Of a stretch of DNA of 51,986 nucleotides, positions 1-51,986 are shown one piece after another. Position 1 is the first letter of the stretch, and each line of letters begins with the position of its first letter. The position numbers and the translations under genes were made by a program. The notes under the pieces were generated by a model, which was not told the origin of the DNA, ran no database searches, and worked only from the letters and a program-made list of their open reading frames with translations. The DNA comes from Desulfosarcina cetonica JCM 12296 (GTDB taxonomy: Bacteria > Desulfobacterota > Desulfobacteria > Desulfobacterales > Desulfosarcinaceae): assembly GCF_001311845.1 (NCBI RefSeq), contig NZ_BBCC01000026.1, positions 1-51,986 on the forward strand, read 5' to 3'.

Positions 1-918
1 GGCCGTTGCCGCGTCCCGGGGACGGACGTACAGCAAAAGCCCTTTTCCCCGGGCGGTGATCAGCTCCCGGGCCTGCTGGAGCTTGCGTCCGCAGTCGCAA
101 AGCAGCGAGCCCATGAAATCCCCCAGAAAACACTCGCGGTGAATCCTTACCAGCACCTCGTCCTCGGGCTGGATAGCTCCCTTGATCAAGGCGATGTAAG
201 CATCATCCGGTGAGAATTCGGATGTGTAGGCGGCCACCTTCAGGGGACCGGCAGCCCTTGGCAGAGAGGTTTGCAGCAGGGTACGCCGGACCAATTGCTC
301 CCGTGCGGTTCGATAGCGAATCAGATCGGCAATGGTAACGATGTTGAGATCATGCGTTTTGGCAAAACGGCAAAGGTCCGGCATCCGGGCCATGCTGCCG
401 TCTTCGTTCATGATTTCACAGATGACACCGGCGGGTTCAAAACCGGCCAGCCGGGCCAGATCCACGGAGCCTTCGGTTTGGCCGGTGCGAACCAGAACGC
501 CGCCGCGCCGCGCCCGCAGGGGAAAAATGTGGCCGGGACGAACGAAATCCGACGGGTTGGCCGTGGGCGACATGGCCTGGCGGATGGTATGCGCCCGATC
601 CTGAGCCGAGATGCCGGTGGTGATGCCACAGGCCGCGTCGATGGAGACCGTGAACGCGGTCTCAAATGGGGAGTTGTTTTCCCGGACCATCGGATTCAGG
701 CCCAGCTGATCCGCTTTTTGCGGCTCCAGGGTCAGGCAGATCAGCCCCCGGCCGTGGATAGCCATGAAATTGATGAATTCGGGTGTGACGGCTTCGGCGG
801 CACAACACAGATCGCCCTCATTCTCACGGCCCTCATCATCGACCAGGATCACCATCCTGCCGTCCCGGATCTCTTGGATAGCAGTTTCGATGCCGACAAT
901 CAGGGAGTCTGACGCCAT
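1..918 (-). CDS. ribBA: Bifunctional riboflavin synthesis protein RibBA (3' end beyond window)
   Basis: 306 codons are visible and the frame is open at the window edge, so the C-terminus is missing. The N-terminal ~200 residues are 3,4-dihydroxy-2-butanone-4-phosphate synthase: the metal/substrate motif [11 protein letters not shown] and a typical RPGHIFPL...[15 protein letters not shown] segment are present. The rest begins GTP cyclohydrolase II, with zinc-ligand cysteines in [20 protein letters not shown]. The enzyme supplies both precursors of riboflavin and hence FMN. The ATG lies 6 nt after the ubiX stop, so it is probably cotranscribed and translationally coupled. Placing it next to ubiX, whose substrate is FMN, suggests a dedicated cofactor supply for the UbiD-family proteins upstream; this role is inferred. 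Confidence 0.95.
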
Positions 919-924
919 GGTCGC

Positions 925-1530
925 CTATGCCCCTTCCGCCCGCAGCATGGTGATGGCATTGTTCAATTTGTGGCTTCCCCACCTTTGAAAACAGCGGTTC
1001 TCAATATGGAACATGTCCAGAACCTTGCCCACGAGGTGGTTGACGATATCGTCTATGGTCTGGGGCAGGCAGTAAAACGCGGGAACCGGTGGAAGAATCG
1101 TCGCGCCCATGTCGGCAAGCTGCAGCATGAGGTTGAGGTGTCCTTTGTGAAAAGGCGTTTCCCGAGCAACAATAACCAGTTTGCGTTGTTCTTTCAGGTT
1201 GACGTCCGCAGCCCGAACGAGAAGGTTGTCATTGTAGGAGTGGGCGATGCCAGAGAGGGTTTTCATGGCACAGGGAATCACCACCATGCCTTCCACCAGA
1301 AACGAACCGCTGGCGATGTTGGCACCGATGTCGCGGATATCGTAGCAGGTGTGGGCCAGGGAAATTACATCGTCCACCGCCCAATTGGTTTCCATGTCGA
1401 TGGTCTTTCGGGCGGCATCCGATATGACCAGATGCGTTTCGATATTGCTATTGGCAAGGGTTTCCAGAAGACGGATGCCGTAAATGGCACCGGTTGCTCC
1501 AGACATCCCGACGACCAGTCTTTTTTTCAT
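925..1530 (-). CDS. ubiX: Flavin prenyltransferase UbiX
   Basis: 201 aa, the usual UbiX/Pad1 length. The N-terminal flavin-binding loop [11 protein letters not shown], the central [20 protein letters not shown] segment and the later RETP and PPVPAFY motifs are all family hallmarks. UbiX attaches a dimethylallyl group to FMN, giving the prenyl-FMN cofactor needed by UbiD-type (de)carboxylases. It sits between a UbiD-family gene (19 nt upstream) and ribBA, so the cofactor is made from the same operon as the enzymes that use it. No missing key segment was noticed. Confidence 0.95.
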
Positions 1531-1549
1531 GGGGCCCCCTTTCGATGGG

Positions 1550-2890
1550 TTATTGGTAGTTCATGGCCACGGTTAGCGCATGCTCGGGAAAACTGATTTT
1601 TTCAAACCCCTCCCGGCGGGGGCGGGTTGCATCGATGCCGATTTTGGCGGTCCGGAATCCCGGTTTTGCCGACGGATCGAGGACCTGCCCGCAAAGACCC
1701 GGAATGACGATCAGATCATCGTCCGGCTGAAAGCGGGTGGCCATGGCCCATTCCACGGCCAGCGGATCCCGAACATCGACATCCTCGTTGACGATGACGG
1801 CTTTTTTAATGGACTGAAACGAGAGCGCCATGGCGAGCAAACGACGGATCTCTCCCGGCCGGGCGCTGTCGATGGAAACGACCACGTGCGAGCCAAAGGT
1901 GCCGGGGACGAAGTGCAGATTGCGGATCGTGGGAAAAAGCATTTTCAGTTTCGGCAGTACATTGAGGCGGTGGACGAAGGCCAAGAGGTGATCCACTTCA
2001 AGGCCCTGGGGCAGCAGGGCTTGAAAGAACGGTGTTTGGTGAAGGGAAATGGATCGGACGTGGATGGTTGGGCTGGCAAAAGAGAGGTAGTAGCCGCTCA
2101 CTTCTCCCAGCACCCCATCGATTTCTTTTTCCGCCGGGTCGATATGGCCTTCGATGATGATTTCGGCCTCAGCCGGTACCTGGAGTTCGGTGGTGGCCGC
2201 CGGCATCAGAACCACGGGTTGGCCGGTCAGCCCGCCCGCGGCACTGAACTTGTCCATATTGCCGGGGACTTTCAGCACCGTGGCAATGACCACTGCCGGA
2301 TCGACTCCGATGGCCACGGCGATCTCCATGGGGGCTCCGGTCCGCCGATGATGCTGGTAGATGTCTGACAGCGGCGGATTGAGCAGGGAAATTCCCAGCT
2401 CGGCCGGGCCTCTGACCTCCAGGCGGTGCAGCCCCCGGCGCATGCCCCCGTTGTTGGGATCCCGGACCGATGAGACCCCGCAGGTAATGAAGGGGGCAGA
2501 ATCCTTGGCATAGTGCGTCAGTACGGGCAGATACTCGCGAAGATCGAAGTTTTTGCCCGCCTCGATCACCCTTCGATCCGGATCACCATTTTGCAGAACC
2601 GGGTCGATCCACTGATCCTGGCTGGGCAGGTGTCCGCTTAAAAGGGTCTCCTCGGAGATGCACAGGGCGCTGGCCAGGCGTCGTTGGGCGCCCAGAATGT
2701 TGCCGACGATGGGCATCTGGTGGCCGTTGACCGTTTCGAAAAGGATGGCCGAACTGTCTTCACGATCCAGTTGGGCCAAAATCGCGGCCACCTCGAACCG
2801 GGGATCGACAGGCGTGCGGATGCGCCGGACATCCCCCTGTTGCTCCAAGTGCTCGATAAACCCCCTTAACCTTCCGATGGGTCTGGTCAT
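1550..2890 (-). CDS. UbiD-family prenyl-FMN-dependent (de)carboxylase, third copy
   Basis: 446 aa from the ATG preceded by GGAGGGG at 5-nt spacing; a TTG four codons upstream would overlap that ribosome site and is not preferred. UbiD-fold features seen: the Arg-bearing GLHRLEV segment and the loop around LGEVSGYY. In UbiD enzymes the catalytic loop normally reads E-x-P-F-G-E; here it is D-G-V-L-G-E, so the first Glu is Asp. It is more diverged than the two 481-aa paralogues in the same operon. It could decarboxylate or carboxylate a related intermediate, or be an accessory subunit. Substrate cannot be read from sequence. Confidence 0.88.
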   Translation of the reverse strand: MTRPIGRLRGFIEHLEQQGDVRRIRTPVDPRFEVAAILAQLDREDSSAILFETVNGHQMPIVGNILGAQRRLASALCISEETLLSGHLPSQDQWIDPVLQNGDPDRRVIEAGKNFDLREYLPVLTHYAKDSAPFITCGVSSVRDPNNGGMRRGLHRLEVRGPAELGISLLNPPLSDIYQHHRRTGAPMEIAVAIGVDPAVVIATVLKVPGNMDKFSAAGGLTGQPVVLMPAATTELQVPAEAEIIIEGHIDPAEKEIDGVLGEVSGYYLSFASPTIHVRSISLHQTPFFQALLPQGLEVDHLLAFVHRLNVLPKLKMLFPTIRNLHFVPGTFGSHVVVSIDSARPGEIRRLLAMALSFQSIKKAVIVNEDVDVRDPLAVEWAMATRFQPDDDLIVIPGLCGQVLDPSAKPGFRTAKIGIDATRPRREGFEKISFPEHALTVAMNYQ

Positions 2891-2980
2891 ATTCCCCTCC
2901 AACCAAAAGAAAGACTAATTTGACGTCTGCAAAGGCGTGATGGTGATTTTTTCGTCTATCCCGTGCTGCCCGTTGCGCCG

Positions 2981-3030
2981 CCTTCCCGGAGAGGCGATTT
3001 TCAACGATGAAAAGCCTCATCCCGGGAAGG
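2981..3030 (-). promoter_or_regulatory. Long intercistronic hairpin between the ppcC-like gene and the third ubiD gene
   Basis: An almost continuous dyad: CCTTCCCGG pairs with CCGGGAAGG, GAGGC with GCCTC, and an inner TTTTCA with TGAAAA. No T-run follows on the minus strand, so it is not a standard intrinsic terminator. It lies in the 157-nt gap that splits the Ppc-like subunit genes from ubiD-ubiX-ribBA. It could be an mRNA stabiliser or partial attenuator setting different levels of the two halves (inference). Confidence 0.55.
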
Positions 3031-3047
3031 ACCGTGTGTCACTGGCG

Positions 3048-3299
3048 TTAGAATTTGCTGACTTCTTTGATCAGTTCGATGGACCAGGGTGTGTCGAGCA
3101 ATTGACCCCGGCCGAGGCGGACCTTGAGAATATCCGAATATTTGGATTCGGATTTGGAGATCAGGGCCTTGGCGTAGAATGAGCGGTATTTGTACCTTCG
3201 ATCGTCGGGGGTGAGTTCGCGGACGACCAATTCCAGCTCCTGATCCTCGGGCACGCTTGCCGGATCTTCCAGGACGAATGTATCGTATTCTCTGGCCAT
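3048..3299 (-). CDS. ppcC: Phenylphosphate carboxylase gamma-subunit-like protein
   Basis: 83 aa (about 10 kDa), matching the size of the small PpcC subunit of phenylphosphate carboxylase. It is acidic at the N-terminus (FVLEDPASVPEDQELEL) with a basic centre (DDRRYKYRS), has no signal peptide or membrane segment, and follows a large UbiD-fold subunit by 12 nt with a clear AAGGAG site. In the characterised phenol-degrading Thauera enzyme, alpha, beta and gamma subunits form the catalytic core. Assignment rests on size, recalled similarity and context between large-subunit genes; the carboxylated substrate may not be phenylphosphate. Confidence 0.75.
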   Translation of the reverse strand: MAREYDTFVLEDPASVPEDQELELVVRELTPDDRRYKYRSFYAKALISKSESKYSDILKVRLGRGQLLDTPWSIELIKEVSKF

Positions 3300-3311
3300 G
3301 TGTTTTTCTCC

Positions 3312-4755
3312 TTAATTTTTGTATCCGTAATTTTCCCAGTTGCTGAGAACTTTTTCCTGAATGTCCTTGGGATAGTTGGTGCTGAAGGCCACCTTCAGGG
3401 GCAAGTCGGACGTCGGCCAGTCCAGCGGGAAGAGACAATCGAACAGAACTTTGGCACCGACGCCCATCTTGCGCTCCTCAGGCGAGGCGTAGGGATTTAA
3501 GGGGGTGCCGATGTCATTTTCATACTTTCGGATACCGCGGATGGGATGGCACTTGGTGGAGAGGGCGTGGATCACTTCATCCTTGTTGTAAATATCGGTT
3601 TTGTCATCCACCACCACGATCATGTGGAACCAGGGGCCCAGTTTACTGCCAAAGGCCAGATTGGCGATTTGCGAGGCGATCCCGCTGTAGGCATGTTTGA
3701 CGCCCACGACCACCATGTGGTGGGTCGACTCGGGCATCATGTAAACACCGGTAATGGGAATGCCCTGACTCTCGAGCAGTTTACGCATCTCCAGGCCGAG
3801 GGAGAAGGAGCGCAGGAGCTGGTTCTCGTCCGTGGGAATGCCCGGATTGCTCACCATGATCATGGGATTGTTGCGGTGGGTAATCGCCTTGATGCGGTAT
3901 ACCGTTCGCGGATCTCGCGGAGAGGTACGATAGCCGGTATATTCACCGAAGGGCGCTTCCAGGATACTGACGCTGGGATGAATTTCACCCTCGATAATGA
4001 TTTCGGCATGGGCGGGAACTTCCAGGTCGCAGGTTTCGCACTTGACCAGTTCGACCGGTTCTCCGTGCAGCATGCCGGCCAGCTGATCCTCGGGAATCTG
4101 CGAGGGGGCGCACGAGGCGATGCTGGAGAGCGGATCGGCGGCAAGGACCACGGCAAAGGGCATGGGTTCGTTGCGCGGCACGTGCTTGCCGTGAAACATT
4201 TTGCCCATGTCGGAGAAGGGCAGCACCGGACCGACCATGGTCTTTTCATCGAACACCATGATGCGGTACATGCCCCAGTTGATCGCCCGGGTGTCCGGGT
4301 CCTTGGCGACCACGAAATGCCAGGTGGCCAGATAGCGGCCGCCGTCGCCTTCATGAACCATCGGTCCGGGCAGATGGAAGAGATTGGCATCGTCGCCGAG
4401 CAGGATATTTTCCTTGCAGGGTGCATCGGTGGCGTCGACCATCACCGGGGGAATGGGTTTCTCTTGGGTTCGGCGCACATACTCGTCGGCGATTTCCGGA
4501 ATGGTAGCGTTCGGGTTCATCCCCATGCCAACGGCCAATCGACGATACGTGGACAAGGGACCTCCGAGGGCTTCGAACCCCGGATAATCGGTGATGTTTT
4601 GAAGTGGGGGCGGGCAGCTGGTTTTCACAAACTCTTCTGACAATGGCGCCCAGTTCGAGATCCCAGTCGACTTCCTGCTCGACCGTGACCAGGTCCCCAC
4701 TCTCTTTCAATCGGGCGATAAATTCCCGGTTGTCTTTCGGACTGTTATAGCTCAT
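3312..4755 (-). CDS. Phenylphosphate carboxylase alpha/beta-type UbiD-fold large subunit (copy 2, frame broken)
   Basis: Opens at ATG with a GGGAG site (MSYNSPKDNREFI...). The frame breaks at about 4596-4606. Comparison with the tandem paralogue shows two missing bases (APYFK read as APTSK, and one A lost from a run); restoring both gives 481 aa, exactly the paralogue's length. Catalytic-loop residues are intact: Arg in INWGMYRIMVFDEKT and both Glu in EAPFGEYTGY. The protein should bind prenyl-FMN from UbiX and add or remove a ring carboxyl group together with the second large subunit and the gamma subunit. I see a sequencing artefact, not a pseudogene. Confidence 0.85.
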
Positions 4756-4805
4756 GTTGAACTCCCGTTAAATGTGTCGCGCTTTTTGTTCATGATCGCG
4801 TCTTC

Positions 4806-6250
4806 TTATTGTCCGTATCCGTAATTCTCCCAGTTGCTGAGAACCTTTTCCTGAATGTGTTGCGGGTAGTTGGTGCTGAAGGCCACTTTAAGCGGCAGAT
4901 CGGATGCCGGCCAATCCAGCGGGAAGAGACAGTCAAAGAGCACCTTGGCGCCCTGGCTCATCCTGCGTTCAGCCGGCGAGGCATACGGATTTAGCGGTGT
5001 TCCAACCTGATTGTCATACTTATGGATCCCTCGGACCGGATGACATTTGGTGGACAAGGCATGAATCACCTCATCTTTACTGTAGATGTCGGTTTTTTCA
5101 TCCACGACCACGACCATGTGGAACCAGGGACTTAATTTGCTACCAAATATCAGGTTGGCGATCTGTGAGGCGATACCGGTGTAGGCCGGTTTGACGCCCA
5201 CCACCACGAGATGGTGGGTGGATTCGGGCAACATGTAGACGCCCGTGATGGGAATCCCCTGGCTTTCGAGCAGTTTGTGCATTTCCAGCCCAAGCGAAAA
5301 CGAGCGTAATAACTGGCCCTCGTCGGTCGGTACCCCCATGTTGGATACCATCATGATCGGGTCGTTGCGGTAGGTGATCGTTTTGACCCGGTACACGGTT
5401 CGTTTTTCTCTTGGCGAGGTGCGATAGCCGGTATATTCGCCAAAGGGGGCTTCCTCAATCATGACATTGGGGATGACTTCGCCTTCGATAATGATTTCCG
5501 AATGTGCAGGCACATACAGATCGCAGGTTTCACATTTGACCAGTTCCACTGGCTCGCCTCGCAGCATACCGGCAAGTTGATCCTCGGGAATCGGCGATGG
5601 GGCACAGGCGGCCAGACTGGAGATGGGATCGGCGGACAGTACCGCAGCAAATGGCATGGGCTCATTCCTGGGGACATATTTCCCATAAAACATTTTGCCC
5701 ATATCGGAGAAGGGCAGTACCGGGCCCACCATGGTCTTCTCATCAAACACCATCATGCGGTACATGCCCCAGTTAATGGCTTGGGTGTCGGGGTCTTTTG
5801 ACACAACAAAATGCCAGGTCGCCAGATAACGACCGCCGTCGCCATCATGGACCATGGGACCTGGCAGGTGAAGCAGATTGGCGTCGTCGCCGGTCAGGAT
5901 GTTGGCTTTGCAGGGCGCCTCGCTCGCTCGATGATTACAGGATCGATGGGCTTTTCCTTGGTCCTCTGAACATAGGTGTTGGCGATTTCAGGAATGGGTG
6001 TGGCCGCATCCAGCCCCATGGCGATGGCCAATCGCCGATACGTGGCCATGGGTGCGCCGAATGCTTCAAATTCAGGATAATCGGTAATTTTCTTGAAGTA
6101 GGGGGCGGACAACTGGCCTTCACATACTCTTCTCACAATGGCGCCCATTTCAAGATCCCAATCGACTTCCTGGTTGACAGTGACCAGATCGCCGGACGCC
6201 TTCAATCGTTCGATGAATTCTCGATTGTCTTTTGGACTGTTGTAGGACAT
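4806..6250 (-). CDS. Phenylphosphate carboxylase alpha/beta-type UbiD-fold large subunit (copy 1, frame broken)
   Basis: Starts MSYNSPKDNREFIERL behind GGGAG. One base is missing near 5919-5930, inside a GAGC-rich stretch: the first part ends in VIIERA and the second resumes at SEAPCKANILTGDDANLLH. Repaired length is 481 aa. It is strongly similar along its length to the next gene, with Arg in INWGMYRMMVFDEKT and both Glu in EAPFGEYTGY. The pair looks like a tandem duplication that now serves as the two large subunits of one heteromeric carboxylase, as PpcA and PpcB do in phenol degraders. I cannot tell which copy is alpha and which is beta. Confidence 0.85.
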
Positions 6251-6271
6251 TTAATTTCTCCCTTCTTCGCC

Positions 6272-6819
6272 CTAAGACAGGCCGCCGTTTGATAATTGGG
6301 TGGTCACCGTTTCCCATTTGTCCTGGGCTTTGAGGATGAATTCGGCCAGTTCGCGGACCACCCCCTGGCCCCCGTCGGATTTCGTGATCAGGGCGGCCAC
6401 GGCCTTGGCCTCGACGGCGCCGTTGGCCGGTGCCACGGGGAAACCGACCCGCCGCATGACACCCAGGTCGATCATTTCATCGCCGACATAGCAGAAATCC
6501 TGATCCGTCAGGCCGGACTCCTTTTCAAATTCGTCCAGCTTGGCGATTTTGGCGCTGGTTCCCCAGCGTTTGTCCGGCGGGACATTGTAGATTTCACCGA
6601 CCACATCCATGGCCCGGGAGACCTTGCTGGTCAAAAACGAGACACCGATGCCGCCGGCCATCAGGCTTTGCAGCCGATTCGGTCAGCCAGGGAAAAACAC
6701 TCGGATTTGGTGCCTTCGTTGGTGTAGTACAAGGTGTTGTCCGTTAAGATGCCATGGATGTCGAGGATGACGAATTTGACTGCTTTTGCCTGTTCGATCG
6801 CCGTTTGTGTATCAGTCAT
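6272..6819 (-). CDS. ppcD: Phenylphosphate carboxylase delta-like HAD protein, copy 2 (frame broken)
   Basis: Starts MTDTQTAIEQAK behind GGGAG. A base is missing near 6664-6669 (an A from an AAA run before GCCTG); repaired length is 182 aa, about the 18 kDa of PpcD. The fold is HAD subfamily IIIA, KdsC-like: motif I is LDIHGILTD, and the late motif CYVGDEMIDLGVMRR carries the expected G-D-x-x-x-D. Motif I is D-x-H, not the D-x-D of active HAD phosphatases. In phenylphosphate carboxylase the delta subunit is thought to handle phosphoryl release. The gene is 21 nt before the first large subunit. Confidence 0.78.
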
Positions 6820-6839
6820 TTTTTTCTCCCTATATCCGG

Positions 6840-7397
6840 TTACTTGTAGCCCATCTTGGTGACCTTCTCGACCCAGCCGTCCCATTTGCCCATGGATCGC
6901 AGAATAAATTCGCACGATTCCCGGATCGGTCCGCGACCACCCGGCGCCGAAGTGATATAGTCAGCCGCCGCTTTTACTTCCGGAATGGCGTCGGCTGTGG
7001 CGATGGCGAGTCCAGCCTTCTTCATCGCTTCCAAATCCGTTATTTCACAGCCGACATAGGCCACCGCCTCATCCGTAATATCCAGCTCTTTGGTCAGCTC
7101 CTCGATCTTGGCCACTTTGTCATCCACCTTGTAGTAGTACTTGTCGAGCTTCAGCTCTTTGGCGCGGAAATACCCTTCACCATCAACGGAAGTAGCATCC
7201 AGAAAGGCGATGCGGATCCCGTTGGCCATCAGCGAAAGGTCGCCGAATCCATCCATGTGCCAGAAACCATAGCGGCGGTTGCCCTCGACATCGCAGTAAA
7301 ATGTGTTTGGCGTGAGCACGCCGTGAATATCATGCCCGAACAGTTTTACTTTTTCTGCTTTTTTCATGGCACTGGCGGTGTCTTTTTGCGCTTCCAT
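6840..7397 (-). CDS. ppcD: Phenylphosphate carboxylase delta-like HAD protein, copy 1 (first gene of operon)
   Basis: 185 aa from the ATG with AAGGAGG upstream (MEAQKDTASAMKK); a longer reading upstream lacks such a site. It is KdsC-like: motif I is FGHDIHGVLTPN and the late motif is YVGCEITDLEAMKKAG. As in the next gene, motif I is D-x-H. In addition the late motif has G-C-E-I-T-D where its partner has G-D-E-M-I-D, so an acidic metal ligand is replaced by Cys. This copy is therefore less likely to be a working phosphatase and may be structural or substrate-binding. It is probably the promoter-proximal gene of the operon. Confidence 0.75.
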   Translation of the reverse strand: MEAQKDTASAMKKAEKVKLFGHDIHGVLTPNTFYCDVEGNRRYGFWHMDGFGDLSLMANGIRIAFLDATSVDGEGYFRAKELKLDKYYYKVDDKVAKIEELTKELDITDEAVAYVGCEITDLEAMKKAGLAIATADAIPEVKAAADYITSAPGGRGPIRESCEFILRSMGKWDGWVEKVTKMGYK

Positions 7398-7822
7398 CAC
7401 GACCTCCTTCATCTGAGCCGTTATAGGGGTAGTAGTGGGATCCGTTGCGCTGTCCAATTTGGCGAAAAGAAAAATGAATCCGGTTGTTGGATGCGGTCAA
7501 CGGGTCGAGACTGAATGACACTGTTGGGAACGTCACTGTGTTTCCCAGGAAGAAATCGATAGAGCGGGCCGAAAGGCGTTGCCGGTTCATGTCCGATATT
7601 GGCGAAGATACGCGTAGGATGTCAATTTCATTAATATTATGCAAACCATAAAATCAAGTTATAGCTTTATGCGTAAATGATTAACGTGAATAATCATAAG
7701 TTGAGCTTATAGTTGAAATAAAATTTATGATTTTGACATTTCACGAATTCTCATTAATGCTTCCGGCAGTATTCTGCCATATCCTTCCTTACCCCAATGA
7801 CAATTTTCAAAGGAGAATTCGT
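7398..7822. promoter_or_regulatory. Divergent promoter region between carboxylase operon and CoA ligase operon
   Basis: 425 nt without a convincing gene. The central part (about 7620-7760) is much more AT-rich than its surroundings, as expected for a divergent control region. A TTGACA occurs on each strand: 7733-7738 on plus, pointing at the CoA ligase, and about 7617-7622 on minus, pointing at the HAD genes. Neither has a good -10 at 16-18 nt, so exact promoters are uncertain. No sigma-54 box was recognised. Confidence 0.5.
7656..7708. promoter_or_regulatory. Two similar dyads, candidate operator pair
   Basis: AAGTTATAGCTT at 7656-7667 and AAGTTGAGCTT at 7698-7708 are each near-palindromic and resemble each other. 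Their starts are 42 bp apart, close to four helical turns, in the AT-rich centre of the divergent region. This fits binding of a dimeric regulator to both sites, but no regulator gene is adjacent in the window. Confidence 0.3.
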
Positions 7823-9157
7823 ATGGACCCATCCGTATACTGGAATCCGATACTGGAAACGATGCCGCGAGAAAAGCTGCAGGCGTTGCAGCTGAAGAAA
7901 TTCAAGCGTATTTTCACGTGGGCCTATGATAATTCACCCTTTTACCGTCGGTTATATCGTGATGCAGGCATCGAACCCGGCGATATCAAGACCTTCGCCG
8001 ATATTCGCAAGGTTCCCAAAATCGAAAAATCGATGATGCGAGAAATACAGGGGCCGGGGAAGAACAACTATCCGTATGGCGATATTCTCTGTGTGCCCAA
8101 AACCGATGTTTGTTCCTATCGCCAGACCAGTGGGACCACCGGTCAGCCGGTCTACCAGGCCGACTCCTGGCAGGACTGGGAATGGGGCATTGAAGCATAC
8201 AGCCACGCGCTCTGGGCTCAGACCTATCGCAATACCGACCGCATGCTGCTGCCCTTTGGTTACAATATTTTCGTCGCCTTTTGGGCGGCGCATTATGCTG
8301 CCGAGAAACTCGGCGTTGAAGTGGTTCCCGGCGGCGTGCTCAACACCGAGGCACGCATCCTGAAAATGCAGGAACTCGAAGCCAACGCCATGGCGGCCAC
8401 GGTCAGCTATGTGTTGAACATGGGACGGGTGGCTCGGGAAAAAATGGGTATTGATCCGGCCAAGGACTTGAATATCCAGAAAATTACTGTCGCCGGCGAA
8501 CCCGGCGGAAGCATCCCGGCCACCCGTCAACGCATGGAGGAGCTATGGGGTGCCAAGGTGTATGATCAGTGCGGCAGCACGGAGATCGGCCATTGGGGCT
8601 GGGAATGCCATCACCAGGCGGGGCTGCATGTCAACGAGGCGTTTTTCCTTTTTGAAATCGAAGACCTGGAGACCGGTGAGATCATCACCGAACCGGGCAA
8701 AAAGGGGCGTCTGGTGGCCACCGCCCTGGATCGCACGGCTCAACCCTGTATCCGTTTCGACGCCAAGGATATCATTCAGTGGAACGCGGAACCCTGTGCC
8801 TGTGGCCGTTCGTTTTGGCGACTGGACGGCGGCATCATCGGCCGGGCCGATGACATCACCAAGGTAAAAGGTGTTCTTTGGGCGCCATCGGCCGTGGAGG
8901 AAGTGGTTCGCGGGTTTGCCCAGCTCAGTGACGAGTACCAGATTATTCTCTCCAAGAAGGGCGATGCCGACCAGATCGAACTCAAGGTGGAATTGATGCC
9001 CGGTTATGAGAACAACGAGGCGGATGTTCGGCACGCGCTTTTGGCCAAATTACGGCTTCAGACCAACTTGAATTATCTCCTCGATTTTAAAACCTATGGC
9101 GACCTGCCGCGGTTCGAAGGCAAGGGAAAGCGTTTTCAGGATTTACGGCACAACTAG
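7823..9157 (+). CDS. PaaK-type aryl-CoA ligase
   Basis: 444 aa, the normal length of phenylacetate-CoA ligase-type enzymes; ATG chosen for the AAAGGAG site 7 nt upstream. Adenylate-forming motifs in order: TSGTTGQP (ATP P-loop, ~residue 105), DQCGSTEIG, CIRFDAKD and the late GRADDITKVKGV hinge. A CACGRSFWRL cysteine pair typical of the family is present. It would activate an aromatic or arylacetic acid to its CoA thioester using ATP. Being divergent from the carboxylase operon, it most likely takes the carboxylation product (for example 4-hydroxybenzoate or another arylcarboxylate), but substrate specificity cannot be read here. Confidence 0.9.
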   Translation: MDPSVYWNPILETMPREKLQALQLKKFKRIFTWAYDNSPFYRRLYRDAGIEPGDIKTFADIRKVPKIEKSMMREIQGPGKNNYPYGDILCVPKTDVCSYRQTSGTTGQPVYQADSWQDWEWGIEAYSHALWAQTYRNTDRMLLPFGYNIFVAFWAAHYAAEKLGVEVVPGGVLNTEARILKMQELEANAMAATVSYVLNMGRVAREKMGIDPAKDLNIQKITVAGEPGGSIPATRQRMEELWGAKVYDQCGSTEIGHWGWECHHQAGLHVNEAFFLFEIEDLETGEIITEPGKKGRLVATALDRTAQPCIRFDAKDIIQWNAEPCACGRSFWRLDGGIIGRADDITKVKGVLWAPSAVEEVVRGFAQLSDEYQIILSKKGDADQIELKVELMPGYENNEADVRHALLAKLRLQTNLNYLLDFKTYGDLPRFEGKGKRFQDLRHN

Positions 9158-9174
9158 ACGAAAGGAAAGGGCAT

Positions 9175-9366
9175 ATGAAACCGGAATTCGATCTTAACGC
9201 AATGGTGCAAAAAATCCAGACCCTTAAACAAAACGCCGCCGAGCTGAAAGCCGTGGCGGGTGGAATCGTCGCGGTGGATCGCAACATCAATCGCATTTCG
9301 GCCAGTATCCGGGTGATGGAACTGGATATCTGTGACGCGGCGGACATTCTGTTGGCAGGGGATTGA
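9175..9366 (+). CDS. Small hypothetical protein
   Basis: 63 aa, acidic to neutral, with no signal peptide or membrane segment. The sequence (LKQNAAELKAVAGGIVAVDRNI) suggests an alpha-helical, perhaps coiled-coil, protein. It starts 17 nt after the CoA ligase stop with a GAAAGGAAAGG site at suitable distance, and precedes the outer-membrane protein gene, so it is probably cotranscribed. I do not recognise a family. Confidence 0.6.
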   Translation: MKPEFDLNAMVQKIQTLKQNAAELKAVAGGIVAVDRNINRISASIRVMELDICDAADILLAGD

Positions 9367-9403
9367 GGTCGATGGAGAACGCAAAGAGAAAGGATTGGCC
9401 AAG

Positions 9404-10341
9404 ATGATGCCAAGATCATTGAAAGGGTTGGTCTGCTGGATCGGTTGTGTCGGATGGGTTTTGGGGGCCGTGTTTTCTTCCGAGGCCGCCACGCTGGGAT
9501 CGCACTACCCTTTCGGCGGCGAAGGGGTGCTCGCCGCCACCGTCCCCCCACCGGGGTTTCACTACCGAGTCTACAACACCTGGTATAATCCCACCACCTT
9601 GAAGGATGACAATGGCGACGACGAAGATGTCGGTCTGGACCTGGACGTCTTTTCCATGGTGCACCGTTTCATCCATGTGACTGAGAAAAAAATTCTCGGT
9701 GCCGACTATTTCTACGATATCATCGTTCCCCTGGTCGACAAAGATCTCACCATTGCCGCGGCCGGGGTATCCGACAGCCAGTCCCTGGCCTTGGGGGACA
9801 CGGTTTTCGAACTCTTCGGCTTGGCCTGGCATCAGCCCCGCTGGGATGCGGCCTTCGCCTGGCGGTGATTGCACCGACCGGTGAATACGACCTTGACAAA
9901 CCCGCCTCACCGGGTTTGGGCTACTGGTCGGGCATGCTGACCTTGGGCGGTACCGTCTATTTTGATGAAGCCCGATCGTGGTCCTTCAGTGCCTTGACGC
10001 GGACGCTGGTCAACGGCGAACAGGACGATACGGATGTGCGACCCGGATCCGAGTTCGTCGTTGAATACGGCCTGGGCAAAGAAATTCCGATCAATGACAA
10101 ACTCCTTGTGCGGCCGGGTATCTCCGGTTGTGCCTACTGGCAGTTCGAAGACGACAGCGACGATGGCCCGGGCACCTTGGCCGATGAACGCAAGGAGAGC
10201 TATGCCCTGGGAGCGGAAATTAACTTCTTCTGGCTGCCGCCGACCCTGTTCCAGGTCAACCTCAGGGCCTTGCGCGAGTTCGGCGCCAAGAACACCGTCC
10301 AGGGGTCGCAATTCGTCCTGACCCTGACGAAATCGTGGTAG
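9404..10341 (+). CDS. Outer-membrane protein of the phenol MetA-degradation type (frame broken)
   Basis: Begins MMPRSLKGLVCWIGC with a signal peptide ending near SSEAA. A missing G at about 9864 splits it: the first part ends AAFAWR, the second resumes VIAPTGEYD; repaired length is 312 aa. The alternating hydrophobic pattern (SWSFSALTRTLVNG, FVVEYGLGKEI, QFVLTLTKSW at the very end) and terminal aromatic fit an outer-membrane beta-barrel. This family often sits in aromatic-compound gene clusters and is thought to help hydrophobic substrates cross the outer membrane. Position after the CoA ligase supports that role here (inference). Confidence 0.75.
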
Positions 10342-10508
10342 CCAATATCGAGTAGCCAATGAGGGGCGGTCTCGCTTTTATATTGATTCCCTGGCTATGG
10401 ACTTTATCCGGTGGATGGATTGCGATTTGCCTTTGAGATGTTATTTTTTTTACATTACCCAGACGATCAGGACCGTATCAAGCGTGGTGTAAGAAAAAGG
10501 GGGACAAT

Positions 10509-11266
10509 ATGGACAGCAAGATTGCACTGGTTACCGGGGGCAGCCGGGGACTCGGCAAAAACACGATTCTCCACTTGGCACAGCGGGGTGTTGACGCAAT
10601 TTTCACCTACCACAGCAAGGCGGAAGCGGCCCGGCAGGTGGTTGCCGAGGTCGAGCGGACCGGACGCAAGGCAGTGGCGCTTCAATTGGATACGGGAGAC
10701 ACCAAAGCCTTTGCGGATTTTGCAAAACAGGTAAAACAGGCGTTAGAAGCACACTGGCAACAGGACCATTTCGATTTCCTGGTGAATAACGCCGGTGTCG
10801 GTCTGCGCGCGGCTTTCAGCGAAACCACCGAGGAACAGTTTGACCGCCTGATGAATATCAATTTCAAGGGCGTTTTTTTTCTGACCCAATCCGTGTTGCC
10901 GCTTATTGCCGACGGCGGCCGCATCGTCAACATCTCCAGTGGTCTGGCTCGTTTTTCATTACCGGGTCATGCCGCCTATGCGGCTGCAAAGGGTGCCGTG
11001 GAGGTCCTTACGCGCTATCTGGCAAAGGAGTTGGGAGATCGTCGGATTTGCGTCAACGCGGTTGCTCCCGGTGCCATCGAGACGGACTTCGGCGGCGGTG
11101 TGGTCCGCGATAACCGGGACGTGAACACCTTCATCGCGTCCCAGACCGCCTGGGGCGCGTGGGGCTGCCCGATGATATCGGGGCGATGGTTGCCTTGCTG
11201 CTTTGTGAGGGGAACCGGTGGATCAACGGCCAACGGATCGAGGCGTCCGGCGGCATCTTCCTATAG
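10509..11266 (+). CDS. Short-chain dehydrogenase/reductase (frame broken near 3' end)
   Basis: 252 aa after repairing one lost C at about 11149-11151 (QTALGRVGLPDDIGAM instead of QTAWGAWGCPM), which restores a normal ending INGQRIEASGGIFL. NAD(P)-binding TGGSRGLG, NNAG, catalytic Ser in NISSGLA and YAAAK are all present, so the enzyme should be active. The sequence resembles FabG-like SDRs. It follows the outer-membrane protein by 167 nt and has its own GGGGG ribosome site, so it may or may not share the transcript. Substrate unknown; a hydroxy/ketoacyl-CoA or alcohol intermediate of the aromatic pathway is possible. Confidence 0.88.
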
Positions 11267-11499
11267 GTGGCGAGGTCGCCTTTGATGGGCGGCGGCGATG
11301 CAAGCACAAGCATAGCTTGAAACCTTTACGCTTCCGTCGTTGCCCTTTCTTCTTTGTCTCACCCCGACTTGCTTTCCTTTCGCAAAAAAAACTCATCGAT
11401 TTCTTTCATCGGCCGATGAACGTATTGTTGGTTTAATCTGAACTTATTCGAAACTTGTCAGAACGATTCATTCCCAAAGCTTCCCTAAAGGTGGCCTCC

Positions 11500-14058
11500 A
11501 TGCGCTTATTTTCTCGTCTTCGATCAAAATTGACATTGATTGGAATTCTGTTAAGTGTTGCGCCCTTGATTTGCCTGGCCGTTGCCGCTTTCATGATCTC
11601 AGGTAACATGAAAGGTGTTTTCTATAAGGAACTCAGCCAGATTGTTACTTCCGACCTGGATCATATCGTCCAGGGGGTTCAGGCGGTATGCAGCGCACAG
11701 CAGGAAACCATTCGGGACCAACTGAAGCACTCACTCAAACTTGCCGAGACGGTTGTCGCTCAAATTGGCGCGCCGCGTTTATCCGACCAAGAGACAATGT
11801 GGAAAATTACCAACCAATTCACCAAGGCAAAGCAAACCGTGCAGTTGCCCAAACTGATGCTTGGGGATCAATGGACCGGAAACAATGAGAAGCTCGAAAT
11901 ACCTTCCTTGGTCGTCGATGAGGTTCAGCGCATCGTGGCCGCCACCTGCACGATATTTCAACGCATCAATCCGGCTGGCGATATGTTGCGGGTCTCCACC
12001 AATGTCCTGAAAAAGGACGGCAAGCGAGCCATTGGAACCTACATCCCGCATCACAACCCTGATGGAAAACCCAATGCGGTTGTTGATGCCGTTTTGAAGG
12101 GAAAGACGTTTCAGGGGAGGGCTTTCGTCGTCAATCAATGGTATATCACGACCTATGCGCCGATTTACAATTCCGCTCGTGAAATCATCGGGATGCTGTA
12201 TGTGGGGATTCCCCAAGAGAGTGTCAAAAGTCTGCGTGAGGCGATTTTGTCTACCCGGGTGGGCGAGCAGGGTTACGTCTTCGTTATCGATTCCAACGGC
12301 GATTATGTCATCTCGCGGGAGGGGCGGGACGATGGCCGCAATATCCTTGATGCCAAGGGCGTAGATGGCGCCCAACCCATCAAAGCGATCATCGGCAAAG
12401 CCCTGAGTCTTCAATCCGGTCAGATGGCTGGCCATGCTTACCAGTGGCAGGCCAGCGGTGACAGCGCTCCCAGGCATTACGTTTCACGCATCACCTATTT
12501 CAAGGATTGGGATTGGATCATCGTCGCCAACGCCTACCGGGATGAAATTTTCGGTGTTCAGGATGTTATCGACGGTCTTTTCCATAAAGGGTTCATCCTG
12601 ATCCTTGCCATCATTGGTGCCACCATCACGGTTACCATGGTCGTGTGGCTGATGGTGGCCCGCGGCATTGTCCGGCCCATTGAAGAGGCATCCAAATTCG
12701 CTATTTCGCTCTCAAACGGAGATTTCCGCAACACGCTTGAAACGGGTAAGCGCCGATTCGGCCGGCAGTCCACCGAAATTTCGCACCTGATGGCGTCATT
12801 GAATCACCTGGTCGCTAATTTGGCGACGATGATCCGTGAAGTTAAAAACAGCGTTTCCACCCTGAACGTCTCGTCCGGCGAACTGGGTAATATTTCAAAT
12901 GAGATGAACCAGGGTGCCGACCAAACATCGGGAAGGGCCGACGCCGTTGCGGCGGCATCGACGCAGATGAGTTCAAACATGACCACCGTTGCGGCAGCGA
13001 CCGAACAGGCCGCAAGCAATGTCGACATTGTGGCCCATTCGACGGAAGAAATGAGTGCAACGGTCAAGGAAATCGCCAGCAACTCCGAACAGGCGCGAAT
13101 CATGACCCAAAATGCCGTGGATCGGGCCAAAGATGCCTTTACCATGGTTGATGAACTGGGAACGGCCGCCCAGGCCATCGACAAGGTTACCGAGGTGATT
13201 ACCGAGATATCCGAACAGACCAATCTTTTGGCACTTAACGCTACGATAGAAGCCGCCCGTGCCGGTGACGTTGGCAAAGGATTTGCCGTGGTGGCCAACG
13301 AGATCAAGGAATTGGCCGGGCAAACCGCCCGAGCCACCAATGATATTCGAGAAAAAATCGGTAATATTCAGCAATCCACAGCAGATACGGTGAAAGAAAT
13401 AAGACAGATTTCCTCGGGTATTGTCGATGTGAACGAAATCGTCGGCAGCATTGCCGCTGCGGTTGAAGAACAGTCCGTTTCCACCGGGAATATTGCCGGG
13501 AATGTGATCCAGGCATCCCAGGGGATTCAGGAAGTCAGCCAAATGATCGCTCAAAGCTCTTCCGCTTCCGCCGATATATCAAAGGAAATCGAGTACGTTA
13601 CGCTGTCCGCCGGTGAAATGGCCACGCGAAGCGCACAGGTGCGGATCAGTGCCCAGGATTTGCAAAAGCTGTCCGGACGCTTATCGGAGGCCGTTTCCCG
13701 ATTCGATATTCCCGAAGCCCGGTTTGATATTGGCGCGGTCAAGAGCGTCCATCTTCAATGGCGGTCCCGGCTGGAAGAATTGCTGCATGGTCGTGAAACA
13801 TTGAAGCGCGATGCCGTTGACGATCACCATCAATGCGCTTTCGGGAAATGGTATGACAGCATCGATACACCCGAGCTGACCGAAAGTGAAGCCTTCAAGC
13901 TCGCCGGCGCCCATCACAAGGCGGTCCACGCACAGGCCCGGCAGATCGTCGACAGCTATCATCGGGGTGAAAAAGGAAAAGCCAACGCGTTGATGACTAC
14001 TTTTGAGGCGGAGCGGGAAAAGCTATTCTCAGCCCTTGATGAACTGTATCTGCACTGA
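11500..14058 (+). CDS. Methyl-accepting chemotaxis protein with periplasmic Cache and C-terminal CZB domain
   Basis: 852 aa. ATG chosen for AAAGGTGG upstream; an upstream TTG has no such site. Order: TM1 (~residues 12-32), a large periplasmic Cache-type sensor (~35-360, with the [18 protein letters not shown] signature), TM2 ([19 protein letters not shown]), HAMP, the signalling hairpin with tip [19 protein letters not shown], and a C-terminal zinc-binding CZB domain ([21 protein letters not shown]). CZB domains link chemotaxis to zinc/oxidant sensing. Its closeness to the aromatic cluster raises the possibility of chemotaxis to an aromatic acid, but nothing in the sequence proves the ligand. 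Confidence 0.93.
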
Positions 14059-14192
14059 TCGAGGGGCGTGGCGGGTACAGCTGACTCGATTTAGGGCTTT
14101 ACCTGATCGGTCGAGGCGTGTATGCATGCATAGCAACCCCGTTGCCGGCCCCCCGACGATATCTGTGACGGATACGGAGAAACTCAGCTGCC

Positions 14193-14858
14193 ATGACCCG
14201 AAAGCGCGCCTTCGATATCGATCGCTTTGTCGCCACCATCGAAGCCAACTACCGCCAGTGGAATCCGCCCATCATCACCTTTATCGCCACCCGTGGGGCG
14301 ACGCCCTTCGAGGTGCTGGTCTCCACACTCCTCTCCCTGCGCACCAAGGACGAGGTCACCGGATTGGCCGCCGAACGCCTTTTCGCCGTGGCCCGCACCC
14401 CCGAGGCCATGCTCCGGCTGACACCTGAGGCGATCGAGAAACGGATCTACCCGGTGGGATTCTATCCCACCAAGGCCAAGCGCCTGCTGGAGATCAGCCG
14501 GATCCTGTTGGACCGATACGACGGAGAGGTGCCCGACACCCTGGAGGCCCTCACCGCGCTGCCCGGCGTGGGCCGCAAGACCGCCAATCTGGTGCTCGTG
14601 GAGGGGTTCAAGATTCCGGCCATTTGCGTGGATACCCATGTGCACCGTATCAGCAACCGCATCGGCTACGTGAAGACCCGCACGCCGGACCAGACCGAGA
14701 TGGCCCTGCGCAAGAAGCTGCCCAAACGCCACTGGATCCGCTATAACGAGCTCTTGGTGGCCTTTGGCCAGGTGATTTGCCGACCGGTCTCCCCCTTTTG
14801 CAGTCGCTGCCCGGTGGCTGAGATGTGCCCGAAAATCGGCGTGGACCGCCATCGTTGA
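14193..14858 (+). CDS. nth: Endonuclease III-type DNA glycosylase/AP lyase
   Basis: 221 aa, standard length. The helix-hairpin-helix LPGVGRKTANLVL carries the catalytic Lys and VDTHVHRI the catalytic Asp. The C-terminal C-x6-C-x2-C-x5-C ([4Fe-4S]) cluster is complete. It removes oxidised pyrimidines in base excision repair. It is followed after 45 nt by the exonuclease III gene, whose product acts on the abasic sites left behind, so the two form a repair pair. The ribosome site is weak. Confidence 0.95.
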   Translation: MTRKRAFDIDRFVATIEANYRQWNPPIITFIATRGATPFEVLVSTLLSLRTKDEVTGLAAERLFAVARTPEAMLRLTPEAIEKRIYPVGFYPTKAKRLLEISRILLDRYDGEVPDTLEALTALPGVGRKTANLVLVEGFKIPAICVDTHVHRISNRIGYVKTRTPDQTEMALRKKLPKRHWIRYNELLVAFGQVICRPVSPFCSRCPVAEMCPKIGVDRHR

Positions 14859-14903
14859 ACCCAGTTTACGATCAATGCGCGATTGATCGGCAAGGAGTCC
14901 CGT

Positions 14904-15692
14904 ATGCCCAAGCAAACCGTCAAGCTCGTTTCCTGGAATGTCAACGGCTACCGCGCCGTCATGAAGAAGGAATTTCTGAAATCGGTCCGCGATCTGGATG
15001 TCGACATCCTGGGGCTGCAGGAAACCAAGCTCCAGGAGAACCAGCTCACCCGGGCCATGAAAACCATCGACGGCTACGATGCGGCCTTCTCCTTCTCCAC
15101 GGTGAAGAAGGGCTACAGTGGCGTGGCGACCTATTCGCGATTGACGCCCAAGGCGGTGCGCCACGGCATCGGCGTCCCCCGGTTCGACGACGAGGGGCGC
15201 ATCATCGAGTTGGAATTCGATGACTTCAGCCTTTTTAACGTCTATTTCCCCAACGGCCAGATGAACGATGCGCGCTTGCAGTACAAACTCGATTTCTACG
15301 AGGCCTTCTTCGCCTATACCGAACGCCTGCGTCAGCAAGGCCGGAGCCTGATCATTACCGGCGATTTCAACACGGCCCACAACGAAATCGATCTGAAGAA
15401 CCCCGGCCCCAATTCGACCCGTTCCGGATTTCTTCCCATCGAGCGCCAGTGGATCGACCGCATCGTTGCCATGGGGTACGTGGATACTTTCCGGCATCTC
15501 TACCCCGACACGATCAAGTATTCATGGTGGACCTACCGCTTCAAGGCGCGTGAAAACAACGCCGGCTGGCGCATCGATTACTTCTTTGTCTCCGAGGATA
15601 TGATCCGCAAGGGATGGGTCAAGGACGCCTTCATCGACAACACGGTGTTCGGCTCGGATCACTGCCCCGTGGGACTGGTTCTGGAGATCTAA
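14904..15692 (+). CDS. xth: Exodeoxyribonuclease III / AP endonuclease
   Basis: 262 aa. ATG chosen because AAGGAG lies 6 nt upstream (MPKQTVKLVSWNVNGYRAV); a TTG seven codons earlier would overlap that site. Metal and catalytic residues of the EEP family are visible: Asn in SWNVNG, Glu in LQETKL, GDFNTAHNEID, the WRIDYFF strand and SDHCPVGL at the end. It incises at abasic sites. Its TAA directly abuts the TAA of scpB on the other strand (TAATTA), leaving zero intergenic bases between convergent genes. Confidence 0.95.
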   Translation: MPKQTVKLVSWNVNGYRAVMKKEFLKSVRDLDVDILGLQETKLQENQLTRAMKTIDGYDAAFSFSTVKKGYSGVATYSRLTPKAVRHGIGVPRFDDEGRIIELEFDDFSLFNVYFPNGQMNDARLQYKLDFYEAFFAYTERLRQQGRSLIITGDFNTAHNEIDLKNPGPNSTRSGFLPIERQWIDRIVAMGYVDTFRHLYPDTIKYSWWTYRFKARENNAGWRIDYFFVSEDMIRKGWVKDAFIDNTVFGSDHCPVGLVLEI

Positions 15693-16328
15693 TTACTCAG
15701 CTTTGGTGTCGTCCGTTTTATCCTGTCTGTCCCCGACAGTCTCGTTTATGGCGTCGGACAGATCCTCTGCCGTGTAAGTCTCCTGAGCATCGCTCTCCAA
15801 TCGAGACTTGCCAAGCTCCTCGATCTCCTTGGGCGTGGGTAAATCCTTAAGATCCTTCAGTTCAAACACCTCGAGAAAGTGCTTGGTGGTGGCGTAGATC
15901 AGCGGCCGGCCGGGGATCTCCTTGCGTCCCAGCACGCGGATCAGTTTGCGCTCCATGAGCATGCGCAGCACGCCGCCGCTGTCCACGCCGCGGATATGTT
16001 CGATGTCACTGCGGATGATCGGCTGGTTGTAGGCGATGATCGCCAGGGTTTCCAACGCGGCCCGGCTCAGACGGGGCGCGGACGGTTTGACCAGTCGCTT
16101 GATCCACGCGTTGTGGCGGGCCTGGGTGCGAAACTGGTAGCCGCCAGCCACCTGCCGGAGAACGAAACCGCCATCGCGCGCGTCGTATTCGGCGATCAGT
16201 TCGTCCACGGCCGCCTTGATCGCCTGGGTATCCTCGGCCTCGAGCACCCCCTTGAGCTGATCCATGGTCAGGGGCGATTCCGCGACGAAGAGCAGGCTCT
16301 CGATAATATATTTCAGGTCGTCGGCCAT
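15693..16328 (-). CDS. scpB: Segregation and condensation protein B
   Basis: 211 aa. Two winged-helix domains typical of ScpB are recognisable: YIIESLLFVAESPLTMDQL at the start and the highly conserved ALETLAIIAYNQPIIRSDIE with IRGVDSGGVL. The C-terminal ~45 residues are acidic and low-complexity. ScpB binds ScpA and the SMC ATPase to organise and segregate the chromosome. The start codon directly follows the scpA stop with no gap, so the two are translationally coupled. Confidence 0.95.
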   Translation of the reverse strand: MADDLKYIIESLLFVAESPLTMDQLKGVLEAEDTQAIKAAVDELIAEYDARDGGFVLRQVAGGYQFRTQARHNAWIKRLVKPSAPRLSRAALETLAIIAYNQPIIRSDIEHIRGVDSGGVLRMLMERKLIRVLGRKEIPGRPLIYATTKHFLEVFELKDLKDLPTPKEIEELGKSRLESDAQETYTAEDLSDAINETVGDRQDKTDDTKAE

Positions 16329-17090
16329 CTACTGGAAAAAAATTCTGATAATTCCCGTGGGAACGTGTTGGGCGATATGGACCAGGCCGAGCTTGGCCAT
16401 CTCCAGGATCGCCAGGAAGGTGACAATGATGTCCGCACGTTCGCGGTGCTCGGTAAACAGTTCATCAAAGGTCATGGACGCCTTTTCCTCGAGGATCTCC
16501 GTCAACTCACGGATACGCTGCTGAACCGAAACCCGGTCCCGGGTCAAATCGACCCGATGGTCTGAACTGACCTTGTCCAAAATGTTTTGAAAGGCATCGA
16601 TCAGCTCGAACAGGCCGATGCGGATGACCTGGTCGTCCGCCACATCCTTGAAAAGGTCGGGCTCCGGTTTGCGCGTAAAGGTGGAATCTCCCAACAGGTT
16701 GCGCTCGGCCAGCTGTTCGGCGGCGGATTTGATACGCAGGTATTCCAGGAGCGGGCGCGTGATTTCCAGCCGGGGATCTTCCTCTTCCGGTTCGCCCAAC
16801 TGGGTTGGCAACAGCATTCTGGATTTGATGTGGGTCAGGGTGGATGCCATCAGAACGAAATCACCGGCAAAATCGATGTTCATCTGCTTCATCCACTCCA
16901 GGTACGCCAGATACTGTTCGGTAATCCGGGAGATGGGGATGTCGTAGATGTCCACCTCCGCTTTTTTGATCAGATGGACCAAAAGATCCATGGGGCCTTC
17001 GAAAATATTTTCCAGCTTGACCCGGTAGCGTTCCTCGTCACCGCCCGGATCAAAGCCGTCGCCTTTGATCTGATCCATTGTCACTGACAT
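16329..17090 (-). CDS. scpA: Segregation and condensation protein A (kleisin)
   Basis: About 253 aa. Family signatures: FEGPMDLLVHLIKKAEVDIYDI, then ITEQYLAYLEWM and FVLMASTLTHIKSRMLLP; the C-terminal winged helix ends TFLAILEMAKLGLVHI. ScpA is the kleisin that bridges SMC heads. The start is uncertain: GTG (17093), ATG (17090) and ATG (17078) are all in frame and none has a strong ribosome site. It lies 63 nt after the nucleotidyltransferase fusion gene on the same strand. Confidence 0.93.
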   Translation of the reverse strand: MSVTMDQIKGDGFDPGGDEERYRVKLENIFEGPMDLLVHLIKKAEVDIYDIPISRITEQYLAYLEWMKQMNIDFAGDFVLMASTLTHIKSRMLLPTQLGEPEEEDPRLEITRPLLEYLRIKSAAEQLAERNLLGDSTFTRKPEPDLFKDVADDQVIRIGLFELIDAFQNILDKVSSDHRVDLTRDRVSVQQRIRELTEILEEKASMTFDELFTEHRERADIIVTFLAILEMAKLGLVHIAQHVPTGIIRIFFQ

Positions 17091-17153
17091 CACGGATAGT
17101 TTCTCATCTCTGGGGTGATCGAATGGGGTCGCGTTCTGACAGCGCCTTTGTCC

Positions 17154-19870
17154 TTAGATTGTGCCCGGAAGCTGTTTTCTGACGAAAGCGAATTCATCCT
17201 CCAGGGTTTTGACCTTACCGTTGAGTTTCGCTTCCAGGACCCTTTGGAGCGTCTGGCTGAACAAGGGCCCCGGTTGCAGGCCCAATGCCAACAGATCCTT
17301 GCCGGAGATGCCAACGGAAATATTGCGCAACTGGGTCTGGTAGAGTGAAATCCGTTTTTTGGCGGTTTCCGAATGACTGCAGGCCATCATGTAAAGAATC
17401 ACTTCGGTTTTGAATATTTTGAGCCGGTTGAAGATTTCCGCGTTGTTCATGTGCTTGCGGCGTTCCAGTGAAATGAGACATTTTTCCACCCCCACGCGGG
17501 TGTCGGCAAACAGTTTTGCGTGACGTGGCGCAATGGTCAGGTGGCGGCAGATTTCCCGGGTCATGGCCAGGCCGCAATGACGGATCAACACCATGAAATA
17601 GACCGTCCAGCGCTCATAGGGTTCATCGATAAAAAGAAGATCGTGCCAATCGACAACCTTTTTAGCGCTATCCAACAGGCGTTTCAGGTCATTCTCGATT
17701 TTGAGCTTCGGGTGAATGACCTTCAATAACGCATAGTCCAAAAGGCGCATGATGGTCGGTACGGGATTTTCTTCCTTGAGGATCAGGACGAGTTCCGTAT
17801 AGACGCGCTTGCCGGACAGGCGTTTAAAAAAATCCATTTTGACGGCATTGTCAATCAGACTGGAGGTCAGTTTGCCGATGGTGAAGCCGAAACGCTGTTC
17901 GAAGCGCAAGGCCCGGAACACGCGCGTGGGATCCTCCACGAAACTCAAGTTGTGCAGAACGCGCAGAACCTTGTCCTTGATATCCTTCTGTCCGTTGAAA
18001 AAGTCGATCAAGCGACCGAATTTGTTCGGGTTGAGTTGTACCGCCAGAGTGTTGATGGTAAAATCCCGGCGGAACATGTCCATTTTGATGGAACTCATTT
18101 CGACCACCGGAAGGGACGCCGGGAATTGGTAGTATTCCATGCGCGCCGAGGCCACGTCGATCTTGAAACCATCCGGGAAAATGATCACGGCGGTGCCGAA
18201 CTTATGATGGGTGTGGGTTCGTGCCCCGTATTCCCGTGCAAAGGTCTTGGCGAAAGTGATGCCATTGCCTTCGACAACCACATCGATATCTTCGTTTTTG
18301 CGGTACAGGAACATGTCACGCACAAAACCACCGACCACGAATGCGTTATAGCCCAACTGGGTGGCTGTTTCTCCCAATTGATTGAGCGTTTGCAGAATCG
18401 GTTTGGCGAGCCGTTCGCGCATGAAATTCAGTACCATGCGTTGGCGTTTGCCGCTTGGTGGATCATCTACCCCCGGAAGCTCATGGTTGGACAAGCGGTT
18501 TTTCTGAACCAGTGTGTTGAGAAGATCGGTGCGGGTGATGACCCCCAGTACCCTGCCGTTTTCCACGACGGGCAGGATGCGTTGTTTGTTGCCGATGATT
18601 TTGTCCTGGATCTCCACAATATCGGCGTCTGGGTGAACATCGCAAATTTCCGTGCTCATATATTCGGCGATCGGTATGTCGCCCAGATCATGAAACAGCG
18701 CTTTCTCGATGACCTGGCGTGTGATGTATCCACTGAATGCATCTCCCGCGGGATCACTGGCGCCAACCAATAACGCATTGATGTTGTATCGGTTGAGGAG
18801 TTTCTTGGCGTCCAGGCAGGTGGTTTCGCGCACCGCCATGATCGCCGGGGCGGACATCAGATGGCGGGCCAGTCGCCGGGGATTGATTTTTGCGTATAGG
18901 GTTTCGATGAGCATCTGTTCCGCCTGGGCGATGGTCTTGCCCTTGATGGTGGCCGCGGCCGCAGATGGGTGGCCGCCGCCGCCAAGGTGATCCAGGATAT
19001 CGCCGACATCCACATCCGCTGTGCGGCTTCTGGCGACCACATAGACCTTGTTCTCCATGAGTCCCAGGGCGAAGAGCGCGTCGATATTCTCCATTTTGGC
19101 CATTTTCTGGACCAGGAACGAGAAATCCGCAAAATAGTTGTCGGTGATGACGCTGGTCAGCACAATGTCGACGCCGTTGATGGTGAAATGCCGGGCGGTC
19201 TGGATCATATCATTCAGAAGGCCGATCTGCTCGGGATTGAATTCCCGGGTGATCATGCTGGAAATGACATTGAGGTTGGCGCCTTTGGACAGAAAATAGG
19301 CGGCTGCCTTGAAATCGTGCTCCGTCGTCGAAGGGAAGGAAAACGAGCCGGTGTCCTCGTAAATTCCCAGGCACATGATCGTCGCCTCTTCCGGGCTGAT
19401 GGAAATCTCCTTTTCCCGTAAAATGGCGGACAGGATGGTGATCGTGGCACCGGTCAGCATGTGGTGTTCCTTGTGCGCCGGAATATCATCATCGTTTTTC
19501 GGGTGATGGTCGTAGATATGAATTTCCAGGCCCGGATTGTCCAGAACCTGACCGATGTCACCGATTCGGTTACGCCTTCGCGTGTCCACCAGGACAAGAC
19601 GGCGAACCGCGGAAAAGTCGATTTTACTCAACTCGACGATATTGAAGAGATACACCATCGATTGGATAAAGAAATTCCGCAGGTTTTTTCCTGAGAGCCT
19701 GGAAAGACAACCTTGGCATCCGGGTACAGCTTCTGGGCGGCGAGCATCGACGCCATGGCATCGAAATCGGCGTTCACATGACTGGTGATGATGGTCAATG
19801 GCGGGGCAAGCGTTGTACGGTCGTTGATCATGGCCTCATGACTTTCTGTGCTTCCAACCCAGATTGGCAT
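17154..19870 (-). CDS. DHH phosphoesterase-CBS-CBS-tRNA/poly(A) nucleotidyltransferase fusion (frame broken)
   Basis: 905 aa after restoring one A in a run of six at 19684-19689, which joins PGSQEKNLRNFFIQ to the downstream frame. Domains in order: DHH (VNADFDAM; IYDHHPK) with a DHHA1 GGGGHPSAAAATIKG end, residues ~1-320; two CBS domains (~325-450); then a class II nucleotidyltransferase (FVVGGFVRDMFL, EDIDVVVEG) with RNA-binding helices. The head may add A or CCA to RNA 3' ends, while the DHH part resembles nanoRNase/phosphatases; CBS pairs usually sense adenine nucleotides. Such fusions occur in delta-proteobacteria. ATG start has AGGA upstream. Confidence 0.85.
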
Positions 19871-19978
19871 GCATTCCTATCGGATGGCGCTGAAAAGCAA
19901 ATGGATATTACGCGTTTGAAGTTATTTTCGCAAGCTGATCTCGTTATCTCGGCTAAATCCCACCGTCCATTCGAAGGC

Positions 19979-20377
19979 TCACCAATGCCCCGATATTAAT
20001 AAAGTTATTGTTGTTTTTGACGGTTTATGATAGCAAAAAAGAGCTTTGTTCGCATCGTGGATTCCGAGACACCTGCCTTCAATATGATGATCATTGACGT
20101 GAATTAACGTTTCAACCCAGCAATTCGAACGCACCATCTTTTTAGGATGATGACCCGGTTCATGATCAATGGAAAGGGCAGGCGCCAAAAAATGGCGTTT
20201 CAAGATGCGGTCACGATTCTTTTCGTTAATACGACGGTGGATTGCCGCGAACCCATCTAAAAATATTTCAGAAATTCCCAGAAAGGCCGAAATTGCAGAA
20301 AGGCGTTCATCCATGATGCCACGGCGATGCCAACCGGATCGTATCTGATAAAACATAACGTTGCGACAACTGAGCAA
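19979..20377 (-). CDS. Doubtful hypothetical reading frame in a gene-poor gap
   Basis: 132 codons in the 528-nt stretch (19871-20398) between the nucleotidyltransferase fusion and pilC. The translation is rich in His, Arg and Ile (NEKNRDRILKRHF, HHIEGRCLGIH), matches no family I recognise, and has no convincing ribosome site. The DNA is less GC-rich than its flanks. It could be a decayed acquired gene or a chance frame. I see nothing else in the gap apart from the pilC ribosome site. Confidence 0.25.
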   Translation of the reverse strand: MLSCRNVMFYQIRSGWHRRGIMDERLSAISAFLGISEIFLDGFAAIHRRINEKNRDRILKRHFLAPALSIDHEPGHHPKKMVRSNCWVETLIHVNDHHIEGRCLGIHDANKALFCYHKPSKTTITLLISGHW

Positions 20378-20398
20378 TAATTGACATAGGGGGTTTTT

Positions 20399-21604
20399 AT
20401 GCCGATTTACCTGTGGGAAGGCAAGAACCGGAACAATATCGTTCAGAAGGGTGAGATGGAGGCGGCCAGCGACGATGTTGTCCGCGCGAATCTCAACCGC
20501 CTTCGAATAACGCCAACCAAAATTAAGAAAAAGCCCAAAGACCTCTTCGAAAATGTCGCCTTTCTACAGCCCAAGGTCACCCAGAAGGATGTCATTCTTT
20601 TCTGTCGCCAGTTTTCCACCATGATCGATGCGGGTTTGCCGATTATTCAGTGCATGGACATCTTGCATGCCCAACAGGAGAATGCGACTTTCAAAAAAAT
20701 GCTCAAGAGCATCAAGGAACAGGTGGAAAGTGGCTCCACCCTGGCCGACTCCCTGAAAAAATATCCACGCCAGTTCGATGATCTGTTTGTGAACATGGTA
20801 GCCGCCGGTGAAGCCGGTGGTATTCTGGATACGATTCTGAGGCGGCTTTCCGCATACATGGAGAAGGCGGCCAAGTTGAAAGGTCAGGTCAAGGGGGCCA
20901 TGACCTACCCCATCGTCACCCTGATCATCGCCGTTCTCGTCGTGGCGGTCATCCTGGTGTTCGTCATCCCCGTCTTCCAGGAGATGTTTTCCGATATGGG
21001 TGGGACCCTGCCCGGGCCAACACTCATCGTCATTGCTATGAGTGAATTCGTGAAGGCCAAGATCCATTGGCTCATCATTGCGGTGATCCTCTTTATTTTT
21101 GCATTTAAAAGATATTATCGCACCGAGAAAGGCAGGCGTTTTGTCGATGCGGCCATACTTAAATTTCCGGTCTTCGGTCTTTTGATCCGTAAGGTGGCGG
21201 TCGCCAAATTTACCCGGACCATGGGAACCATGCTTTCCAGTGGCGTGGCCATTCTCGAAGCCTTGGATATCGTTGCCAAGACCGCCGGCAACAAAACGAT
21301 TGAACGGGCGATCTACACGGTGAGAACCGGTATTGCAGAAGGTCGTACCATGGCTGATCCCCTGGCCGAAAGTGGCGTTTTCCCGGCAATGGTGTGCCAG
21401 ATGATTTCCGTCGGCGAGTCGACCGGTGCCTTGGATTCCATGTTGCAGAAGATCGCTGATTTCTATGAAGAGGAAGTTGACCAGGCTGTCGAGAATTTAA
21501 CCTCGTTGATTGAACCCTTCATGCTGGTTTTTCTAGGGGTGGTGATCGGTGGCTTGGTCATCGCCATGTATCTACCCGTTTTCAAGATGGCCGGAAATCT
21601 TTAG
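20399..21604 (+). CDS. pilC: Type IV pilus inner-membrane platform protein PilC (GspF family)
   Basis: 401 aa, the standard size. Two T2SS-F repeats: FCRQFSTMIDAGLPI near residue 63 and FTRTMGTMLSSGVAI near 277, each followed by membrane segments (YPIVTLIIAVLVVAVILVF; the last ~25 residues VVIGGLVIAMYLPVFKM). The N-terminal YLWEGKNRNN is also typical. PilC anchors the pilus assembly ATPases at the inner membrane. AGGGGG sits 6 nt upstream of the ATG. The pilB/pilT genes that often accompany it are not in the window; only a PilS-like kinase follows. Confidence 0.95.
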   Translation: MPIYLWEGKNRNNIVQKGEMEAASDDVVRANLNRLRITPTKIKKKPKDLFENVAFLQPKVTQKDVILFCRQFSTMIDAGLPIIQCMDILHAQQENATFKKMLKSIKEQVESGSTLADSLKKYPRQFDDLFVNMVAAGEAGGILDTILRRLSAYMEKAAKLKGQVKGAMTYPIVTLIIAVLVVAVILVFVIPVFQEMFSDMGGTLPGPTLIVIAMSEFVKAKIHWLIIAVILFIFAFKRYYRTEKGRRFVDAAILKFPVFGLLIRKVAVAKFTRTMGTMLSSGVAILEALDIVAKTAGNKTIERAIYTVRTGIAEGRTMADPLAESGVFPAMVCQMISVGESTGALDSMLQKIADFYEEEVDQAVENLTSLIEPFMLVFLGVVIGGLVIAMYLPVFKMAGNL

Positions 21605-21619
21605 GACCGCTACCGGCGA

Positions 21620-22931
21620 TTGGCTGAACGCGCGACAAATCCCCAGATTGGCCAAGAGGCGCTCGACCATAAACTCAACTGGTTGATGTCTTTGCGTTTT
21701 CTCTTTGCCTTGATGCTGGCCGGGTCAACGCTTACCTATCAGCTGGCCCATCGCCTGAACTTCACGGCGACGTCCGTCGTATTACTCTATGGGGTATCGG
21801 GGGTCATCCTTTTTTGTCGGCCATCTATGCCATTGTCTCGCCGATGGTTCAGAGGCACCAGCGATTATTCGCCTATGCCCAGATTTGCCTTGATGCCCTT
21901 TGCATCGATTTGATCATCTATGTGACCGGCGGTTCCACCAGTGTCTTCACCTTTCTCTATCTTCTGGTGGTGGTCTATTCCAGCGTGTTTGTCTTCAAGC
22001 GCGGCACGCTTTGCGTCGCCGGTTTATGCAGTGCGCTATTTACCGCATTGTTGATTTTGGAATTCAATGGAACCCTCAATCCGTTCGGCCCGGGTGGCGG
22101 GGGCAGCGGCACCCTGACCGGTCTACAGTTGGTTCAAAAATGCGCCATCATGGTCGTCGCCTGTTTTTCGGTGGCATTGCTCAGCGGTTATCTCTCCGAC
22201 CAGGAGCGGCGTTCAAAGGCGGAACTCGTCGCCATGGAAGCCCATCTCCTGCGGGTTCAGAATCTGGCACAAATTGGTGAGATGGCTGCGGGACTGGCCC
22301 ATGAAATCAAGAACCCCCTGCCTCCCTGTCGGGGGCGATCCAGATTTTGAAAAGCGAACTGAGCGCCGATCGAGACAATATGCGCCTGATGCAGATTGTC
22401 CTAAGGGAAACCGATCGCCTTGGCAGCCTGGTCAACAACTTTCTCACCTTCGCACGACCTTCTGCCGGACGCACCCAAGCCGTTGATTTGACCCAGGCCC
22501 TGGCCGAGATCATAACCCTGTTCGAGAAAGACAGTTCAGTCGGTCAACGCATCAAGATCGACTTCAACGCGCTTGCCGAGGCTCCCCGCATCGATATCGA
22601 TCCCTTGCAGCTTCACCAAGTGATATGGAACCTGTTGTTGAACAGTGCCGAAGCCATCGTCCAGCAGGGACACATCTCGGTTACTGTACAGAAAATGAAA
22701 AATGAGCGCATCCTGGTCGAAGTCGCCGACAATGGCTGTGGGATGGATGAAACAACGCTGGATACGATTTTCAATCCGTTTTATACCACCAAACCCAATG
22801 GTACCGGCTTGGGGCTTTCCATTGTCTACCGCATTTTAGAGACATATGACTGCCATGTGGATGTTCAAAGCAAACCGGGTGTCGGCAGCCGATTTTGCCT
22901 CTATTTCAAACCGTCCCAACCACCGCAATGA
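21620..22931 (+). CDS. pilS: PilS-like membrane sensor histidine kinase (two frame breaks)
   Basis: 437 aa after restoring one T in a T6 run (21810-21815) and one G near 22319-22322; the repaired H-box then reads LAHEIKNPLASLSGAI. The N-terminal ~190 residues hold about six hydrophobic segments with a glycine-rich loop (FGPGGGGSG), followed by HisKA and HATPase (NSAEAIV, DNGCGMD, GTGLGLSIV). This is the PilS layout; PilS phosphorylates PilR to control pilin expression with sigma-54. It begins 16 nt after pilC, apparently at TTG; an ATG at about 21686 is an alternative. No pilR follows. Confidence 0.82.
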
Positions 22932-23154
22932 ATGTTTGTGGGTGGTATGAAATCATATACATCCCACCTGTCTCATGTATGCGATGTTGAACATTCCCGG
23001 CCCGCTAAACGCGCGCCCCTCATCCACAGCTGAGCCTAACCCGGGAAAAACGATATTTTATCCGGTAGTTGGGTTCTTTCTTCGCTGGTGCCCAGCATGG
23101 CATAATTCATGAAGATACCCTTCACGTAAACAGGTTTTCAGTAACCCCATGCTC

Positions 23155-23243
23155 GAAAAGGGCAAAACATCCGAAAGGATGTGACGCAAAGCCAACGGCC
23201 TAAGTCCAGTGATCTGGAGATGGCGGCAGGGCTGCCGAGCGGA
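23155..23243 (+). ncRNA. Class I cyclic-di-GMP riboswitch (GEMM-I)
   Basis: The aptamer consensus is matched in order: GGGCAAAAC entry, a P2 stem ATCC-GAAA-GGAT with the GAAA tetraloop, GACGCAAAGCCAACGGCCTAA joining region, a variable arm (GTCCAGTGATCTGGA), then ATGGCGGCAGGGCTGCCGA forming P3 with its tetraloop receptor. It lies ~60 nt upstream of the ATG of the secreted protein on the same strand, so it should tie that gene to cyclic-di-GMP. No clear terminator stem follows the aptamer, so the switch may act on translation; whether it is an on or off switch cannot be told. Confidence 0.9.
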
Positions 23244-23301
23244 CACAGCATCCTCTGAATCTGCTGATGATCGCACGGCTTTTCAACGGAGAGATGCGAA
23301 A

Positions 23302-25222
23302 ATGAAATTTTTTCCCCATTGCTTTGTCCGGATCTATTTCATCACCTTCACACTCCTTTTCATCACCACGACAACAGCCCTAGGGGCGAATGTTACCCTT
23401 CAATGGGACGCAAACAATCCGCCCCCCGAGGGGTACCGTGTTTTTGCGCGCGAAGCGGGCCAAGCCTACAATTACCAGACGCCGCTTTGGGAGGGTGAGA
23501 CGACGACCTGCACGTTGATCGGGCTCGTTGAAGGGACCACGTATTATTTCGTCGTTCGGGCTTACCAAGGTGCGCTTGAAAGCGCCGACTCGGAAGAAGT
23601 CTCCTATACGCCTGCGGGAACAACCCTCAATCAGGCACCGACGGCTGTTGCCGGATCTGTTCAGAATGTCTACGAGGGAGATGCGGTGACCTTGGACGGG
23701 TCCGCTTCAAGCGATGCCGATGGCGTCATCCTCAGTTATCAATGGGTCCAAACCGCTGGAACCAACGTCACTTTAAGCGGCGCTTCACAATCTCAGGCGA
23801 CCTTTACCGCACCTGTCGTCGAAAGCGATGGCGACGCCTTGACCTTCCGGTTGACGGTGCGTGACGATGACGGTGACATTTCCACCGCAACCACGACGGT
23901 GAACGTGTCAAAATCCAGCAGTACGGATGCCGATGGCGACCATGTGCCTGACGTATTGGATCTGTATCCCAATGACCCGACGGAATGGGCTGACCATGAT
24001 GGCGATGGGATCGGCGATAATCAAGACGACGATGACGACAATGACGGCATGACCGATGATTGGGAATCGATCTATGGCCTGAATCCGCTTGAGGATGACA
24101 GCCTGTTGGACGCCGACGGAGATGGGGTCAGCAACCTGGCCGAATTCCAGGCCCAAACCGATCCCTCGGCATCTTCCACCAACACGGTGCCCGATGCCCC
24201 GCTGATCGAAGAAGCCTCCCCAGAGGAATTCGTCGGACTCACGCCAGTATTGGTTTCCGGGGCTTACTTTGATCCGGATAGCGACGAACATTATCAATCC
24301 CAATGGCAGATCAGTGCGGAAGCCGACTTTTCCGAATTGGTTCTGGATGAGACGAGCACGACGCAGCTGACCACCTACGGTGGGAGAGATGGTCCTTGAG
24401 TATGATACGGTCTATTACTGGCGGGTGCGGTTTATCGACGATCGCAACGGGCAATCCGATTGGTCGGCGGTCTCGATGTTCATTACCGCCGAGAATATGG
24501 ACGATGTCGATACCAATGGAATCCCGGACGACCAGGAGGTCGGTGGCGGTCTCGATCTGGATCAGAACGGGATCGATGATACCCTGGAAAATAGATTCAG
24601 ACTGTTCAATTCTGTGGACGGTCAAACCACGCTCGGCATCAAGGCCGAATCCGACAATATCGTGCTGTTTTCCGTGAAATCGCTGTCTTCGGCAACCGTT
24701 TCCGATCAGTCGGTGACCATGGGCTTTGGCCTGATCGGCTTCAAGCTTTACCTTGACGAGGTCGGTTCCTCGGCGACGGTAACGATCTACTTCTCGCGTC
24801 AAGTCGCAAAAAATGCGCGGCTTTTCAAATACGCTGCCGACAGCGGATGGCAAGTCTATGAACATGCGGTATTCGCGAAAAATCGAAAGAGCGTTACCTT
24901 GACGCTGGTCGATGGGGGGATCGGGGATGAGGACGGCGTTGCCAACGGCATTATTGTTGATCCCTCGGGCATCGGCACGGTGGATTCCACGTCCTCCGAC
25001 GCCGTTTCCACATCCAGCACCAGCGCATCTTCGGGCGGTGGTGGGGGTGGCGGCGGTGGTGGTTGTTTTATCACCGTCAGTGCCCAGGACGCCGCCTGGC
25101 CGGCGTCCATGCCATCAACGGCAGCGACCTTCATGATTCTGCTGCTATTGACGGCCGGCGGCCTATGCGCCGTTTTTCATGTGTCCAGTCCCATTCGGGG
25201 CCGGCATGAGGACAAACGTTAA
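23302..25222 (+). CDS. Secreted/surface protein with fibronectin-like, PKD-like and Ca-binding repeats and C-terminal anchor (frame broken)
   Basis: 640 aa once the break near 24375-24385 is repaired (two missing bases or one extra). Signal peptide (cleavage near ALGA), fibronectin III-like domain (~30-110), PKD/Ig-like domain (AVTLDGSASSDADG, ~115-210), Asp-rich thrombospondin-3-type calcium repeats (DADGDHVPD, DDDDDNDGM, DADGDGVSN, ~215-290), another FnIII-like segment, a choice-of-anchor-U-type region (GFKLYLDE...), then a run of ten Gly, CFI, one TM helix and a basic tail, a sorting-signal pattern. Likely an adhesin or matrix protein. The riboswitch upstream and terminator downstream make it a single-gene unit. 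Confidence 0.85.
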
Positions 25223-26428
25223 TCGCGGATGGGAAATAAACGCCAAGGCGTCCTTAAACATCCCGGATGGATGCACATCCGGGATGTTTTCTTTTTTTAT
25301 CAGGTTAAAGGCAATCCGGGCCACGCGGTCGGATGCGCCAGGCCCCCCTAACACGTTTCTGACGCGCAGCAGTTCCGCCCTGATTTGATTCAATCGCTTG
25401 GGGTTGTTCAGCATTCCTGAAACGGTGGCGGCGATTTCAGCAGGGGAGGCGTCTGCCTGGATCAATTCGGGAAGCAACGACTTTTGGGCGATCAGGTTGA
25501 CGATGCCGATATGTTTGACTTTGATCAGTCGTCTGCCCAGCCAGTAGCTTAAGGGGGAGACTTTGTAGATGATGACCAGGGGAATGCCATGAAGGGCCGC
25601 TTCCAACGTGACCGTGCCCGAGGCGGCGACAAGGAGTTGGCTTTGTTTGAACAGGGTGCTTGCCGGGCCCTTGACCACCTTGATATCGAGTGGTTCTGCT
25701 ATCCGGTTGACGGTGTCATCGATCAGTTTCGCATCGATGGAATCCGCGCAAGACACCAAGAACCGGGTCGTGGGACAATCCTGCCGAATTTTCTTGGCGG
25801 CGGCGATCATCACCGGGAGGAGCGTCGTGACCTCTTTTTCCCTTGATCCCGGCAAAAGACCGATGGTCGTCGGTGATGGCGTGGATAACCGGGTCATGTC
25901 CGCCGCCTGCGGTTGAATTCGATCCAACAGGGGGTGACCGACAAAGGTAACGGGGACACGATGTTTGAGGTAAAAGGGGAGTTCAAACGGCAGGATGACG
26001 GCCATGTGATCCACCAGGCGTTTGATCGTCTTTACCCGATTCTGACGCCAGGCCCAGATTTGGGGGCTGATGTAATAGAGCACCGGGATGTTTTGCCGTT
26101 TGGCGATGGCCGCAACCCGAAAGTTGAAATCCGGGTAATCGATCAGAATCAAAAGGTGGGGCCTGAGGCGTGATAGGGCGTTTTTCACCCGCTGCATGGC
26201 CTGCCGGATCGCCGGCAGCTTGGTCAAGACCTCCGTAATGCCGACGACCGAAAGGGTATTGGCATCCAGCAGCAACTCAACCCCCTCGGCACGCATGGCA
26301 CTGCCGCCGATACCGCACAGAAACACCTGGCGGTCGTATCTTTTCAAGGATTCCGCCAGCTTGGCGCCATGCATGTCTCCGGAAGCCTCGCCGGCGATGA
26401 TCATGATGCGTTTTGAAGACATTTTCAT
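25163..26428 (-). CDS. lpxB: Lipid-A-disaccharide synthase LpxB
   Basis: 421 aa as read. GT19 features: IIAGEASGDMHGAKL, FLCGIGG, IDYPDFNFRVA, YYISPQIWAWRQNR, GLLPGSREKEV and ASGTVTLEAALHG. It joins UDP-2,3-diacylglucosamine to lipid X in lipid A synthesis. The ATG lies 7 nt after the upstream gene's stop; a TTG further up overlaps it. The C-terminus is about 30-40 residues longer than usual and runs through a terminator hairpin and 60 nt into the opposing gene. Restoring one A in the run at 25292-25298 would stop it at 25254 (391 aa), which I think is the true end. Confidence 0.93.
   Translation of the reverse strand: MKMSSKRIMIIAGEASGDMHGAKLAESLKRYDRQVFLCGIGGSAMRAEGVELLLDANTLSVVGITEVLTKLPAIRQAMQRVKNALSRLRPHLLILIDYPDFNFRVAAIAKRQNIPVLYYISPQIWAWRQNRVKTIKRLVDHMAVILPFELPFYLKHRVPVTFVGHPLLDRIQPQAADMTRLSTPSPTTIGLLPGSREKEVTTLLPVMIAAAKKIRQDCPTTRFLVSCADSIDAKLIDDTVNRIAEPLDIKVVKGPASTLFKQSQLLVAASGTVTLEAALHGIPLVIIYKVSPLSYWLGRRLIKVKHIGIVNLIAQKSLLPELIQADASPAEIAATVSGMLNNPKRLNQIRAELLRVRNVLGGPGASDRVARIAFNLIKKENIPDVHPSGMFKDALAFISHPRLTFVLMPAPNGTGHMKNGA
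25256..25298 (+). terminator. Intrinsic terminator of the riboswitch-controlled gene
   Basis: A perfect 14-bp stem (AAACATCCCGGATG / CATCCGGGATGTTT) with a 6-nt loop, followed by TCTTTTTTT, 34 nt after the stop codon of the surface-protein gene. It is a plus-strand terminator. On the minus strand it overlaps the 3' end of lpxB as read. Confidence 0.92.
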
Positions 26429-26435
26429 GGGGATA

Positions 26436-27404
26436 TCAACAGGCAACGTGCTGATTGGTTTCCTGGATCTGGTTCATGATCGAAAGCGCGATAGCCAGGG
26501 CATCACGTCCCATTTGGGCGGTCACCAGCGGTTGATGGCGATGCCGCACCGCATGAACGAAGGCTTTCAACTCATCGTCCAGGGCATCGCCCTTGTCAAC
26601 GGTCAGCACCTCGATGCCCATTCCCGGAATCAGTCCGCCGGACTGGCTCTCGTCGGGATGGACATGGGTGATCTGATGATTGGCGAAATCGATGGATATG
26701 TAGGCGTTTTTCTGAAACAACCGGAACTTGCGTTCATTTTTCGCCGAAATCCGACTGGCGGTCACATTGGCGACGGCACCGTTGACAAATTCCAGGCGGG
26801 CATTGGCAATGTCGATATTGCCGGAAATGACGGGAATCCCTGCCGCATGGACCGATTTGATCTCCGACCGGACCAGGTGCAGGATCAGATCGATGTCGTG
26901 GATCATCAGATCCAACACCACGCTGACATCGGTGCAGCGTCCCTGGAAAATACTCAGGCGATGGGATTCGATGAAGCGGGGTTGAACGATTTTTCCCCGA
27001 AGGGCGACCGCCACCGGGTTGAAGCGTTCCAGGTGGCCCACCTGAACAATTCGGTTCTTGGCCTGGGCGATGCGAATCAGATCGTCCGCGTCTTCAAGCC
27101 GGCTGGTGATGGGCTTTTCGATGAGGACATCCACACCCTGATCGAGGAAGTCCCGGGCGATCCGATAGTGGTCCGGCGTCGGTGCGGCGATACTGACGGC
27201 ATCGACTTTCCCGAAAAGGGCCTGATGATCCTGAAAATGAAGGGTGGCATTGTCGCGTGCCACGGCTTGGCCTTGTGCCGTATCCGGGTCAACCACGCCG
27301 ACCAGCTCCACATCGGGCATATGATGGTATTTCTGGGCGTGGAACTTTCCCAGATAACCGACCCCCACGACACCGATACGCAGTTTCGAATCCATCGGTT
27401 TCAT
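26436..27404 (-). CDS. Gfo/Idh/MocA-family oxidoreductase in the lipid A operon
   Basis: 322 aa. N-terminal Rossmann fold GVVGVGYLGKFHAQKY, the EKPIT motif typical of the family (VLIEKPITSRLEDAD), GHLERFNP, and DLMIHDIDLILHL in the C-terminal substrate domain. It lies between lpxI and lpxB with 21 nt and a few nt spacing, so it is cotranscribed. Related enzymes include GnnA, which oxidises UDP-GlcNAc at C3 before transamination to the 3-amino sugar; here no aminotransferase partner is adjacent. A role in making a variant lipid A precursor or another nucleotide sugar is plausible but not shown. Confidence 0.85.
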   Translation of the reverse strand: MKPMDSKLRIGVVGVGYLGKFHAQKYHHMPDVELVGVVDPDTAQGQAVARDNATLHFQDHQALFGKVDAVSIAAPTPDHYRIARDFLDQGVDVLIEKPITSRLEDADDLIRIAQAKNRIVQVGHLERFNPVAVALRGKIVQPRFIESHRLSIFQGRCTDVSVVLDLMIHDIDLILHLVRSEIKSVHAAGIPVISGNIDIANARLEFVNGAVANVTASRISAKNERKFRLFQKNAYISIDFANHQITHVHPDESQSGGLIPGMGIEVLTVDKGDALDDELKAFVHAVRHRHQPLVTAQMGRDALAIALSIMNQIQETNQHVAC

Positions 27405-27425
27405 TAAATCCTATAATTCTTTCTT

Positions 27426-28228
27426 TTATTCACAGACGATGGTGATGTTATTGGCATCGGCGCTTTGAATCATTTCCGCACGATCGAAAACGACGGTTTT
27501 TTCAGCTTCGATGGCCAGTACGCGGACATCCGCCTGAATCATGGTTTCAACCGTGCGTATGCCCACCGAGGGCACGTCGAAGCGAAAATCTTGATTGGGC
27601 TTGCAGACTTTGACCAGCACGGCCTGACCCCGACCCAAGCGGCCGCCGCGTTCGATGGTGGCGTCGGTCCCGTCGATGGCTTCGACCGCCAGAATACTGC
27701 CGCCCCCCACGACAACGCTTTGTCCGATATCCAAACGACCGATCTCCCTGGCCACGGTAAACCCCAATTCAATATCCCGCCGTTCCGCCCGGGTCGGTTT
27801 GCGTCGGGTCCACACCCCTTTTGTGGCCAACAGCTCGGGGAGCAGGAAGGTCGATGGCGCAATGGTGATGCCTTCACCCTCCAGGCGTCGGCAAAAGCGC
27901 GCATAATCGCATCATCATGGGTGTGGCGCATGCCCGCAATGATCGCAATGGCCTTCATATCCGGCTTTACGTCGGAAAACAGGCGGGTTTTCCGCACGGC
28001 GCCCAGCATCACCGCCCGACGGATATCGTTTTGTTTGAAGAAGCGAATCAGCCGTTTGACCTGGCCCAGGTGCAACCACTCGATCTTTTCCGATAGCGCC
28101 GCCAATTCCGGATCTGCCTCGTTGACATAGGCTGCCGTGAACACGCGAAAATCTTGCTTTGTGGCAATCCGTGAAAACAGAAGTGGAAACTGGCCACTAC
28201 CGGCGATGAGCCCGATTTTTTCGGTCAT
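27426..28228 (-). CDS. lpxI: UDP-2,3-diacylglucosamine pyrophosphatase LpxI (frame broken)
   Basis: 267 aa after restoring one C near 27882-27886, which changes FADAWRVKAS to FADALEGEGITIAPSTFLLPELLATKG and joins the two domains. N-terminal part IGLIAGSGQFPLLF and AVMLGAVRKTRLF, C-terminal part GQSVVVGGGSILAVEAIDGTD, KPNQDFRFDVPSVG: both typical of LpxI. It hydrolyses UDP-diacylglucosamine to lipid X, replacing LpxH. It sits 25 nt after lpxA, in pathway order with lpxB. Confidence 0.92.
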
Positions 28229-28253
28229 GAGAAAATTACCGTCCGGGGACGCA

Positions 28254-29024
28254 TTATCGGGTAATCCCCCTTTCGGAGGCCTTGATGAAGCTGATGAAAT
28301 TTTCGACCTCCGGCACGAGTTCCACTTCGGCCCGAACCCGGGAAATGGCTTCGTTGAGCGTCAACCCGTAGCGAAACAGAATGCGATAGGTTTTCTTCAA
28401 TGCCGCCAGGGCCTGTTCGGAGAAACCATGGCGTTTGAGACCGACGCGATTCAGACCGTGCAGGACCGCGCGGTCGCCGGCCGCGATCACATATGGGGGA
28501 ACGTCTTTAACGACGGCGGACTTGCCGCCGACAAACGCATAGTCACCAACCCGGACGAACTGGTGGATGGCCACCAGGCCGCCAACCGAGGCGAAGTCAC
28601 CGATGGTGATGTGGCCCGCCAGGGTGGAGTTGTTGGCCATGACGACCATTTTTCCCACATGGCAATCGTGGGCGATGTGCGTATACGCCATCAGGAAGGA
28701 TTTGTCGCCGACTTCGGTGACACCGCCGCCGGGTTCGGTCCCCCGATGAATGGTGACGAACTCACGGACGGTCACGTTGGCCCCGATTTTTACATAGCTC
28801 TCTTCTCCCCCGAATTTGAGATCCTGGGGAATGGCGCCGATGGCGGCAAACTGAAAAATCCGGCATCCGGGGCCAATGGTGACGAAGGGGTCGATCACCA
28901 CATGGGCGCCGATCCAGGTTCCGTCGCCGATGGTGACATGGTCACCAATGATCGAGTAAGCGCCAATCTCCACCTCGTTTCCAATTTTGGCGGTGGGACT
29001 GACAATTGCAGAGGGGTGAATCAT
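28254..29024 (-). CDS. lpxA: UDP-N-acetylglucosamine acyltransferase LpxA
   Basis: 256 aa. ATG chosen for GGAG 6 nt upstream (MIHPSAIVSP); it begins 1 nt after the fabZ stop. Left-handed beta-helix hexapeptide repeats run through the first two thirds (VEIGAYSIIGDHVTIGDGT), with the catalytic His in YTHIAHDCHVGKMV and a helical C-terminus. It adds the first acyl chain in lipid A synthesis, using acyl-ACP supplied via FabZ-dependent elongation. Confidence 0.96.
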   Translation of the reverse strand: MIHPSAIVSPTAKIGNEVEIGAYSIIGDHVTIGDGTWIGAHVVIDPFVTIGPGCRIFQFAAIGAIPQDLKFGGEESYVKIGANVTVREFVTIHRGTEPGGGVTEVGDKSFLMAYTHIAHDCHVGKMVVMANNSTLAGHITIGDFASVGGLVAIHQFVRVGDYAFVGGKSAVVKDVPPYVIAAGDRAVLHGLNRVGLKRHGFSEQALAALKKTYRILFRYGLTLNEAISRVRAEVELVPEVENFISFIKASERGITR

Positions 29025-29025
29025 G

Positions 29026-29466
29026 TTAATCTCCATACGCGGCCATCAGTTGGGCTTCGGCGACAATTTTTTCATCGACTTTGGCGACCCCGGCCATCTT
29101 GACGACTTTTGATCTGAGTTTGAGCATTTCCAGTTCAAGGATCAGTTGATCCCCCGGAACGACCGGTTTCCGGAAGCGGACTTTGTCGAATCCCATGAAC
29201 AGGATCAGCTTGCCCTGGTTTTCCGGCGGATGGGACTGGGTGACGAGAACGCCGCCGGCCTGTCCCATGGCCTCGACAATCAGAACACCGGGCATGATCG
29301 GCGTGTCGGGGAAATGCCCTTGGAAGAAGGGCTCGTTGATGGTGACATTTTTAAGGGCGACGATGCGTTCATTCTTGACGAATTCGATCACCCGGTCCAC
29401 CAGCAAAAAGGGAAAACGGTGCGGCAGGTTCTGCATGATCGAGTTGATATCAAATACCGTATCCAT
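29026..29466 (-). CDS. fabZ: 3-hydroxyacyl-ACP dehydratase FabZ
   Basis: 146 aa hot-dog-fold enzyme. LPHRFPFLLVDRV, the catalytic His in FFQGHFPDTPIMPG and Glu in VLIVEAMGQAGG are all in place. It dehydrates 3-hydroxyacyl-ACP in fatty acid elongation and so competes with LpxA and LpxD for the same substrates, which explains its conserved place between their genes. Confidence 0.96.
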   Translation of the reverse strand: MDTVFDINSIMQNLPHRFPFLLVDRVIEFVKNERIVALKNVTINEPFFQGHFPDTPIMPGVLIVEAMGQAGGVLVTQSHPPENQGKLILFMGFDKVRFRKPVVPGDQLILELEMLKLRSKVVKMAGVAKVDEKIVAEAQLMAAYGD

Positions 29467-29484
29467 GAATAGGCCTCCGCTGGG

Positions 29485-30531
29485 TCAAGTGTTCGCGATG
29501 ATTTTTTCGAGGGCAGCGATTTTCTTTTCCAGCTCGCTGATCTGTTTTTTCATGTCCGGCAACGCCGGGACGATCCGCTGAACGCGAAGCCAGGTGCGGT
29601 GTGGCATTGACGGCAGGCCGGAGGAGACCACTTCGCCGTCGGCGATGGGTTTGCCGACACCCGTCATCGGCCCCACGGTGACATGGTTGCCAAGGGTCAA
29701 ATGCCCGGAAATCCCGGCCTGTCCGGCCAGAATGGCATGATGACCGATTTGCGTGCTGCCGGCAATGCCGACCTGGGCGACAACCACGCTGTCTTCACCG
29801 ATGACCACATTATGGGCGATATGAACCAGGTTGTCCGTCTTGACCCCTCGCTGGATCCACGTTCGGCCGAAGGTCGCCCGATCGATGGTGTTGCCGGCCC
29901 CCAATTCCACGTCGTCATCGATCTGCACGATGCCCATCTGGGGGATCTTGTGGTAGTGCCCGCCATCGGGGACGAAGCCGAACCCATCGCTGCCGATGAC
30001 GGTTCCCGGGTGGATGGTGACGCGATGGCCGATGCGGCAGCCATGCATGATGGTCACATGGGGAAAAAGGGTCACCTCGTTGCCGATCCGGACATCCGGG
30101 CCGATATAGACGCCATCGTGAATGACGCAACGATTGCCGATGGTCGTGCCCTCGCCGATGGTGACAAACGCACCGATATGGACCGCCTCGCCGAGGTGGA
30201 CATCTTTGCCGATCTGTGCCCGGTCGCTGATTCCAGGCGCCGGCGGGACCGTTGGATGGTACATGGCCACCACCTGGGTGAATGCAAACTGGGGATTGTC
30301 CGCAAGGAGCAGATTGATGCCCGGCACCGGCTTGCATGTCCGCGGCACGATAACCGCGCCCGCCTGGACGGCTGAAATCCGGTTAAGGTATTTGCTGCCG
30401 GTGGCAAACGTGATCTGGTCCGGCCCGGCCTCATCAAAAGGTGCCACCCCGGTAATGTGCTTTTGCCCATCGCCGGCCAGGTCGCTGGCGATCCTGCCGG
30501 CAATTTGCGCGAGTGTATAGTCGAATGCCAC
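29485..30531 (-). CDS. lpxD: UDP-3-O-acylglucosamine N-acyltransferase LpxD
   Basis: 348 aa, starting at GTG one nt after the skp stop. N-terminal uridine-binding domain (ITGVAPFDEAGPDQITFA), a beta-helix of hexapeptide repeats (HLGEAVHIGAFVTIGEGTTI), the catalytic His region LVHIAHNVVIGEDSVV, and a C-terminal coiled-coil helix (ISELEKKIAALEKI). It adds the N-linked acyl chain to the lipid A precursor. Confidence 0.96.
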   Translation of the reverse strand: MAFDYTLAQIAGRIASDLAGDGQKHITGVAPFDEAGPDQITFATGSKYLNRISAVQAGAVIVPRTCKPVPGINLLLADNPQFAFTQVVAMYHPTVPPAPGISDRAQIGKDVHLGEAVHIGAFVTIGEGTTIGNRCVIHDGVYIGPDVRIGNEVTLFPHVTIMHGCRIGHRVTIHPGTVIGSDGFGFVPDGGHYHKIPQMGIVQIDDDVELGAGNTIDRATFGRTWIQRGVKTDNLVHIAHNVVIGEDSVVVAQVGIAGSTQIGHHAILAGQAGISGHLTLGNHVTVGPMTGVGKPIADGEVVSSGLPSMPHRTWLRVQRIVPALPDMKKQISELEKKIAALEKIIANT

Positions 30532-30532
30532 C

Positions 30533-31065
30533 TTATTTGCCCTTTTTTCCTTTCAATGCATCATGCCGTTTGATGACTTCGTCGGTAATATCGATATTGG
30601 ACCGGGAATAGATGACGCTACGTTTGTCCAGGATCATCAGGTAGCCGCCTGATTTCCCAATATCATCGATAATTTGAAGCGTCTGTTCCTGGAGCCCGCG
30701 CATCAAATTGTTTTTCAGTTCCTGAAGGTCCCCCTCGTACTTTTTTTGCAGACTTTTGAAATCACCGATCTTGATCCGGAAATCGCGTTCCTTTTGCTCG
30801 CGCATGTCCTTGTCCATCACCATGGCTTCGCGTTCGAGGGTTTTCTTGAGTGCCTCGATCTCGCTTCCCTTCTGCTTGAGTTCGGCTTCCATCTTTTTGC
30901 CTTTGGCGTTCAGTTCAGCCTTGATGGATTTACCCGCATTGGAATCGTCAACCAGACGCTGGAAGTCGACCAGGCCAATCTTGACCGAATCGGCACCGAA
31001 GGCCGTTCCGCAAAAACCATCATCGAGATCAGGGAAAATATCATCCATTTGCTTGCAGATCGCAT
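30533..31065 (-). CDS. skp: Periplasmic chaperone Skp/OmpH (frame broken in signal peptide)
   Basis: 177 aa after restoring one T in a T5 run at 31012-31016. The repaired N-terminus (MRSASKWMIFSLISMMVF, then CGTAFGADSVKIGLVDF) is a signal peptide cleaved near AFGA, and its ATG has AAGGAG 6 nt upstream. The mature part is long amphipathic helices rich in Lys and Glu (AELNAKGKKMEAELKQKG), forming the tentacle coiled coils that hold unfolded outer-membrane proteins. It follows bamA, the machine that receives its clients. Confidence 0.9.
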
Positions 31066-31193
31066 ACGAACTCCTTTCCATCCTTGCATCATGTGGTGTT
31101 GAAATATCCAACACGTTGGATTATCGGGCCAATCCAACGGGCTGGCAACCGGTCGCTGGGGGGACCGCCCATGTTTGCCGGTTTGGCCTTGTA

Positions 31194-33834
31194 TCAGAAG
31201 GCGGCACCCATAGAAAATTCCCATCTTGCGCTGGAATCCTCGTCATCGCGCGGATCCAGGATATGGCCGGCTTCAATGCGAATCGGTCCGATGGGCGAGT
31301 ACCAGCGAATACCATACCCGGCACTTTGACGAAGATCGCCGAGATCGATGGTCTCGTCGGCATAGACATTGCCGGTATCGTAAAAGATCACCCCAACGAC
31401 GCCCAAGTCCTTAACGATGGGATAGGTGAATTCGAGGTTGAACTGAACATAGGAGAGCCCGCCTTCCTCGGATTCTTCCCCATCGCTGTTGATCGTTGGG
31501 ATATTGATATCCTGATAGTCGAACCCGCGGATGGAATTCATGCCTCCCAGATAGAACTTTTCATAGTCCGGCAAGGTATACCCGTCGATCTGGCGGACCA
31601 CACCGGTCTCGCCATGCAGGAAGGTCACCAGGTCTTTGAAGACAGGGATATACCAACCCAATTCGGCGGTGACCTTGTTGAAACCGATGTCGCCACCGAG
31701 GCCCGCATAGGTATAAGTCAGCCGGTGATTCTGGCCATTGGTCGTGTTAAAGGTCTTGTCTCTGGAATCGTAAGAGATGGCCGTCGTCACGGCGCTGGTG
31801 GCGTTGGTGCCTTCCAGGGCCTTGATATTGTCATTGGCGTCATCGTCGATGTCATCCAGATCGGTAATGTCGTAGCGATAGGCCAGGGATGCCCGCGTGT
31901 AGTCCCAAATGGGGTAGCTGAATCCGATGGTGCCACCGCGGCTCGTCCGGTCGTAGGTGTCGTATTCGCGGGTCTGGCGATAGAGACTGGCGGTTCCGGC
32001 CAGGGGGATGTCGAATAACCACGGCTCGGTGAAGCTGAGGTTGTAAAGATCCGACGAACCGCCAATCTGTCCGCTCAGCTTGAGAATTTGTCCACGGCCA
32101 AACAGGTTGCGCTGGGTAACCGACCCGGTGACGAAAAAGTTGTCAACCGTCGAGTAGCCCGCCCCGAAAGTAAAACTGCCGGTAGGCTTTTCCTTGACTT
32201 CCACCTTGACGCGCATGCGATCATCCGCACTGCCCTTGGGCGTGTCGACCTTGACATCCTCAAAATAATCCAAGCGGTTCAGGTTACGCACACTGCGTTT
32301 CAGGCGGCTGCCGGAGTAAAGCTGTTGCTCATAGATGCGCAATTCCCGCCGAATGACCTTATCCCGGGTGCGTGTGTTGCCGACAATCTCGATGTCCTCG
32401 AAGTAGACCTTCTCACCTTTGTCGATGGTATAGGTGATATCCACCAGGTGGGTTTGGTCGTTCTCCTTGGTCAGCGGGTTGACGCTGGCATAGGCATAGC
32501 CCGCATTCGCATAGACATCGGTCAGGGAGACAATGTCCTGACGAACCGTTTCGCGGCTGAAATAAGGTACCTTGGCGATTTTCAGGAAGGGCATGAGCTT
32601 TTCTTTGGGGACGATCAGAAGATCCCCTTCGATGTCGATTCGACCGACGCGGAAACGCTCGCCCTCTTCGATCTTGAAGGTGATGTGGATCGATTGGCCG
32701 GTAAAATCCACCACGGGATCGGCGACTTTGGCATGGATGAACCCGTTGGTTTGATAATGGGCCATGATCCGGCCGGCATCCTGTTTGAGGTCTTCCCGGT
32801 TCAGCTCTCCGGAAGAGGTCAGCCAGGAGAAGAATCCTTCTCCGAGGTTTTAATCAGCTTGAGCAGTTCTTTGTCACTGAAGGTCGTGTTGCCTTCGAAG
32901 GTGATCTTGTCGATTTTCACCTTGTCGCCCTCTTCGATAATAAATTCGATATCGGCCTGGTTGTTCTCCTGCTCGTGGACGGCATAGGTGATTTTGACGT
33001 TGTGGTAGTTTTTTTCCTTGTACATGCTTTCGAGCTGGTCGATATTGGATTTGAGCGTAAAAATATTCAATATCGAGCCGGTGCTGATACTCAAGTTCTC
33101 ACGCATTTTTTCATCGTCGAAAACCTGGTTGCCGCTGAACGAGATCCTGCGGATGGTCGGTTTCTCGGTCACATGAAAGATCAGGGTTTTCCCCTCGGGG
33201 GTTGTCTCGGTTTCCACCCGGATGTCATCGAAGTAGCCCATCTTGTAGATATTTTTCACATCTTTGGCGATTTCGCCGGCGCGCAGGACATCACCGGTTT
33301 TGACCCGGATCGCCCGTTCAATGGCATCGGTTTCGATGCGGCGGTTTCCTTCGACCCGCACCTGGACCACCAGATCCTGACTATACAGCTTGCGTAAGAG
33401 CTTTTGAGCGGATTTGTTGACCAGGGCCCTCAGGCTTTCCATGCCGGCCCCGGCTTCATAGACCGAGAAAACCGGCTTTGTGTCTATGGATGGGGCCATG
33501 CTGACATCCAGGCTGATACTGTCGCCGATACGGGTCAAACTGCCCCAGACCACATAATCGGCACCCGCATCAAGGGCGATTTGGCGAAGCGTTGCCGTTG
33601 ATGCCGCCGTTGGCGAGCTTCGTGCCGTTGCGCCGCGCCGGCGTCGACCATGACAGCGCCCTCGGCCTGAAGGGCTTCCCGGATATATTTCGGAATATCC
33701 TCCTTCAAGTAAGCCAGATCCTGGCTGGTATGGATTTCAAAAGGCAGAACCAGCACGCGGACCGGCTCGGCGGAGAAGGCAGGGTGGATCCAAAAAAGGA
33801 AAATCAACACTAAAAGAGAATAACGCCTCAACAT
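31194..33834 (-). CDS. bamA: Outer-membrane assembly factor BamA with N-terminal extension (two frame breaks)
   Basis: 880 aa after restoring one base near 33616-33619 and one G near 32836. Signal peptide MLRRYSLLVLIFLFWIHPAFS, then a ~120-residue extra domain (VRVLVLPFEIHTSQDLAYLK ... GADYVVWGSLTRIGDSIS) that resembles TolB-N/FlgO-type periplasmic domains, then POTRA repeats (VEGNRRIETDAIERAI onward) and a 16-strand barrel ending WEFSMGAAF with C-terminal Phe. BamA folds and inserts outer-membrane proteins. The barrel's VRGF-type motif is seen as IRGFDYQD. Start has GGGGGA upstream. Confidence 0.92.
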
Positions 33835-33954
33835 GACATCCCCCTGGATGGTTGCGGTTCCGTTTCGAGCATCATCCGTTGGTTTGGCAGCATTTTCGAG
33901 AAAAGCCGGCAAGACTCTGTATTCATCGATTTTTACCCGCGACTATATCGGTTT

Positions 33955-34724
33955 TCATATCGTTAAGGAAGTGGCAAGCGTTGCCGGTTCATCGAGTTCA
34001 TGTAATTGGCCGTTCATGATGGTCACCCGTCGTGAAACCAGCGCGGCCAACGCGGGGTTATGGGTGACCACCACCAATGCCATGCCCATCTCCTGGTTCA
34101 ACTCCATGAGCAAGGCGTGAATCAGATCGCTGTTCTTGCGGTCCAGGTTCCCTGTGGGTTCGTCGGCCAGCAAAATATCCGGTTGCATCACCAGCGCCCG
34201 CGCCAGGGCCACGCGTTGCTGTTCACCGCCGGAAAGTTCCCCGGCGCGGTGTTCGAGCCGCGATTCAAGGCCCACGCGAACCAGGATCGCTTTTGCCGCT
34301 TCCATGGCCGGCCGTTTTTCCATACCGCTGATCAAGGCCGGCATCATGGCGTTTTCCAGGGCCGTGAATTCCGGCAGCAGGTGATGGAATTGGAAGACGA
34401 AACCAATCGTGCGGTTACGGAAACGGGCCAGTTGAATATCGTCGAGCTGGAGCACGTCCTTGCCCGAATAGCGGAGCTCCCCGCTATCGGGTCGATCCAG
34501 CGTGCCGAGGATGTGCAGCAGGGTGGACTTGCCGATGCCGGATGCGCCCACGATGCCGATGGTCTCTTGGCGGTCCAGCCTGAAAGACAGGTTGTCGATG
34601 ACCTGGATCCGGGCGCGCTGTGGTTGTACGTCTTGCCGATGGCAATCGCTTGAATCAACGGGTCACCGTCGGATGATCGATGCCGGTCGGCGTTCACCGT
34701 GGATGGGCGATGGTTTCTATCCAT
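33955..34724 (-). CDS. lolD: Lipoprotein-releasing ABC transporter ATPase LolD (frame broken)
   Basis: 256 aa after restoring one base near 34611-34614 (YNHSA, then RIQVIDNLSFRLDRQE). Walker A GASGIGKST, Q-loop FVFQFHHLLPEF, signature LSGGEQQRVALARAL and Walker B ILLADEPTGNLD are complete. It powers release of lipoproteins from the inner membrane through LolC/E. The ATG overlaps the lolC stop by 8 nt (ATGGATAG), indicating translational coupling. The N-terminal ~30 residues before AIAIGKTY are longer than usual. Confidence 0.93.
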
Positions 34725-35952
34725 GGCGCAAGGCCTCCACGGGATCGACACCCGCTGCCTGTCGGGCCGGGTAGATGGTCGCGGCGAGACAAATGATCAG
34801 GGCACAACTGGCGATCATCAAAACATCCGTCATTTTGAGGTTTACCGGCAACGTCGTGATATAATAAAGGTCGGCGGGGAGATGAACAACGTCATAGCGC
34901 TTCAATAGCGAACAAAGCGTCACACCGGATACCGTTCCCAACACGATCCCCCAACAACCGATCACCAGTCCCTTGATGACAAAGATCCGGCCGATGGCGC
35001 TGGCCGTTGCCCCCATGGTTTTCAATATGGCGATATCCTTTCGTTTTTCCATGACCATCATGACCAGTGAACCGGCGATGTTGAATGCCGCCACCAGCAC
35101 GATCAGGGCGAGGATGATAAACATGACGGTCTTTTCGAGTTGCAGGGCTGAAAAGAGATTCCGGTTCATCTGCTTCCAGCCCTCAATGGTGTAGGCATCG
35201 CCGAGTTTTTGGGTCAGCCGGTGGATCGTCGCATCCACCTGGTCGATGTCATTCAGACGAATTTCGATACCACTGACGGCGTCAGGCATGCGGAGCATCT
35301 TCTGGGCTTCGGCAAGGTCGATGAAAGCCAGCGTACCGTCGAATTCATACATGCCGGATGCGAAAAGGTCGACCACCTGAAACTTGACCATGGCCGGAAT
35401 ATGCCCGACCGGGGAGAGCATCCCCCGGGGAGAAATCATGTATAGCGTATCTCCGCGGACGACACCCAGGCTGGCGGCCAGTTCCTTGCCGAGAATGATC
35501 CCCGGAAGGTGCCGGATTTTCCCATTGTCATCCTTGACGGTGTTCTGCTCGGCAAGACGACCGCTGTTCAGGCCCTTGATGAACTCCCGAGCGTGGTTTG
35601 CATCAACGCCTCTCAGGACGGCGCCTGCCGCCCGGTTGGTGGTTCGCAGGACCACCTGGGTGGTGATGAACGGTTCCGCGGATTTGACGCCGGCGGTTGC
35701 TTGCACCGTCTGCAGGACCGTCCGGTAAGCATTGAAGGAATGGTTTTTCCGGGTGATGACGATATGCGGCCGAACCCCCATGATGCGGGTTTTCAGGTCG
35801 GATTCGAAGCCGGCCATAACGGCAATCACCACGATCAGCGCCATCACACCCACCGTCACCCCGGCAATGGACAATGCGGAAATCAAGGAGATGAAGGCCC
35901 GTTTCTGACGCGTCCTGAGATAACGCCCGGATACAAATGCCACAAATGACAT
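34717..35952 (-). CDS. lolC: Lipoprotein-releasing ABC transporter permease LolC/LolE
   Basis: 411 aa. One N-terminal TM helix (ISALSIAGVTVGVMALIVVIAVMAGF), a large periplasmic MacB-type core domain (~50-265), then three TM helices (MFIILALIVLVAAFNIAG onward) and the conserved tail YPARQAAGVDPVEALR. One permease gene is present, not separate lolC and lolE, so the transporter is probably a homodimer with two LolD subunits, as in many non-enteric Gram-negatives. Confidence 0.93.
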   Translation of the reverse strand: MSFVAFVSGRYLRTRQKRAFISLISALSIAGVTVGVMALIVVIAVMAGFESDLKTRIMGVRPHIVITRKNHSFNAYRTVLQTVQATAGVKSAEPFITTQVVLRTTNRAAGAVLRGVDANHAREFIKGLNSGRLAEQNTVKDDNGKIRHLPGIILGKELAASLGVVRGDTLYMISPRGMLSPVGHIPAMVKFQVVDLFASGMYEFDGTLAFIDLAEAQKMLRMPDAVSGIEIRLNDIDQVDATIHRLTQKLGDAYTIEGWKQMNRNLFSALQLEKTVMFIILALIVLVAAFNIAGSLVMMVMEKRKDIAILKTMGATASAIGRIFVIKGLVIGCWGIVLGTVSGVTLCSLLKRYDVVHLPADLYYITTLPVNLKMTDVLMIASCALIICLAATIYPARQAAGVDPVEALRHG

Positions 35953-35985
35953 GCGATAGCCAGTCCCGTCTGGGTTTTTCGACCC

Positions 35986-37482
35986 TTACGCGGTTTTGGG
36001 GACGCTTGCCCTGGGTTTCATGTGCGGGAACAAGATGACTTCACGAATGGACGGTGCGTCGGTTAGCAGCATGACCAATCGGTCGATGCCGATGCCTTCG
36101 CCGGCCGTTGGCGGCATACCGTATTCCAAGGCTTCGATATAATCATCGTCCATGTAATGCGCTTCACTGTCACCGGCCTTGCGATCCTCCACCTGTTGAA
36201 GGAAGCGTCCGCGCTGGTCCTCCGGATCGTTGAGTTCGGAAAAGCCGTTGGCCAGTTCCCGGCCGGCGATAAACAGCTCGAAACGTTCGGTCAATGCGGG
36301 GCTGACATCGCTTCGCCGGGAAAGCGGAGAAACCTCGGCCGGATAACCGGTAATGAAGGTGGGTTGGATCAGGTGGGGCTCGACCAGGGCGTCGAAGAGT
36401 TTAGTGATCACCTTGCCGAGCCGTTCCGTTTTGGTCACCGTGATACCCTTTGAAACGGCGAATTCAAGCAATTTGGCCTTGTCCGTCAAAATGGCCGAAT
36501 CCACACCCCCGATTTGCTCCAGGGCATCGAACAGGGCCATGCGCTTCCATGGGCCTCCCATCTGAATCTCATGCCCCTGGTAGGTGATTTGCGTGCCACC
36601 GGTAATGGATTGGGTAATCTGCGCCAGCATCGTTTCGGTGAGGTCCATGAGATCTTCGTAGGTGGCGTATGCCTGGTAGAACTCAACCATGGTAAATTCG
36701 GGATTGTGGCGGGTGGAGACGCCCTCATTGCGGAAATTGCGGTTGATTTCAAACACCCGCTCAAAGCCGCCCACCACCAACCGTTTAAGATAGAGCTCCG
36801 GTGCGATGCGCAGGTACAGGTCGATATCCAGCGCGTTATGGTGGGTAACGAAGGGAGTCGCCTCGGCGCCGCCGGGAATCGGCTGCATCATGGGCGTCTC
36901 GACTTCAAGGAAATCCCGGGAGAGAAAGAACTCGCGCATGGCCTGGATAATGCGGCTGCGACGGATGAAGATCTCCTTCACCTCGGGGTTCATAATGAGG
37001 TCGATGTAGCGCTGGCGGTATCGCTTTTCAGGATCTTTCAATCCATGAAATTTTTCCGGCAAAGGCCGCGTGGATTTGCAGAGGAGCTCCAGGTGGGTGG
37101 CCAGAAGGGTCCATTCACCGGTCTTGGTCCGAAACAGGCTGCCCTGGATGCCCACGAAATCCCCCACATCAAGGCGCTTGAACAGCTCATAGGCCGAATC
37201 GCCAACCTTGTCCTTACGGATGTAGGCCTGCATGAGACCGCTGCGATCCTTGAAGCGGACGAAGGCGGACTTGCCGAAACGGTTGATGGCCATCATCCGA
37301 CCCGCAACGGTAAATACGGTGGCGTCCTCGCTTTGGTCATCGGCGAAGTTTTCGATATGGGTGCTGATATCGTGGATGGTGTGACTGACCGTATACCCAT
37401 TGGGGAAAAGGTTAACCCCTTCTTCTTTCAGGCTTTCCGCTTTCGCTTTGCGTTTGCTCAACAGATCTTTTGCGTTGTCCAT
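35986..37482 (-). CDS. lysS: Lysyl-tRNA synthetase (class II)
   Basis: 498 aa, normal length. N-terminal OB-fold anticodon-binding domain (VAGRMMAINRFGKSAFVRF), class II motif 1 region (RSRIIQAMREFFLSRDFLEVETP), motif 2 FRNEGVSTRHNPEF and motif 3 GIGIDRLVMLLTD. It charges tRNA-Lys. It is the most upstream gene of the minus-strand envelope cluster, 33 nt before lolC, and has GGAG 5-6 nt ahead of its ATG. Confidence 0.97.
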   Translation of the reverse strand: MDNAKDLLSKRKAKAESLKEEGVNLFPNGYTVSHTIHDISTHIENFADDQSEDATVFTVAGRMMAINRFGKSAFVRFKDRSGLMQAYIRKDKVGDSAYELFKRLDVGDFVGIQGSLFRTKTGEWTLLATHLELLCKSTRPLPEKFHGLKDPEKRYRQRYIDLIMNPEVKEIFIRRSRIIQAMREFFLSRDFLEVETPMMQPIPGGAEATPFVTHHNALDIDLYLRIAPELYLKRLVVGGFERVFEINRNFRNEGVSTRHNPEFTMVEFYQAYATYEDLMDLTETMLAQITQSITGGTQITYQGHEIQMGGPWKRMALFDALEQIGGVDSAILTDKAKLLEFAVSKGITVTKTERLGKVITKLFDALVEPHLIQPTFITGYPAEVSPLSRRSDVSPALTERFELFIAGRELANGFSELNDPEDQRGRFLQQVEDRKAGDSEAHYMDDDYIEALEYGMPPTAGEGIGIDRLVMLLTDAPSIREVILFPHMKPRASVPKTA

Positions 37483-37862
37483 GCTGTCTCCGCTGTGAAT
37501 GCACGCCGCATCCGTAATTACAAAGGGCGATATCTTGCCGATGCGCCCTGGTCGATCGTCGTGTTGCGCCTGGCCGGCGCTGCCCGTTGCCGTTTTCGCG
37601 CGGCAGCCGGCCAGGAAATTGTAAACCCCTTCTGCTATCGTATTTGGGTGATGGTGTCAAGGTGCCCATAAAACATGCAAAAAGGCGAGAGGGAGACTGG
37701 CTGAGAAAACAGATGAAAGAATGCTCCCGAGGATGGTGCAACAGAAAGAAAAGGGCTGGGAAGAGGACAATCCTGGATTGACAGCGGGGTCGCCGCCTAG
37801 ATGAACCGCGCTTCCCATGGGCAATCTTCCCGACGGCGAGAAGATTGCCCATGGGTTGTGGT
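37483..37862. other. Intergenic region with two hairpins between slyD-like gene and lysS
   Basis: About 380 nt without a gene on either strand. It holds a 13-bp interrupted stem at 37570-37614 (CTGGCCGG and CTGCC pairing with GGCAG and CCGGCCAG) and a perfect 15-bp inverted repeat near its slyD end. The lysS promoter should lie here on the minus strand, but I could not pick a convincing -35/-10 pair. Confidence 0.6.
37814..37855 (-). terminator. Strong hairpin just downstream of the slyD-like gene
   Basis: Perfect 15-bp inverted repeat CCCATGGGCAATCTT / AAGATTGCCCATGGG with a 12-nt loop, 7 nt past the slyD stop. No T-run follows, so it could be a factor-dependent or 3'-end-protecting structure and not a classical terminator. 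Confidence 0.5.
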
Positions 37863-38377
37863 TTAGCAGCCGCAGCCGCTGCCACCGCAATCGCAGCTGC
37901 CGCTGGGGCACTGATCGCTGTTGCAGCCGGCGTGCTGAGGGGTACCCGTTTCGCTGATGCCCACGACTTTGAGGGCAAAGGTCAGATTCTGTCCGGCCAG
38001 GGGGTGGTTCAGGTCGAAGACCACCTTTTCGTCATCGATGCTGTCAACCCGTGCCGGGATCTGCTGGCCCTGGGGGGTATTCAACATCAAGGTCTGACCC
38101 ACTCCGGCGTGACGCCTACGGGGACCTGTGAACGGGGAAAATCGACCATACGCTCAGCATCCCGATGGCCATAGGCCTCTTCAGGAGGGAGGGTGACGGT
38201 TTTGGTTTCGTTGATGGCCATACCCATGAGGGCCGCTTCAAATCCCGGGATGACGCTACCGGCGCCCATTTGGACCTCCAGGGGGTGACGCCCCTCGCTG
38301 GAATCAAACACCTCGCCGCTATCCAAGGTCCCGGTGTAATCGACACTCACGAAGAGACCGTTTTCAACTTTCTGCAT
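37863..38377 (-). CDS. slyD: SlyD-like FKBP peptidyl-prolyl isomerase with Cys-rich tail (frame broken)
   Basis: 171 aa after restoring one base near 38101-38104 (GVTPE then GQTLML). ATG chosen for GGAGG at 6-nt spacing. FKBP domain (VSVDYTGTLDSGEVFDSS, GSVIPGFEAALMGM) with the insert-in-flap chaperone domain in the middle and the closing strand DLNHPLAGQNLTFALKV. The last ~22 residues hold six Cys (CNSDQC, SCDC, GCGC), a nickel/zinc-binding tail as in SlyD, which delivers nickel to hydrogenase. The tail is Cys-only where E. coli SlyD also uses many His. Confidence 0.9.
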
Positions 38378-38465
38378 GCCAACCTCCATTCATTTAATGT
38401 AAATAGTTCCGGACAACATGACCACGAATCCCCCCGTGTCAAGAAATGCATTCACTTGTGCATGC

Positions 38466-38493
38466 TTGACAGTGATCGAATTTGCCGTAGGTT
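38466..38493 (+). promoter_or_regulatory. Candidate sigma-70 promoter for the aspartase-type gene
   Basis: TTGACA, a 16-nt spacer and TAGGTT, ending 59 nt before the start codon. The -35 is perfect and the -10 weak. A second TTGACA on the opposite strand (38436-38441) may serve the divergent slyD-like gene. Confidence 0.4.
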
Positions 38494-38552
38494 CGAAACA
38501 GACCCTTTCATGCCGAATCCGTCATGACCATTACCCCTCAAGGAGGTTTGAG

Positions 38553-39932
38553 ATGCGAATCGAAAAGGACTCGCTGGGCGAGAAGCCGGTTCCCGATGAC
38601 GCCTGGTACGGTATCCATACCTGCCGGTCGATTGAAAATTTCGATGCTGCCGGCGAGGTGCTGCCGCTGTCGATCGTTTACGCCATCGTGCGCCTCAAGG
38701 CGGCTTGCGCGACGGCCAACGAAACGCTCGGTCTCCTGGATGCCGAGCGCGCTTCGGCGATCAAAGCTGCCTGTGCGGCCATTCTGGCCGGTGGGTACGC
38801 GGATCAGTTTCCCGTCGATGTTTTTCAGGCCGGTTCCGGGACGTCCACCCAGATGAACGTGAACGAGGTCATCGCCAATCTGGCCGCCGTCAAACTGGGC
38901 GGCGCACGCGGTGAGCGGGAACGGGTCCATCCCAACGACCATGTGAACAAGGGGCAGTCGACCAACAATATCTTTCCATCCGCCATTCGCCTGGCCGGTG
39001 TGCAATTGAATCGGGATCTGACAGTGGCCATCGACGGGCTGGTGGCTTCCCTCACTGAAAAGGCGAACCAATTTGCCCCGGTGGCCAAAAGCGGGCGCAC
39101 CCACCTTCAGGATGCCGTGCCCATCACCTTGGGCCAGGAATTCGGGGCCTATGCCCACAGCCTGGAAAAGGCCCGGGCACGGCTGGCCGCGGCGGCTGAC
39201 GGATTGCTGGAAATCGGCGTGGGCGGAAATGCGGTGGGGACCGGAATCAATACCCAAAAGGCCTTTCGATCGCTGATCGTCGATGCCCTCAACCAGACCA
39301 CGGGGTTTGCTTTCAGGGTGGCCGAAAACGGCGTCGAGATGACGCAGTTCATGACCGACATGGGGCAGATGTCCGCCGCCTTGCGGCTCTTGGCCATGGA
39401 TTTGCTAAAGATAACCAATGACCTGCGTCTGTTGGCCTCCGGGCCCAATACGGGGCTGGCCGAGATCCGGCTGCCGGCCGTGGAGCCCGGATCATCGATC
39501 ATGCCGGGCAAGGTCAACCCCAGTATCTGCGAAGCCGCCAACATGGCCTGCATCCAGGTGGTCGGTTACGATGCAACCGTCGCCATGGCCTGCGGTCTGG
39601 GGCAACTGGAACTTAACACCCACATGCCGCTGATTGGCACCAACCTGATCAAATCCTTCGGCGTGTTGACCCGTACCCTTAAGATGCTGGATGAGCGCTG
39701 CATCCAAGGGATCGCGGCGAATGCAGCCGTCTGCCAACGCAATTTTGAATCCAGTGCGGGGCTGGCCACCATTCTCAATCCGGCTCTGGGATACGATCGG
39801 GTGGCCGCCCTGGTCAAGGAGGGGCTGTCCTCCGGCAAGAATCTCAAGACCCTGGTGCTGGAAAAGGCATTGCTGAACGAAAAGGCCCTGGACGATCTAT
39901 TGGCCGGTGCCTTCGGCCCCAACTTGGATTAG
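38553..39932 (+). CDS. aspA: Aspartate ammonia-lyase (aspartase/fumarase superfamily)
   Basis: 459 aa. ATG chosen for AAGGAGG 6-7 nt upstream; an in-frame upstream extension lacks a ribosome site. Superfamily regions: TSTQMNVNEVIAN, the substrate loop SGRTHLQDAVP and the signature GSSIMPGKVNP with catalytic Ser. The N-terminus RIEKDSLGEKPVPDDAWYGI followed by HTCRSIENF fits aspartase (YGxHT) better than class II fumarase, so I call it AspA: aspartate to fumarate and ammonia. Fumarase C remains possible. It is transcribed alone, convergent with iorB. Confidence 0.82.
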   Translation: MRIEKDSLGEKPVPDDAWYGIHTCRSIENFDAAGEVLPLSIVYAIVRLKAACATANETLGLLDAERASAIKAACAAILAGGYADQFPVDVFQAGSGTSTQMNVNEVIANLAAVKLGGARGERERVHPNDHVNKGQSTNNIFPSAIRLAGVQLNRDLTVAIDGLVASLTEKANQFAPVAKSGRTHLQDAVPITLGQEFGAYAHSLEKARARLAAAADGLLEIGVGGNAVGTGINTQKAFRSLIVDALNQTTGFAFRVAENGVEMTQFMTDMGQMSAALRLLAMDLLKITNDLRLLASGPNTGLAEIRLPAVEPGSSIMPGKVNPSICEAANMACIQVVGYDATVAMACGLGQLELNTHMPLIGTNLIKSFGVLTRTLKMLDERCIQGIAANAAVCQRNFESSAGLATILNPALGYDRVAALVKEGLSSGKNLKTLVLEKALLNEKALDDLLAGAFGPNLD

Positions 39933-39977
39933 GTGCCCGGTCGGATGGTCTGGGTGGACGAATCTCCGAACCATGGG

Positions 39978-40588
39978 CTATGGCGAATCCGATGGGGGCG
40001 ATGCGGGTCCCGCCATGCGCAGGTGCTTATCAAAGATGGCCATGTTGCTGTTTAGCATACGATCGGTCATCAAGTCGGCCATGGCCGCCTGATAATGGAC
40101 GGTGTCGATGCCGGGAATCAGCCGCTGGCCGCAGATTTCGGCCAGGACGACCATGTTCTGCATCCGGATGTCGGGAAGATCGGCCTGGAACACCGCGTGG
40201 ACCTGGATTCCCTGTTTCCGGGCGAAGGCTCGATTTCCGCCGGGCGGGTTTCGGCCGTCTGATTCAGACGCACGGAAAGGGGTTGCCAGGATGTGTTGTA
40301 ATAGACCAGTACGCCTTTTGGCTTCAACTGGGTTGCCATTGCCCGCAAAGCCTCGTGACGCTCCAGAGCGATGACCAGATCGGCTCGGCCGGCAGGCACC
40401 AGGGGCGAAAAAATTTCCGTTCCCAGGCGGATGTGAGAGACGACAATTCCGCCGCGTTGGGCCAGTCCGTGGGTGTCGACGCTTTTCACCGCATGCCCGG
40501 CATGATCCGCCGCCCGCAGGATGGTTTCACTGATCAAACCGATGCCCTGGCCACCCACGCCGGTCAGGTAGATGTTGAAGGCCTTCAT
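39978..40588 (-). CDS. iorB: Indolepyruvate:ferredoxin oxidoreductase beta subunit (frame broken)
   Basis: 203 aa after restoring one base near 40229-40231 (AEI, then AFARKQGIQVHAVFQADLP). ATG has AGGAGG upstream and overlaps the iorA stop as ATGA, so expression is coupled. TGVGGQGIGLISETI is the hallmark of the gamma-type domain of 2-ketoacid:ferredoxin oxidoreductases; AQRGGIVVSHIRLG is also typical. With IorA it oxidatively decarboxylates aryl pyruvates from aromatic amino acids to aryl-acetyl-CoA, reducing ferredoxin. Confidence 0.93.
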
Positions 40589-42492
40589 GCCGCACCTCCT
40601 GGGTTGGACTTGCCTGGGTCTGACTTGCCGGCCGGGACGATGGCCTGGGTCGGGCAGGTCTGAATGCAACTGCCGTCACCGATGCAAAGATCGGTATTGA
40701 TGGTCACCTTGCCCTGATCATCCCGGTTAAAGGTGGGGCAGCCGAAGGTCTCCACGCAGGTATGCACGCGCTCGCACACGGTCTGGTCGATAACCACGTG
40801 ACGCTGCTCGTAGCCGGCGGTCTTGCGCCTTTCGCGGGTGAACTTGAGCATGCAGGGATGCCGGGCGATCACCACACTGAAGTCGTCAATGGCGACGGCT
40901 TCGCGCACCAGTTGGGTCAACTTGGCCTGCTGGTAGGTATCCACGTCGAAGATGTGCTTGACTCCCAGACCGTCCAGAACCTGGCGGACGGGAATCGCAT
41001 CGGTTGGCGTGTTGACGTTGCGTCCGCTGGCGGCGTGGTCCTGGTGTCCCGTCATGGCGGTGGTGCCGTTTTCCATCAGGATCAGGGTAATCGGGTGCCG
41101 GTTGAAAACCGCATTGATGATCCCGGGCAGGGCCGCATGGAAGAAGGTCGAGTCACCCATGAAGGCCACGACCTTGCGACGGGTGTTGAACAGACGCAGG
41201 CCGCTGGCCATGGCCGTGGATGCGCCCATGCACATGAGCAATTGCCCCATGGCGTAGGGGGCCTGAAATCCCAGGGTGTGACAACCGATGTCGGCCACGG
41301 TGATATCCGTTGGGGCAAGCGCCTGTTTGATGGCGTGGAATGCGCTGCGGTGGCCGCAGCCCGGGCAAAGTTGGGCCGGCCGGGCCGGTGCCGGATCGTC
41401 GCGCCGGATGAGAGTTGACGGCGCCACCATGTCCGGCCAGATGCCCGCGATTATCTGGCGTACCTTGTCCGGGGTATACTCGCCGACCCAATCGTCAAGA
41501 TCGGTCTTGCCGATGATCTTCACCGGCAGGCCTTCGTCAAAGGCGATGGCCTTGATCTGAACCTCCAGCACATCATCCAGTTCCTCGAGAATCTTGACCG
41601 CTTGATGGTGATTCAAAAAATCGACAATGGTTTTTCGGGGCAGGGGATGAACGTAGGCCAGTTTGAGAATGTCGGGGCGATGGGCCGCGTCGTTGACGAC
41701 TTCCATCAGGGAGAGGAACGGCAGCCCCATGGTGATGATCCCGCGTTGGCGGTTGGCGTTGTCCACCAGGCGGTTGAGCGGACTCGCCTCGGCCCGCTGG
41801 CGTACGCTTTCGAGCCGTTGCAGGGCTTTGCGTTTCTGCTCCAGGGCCATGTGGGTCAGGGGAATATAAGGGCCGTTGGCCGGGTCGAAGCGCGGCGCAT
41901 CATCCCGTGGTTCAGGATTCCAGGCGCCGAAGGCCACTTTTTGCTTGGCATGGCAGACATGCGTGGTCAGACGCAGGATCACCGGCATCTTCAGCGATTG
42001 GGAAAGCCGCGCCGCCTCGCGGTAGAAGTGGTAGACTTCGGCCGGATCGGCCGGTTCGAGCACCGGGGTGTAGCTGAGCTTGGCGTAGTGGCGGTTGTCC
42101 TGCTCGTTCTGGGAGGAGTTGGCCCCCGGGTCGTCGCCCAGCACCACCACCATTCCGCCGATGATGTTCATCAAGCTCAGTTGGACGAAGGTGTCGGCCG
42201 CCACGTTGAGGCCGACGCTTTTGAAGAAAACAGTCGCGAGATGGCCGTTCAGGGCCGCCCCGTAGGCCAGCTCGGTGGCCACTTTTTCATTGGTGGAGAA
42301 CTCGAAATAAAAAGGACGCTGGTCTTGGGGCATCGTGCCGATGGCGGTGGCGATTTCCGGTGTCGGCGACCCGGGATAGGAACTCACCACGCGGGTGCCC
42401 GCTTCCACCATGGCCCTGACGATAGCGGTATTGCCCATCACGATTTCCGAAAAAGGCTCTCGCCTGAGCAGCATTTCTCCCATATGCTTCAT
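40585..42492 (-). CDS. iorA: Indolepyruvate:ferredoxin oxidoreductase alpha subunit
   Basis: 635 aa, full length. N-terminal pyrimidine-binding domain (AIVRAMVEAGTRVVSSYPGS; GDDPGANSSQNEQDNR), C-terminal TPP domain (CPGCGHRSAFHAI; FMGDSTFFHAALPGIINAV; LENGTTAMTGHQDHA is close to this, read as LMENGTTAMTGHQDH) and a terminal ferredoxin-like domain (CIGDGSCIQTCP with upstream Cys in CERVHTCVETFGCP). It carries TPP and iron-sulfur clusters. The arylacetyl-CoA product could enter the same aromatic-CoA pools as the CoA ligase in this window, though the loci are 30 kb apart. Confidence 0.95.
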   Translation of the reverse strand: MKHMGEMLLRREPFSEIVMGNTAIVRAMVEAGTRVVSSYPGSPTPEIATAIGTMPQDQRPFYFEFSTNEKVATELAYGAALNGHLATVFFKSVGLNVAADTFVQLSLMNIIGGMVVVLGDDPGANSSQNEQDNRHYAKLSYTPVLEPADPAEVYHFYREAARLSQSLKMPVILRLTTHVCHAKQKVAFGAWNPEPRDDAPRFDPANGPYIPLTHMALEQKRKALQRLESVRQRAEASPLNRLVDNANRQRGIITMGLPFLSLMEVVNDAAHRPDILKLAYVHPLPRKTIVDFLNHHQAVKILEELDDVLEVQIKAIAFDEGLPVKIIGKTDLDDWVGEYTPDKVRQIIAGIWPDMVAPSTLIRRDDPAPARPAQLCPGCGHRSAFHAIKQALAPTDITVADIGCHTLGFQAPYAMGQLLMCMGASTAMASGLRLFNTRRKVVAFMGDSTFFHAALPGIINAVFNRHPITLILMENGTTAMTGHQDHAASGRNVNTPTDAIPVRQVLDGLGVKHIFDVDTYQQAKLTQLVREAVAIDDFSVVIARHPCMLKFTRERRKTAGYEQRHVVIDQTVCERVHTCVETFGCPTFNRDDQGKVTINTDLCIGDGSCIQTCPTQAIVPAGKSDPGKSNPGGAA

Positions 42493-42573
42493 GGTGCGTC
42501 TCCTGATGCGGGATGGTCAATCCATCTGGCTGGTGGGGCGGATAAATCTGATGAACTCGTAAAAAACATTTCC

Positions 42574-42698
42574 GACGGACTCGTAACAAGCCCGAGATCA
42601 AGGCTTGCGAATCCTTAAGGAATGAGGCGTACTTTTGCGTACGCCGCAGTGACGAGGGATACGCGTAACGCCGATATCGGGCTTGTTACGAGTCCGTC
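42574..42698. repeat. 125-bp palindromic repeat element (REP/MITE-like)
   Basis: Terminal inverted arms of 25 bp match at 24 positions (GACGGACTCGTAACAAGCCC at the left; its complement at the right). Inside is a perfect 7-bp hairpin GGCGTAC-TTTTGC-GTACGCC and a near-palindrome around CCTTAAGG. A degenerate extra arm (GATGAACTCGTAAAAAA) sits just left at 42550-42566. It lies between the divergent iorA and radical SAM genes. No reading frame, so a transposon-mobilised or REP-type element is likely. Confidence 0.75.
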
Positions 42699-42786
42699 AA
42701 TCTTGGTTATCACTGTAGGCCCATCAGGAAAAGTTGTCAAATGACGGCCGCCTTTGGATACCCGTGACGCGGCTCGAAAATCGCGC

Positions 42787-42815
42787 TTGAAATCCACCGG
42801 TTTCTAACCTATAGA
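42787..42815 (+). promoter_or_regulatory. Predicted sigma-70 promoter of the radical SAM gene
   Basis: TTGAAA, a 17-nt spacer and TATAGA: five of six and five of six consensus positions with ideal spacing. Start of transcription would fall near 42822, some 20-40 nt before the start codon. Confidence 0.6.
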
Positions 42816-42859
42816 AATGCATCGTTTCCCGATGACGTGTCGTCATGCTGAGGGGCCCC

Positions 42860-44278
42860 ATGGCCGATTTGCAACTGTCCGCTTGGCAAGAGCAAATGGT
42901 TTGCGTGAACCGTGCCGAATACGGCGATGCCGTCGACGCGATGCATTGGGTTTCTCAGGCCGGTGCCGTGGCGGCCGAAACCGAGCGCGGCCAGCGGCTC
43001 AAGGCCATGGAACCCCGATTAAGGCTGGCATTCAACGCCACCAAACCCCATCTCGGCCCGCTTTCTCCCGGGTGTCGCATCTGCGGTGAAGGCGGCTGGT
43101 CCTGCCTTTTCATCAACGGGAAATGCAATTGTCGTTGCTTTTACTGCCCCACCCCCCAGGCGGAAATCGGTGTGCCCACGACCAACCGGATCTCCTTTGC
43201 CCAATCGGCGGATTATGGCGACTATGTTTTTCAAATGGCATTCGACGGCGTCAGCATCAGCGGCGGTGAGCCGCTCTTGACCCCGGAAACGACGCTGCGT
43301 TTCCTGGATTCGATCAACCGAATCCGGCCTCGGCCGCGACACCTCTGGATGTACACCAATGGAACGCTGTTGACCGCCGATCTCGTCAAGCGCCTGAAAG
43401 CAGTGGGATTGGACGAGATCCGCTTTGACCTCAGTGCCGCCCAATACGACACGCAAAAGATCCGCCTGGCGGTGGGGCACATTCCCGTTGTTACCGTGGA
43501 AATCCCCGCCATTCCGGAAGATTTCGCACGTCTGGTCGATCTGTTGCCGCGTCTCAAAACCCTTGGCGTCAATCATCTCAATCTGCACCAGCTTCGTATG
43601 ACACCTTATAATCGAACCCGTTTGGTCGACCGCGGCTACACTTTTCTGCATGGCGAAAAAGTGACCGTTTTGGAATCCGAATTGACGGCCCTGGCACTCA
43701 TGCAGCATGTCGTCGAGCATCGGCTCGACCTTTCGGTGAACTATTGTTCGTTCGTTTTCAAGAATCGGTTCCAGAAGGCCGCGGTGCGTCGCCGCAGTGC
43801 CCGGCTGATGGCCAAAGCCCATGAGGATGTCACTTCCAGCGGGTATATTCGTGCCACCTGCCTGGTTGGTGACCCGGAACGCCTTGGGCGCCAGGCCGAG
43901 CAGTTGAGCCGGACTGGCGTGGAGACGTCCCTGTGGGCCATCAACAGTGCCAAGGACCGGCTGTTCTTTCATCCCTCGCTGTGGCGACAAATGACCGCCG
44001 CCGGACTGAACATGGGGGTGACCTATTACGAGGCGCTGTTGTGCCCCCATATTTCCTATCGACGGGTATTCAAGACCATCGACGTCAACCGTGAAAAACG
44101 CATTTTCGTCGAAAAGCAGATCGTTTGCCGTGAAATCACGTTGGATGTCCGGCAGCAGCGCCGATTCGAGGCCCTGGTGATCCATCCCGATGGTCTTGCC
44201 CACCCCAAACCCACTGAAAAAGAAACCGGCTTTGAAGACTATGAGTTCATTGCTCCCGGTCTGCAAACCTACTTCTAA
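42860..44278 (+). CDS. Radical SAM protein of unknown substrate
   Basis: 472 aa from the ATG after GAGGGG (MADLQLSAWQEQ); an ATG five codons earlier is possible. An unusual N-terminal ~75 residues precede a CRICGEGGWSCLFI segment, then the [4Fe-4S]/SAM motif C-x3-C-x2-C in GKCNCRCFYCPTPQ and the GGEP-type SAM motif in GVSISGGEPLLTPE. The order resembles activating-enzyme-like radical SAM proteins. About 200 residues follow the barrel, with scattered Cys (VNYCSFVFKNRFQKAAVRRR; LLCPHISYRR). I do not know its reaction. It has its own promoter and is followed by an acylphosphatase and a conserved small protein. Confidence 0.85.
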   Translation: MADLQLSAWQEQMVCVNRAEYGDAVDAMHWVSQAGAVAAETERGQRLKAMEPRLRLAFNATKPHLGPLSPGCRICGEGGWSCLFINGKCNCRCFYCPTPQAEIGVPTTNRISFAQSADYGDYVFQMAFDGVSISGGEPLLTPETTLRFLDSINRIRPRPRHLWMYTNGTLLTADLVKRLKAVGLDEIRFDLSAAQYDTQKIRLAVGHIPVVTVEIPAIPEDFARLVDLLPRLKTLGVNHLNLHQLRMTPYNRTRLVDRGYTFLHGEKVTVLESELTALALMQHVVEHRLDLSVNYCSFVFKNRFQKAAVRRRSARLMAKAHEDVTSSGYIRATCLVGDPERLGRQAEQLSRTGVETSLWAINSAKDRLFFHPSLWRQMTAAGLNMGVTYYEALLCPHISYRRVFKTIDVNREKRIFVEKQIVCREITLDVRQQRRFEALVIHPDGLAHPKPTEKETGFEDYEFIAPGLQTYF

Positions 44279-44434
44279 GCCGGCATGGGCGTTCGACCTG
44301 AAAACCCAATTCCAGGCGCAAACGCTGAAGGCGCGCCCGGCGTCTTGACATCCCGTGGCATGGCTCATATTCTGATTTCACCGACGGCAATTTCGTTTCG
44401 TCCACCGTTTGAATAAATTCTCAAGGAGGGCTTC

Positions 44435-44730
44435 GTGACGACAAATACCCGTGTCCAGCATACCAGGCCCATTTGATTGTAACGGGCCGAGTCCAGGGGG
44501 TTTTTTTCAGGGTGGAAACCCAACGGGCGGCAAGCCAATTCGGTGTGCACGGCTGGGTGCGGAACAAGCGCGATGGCACAGTGGAGGCGATTGTCGAAGG
44601 ACCCGAACTGGATGTCATCGCATTGATCAATTGGTGCCGCAAAGGTCCCCCTCGGGCCCATGTGGAACGGGTGGACGTCACCTGGGGGGACTACCAGGGC
44701 GAATTCGACCATTTTGATATTCGCTATTGA
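44435..44730 (+). CDS. acyP: Acylphosphatase (frame broken near start)
   Basis: 98 aa after restoring one base near 44464-44468, starting at GTG with AAGGAGG 6 nt upstream; as it stands, only TTG at 44473 opens the conserved part. The acylphosphatase signature VTGRVQGVFFRVETQRAA with catalytic Arg, and GWVRNKRDGTVEAIVEG with catalytic Asn, are complete. It hydrolyses acyl phosphates in the cytoplasm. Confidence 0.9.
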
Positions 44731-44759
44731 GGCTGTATAGCTGAATAAAGGAGGCCGAC

Positions 44760-45091
44760 ATGTCAGCGATGACTTCACTGCAGAAGGCTGAAAAGTTCGA
44801 AATTGAGAAATACAGCGCGCCCAAGGATGTTCATTCCCTTGCCAAGACCCATGTGCCATACACCGGTTCACCGCAAAAACACCCCCGGGATGCGGATCAG
44901 ATCATTCTGATTCCCGATCCATACAATGACCTCGGTCCCTATCTGGAATTCAGCCGGAACGACATCACCCATGTGGAAAAGCTCGCCAATGTGGTCAACA
45001 TGGCCGGCGAAACCGTTACCATGGCGCGTATCTGGGTAAAAAAGGCAGCCTGGCGATTCAGTGCACGCCCTTCCGGGTTGCCGCGCTCTGA
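44760..45091 (+). CDS. Conserved small protein, function unknown (frame broken near 3' end)
   Basis: 110 aa after restoring one A in the A6 run at 45038-45043, giving the ending MARIWVKKGSLAIQCTPF. An N-terminal stretch (SLQKAEKFEIEKYSAPKDVH) is followed by THVPYTGSPQKHP, IILIPDPYN and LEFSRNDITHVEKL. I recall similar short proteins in sulfate reducers but cannot attach a reliable function. It has GGAGG 8 nt upstream and follows the acylphosphatase by 29 nt, probably in one operon. Confidence 0.75.
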
Positions 45092-45132
45092 TCCCTTTTC
45101 TTGACGCTTACGCTGCCGGGGCCGCCCGTGTG

Positions 45133-45210
45133 CCTGGTGGCGCAGTGGCTCGCTGGGCGGTCTTTTGCACCCACCATGGCCGCTAAGACCGCTGCCCGCG
45201 AGCCACCAGG
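45133..45210. repeat. Large imperfect inverted repeat
   Basis: CCTGGTGGC...GGTCTT at the left pairs with AAGACC...GCCACCAGG at the right around a ~20-nt loop, with small bulges in the GC-rich middle. It occupies the 267-nt gene-free gap before the PfkB gene. It could end the upstream operon (no T-run) or be a repeat element. The rest of the gap holds a smaller dyad around ATCATTTGCAAAAAATGAT. Confidence 0.45.
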
Positions 45211-45358
45211 CCGGCCATCATTTGCAAAAAATGATAAAATAAGGCATGATACGATCATCCTTGACGATGCGCTGTGACGACCGGCCATTTCCTGACAGTC
45301 TGTTTTTCCTCATTTTCGAGCCACTCCCATTGACCCGACCATCAAAGAAGGGGGACGC

Positions 45359-46267
45359 GTGATCGTTGTCGTTGGTGAAATTTTGATCGATCGGTTTCCA
45401 TCCTATGAGCGTATCGGGGGGGCGCCGTTCAATTTCGCCTTTCATCTTAAAAAACTGGGTTTTTCGGTGCGTTTTTTCAGCCGGGTGGGAGATGACCGCC
45501 ATGGCCGGCGGATTGTCGCCCGGTTGGGTGAACATGGCTTTGCCACCGACGATATCCAGGTTGACCGGAACCATCCGACCGGAACGGTTCAGGTGGATCT
45601 GGACGCAGACGGCGTTCCCCATTTCGATATTCGCCGGAATGTGGCCTACGACCACCTTGCGTTGGGGACGGCCGTCCATGGGAAAGCGGCTCGCCAGGCC
45701 CGCATGATCTATTTCGGCAGCCTCTTGCAACGCACGGATCCGGGTTGCGAAAGGGTTCAGGCGTTTCTCCAACAGGCGGGCCGGCAGACCACCTGTTTCC
45801 TCGATATCAACATGCGGCCCCCCCATGTCAATCCACGATCCCTGGCGGCATCTCTGGTTCACGCCGATTTGCTCAAACTCAATGAGGAGGAATTGGCCGA
45901 TCTGATGCTTCGGTTGGGCGGCCCCACGGATGCCGCGGACAGCCTTGCCTGGTTGATGGATACCTACGCGATTCCCATCCTGGCCCTCACGCGGGGAAGC
46001 CATGGCAGCACATTTGTCTCCAAGGATGCGCAGATCGATCAGCCTGCCGACCGGGATGGCGACATCGTTGACACGGTGGGCGCCGGGGATGGCTATGCGG
46101 CGATTTTGGCCGCCGGCTTTCTTCTGCGGCGCCCCTGGCCGGAGACGATCGCCCAGGCTTCCCGCTTTGCCGGTGGGATTTGCCGCATTCCCGGCGCCGT
46201 GCCCGAGGATGAGGGTATGTACGCCGATGTTCGACGGTTGATGAAAGGACACTTCGATGACCGTTAA
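45359..46267 (+). CDS. PfkB-family sugar kinase, probable fructokinase
   Basis: 302 aa, starting at GTG (VIVVVGEILIDRFP). PfkB features: the N-terminal GGAPFNFAFHLKKLG substrate motif, and near the C-terminus DTVGAGDGYAAILAAGF with the catalytic Asp. The family's GAGD-x-F is GAGDGY here. It overlaps the sucrose-phosphate synthase gene by 11 nt. In that company the best guess is fructokinase, recycling fructose to fructose-6-phosphate, the acceptor used by the synthase. Confidence 0.85.
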   Translation: MIVVVGEILIDRFPSYERIGGAPFNFAFHLKKLGFSVRFFSRVGDDRHGRRIVARLGEHGFATDDIQVDRNHPTGTVQVDLDADGVPHFDIRRNVAYDHLALGTAVHGKAARQARMIYFGSLLQRTDPGCERVQAFLQQAGRQTTCFLDINMRPPHVNPRSLAASLVHADLLKLNEEELADLMLRLGGPTDAADSLAWLMDTYAIPILALTRGSHGSTFVSKDAQIDQPADRDGDIVDTVGAGDGYAAILAAGFLLRRPWPETIAQASRFAGGICRIPGAVPEDEGMYADVRRLMKGHFDDR

Positions 46268-48446
46268 CGGACCTTATATTCAACTGTTCAGCCTTCACGG
46301 GTTGATTCGTGCCACCAACCTGGAGATGGGCCGTGATGCAGACACCGGCGGCCAGGTCAAATACGTGCTGGAGCTGGGGCGCTGTCTCAGTGCCCGGGAG
46401 GACATCGGCCAGGTGGATCTTTTTACCCGACTGATCGCCGACAAACGCGTTTCCGTCGACTACCGCCAACCGATCGAGGTGGTGAATGATAAGTTCCGCA
46501 TCATTCGCATCCAGTGCGGCGGGCGCCAATATATTCGTAAAGAGCTGTTGTGGCCCCATCTCGAGGAGTATGTGGACAAGACCATCAAATTCATCAAACG
46601 CAGCGGCGTCATGCCGGACATCGTTCACGGCCATTATCCCGATGCCGGTTACGTGGCCGCCCAGTTGGCCGACAACCTGGGGCTGCCTTTTATTTACACC
46701 GGGCATTCCCTGGGACGCGCCAAAAAAGCGCGGCTCTTGGATCAGGGCATGACCGAGGCGGAGATGGTCAAGAAGTTCAAGATCGATTGGCGCATTGCCG
46801 TTGAGGAACAACTTCTGGCTCGGGCCGACTTGGTGATCACCAGCACCCGTCACGAAATCGATGAGCAATATGGCCTTTACCACAACAGAAATGTCCCGGA
46901 GTATCAGGTCATCCCACCTGGTATTGATGTCGAAACATTTTATCCGTATTACCATCAGCACTTCGACAATGACATCCAGACGGAAAAGGCCCGCTATGCC
47001 CAGGCCTCGATTCTCAAGGAACTGAACCGGTTTTTCATGAATCCGGAAAAGCCGCTGATTCTGGCCCTCAGCCGTCCGGACAAACGCAAGAACATCTCGG
47101 GGCTTGTTCAGACCTATGGCGATGATCTGGAATTGCAGGCCATGGCCAACCTGGCTGTGTTCGCCGGCTTGCGCAAGGACATCGACGCCATGGCGGACAA
47201 CGAGAAGGAAGTCCTCACCGAGATGCTGCTGGCCATGGACAAATATGACCTTTACGGCAAGATGGCCATCCCTAAAAAGCATGATTTCGAATACGAAGTG
47301 CCGGCGTTGTATCGGATTGCCGCGGAAACGGGCGGGGTGTTCATCAACCCCGCCTTGACCGAACCCTTTGGCCTGACCCTCCTGGAGGCCTCGGCTACCG
47401 GCGTGCCCATCGTGGCCACCAACGACGGCGGTCCCAACGACATTATCCGCAACTGCGAAAATGGCATCCTCGTGGATGCCACCGATACGCAGCAGATTGC
47501 CGACGCCCTGCGCAAAATCATCACCGACAAGGAACTTTGGACCCGCTATTCAAAAAACGGCATCATGAACGTACGCAAGTACTACACCTGGGAAAGCCAT
47601 GCCGCATCCTATGCCGAGCGGATCGGAGGACTCATGGACGATAATCAGAAGCTTGAACTCAAAGCGGCCCGACCCGCCGATGCCGTTGGCCGTCGACTCA
47701 TGCGCCTGACCCATTTCTTGGTCACCGATATTGATAACACCTTGATTGGGGACGATAACTCGCGGCTTGCGGACCTCATGGAAATCTTGCAACGCCATCG
47801 GCAGCAAATCGGATTTGGCGTGGCCACCGGTAGAACCTCCGAATCGGCAAGGACAATATTGGCCAAATTCGGAATTCCCGATCCGGACGTGATCATCTGC
47901 TCGGTGGGCAGCGCGCTTTTCTACGGCCGCAGCGAAACGCCCGATCCAGGCTGGGCCAGTCATATCAGCAGTCGATGGAATCGCGAGAAAATCGTTGACC
48001 TGCTCAAGTCTGTTGATTTTCTCGAATACCAGGAGGAAGAAAATCAGCGCCGGTTCAAGGTCAGTTATTACATGGATCCGGACAAGGATCGGTTGGCTCT
48101 GGTTCACGATCGCCTGCTGGCGCACCGCTGCCGACACACCCTGATCTACTCCCACGACCGGTATCTGGACATTCTGCCTTTTCGGGCGTCCAAGGGCAAG
48201 GCCATTCGCTACCTGGGCTATCGGTGGGAGATTCCATTGGCCAATTTTATCGTGTGCGGGGATTCGGGCAATGACGAAGAGATGCTGCGTGGTGAGCCGC
48301 GGGGTGTGGTGGTGGGCAATTACAGCCACGAACTCGAGGGGTTGAAAGGCGGCCGAAATGTCTTTTTTGCCACGCAGCCCTGTTCCGGTGGCATTCTCGA
48401 AGGGCTGCAACACTATCGCTTTATCGAAGAAATCAAAGGAGCCTGA
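46257..48446 (+). CDS. sps: Sucrose-phosphate synthase with C-terminal sucrose-phosphate phosphatase domain
   Basis: 729 aa, the two-domain size. GT4 synthase part (~1-460): RDADTGGQVKYVLELGRCLS near the start, HGHYPDAGY, HSLGRAKK, SRPDKRKNISGL and the EX7E motif in TEPFGLTLLEASATGVPI. HAD phosphatase part (~475-725) keeps its catalytic set: DIDNTLIGDD, TGRTSESA, Lys in SKGKAIRYLG, and GDSGNDEEML, so it should be active. It makes sucrose-6-phosphate from a nucleotide glucose plus fructose-6-phosphate and then dephosphorylates it. AAAGGA is 7 nt upstream of the ATG. Confidence 0.9.
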   Translation: MTVNGPYIQLFSLHGLIRATNLEMGRDADTGGQVKYVLELGRCLSAREDIGQVDLFTRLIADKRVSVDYRQPIEVVNDKFRIIRIQCGGRQYIRKELLWPHLEEYVDKTIKFIKRSGVMPDIVHGHYPDAGYVAAQLADNLGLPFIYTGHSLGRAKKARLLDQGMTEAEMVKKFKIDWRIAVEEQLLARADLVITSTRHEIDEQYGLYHNRNVPEYQVIPPGIDVETFYPYYHQHFDNDIQTEKARYAQASILKELNRFFMNPEKPLILALSRPDKRKNISGLVQTYGDDLELQAMANLAVFAGLRKDIDAMADNEKEVLTEMLLAMDKYDLYGKMAIPKKHDFEYEVPALYRIAAETGGVFINPALTEPFGLTLLEASATGVPIVATNDGGPNDIIRNCENGILVDATDTQQIADALRKIITDKELWTRYSKNGIMNVRKYYTWESHAASYAERIGGLMDDNQKLELKAARPADAVGRRLMRLTHFLVTDIDNTLIGDDNSRLADLMEILQRHRQQIGFGVATGRTSESARTILAKFGIPDPDVIICSVGSALFYGRSETPDPGWASHISSRWNREKIVDLLKSVDFLEYQEEENQRRFKVSYYMDPDKDRLALVHDRLLAHRCRHTLIYSHDRYLDILPFRASKGKAIRYLGYRWEIPLANFIVCGDSGNDEEMLRGEPRGVVVGNYSHELEGLKGGRNVFFATQPCSGGILEGLQHYRFIEEIKGA

Positions 48447-48449
48447 GCC

Positions 48450-49898
48450 ATGCCCATCAAGAACAACGTTCAGTTGATCGTCTACCCGGACAGCCTGGGC
48501 AAGGATCTTGTCGAGCTTCATTATGTGTTGCGCCGCTACCTGAGCAGGGCCATAGGTGGCATCCATCTGCTGCCTTTTTATCCTTCGTCGGCCGATCGGG
48601 GATTTGCTCCGCTGACCTATGACACGGTCGACCCGGTGTTTGGTTCCTGGCGCGATATCGATCTCATCGGTGAGGAGTTTGACCTGGTGATCGACTTCAT
48701 GGTCAATCACATTTCCCGGCAATCCACCTACTTCCTGGATTATCTGGAAAAGGGGGCGGACTCGGAATTCGCCGACATGTTTCTGACCTTCGACAAACTC
48801 AGCCCCGACGGTGAAATCAGCGACGAGGATCTCGCCAAGGTCTACACGCGCAAGCCCCGGCCGCCATACACCATTGTTCATCGTGCCGATGGTTCCAAGG
48901 AAAAGATCTGGTGCACCTTTGACTATGAGCAGATCGATCTGGATTGGGAATCCCCCAAGACCCGTGAGGTGATGCGCCGTTATCTGATTCAGCTTTCGCG
49001 TTCACCGGCCAAAATGATCCGCATGGATGCTTTTGCCTACAGCACCTTCAAACTTGGAACCAATTGCTTCTTCCTGGAACCGCAGGTCTGGGAACTGCTG
49101 GATTGGCTGGGGAATTACGTCGCGCCCTTTGGCGTGGAAATCCTGCCTGAAGTCCATGAGCATTTCCGTTATCACCAGAAGATTTCCGAGCATGGATATT
49201 GGACCTATGATTTTTCCTTGCCCATGCTGATGCTGCATACCTTGTATCATCATAGCAGCCATGTGCTCAAACAGTGGCTGGCCATTTGCCCGCACAAGCA
49301 GATGACGACCCTGGATACCCATGACGGTATCGGTGTGGTGGACGTTCAGGATCTGATCGATCCCGATACCTTGCAGAAAACCCTGGACGTCCTGGATGAG
49401 AAAGGCGCCAACACACGCAAGATCTTTTCCGGCCCGGAGTATGAAAACCTGGATATTTATCAGGTCAACTGCACCTATTATTCGGCCTTGGGCGCGAATG
49501 ATGACGCCTATATCGCCGCCCGGGCGATCCAGTTTTTCACGCCCGGGATTCCCCAGGTTTACTATGTGGGGCTCCTGGCCGGAGAGAACGACATCGCCCT
49601 GGTGCAGCACACCAAGAACGGCCGCGATATCAACCGGCATAACTACAGTCTGGAGGAGATCGAGGGGGAAATCGACAAGCCGGTGGTCAAGCGCTTGCTG
49701 CGGCTCATGGAGTTCAGGAATACCTGCCGGGCGTTTGAAGGTCGTTTTGTCATTGAGGATTCGCCGGATGATCAGCTGAAGGTCTCCTGGACCCGCATGC
49801 CCTTTCGCGCCGTTTTACATGTGGATTTGCATTCCTACATGGCCCACATCGACTATTATGACGAAAAGCGGGAGCGCATGGCCGAATTCACCGCCTGA
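48450..49898 (+). CDS. Sucrose phosphorylase-type GH13 enzyme
   Basis: 482 aa, usual size for GH13 subfamily 18. The start QLIVYPDSLGKDLVELHYVL is typical. Catalytic nucleophile Asp in MIRMDAFAY, acid/base Glu in EILPEVHEHF, transition-state Asp in LDTHDGIGVVD. It phosphorolyses sucrose (or sucrose-6F-phosphate or a glucosyl-glycerol-type glucoside; these share the subfamily) to glucose-1-phosphate. It lies 3 nt after the synthase stop with its AAGGAG inside that gene's end. Sucrose is favoured because of the neighbours. Confidence 0.85.
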   Translation: MPIKNNVQLIVYPDSLGKDLVELHYVLRRYLSRAIGGIHLLPFYPSSADRGFAPLTYDTVDPVFGSWRDIDLIGEEFDLVIDFMVNHISRQSTYFLDYLEKGADSEFADMFLTFDKLSPDGEISDEDLAKVYTRKPRPPYTIVHRADGSKEKIWCTFDYEQIDLDWESPKTREVMRRYLIQLSRSPAKMIRMDAFAYSTFKLGTNCFFLEPQVWELLDWLGNYVAPFGVEILPEVHEHFRYHQKISEHGYWTYDFSLPMLMLHTLYHHSSHVLKQWLAICPHKQMTTLDTHDGIGVVDVQDLIDPDTLQKTLDVLDEKGANTRKIFSGPEYENLDIYQVNCTYYSALGANDDAYIAARAIQFFTPGIPQVYYVGLLAGENDIALVQHTKNGRDINRHNYSLEEIEGEIDKPVVKRLLRLMEFRNTCRAFEGRFVIEDSPDDQLKVSWTRMPFRAVLHVDLHSYMAHIDYYDEKRERMAEFTA

Positions 49899-49964
49899 TC
49901 CGGGTTGTGATCATGCCCAAGCCGAGCGCGGATATCGGGCAAATCGGCCATTTCTGGATAGGCA

Positions 49965-51895
49965 CTATTTGGGCGTGCAAACGCAGACGTCATCCTCTCC
50001 GGGAGCGCTGCTGGGGACCTTGTGACCATATTCCACGGCATCGCTGAAATCCATGAGGATCGCGATGTCGTTGCCGCCGCTGACCTGTGTTTTGGCATGC
50101 GGATAGCGTTTCTTGAAGACCTGCAACATGGCCGTATTCTCTCTCAGAACAGTGGCGGAGAAACCGGTGAACCCATTTTCCTTGGCAATCCGTTGCATGG
50201 TTGCGAGCAGGTGAGAGGCGATACCCATGCTCTGGAAATCCTCACGCACCACGAAAGCCACTTCGGCGCGGTTGTCGCTATCGTCGGCATAGGAGCCGAT
50301 GGCAATGATCTCCTGGTGTCCGCCGATCCGTACCTGGCCGATCATGGACATGTTTTTGCGGTAGTCCACGCTGGCCCACTGCTTCTGAACCACTTCGTGG
50401 GAGAAAAGCTTCATTTTGTAGAAAAAACGGAAATAGATGGTCTTTTCCTGCAGTGAGTAAAAGAAGTTCCGGTAGCGAACTCGTCGGACGGCAGCAGCGG
50501 CCTGAACTCGACGGTTTTGCCGTTCTTCAGGATCATGCGGTTCTTATATCCCTCAAGGAAGATCAGATCGTCCTGGGACGGTGGCAACTGGTCGGCAAAG
50601 ATGTAGTGCCGCGATTTGGCCACATCGATGAGTTCCTCGCGGAATTTGGGATGGGCGATCTGGGCCAATTCCATGACGCGCTGGTAGATGCTTTTGCCGG
50701 AAAGCTCGGCGATACCGTATTCGGTGACCACGAAATTAACGTCGCCGCGCGTGGTGGCGACCCCGGCGCCTTCGCTCAGGTGGGGCACGATTCGGGACAC
50801 TTTACCGTTCTGGGCCGTGGAGGGCAGGGCGATGACGGAGAAGCCCCCTTTGGACATGGCGCTGCCGCGCAAGAAGTCGACCTGGTCGCCGATGCCGCTG
50901 TAGAAAAGGTGGCCCATGGAGTCCGTGCACACCTGGCCGGTCAGGTCGACTTCGAGGGCCGAGCTGATCGAAATGAGATTGTCGTTACGGGCGATGACCG
51001 TGGGATCGTTGACGAACTCCGACGATCGGAAGTAAAACATCGGGTTGCTGTCCACGTACTGGTAGAGCTTTTCCGACCCCATGCACAGCGAAGCGACGGC
51101 CCGGCCGGGAAGCATGGTTTTCTTGCGGTTGGTGATCACTTGCTGCTCGAACAAGGGCAGGAACGCATCGGTGATCAACTGGGTGTGAATACCCAAGTCA
51201 CGCTTGTCCATCAGCTGTTGCAAGATGGTGTTGGGCAGGTGACCGAAACCGATCTGCAGGGTGGCGCCATCATCCACCAATTGGTTGACGTAAAACCCGA
51301 TGCGATCGGCAACCTCTGGATTTTTAAAGCTGGGCACGGCTTCGACGAGCGGCTCCTCATAGGGAACCAAATAATCGATCTCGTCGATATGGACCATGCT
51401 GTCACCCCAGGTTGCCGGCATGCGTGGGTTGACCTGGGCGATCACCATTTTGGCGTTCTGCATCCCGGCCAGGGTGATATCCACCGAAACGCCCAGGCTG
51501 CAATAGCCGAATTTGTCCGGTGGGCTGACCTGGATCAGGGCCACGTCCAGCCCGATGCGCCGGTTGGCGAAGTAGCGCGGAATCTGGGAGAGATAGGTGG
51601 GAATGTAATCGATTTTGCCCTCGAAGGCGGCTTTTCTCATGGAGGCGCTGATGAAGAAAAGTTTGAGGGAAAAGCGTTTCATGAACTTGGGATCATCCAC
51701 ATAATCGGAAAAGGTCCACGAAAGCATTTGGTAGATCATGATATCTTGCATATTCAGATCTTCCACCAAGGTCCGAATCAGGTGCTGGGGTTCGCCACAC
51801 CCGGTGCCGACGAAGACGCGGCTGCCGTTTTTGATTTTGGCGATAGCGGTTTCGGCGTCGAGCAGTTTGTCGGGGCAAGATTCTTTTAAATCCAT
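49965..51895 (-). CDS. Acetyl-CoA hydrolase/transferase fused to GNAT acetyltransferase (frame broken)
   Basis: 643 aa after restoring one base near 50474-50476 (LLPSDEFA, then YRNFFYSLQEKTIYFRFFYKMK). ATG chosen for GGAG 6 nt upstream. Residues ~1-460 are a 4-hydroxybutyrate/acetyl-CoA transferase type domain (GTGCGEPQHL; IGFGHLPNTIL; SALEVDLTGQVC, probably with the catalytic Glu). The last ~170 residues are a GNAT domain with the acetyl-CoA loop VVREDFQSMGIASHLL. Known double-domain family; GNAT part may acetylate a protein lysine, possibly controlling acyl-CoA enzymes. Substrate unknown. Convergent with the sucrose cassette. Confidence 0.88.
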
Positions 51896-51986
51896 GGACA
51901 GCTCCATGACGGTTATATAGTGCCCATCCAGAAATGGCTAATTTGCCCGACATCCTTGTTCCGCGAAATACTCCGATCGACTACAA

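Follow-up and report, generated by a model that had tools for sequence, protein, structure and literature searches.

The cluster of UbiD and HAD genes near one end of a Desulfosarcina cetonica contig raises the question of whether it encodes a self-contained and undescribed aromatic carboxylation system, as an initial annotation proposed, or a form of an enzyme already known. The window analysed was the entire contig (C26; 51,986 bases) of a draft assembly that is 86.78% complete. Loci employed for comparison include the annotated pps-ppc operon on plasmid pAZKH of Azoarcus sp. KH32C (NC_020548.1), and the locus of Desulfobacterales bacterium MO_071.B1 (L047/L014), the nearest relative found. 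The UbiD genes of EbN1 plasmid 2 were set aside as a comparator, not being a ppc locus.

Alpha and beta subunits

The carboxylase cluster occupies positions 1-7457 of the reverse strand and would be transcribed in the order HAD1, HAD2, alpha-A, alpha-B, gamma, third UbiD, UbiX, RibBA. Its large subunits, alpha-A (4806-6250, - strand) and alpha-B (3312-4755, - strand), both match the model for the alpha subunit of phenylphosphate carboxylase (TIGR02723). Alpha-B scores 636.6 bits, far beyond chance and above the equivalog cut-off of 564.6, a figure that may be compared to 552.3 bits for a 393-aa piece of alpha-A, with a further 128.6 for its N-terminal piece. The suggestion of a PpcABCD-like carboxylase is borne out, as is its association with UbiX, a gene of flavin synthesis, a ligase of PaaK-like type and an outer-membrane protein of PF13557. 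The two 481-aa subunits originally described are indeed present, but not as open frames: each carries one frame break (near 5.9 kb in alpha-A and 4.61 kb in alpha-B) and attains full length only by read-through. The catalytic Arg and Glu-x4-Glu characteristic of the prenylated-FMN-dependent UbiD superfamily are retained in both (NWGMYR, EAPFGE), the latter motif being present in all 52 aligned alpha rows, including these two.

The alpha copies are sisters (support 100/95) in a tree of alpha sequences that leaves out AbcA and naphthalene carboxylase, and are 82% identical. They constitute a tandem duplication, an arrangement found in none of the 47 other core loci; nor did the open-licence PMC literature yield anything on alpha duplication for this enzyme. 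Strong purifying selection is evident between them (omega 0.066 at dS about 1.5). Alpha-B has the longer branch (0.16 versus 0.094) and departs from the conserved columns six times, alpha-A three times.

The three UbiD proteins of the window are thus alpha, alpha' and a third UbiD, with no beta among them. The third UbiD (1550-2890, - strand) was considered for that role and rejected, scoring 111.8 bits with the beta model against a cut-off of 469. Beta is not missing from the genome, since a gene on contig C168 gives 551.8 bits with TIGR02724 (equivalog cut-off 468.95) and 75.9 more past a frame break. The beta gene has been relocated, leaving a scar behind; a 34-aa beta remnant was detected.

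Contig C168, which also carries a type-2 IPP isomerase and a riboflavin-kinase-family gene, probably adjoins the left end of C26. The argument is made from RibBA (1-918, - strand; TIGR00506 ribB, 252.4 bits, cut-off 177.45), the two contigs having no exact sequence overlap. Direct alignment of the C168 end with L047 RibBA scored 69, compared with a maximum of 47 in 500 shuffles; a genome search with the same query did not recover that end. The window RibBA, 69% identical to its L047 counterpart over query residues 4-301, runs off the contig. Contig C214 has a further, partial ribBA match, which could be the other half of the window gene. Together with the third UbiD and UbiX (925-1530, - strand; PRK06029, 261.4 bits, cut-off 188), RibBA is where it had been placed, although cut by the contig end.

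HAD proteins and neighbouring genes

Two delta-like HAD proteins had been predicted and both are present, HAD2 (6272-6819, - strand) being split by a frame change near 6.66 kb. With TIGR02726, HAD1 (6840-7457, - strand) scores 107.2 bits and the C-terminal piece of HAD2 78.9, both under the cut-off of 281.95. The HADs of L047 (104.8 and 129.6), where pps genes are present, and those of L026 (162.4) also miss it; KH32C PpcD passes with 366.8 bits. Since the delta cut-off is missed, we assign only alpha and beta to the phenylphosphate carboxylases and refer to the whole as 'Ppc-type'. Comparison with KdsC structures and of motif columns marks HAD1 as a delta-like paralogue with degenerate catalytic motifs (motif I DxHG, motif II D, motif IV GCE). 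HAD2, with motifs II-IV intact, is the candidate delta subunit, and its two pieces match L047 HAD2 at 74% and 81%. These motifs were taken from aligned columns, a regular expression having given a different reading for one HAD2 row. In every one of 25 distinct orthologues HAD1 lacks the catalytic residues and stands beside an intact HAD2. The pair is not unique to the window: it occurs in 20 of the 47 core alpha loci, with a single delta in 21 and the remaining 6 cut before that place. We found nothing in the open-licence PMC literature on the role of a HAD with this enzyme.

The 83-aa gamma-like subunit lies at 3048-3299 (- strand) and matches PF09662 (53.1 bits, cut-off 25); with TIGR02725 it scores 57.1, under the cut-off of 135.55, and the KH32C gamma exceeds both. 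Its structure was predicted with confidence (pLDDT 92.1), but no Foldseek hit reached E 0.001, the best having E 1.0. Judged by sequence, the third UbiD is neither alpha nor beta (TIGR00148, 284 bits, cut-off 244.85; alpha model, 65 bits). Asp replaces the first Glu of its Glu-x4-Glu, and it is 37% identical to the UbiD occupying the same place in KH32C.

Divergent from the cluster, on the forward strand, lie a PaaK-like AMP-forming CoA ligase (7727-9157; the start may be 7823) and an outer-membrane protein (9332-10341). The ligase matches PF14535 and does not reach the equivalog thresholds set for PaaK (232 versus 700 and 220 versus 646 bits). It shares 38% identity with its counterpart in the KH32C phenol operon, PaaK-like genes are present at 9 of the 21 alpha loci that are well bounded, and it is likely a 4-hydroxybenzoate-CoA ligase. 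The outer-membrane protein does belong to PF13557, but lies beyond the 925-9157 interval to which it had been assigned and is divided between two frames; the pieces (40.7 and 101.3 bits) cover profile positions 5-93 and 97-241. The KH32C operon ends with a PF13557 'transporter', to which the first piece is 32% identical.

No orthologue of PpsA or PpsB was found beside the carboxylase or elsewhere in the 86.78% complete assembly. The best PpsA match is confined to the C-terminal ~100 residues (40%), and none of 13 PPDK_N matches on 8 contigs was accepted as phenylphosphate synthase. For PpsB the best match has 29% identity; the top candidates (C198 and C203), 27-31% identical over the aligned parts, were rejected; by eye their frames start with a different kind of sequence. 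For comparison, the PpsA/PpsB-like genes of L047 and L065 are 63-64% alike. With beta on another contig and the synthase not found in the assembly, the locus is not the self-contained island first supposed. Further down the pathway, the genome encodes BamA (548 bits, cut-off 464) and an HcrA-like protein (886 bits, under the cut-off of 995).

Relation to known operons

The KH32C operon combines alpha, beta, gamma, a HAD delta, a third UbiD, UbiX, a flavin gene, a PaaK-like ligase and a PF13557 protein, its alpha being 58-61% and its beta 58% identical to those of D. cetonica. Three UbiDs and a flavin supply therefore belong to a known kind of locus, and the claim of an undescribed system is not supported. 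KH32C differs in its single alpha, its lone HAD (whose motifs are the usual DxD and GDD), beta inside the operon and ppsABC in front. Its flavin gene is of the DUF120 family (PF01982, CTP-dependent riboflavin kinase) and is joined by a NUDIX gene, where D. cetonica has RibBA and the IPP isomerase. Open-licence PMC articles yielded nothing linking riboflavin kinase or DUF120 to UbiX/UbiD, or IPP isomerase to UbiX and prenylated FMN.

L047 shares the order HAD1-HAD2-alpha-gamma and a UbiD3-UbiX-RibBA-IDI2 block, and its alpha groups as sister to the two window copies (100/99). It has one alpha, beta straight after IDI2, and PpsB- and PpsA-like genes adjoining alpha. Across the 21 well-bounded loci, beta, gamma, UbiD3 and UbiX always accompany alpha, and phenylphosphate-synthase-like genes do so in 16. 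Of the composition, previously set apart from that of the classic Thauera phenol operon, the HAD pair and the three UbiDs have precedents; the tandem alpha, the relocated beta with its scar, RibBA with type-2 IPP isomerase next to UbiX and a HAD1 devoid of catalytic residues are real variations.

Among characterised systems, Thauera aromatica phenylphosphate carboxylase is described with the same alpha-beta-gamma-delta composition, all four subunits in one operon (PMC6114531). Desulfatiglans anilini, likewise a sulfate reducer, has scattered carboxylase subunits and a PaaK-like ligase in its phenol cluster; no gamma homologue is reported for it, and its carboxylase alpha is only 33% identical to the Thauera subunit (PMC6114531, PMC7500099).

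Substrate and significance

We conclude that this is probably a phenylphosphate-carboxylase-type locus through which phenol or a closely related phenolic is used anaerobically, its gene order changed from that of known operons. Alpha and beta above equivalog cut-offs, gamma by PF09662, the constant company of alpha in well-bounded loci, the gene set shared with KH32C, the pps-like genes of L047, the retained catalytic residues and purifying selection of the alphas, and the BamA and HcrA-like genes of the genome argue for this; the unfound PpsA/PpsB, the sub-threshold scores of gamma, both HADs and the HcrA-like protein, and three frame-broken operon genes weaken it. A HAD phosphatase beside the carboxylase suggests that the substrate is phosphorylated and not simply a hydrocarbon. 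Phenol would first be phosphorylated, by a kinase not found in the assembly, and HAD2 would take off the phosphate to give enzyme-bound phenolate. The prenylated-FMN core of alpha (A or B), beta and gamma would then add CO2 to the ring, the PaaK-like ligase would form the CoA thioester, and 4-hydroxybenzoyl-CoA reductase-like and BamA-type enzymes would take over. FMN and prenyl donor may come from UbiX, RibBA and the two C168 cofactor genes.

The divergence of the alpha copies, particularly copy B, and the unfound synthase would also suit a different ring, phosphorylated or amidated (aniline, catechol, hydroquinone, cresol), with each copy perhaps serving a substrate of its own. We regard this as rather unlikely, given that alpha and beta match the phenol enzyme at equivalog level and that the D. 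anilini aniline carboxylase, as described, has two beta-type subunits without alpha or gamma (PMC7500099).

The frame breaks, one each in HAD2, alpha-A, alpha-B, the outer-membrane protein and the C168 beta, could together with the beta remnant and the unfound synthase signify a decaying relic, its alpha copies and HAD2 pseudogenes and its beta moved away. This is improbable. Since the draft also contains a broken gene for at least one aminoacyl-tRNA synthetase, sequence error is likelier than decay: one such locus is split between two frames (C99), two contain a stop (C2, C260) and one of four strong loci is clean, and a second ribBA, on C1, is broken too. The low omega between the alphas also argues against decay.

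A benzene or naphthalene carboxylase is very improbable: PpcA does have relatives in AbcA and the subunits of naphthalene carboxylase, and culture N47 has several UbiD-like subunits in one cluster, but in the available description the identity of naphthalene carboxylase subunits to PpcA reaches only 46% and neither HAD phosphatase nor gamma is mentioned (PMC12016498), whereas the window alphas resemble KH32C PpcA more closely, alpha-B passes the PpcA model and HAD phosphatases and gamma are conserved neighbours.

Within the phenylphosphate-carboxylase reading, we tentatively propose that Desulfobacterota may possess an extended form, in which a 'dead' HAD1 with a structural, phenylphosphate-binding or hand-over role accompanies an active HAD2, and RibBA, the riboflavin-kinase family, type-2 IPP isomerase and UbiX provide a dedicated prenyl-FMN supply. 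In D. cetonica the tandem alphas might share one relocated beta as two isoenzymes, possibly supplied by a kinase distinct from the phenylphosphate synthase already known.

The locus is an informative rearrangement of the known anaerobic phenol-degradation enzyme set, not a new type of system. Anaerobic phenol carboxylation serves as a model of how CO2 is fixed onto aromatic rings, by an enzyme that is difficult to reconstitute. For the version found in sulfate reducers, HAD1, conserved in its degenerate state, and the cofactor genes at the locus hint at additional proteins that may be required for a working recombinant enzyme. The two tandem alphas provide a natural experiment on the part played by alpha in substrate choice.

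Alpha subunits and frame breaks

The carboxylase genes at the left end of the window run on the minus strand in the order HAD1, HAD2 (both delta-like), UbiD-A, UbiD-B, gamma, UbiD3, UbiX and RibBA, the last truncated by the end of contig C26, all of which the window covers. Facing away from them on the plus strand are genes for a PaaK-like ligase and an outer-membrane protein of family PF13557. Both UbiD-fold large subunits named in the initial annotation are present, each split by a single frame change, as is HAD2. Further breaks lie in the window PF13557 protein and in a beta gene on a second contig of the assembly, C168. All are probably sequence errors since, among four strong tRNA-synthetase loci (PF00133) of the same genome, one is divided between two frames, two carry a stop and one is clean, and the second ribBA of the genome, on C1, is broken as well. 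The draft comprises 7.09 Mb in 558 contigs (86.78% complete, 4.92% contamination). Elsewhere in the window, the C-terminus of a short-chain dehydrogenase-like protein (10509-11285, plus) apparently continues in another frame, a likely sequence error. At 46257-49898 (plus) lies a fusion of a glycosyltransferase with a sucrose-6F-phosphate phosphohydrolase domain (PF05116, 260 bits), followed by a weak alpha-amylase-family protein; the pair probably serves compatible-solute metabolism.

With TIGR02723, the equivalog model for alpha (cut-off 564.6), UbiD-B reaches 636.6 bits and UbiD-A, in its longer piece, 552.3; the beta model TIGR02724 (cut-off 469) gives 187 and 173 respectively. UbiD3 is a general UbiD (TIGR00148, 284 against a cut-off of 244.85; beta model, 112). 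By these scores, the window holds alpha, alpha' and the third UbiD, and beta is lacking there. UbiD-A and UbiD-B are sisters (100/95) in a tree of 72 alpha-like rows, joined next by L047, the nearest relative found, from Desulfobacterales bacterium MO_071.B1 (100/99), which places the duplication within this lineage. Over 368 codons the two copies give an omega of 0.066, with dS of about 1.5, near saturation for the simple counting method used. The catalytic Arg and Glu-x4-Glu positions of the UbiD family are kept in both; at 168 columns at least 96% conserved in 50 other alphas, copy A departs three times and copy B six.

Beta and the proposed contig junction

The beta gene lies on C168 at 3813-5221 (plus), scoring 551.8 bits with TIGR02724 and then 75.9 past its frame break, and is 87% identical to L047 beta over the first 402 residues. 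Read in the direction of the window operon, the right end of C168 holds a stretch resembling the end of RibBA, a type-2 IPP isomerase (IDI2) and, directly past it, a 34-residue remnant of the beta C-terminus (12134-12235, minus), where L047 has an intact beta. The first of these, an open stretch of 64 residues, scores 69 against L047 RibBA (maximum of 500 shuffles, 47); the isomerase is 63% identical to its L047 counterpart, which passes TIGR02151. The order in L047 is UbiD3, UbiX, RibBA, IDI2, beta, and a junction of C26 with C168 within ribBA is the simplest interpretation. Since no exact overlap of their ends was found, and a search of the genome with RibBA missed the C168 end, this junction is probable only. 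Beta would ancestrally have followed IDI2, as in L047, and would now sit some 8 kb further on the opposite strand, leaving a scar at its old site. Two further C168 genes (9559-10755, plus; 10801-12000, minus) resemble one gene of locus L065, relatives of which recur near phenol-type loci (L044, L046, L065 and others); by eye, these are putative UPF0261/Tm-1-like proteins.

Comparison with other carboxylase loci

A single scan of named genomes, covering the best 80 of 111 relatives, gave 79 loci. In 47 of these, taken as the core, alpha shares 57% identity or more with the two query alphas; 21 of the 47 are well bounded, with alpha preceded by 4.5 kb or more and followed by 2.5 kb or more. Among these best 80, beta, gamma, UbiD3 and UbiX each occur in all 21 well-bounded loci; HAD1 and HAD2 stand together in eight of these, and the other 13 have a single delta. 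Phenylphosphate-synthase-like genes fall inside the fetched stretch in 16, a PaaK-like gene occurs in nine and IPP isomerase in three. Within the same best 80 of 111, RibBA is found in none of the 21 and in one of the 47 (L047), and tandem alpha in none of the 47. With another query set, giving 48 core loci, IPP isomerase is present in six. Alpha is found at E 1e-100 or better in only one (G031) of 59 relatives (12 of the same genus, 17 family, 30 order) and in 30 of 395 genomes evenly drawn from the phylum, D. cetonica included; the locus is therefore an accessory island.

The Thauera phenylphosphate carboxylase is presented, in the literature consulted, as alpha-beta-gamma-delta from a single operon (PMC7500099, PMC13101534, PMC12016498, PMC10570749, PMC10865409, PMC6114531, PMC1924859, PMC10715001), and that of D. 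anilini as having scattered subunits and no gamma (PMC6114531). A plasmid search gave one close annotated relative, ppcA of Azoarcus sp. KH32C pAZKH (58% identical). Its phenol operon encodes a PEP-utilizing enzyme, a PEP/pyruvate-binding protein, a CBS protein, ppcB, ppcD and ppcA, then ppcG, UbiD, UbiX, DUF120 (PF01982), NUDIX, AMP-binding and transporter (PF13557) proteins. Identities to KH32C are 58-61% for the alphas, 58% for C168 beta, 55% for UbiX, 39% for gamma, 38% for the ligase, 37% for UbiD3 and the HADs, and 32% for the first outer-membrane protein piece. Third UbiD, flavin gene, PaaK-like ligase and PF13557 family are accordingly part of a described kind, and the contrast in composition once drawn with the classic phenol operon largely falls away.

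A stretch of C168 (6196-6582, minus) matches the KH32C riboflavin-kinase-family gene (34% over some 125-130 residues). This family (PF01982, DUF120, CTP-dependent riboflavin kinase) occurs in 22 of the 48 core loci. Of the 37 loci with 1.5 kb beyond UbiX, 15 carry it on the UbiX strand and no more than 1.5 kb away; L054, L060, L065 and others have it just past UbiX. Such genes are putative dedicated suppliers of FMN for prenyl-FMN, the product of UbiX. A search of open-licence PMC papers found nothing on PF01982 with UbiX or UbiD.

Pathway and HAD proteins

The likely route leads from phenol through phenylphosphate, 4-hydroxybenzoate and 4-hydroxybenzoyl-CoA to benzoyl-CoA. Also encoded in the genome are BamA (548 bits, cut-off 464) and an HcrA-like gene (886 bits, below the cut-off of 995), beside which two unscored genes resemble, by eye, its partner subunits. 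The kinase is a gap: phenylphosphate synthase PpsA of L065 matched the assembly in C-terminal domains only, with identities no higher than about 40%, and the best matches to PpsB of L047 reached about 30%, the PpsA/PpsB proteins of these two loci being 63-64% alike. As 13% of the genome is missing, this is no proof of absence.

HAD proteins of loci L014-L122 were aligned (25 distinct HAD1, 27 HAD2 and 22 single delta sequences). HAD1 replaces the motif II Thr by Asp in all 25 and the first motif IV Asp by Cys (20), Ser (3) or Tyr (2); both residues are kept in every HAD2 and single delta. The window proteins agree, HAD1 with the same losses and the HAD2 pieces with both residues. Position +2 of motif I is His (DxHG) in all 74 distinct rows, whereas KH32C PpcD has the usual Asp (DVDG). 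Lacking these catalytic residues of the HAD family, HAD1 is probably not a phosphatase; its role may be structural or substrate-holding. Gamma is confidently predicted as a five-stranded protein, a fold for which the PDB gave no match at E 0.001 or better.

The initial annotation holds in part, in observation as in interpretation: the locus is a variant of a described kind of enzyme. Besides HAD1, its unusual traits are the duplicated alpha, the relocated beta and the pairing of RibBA with IDI2.
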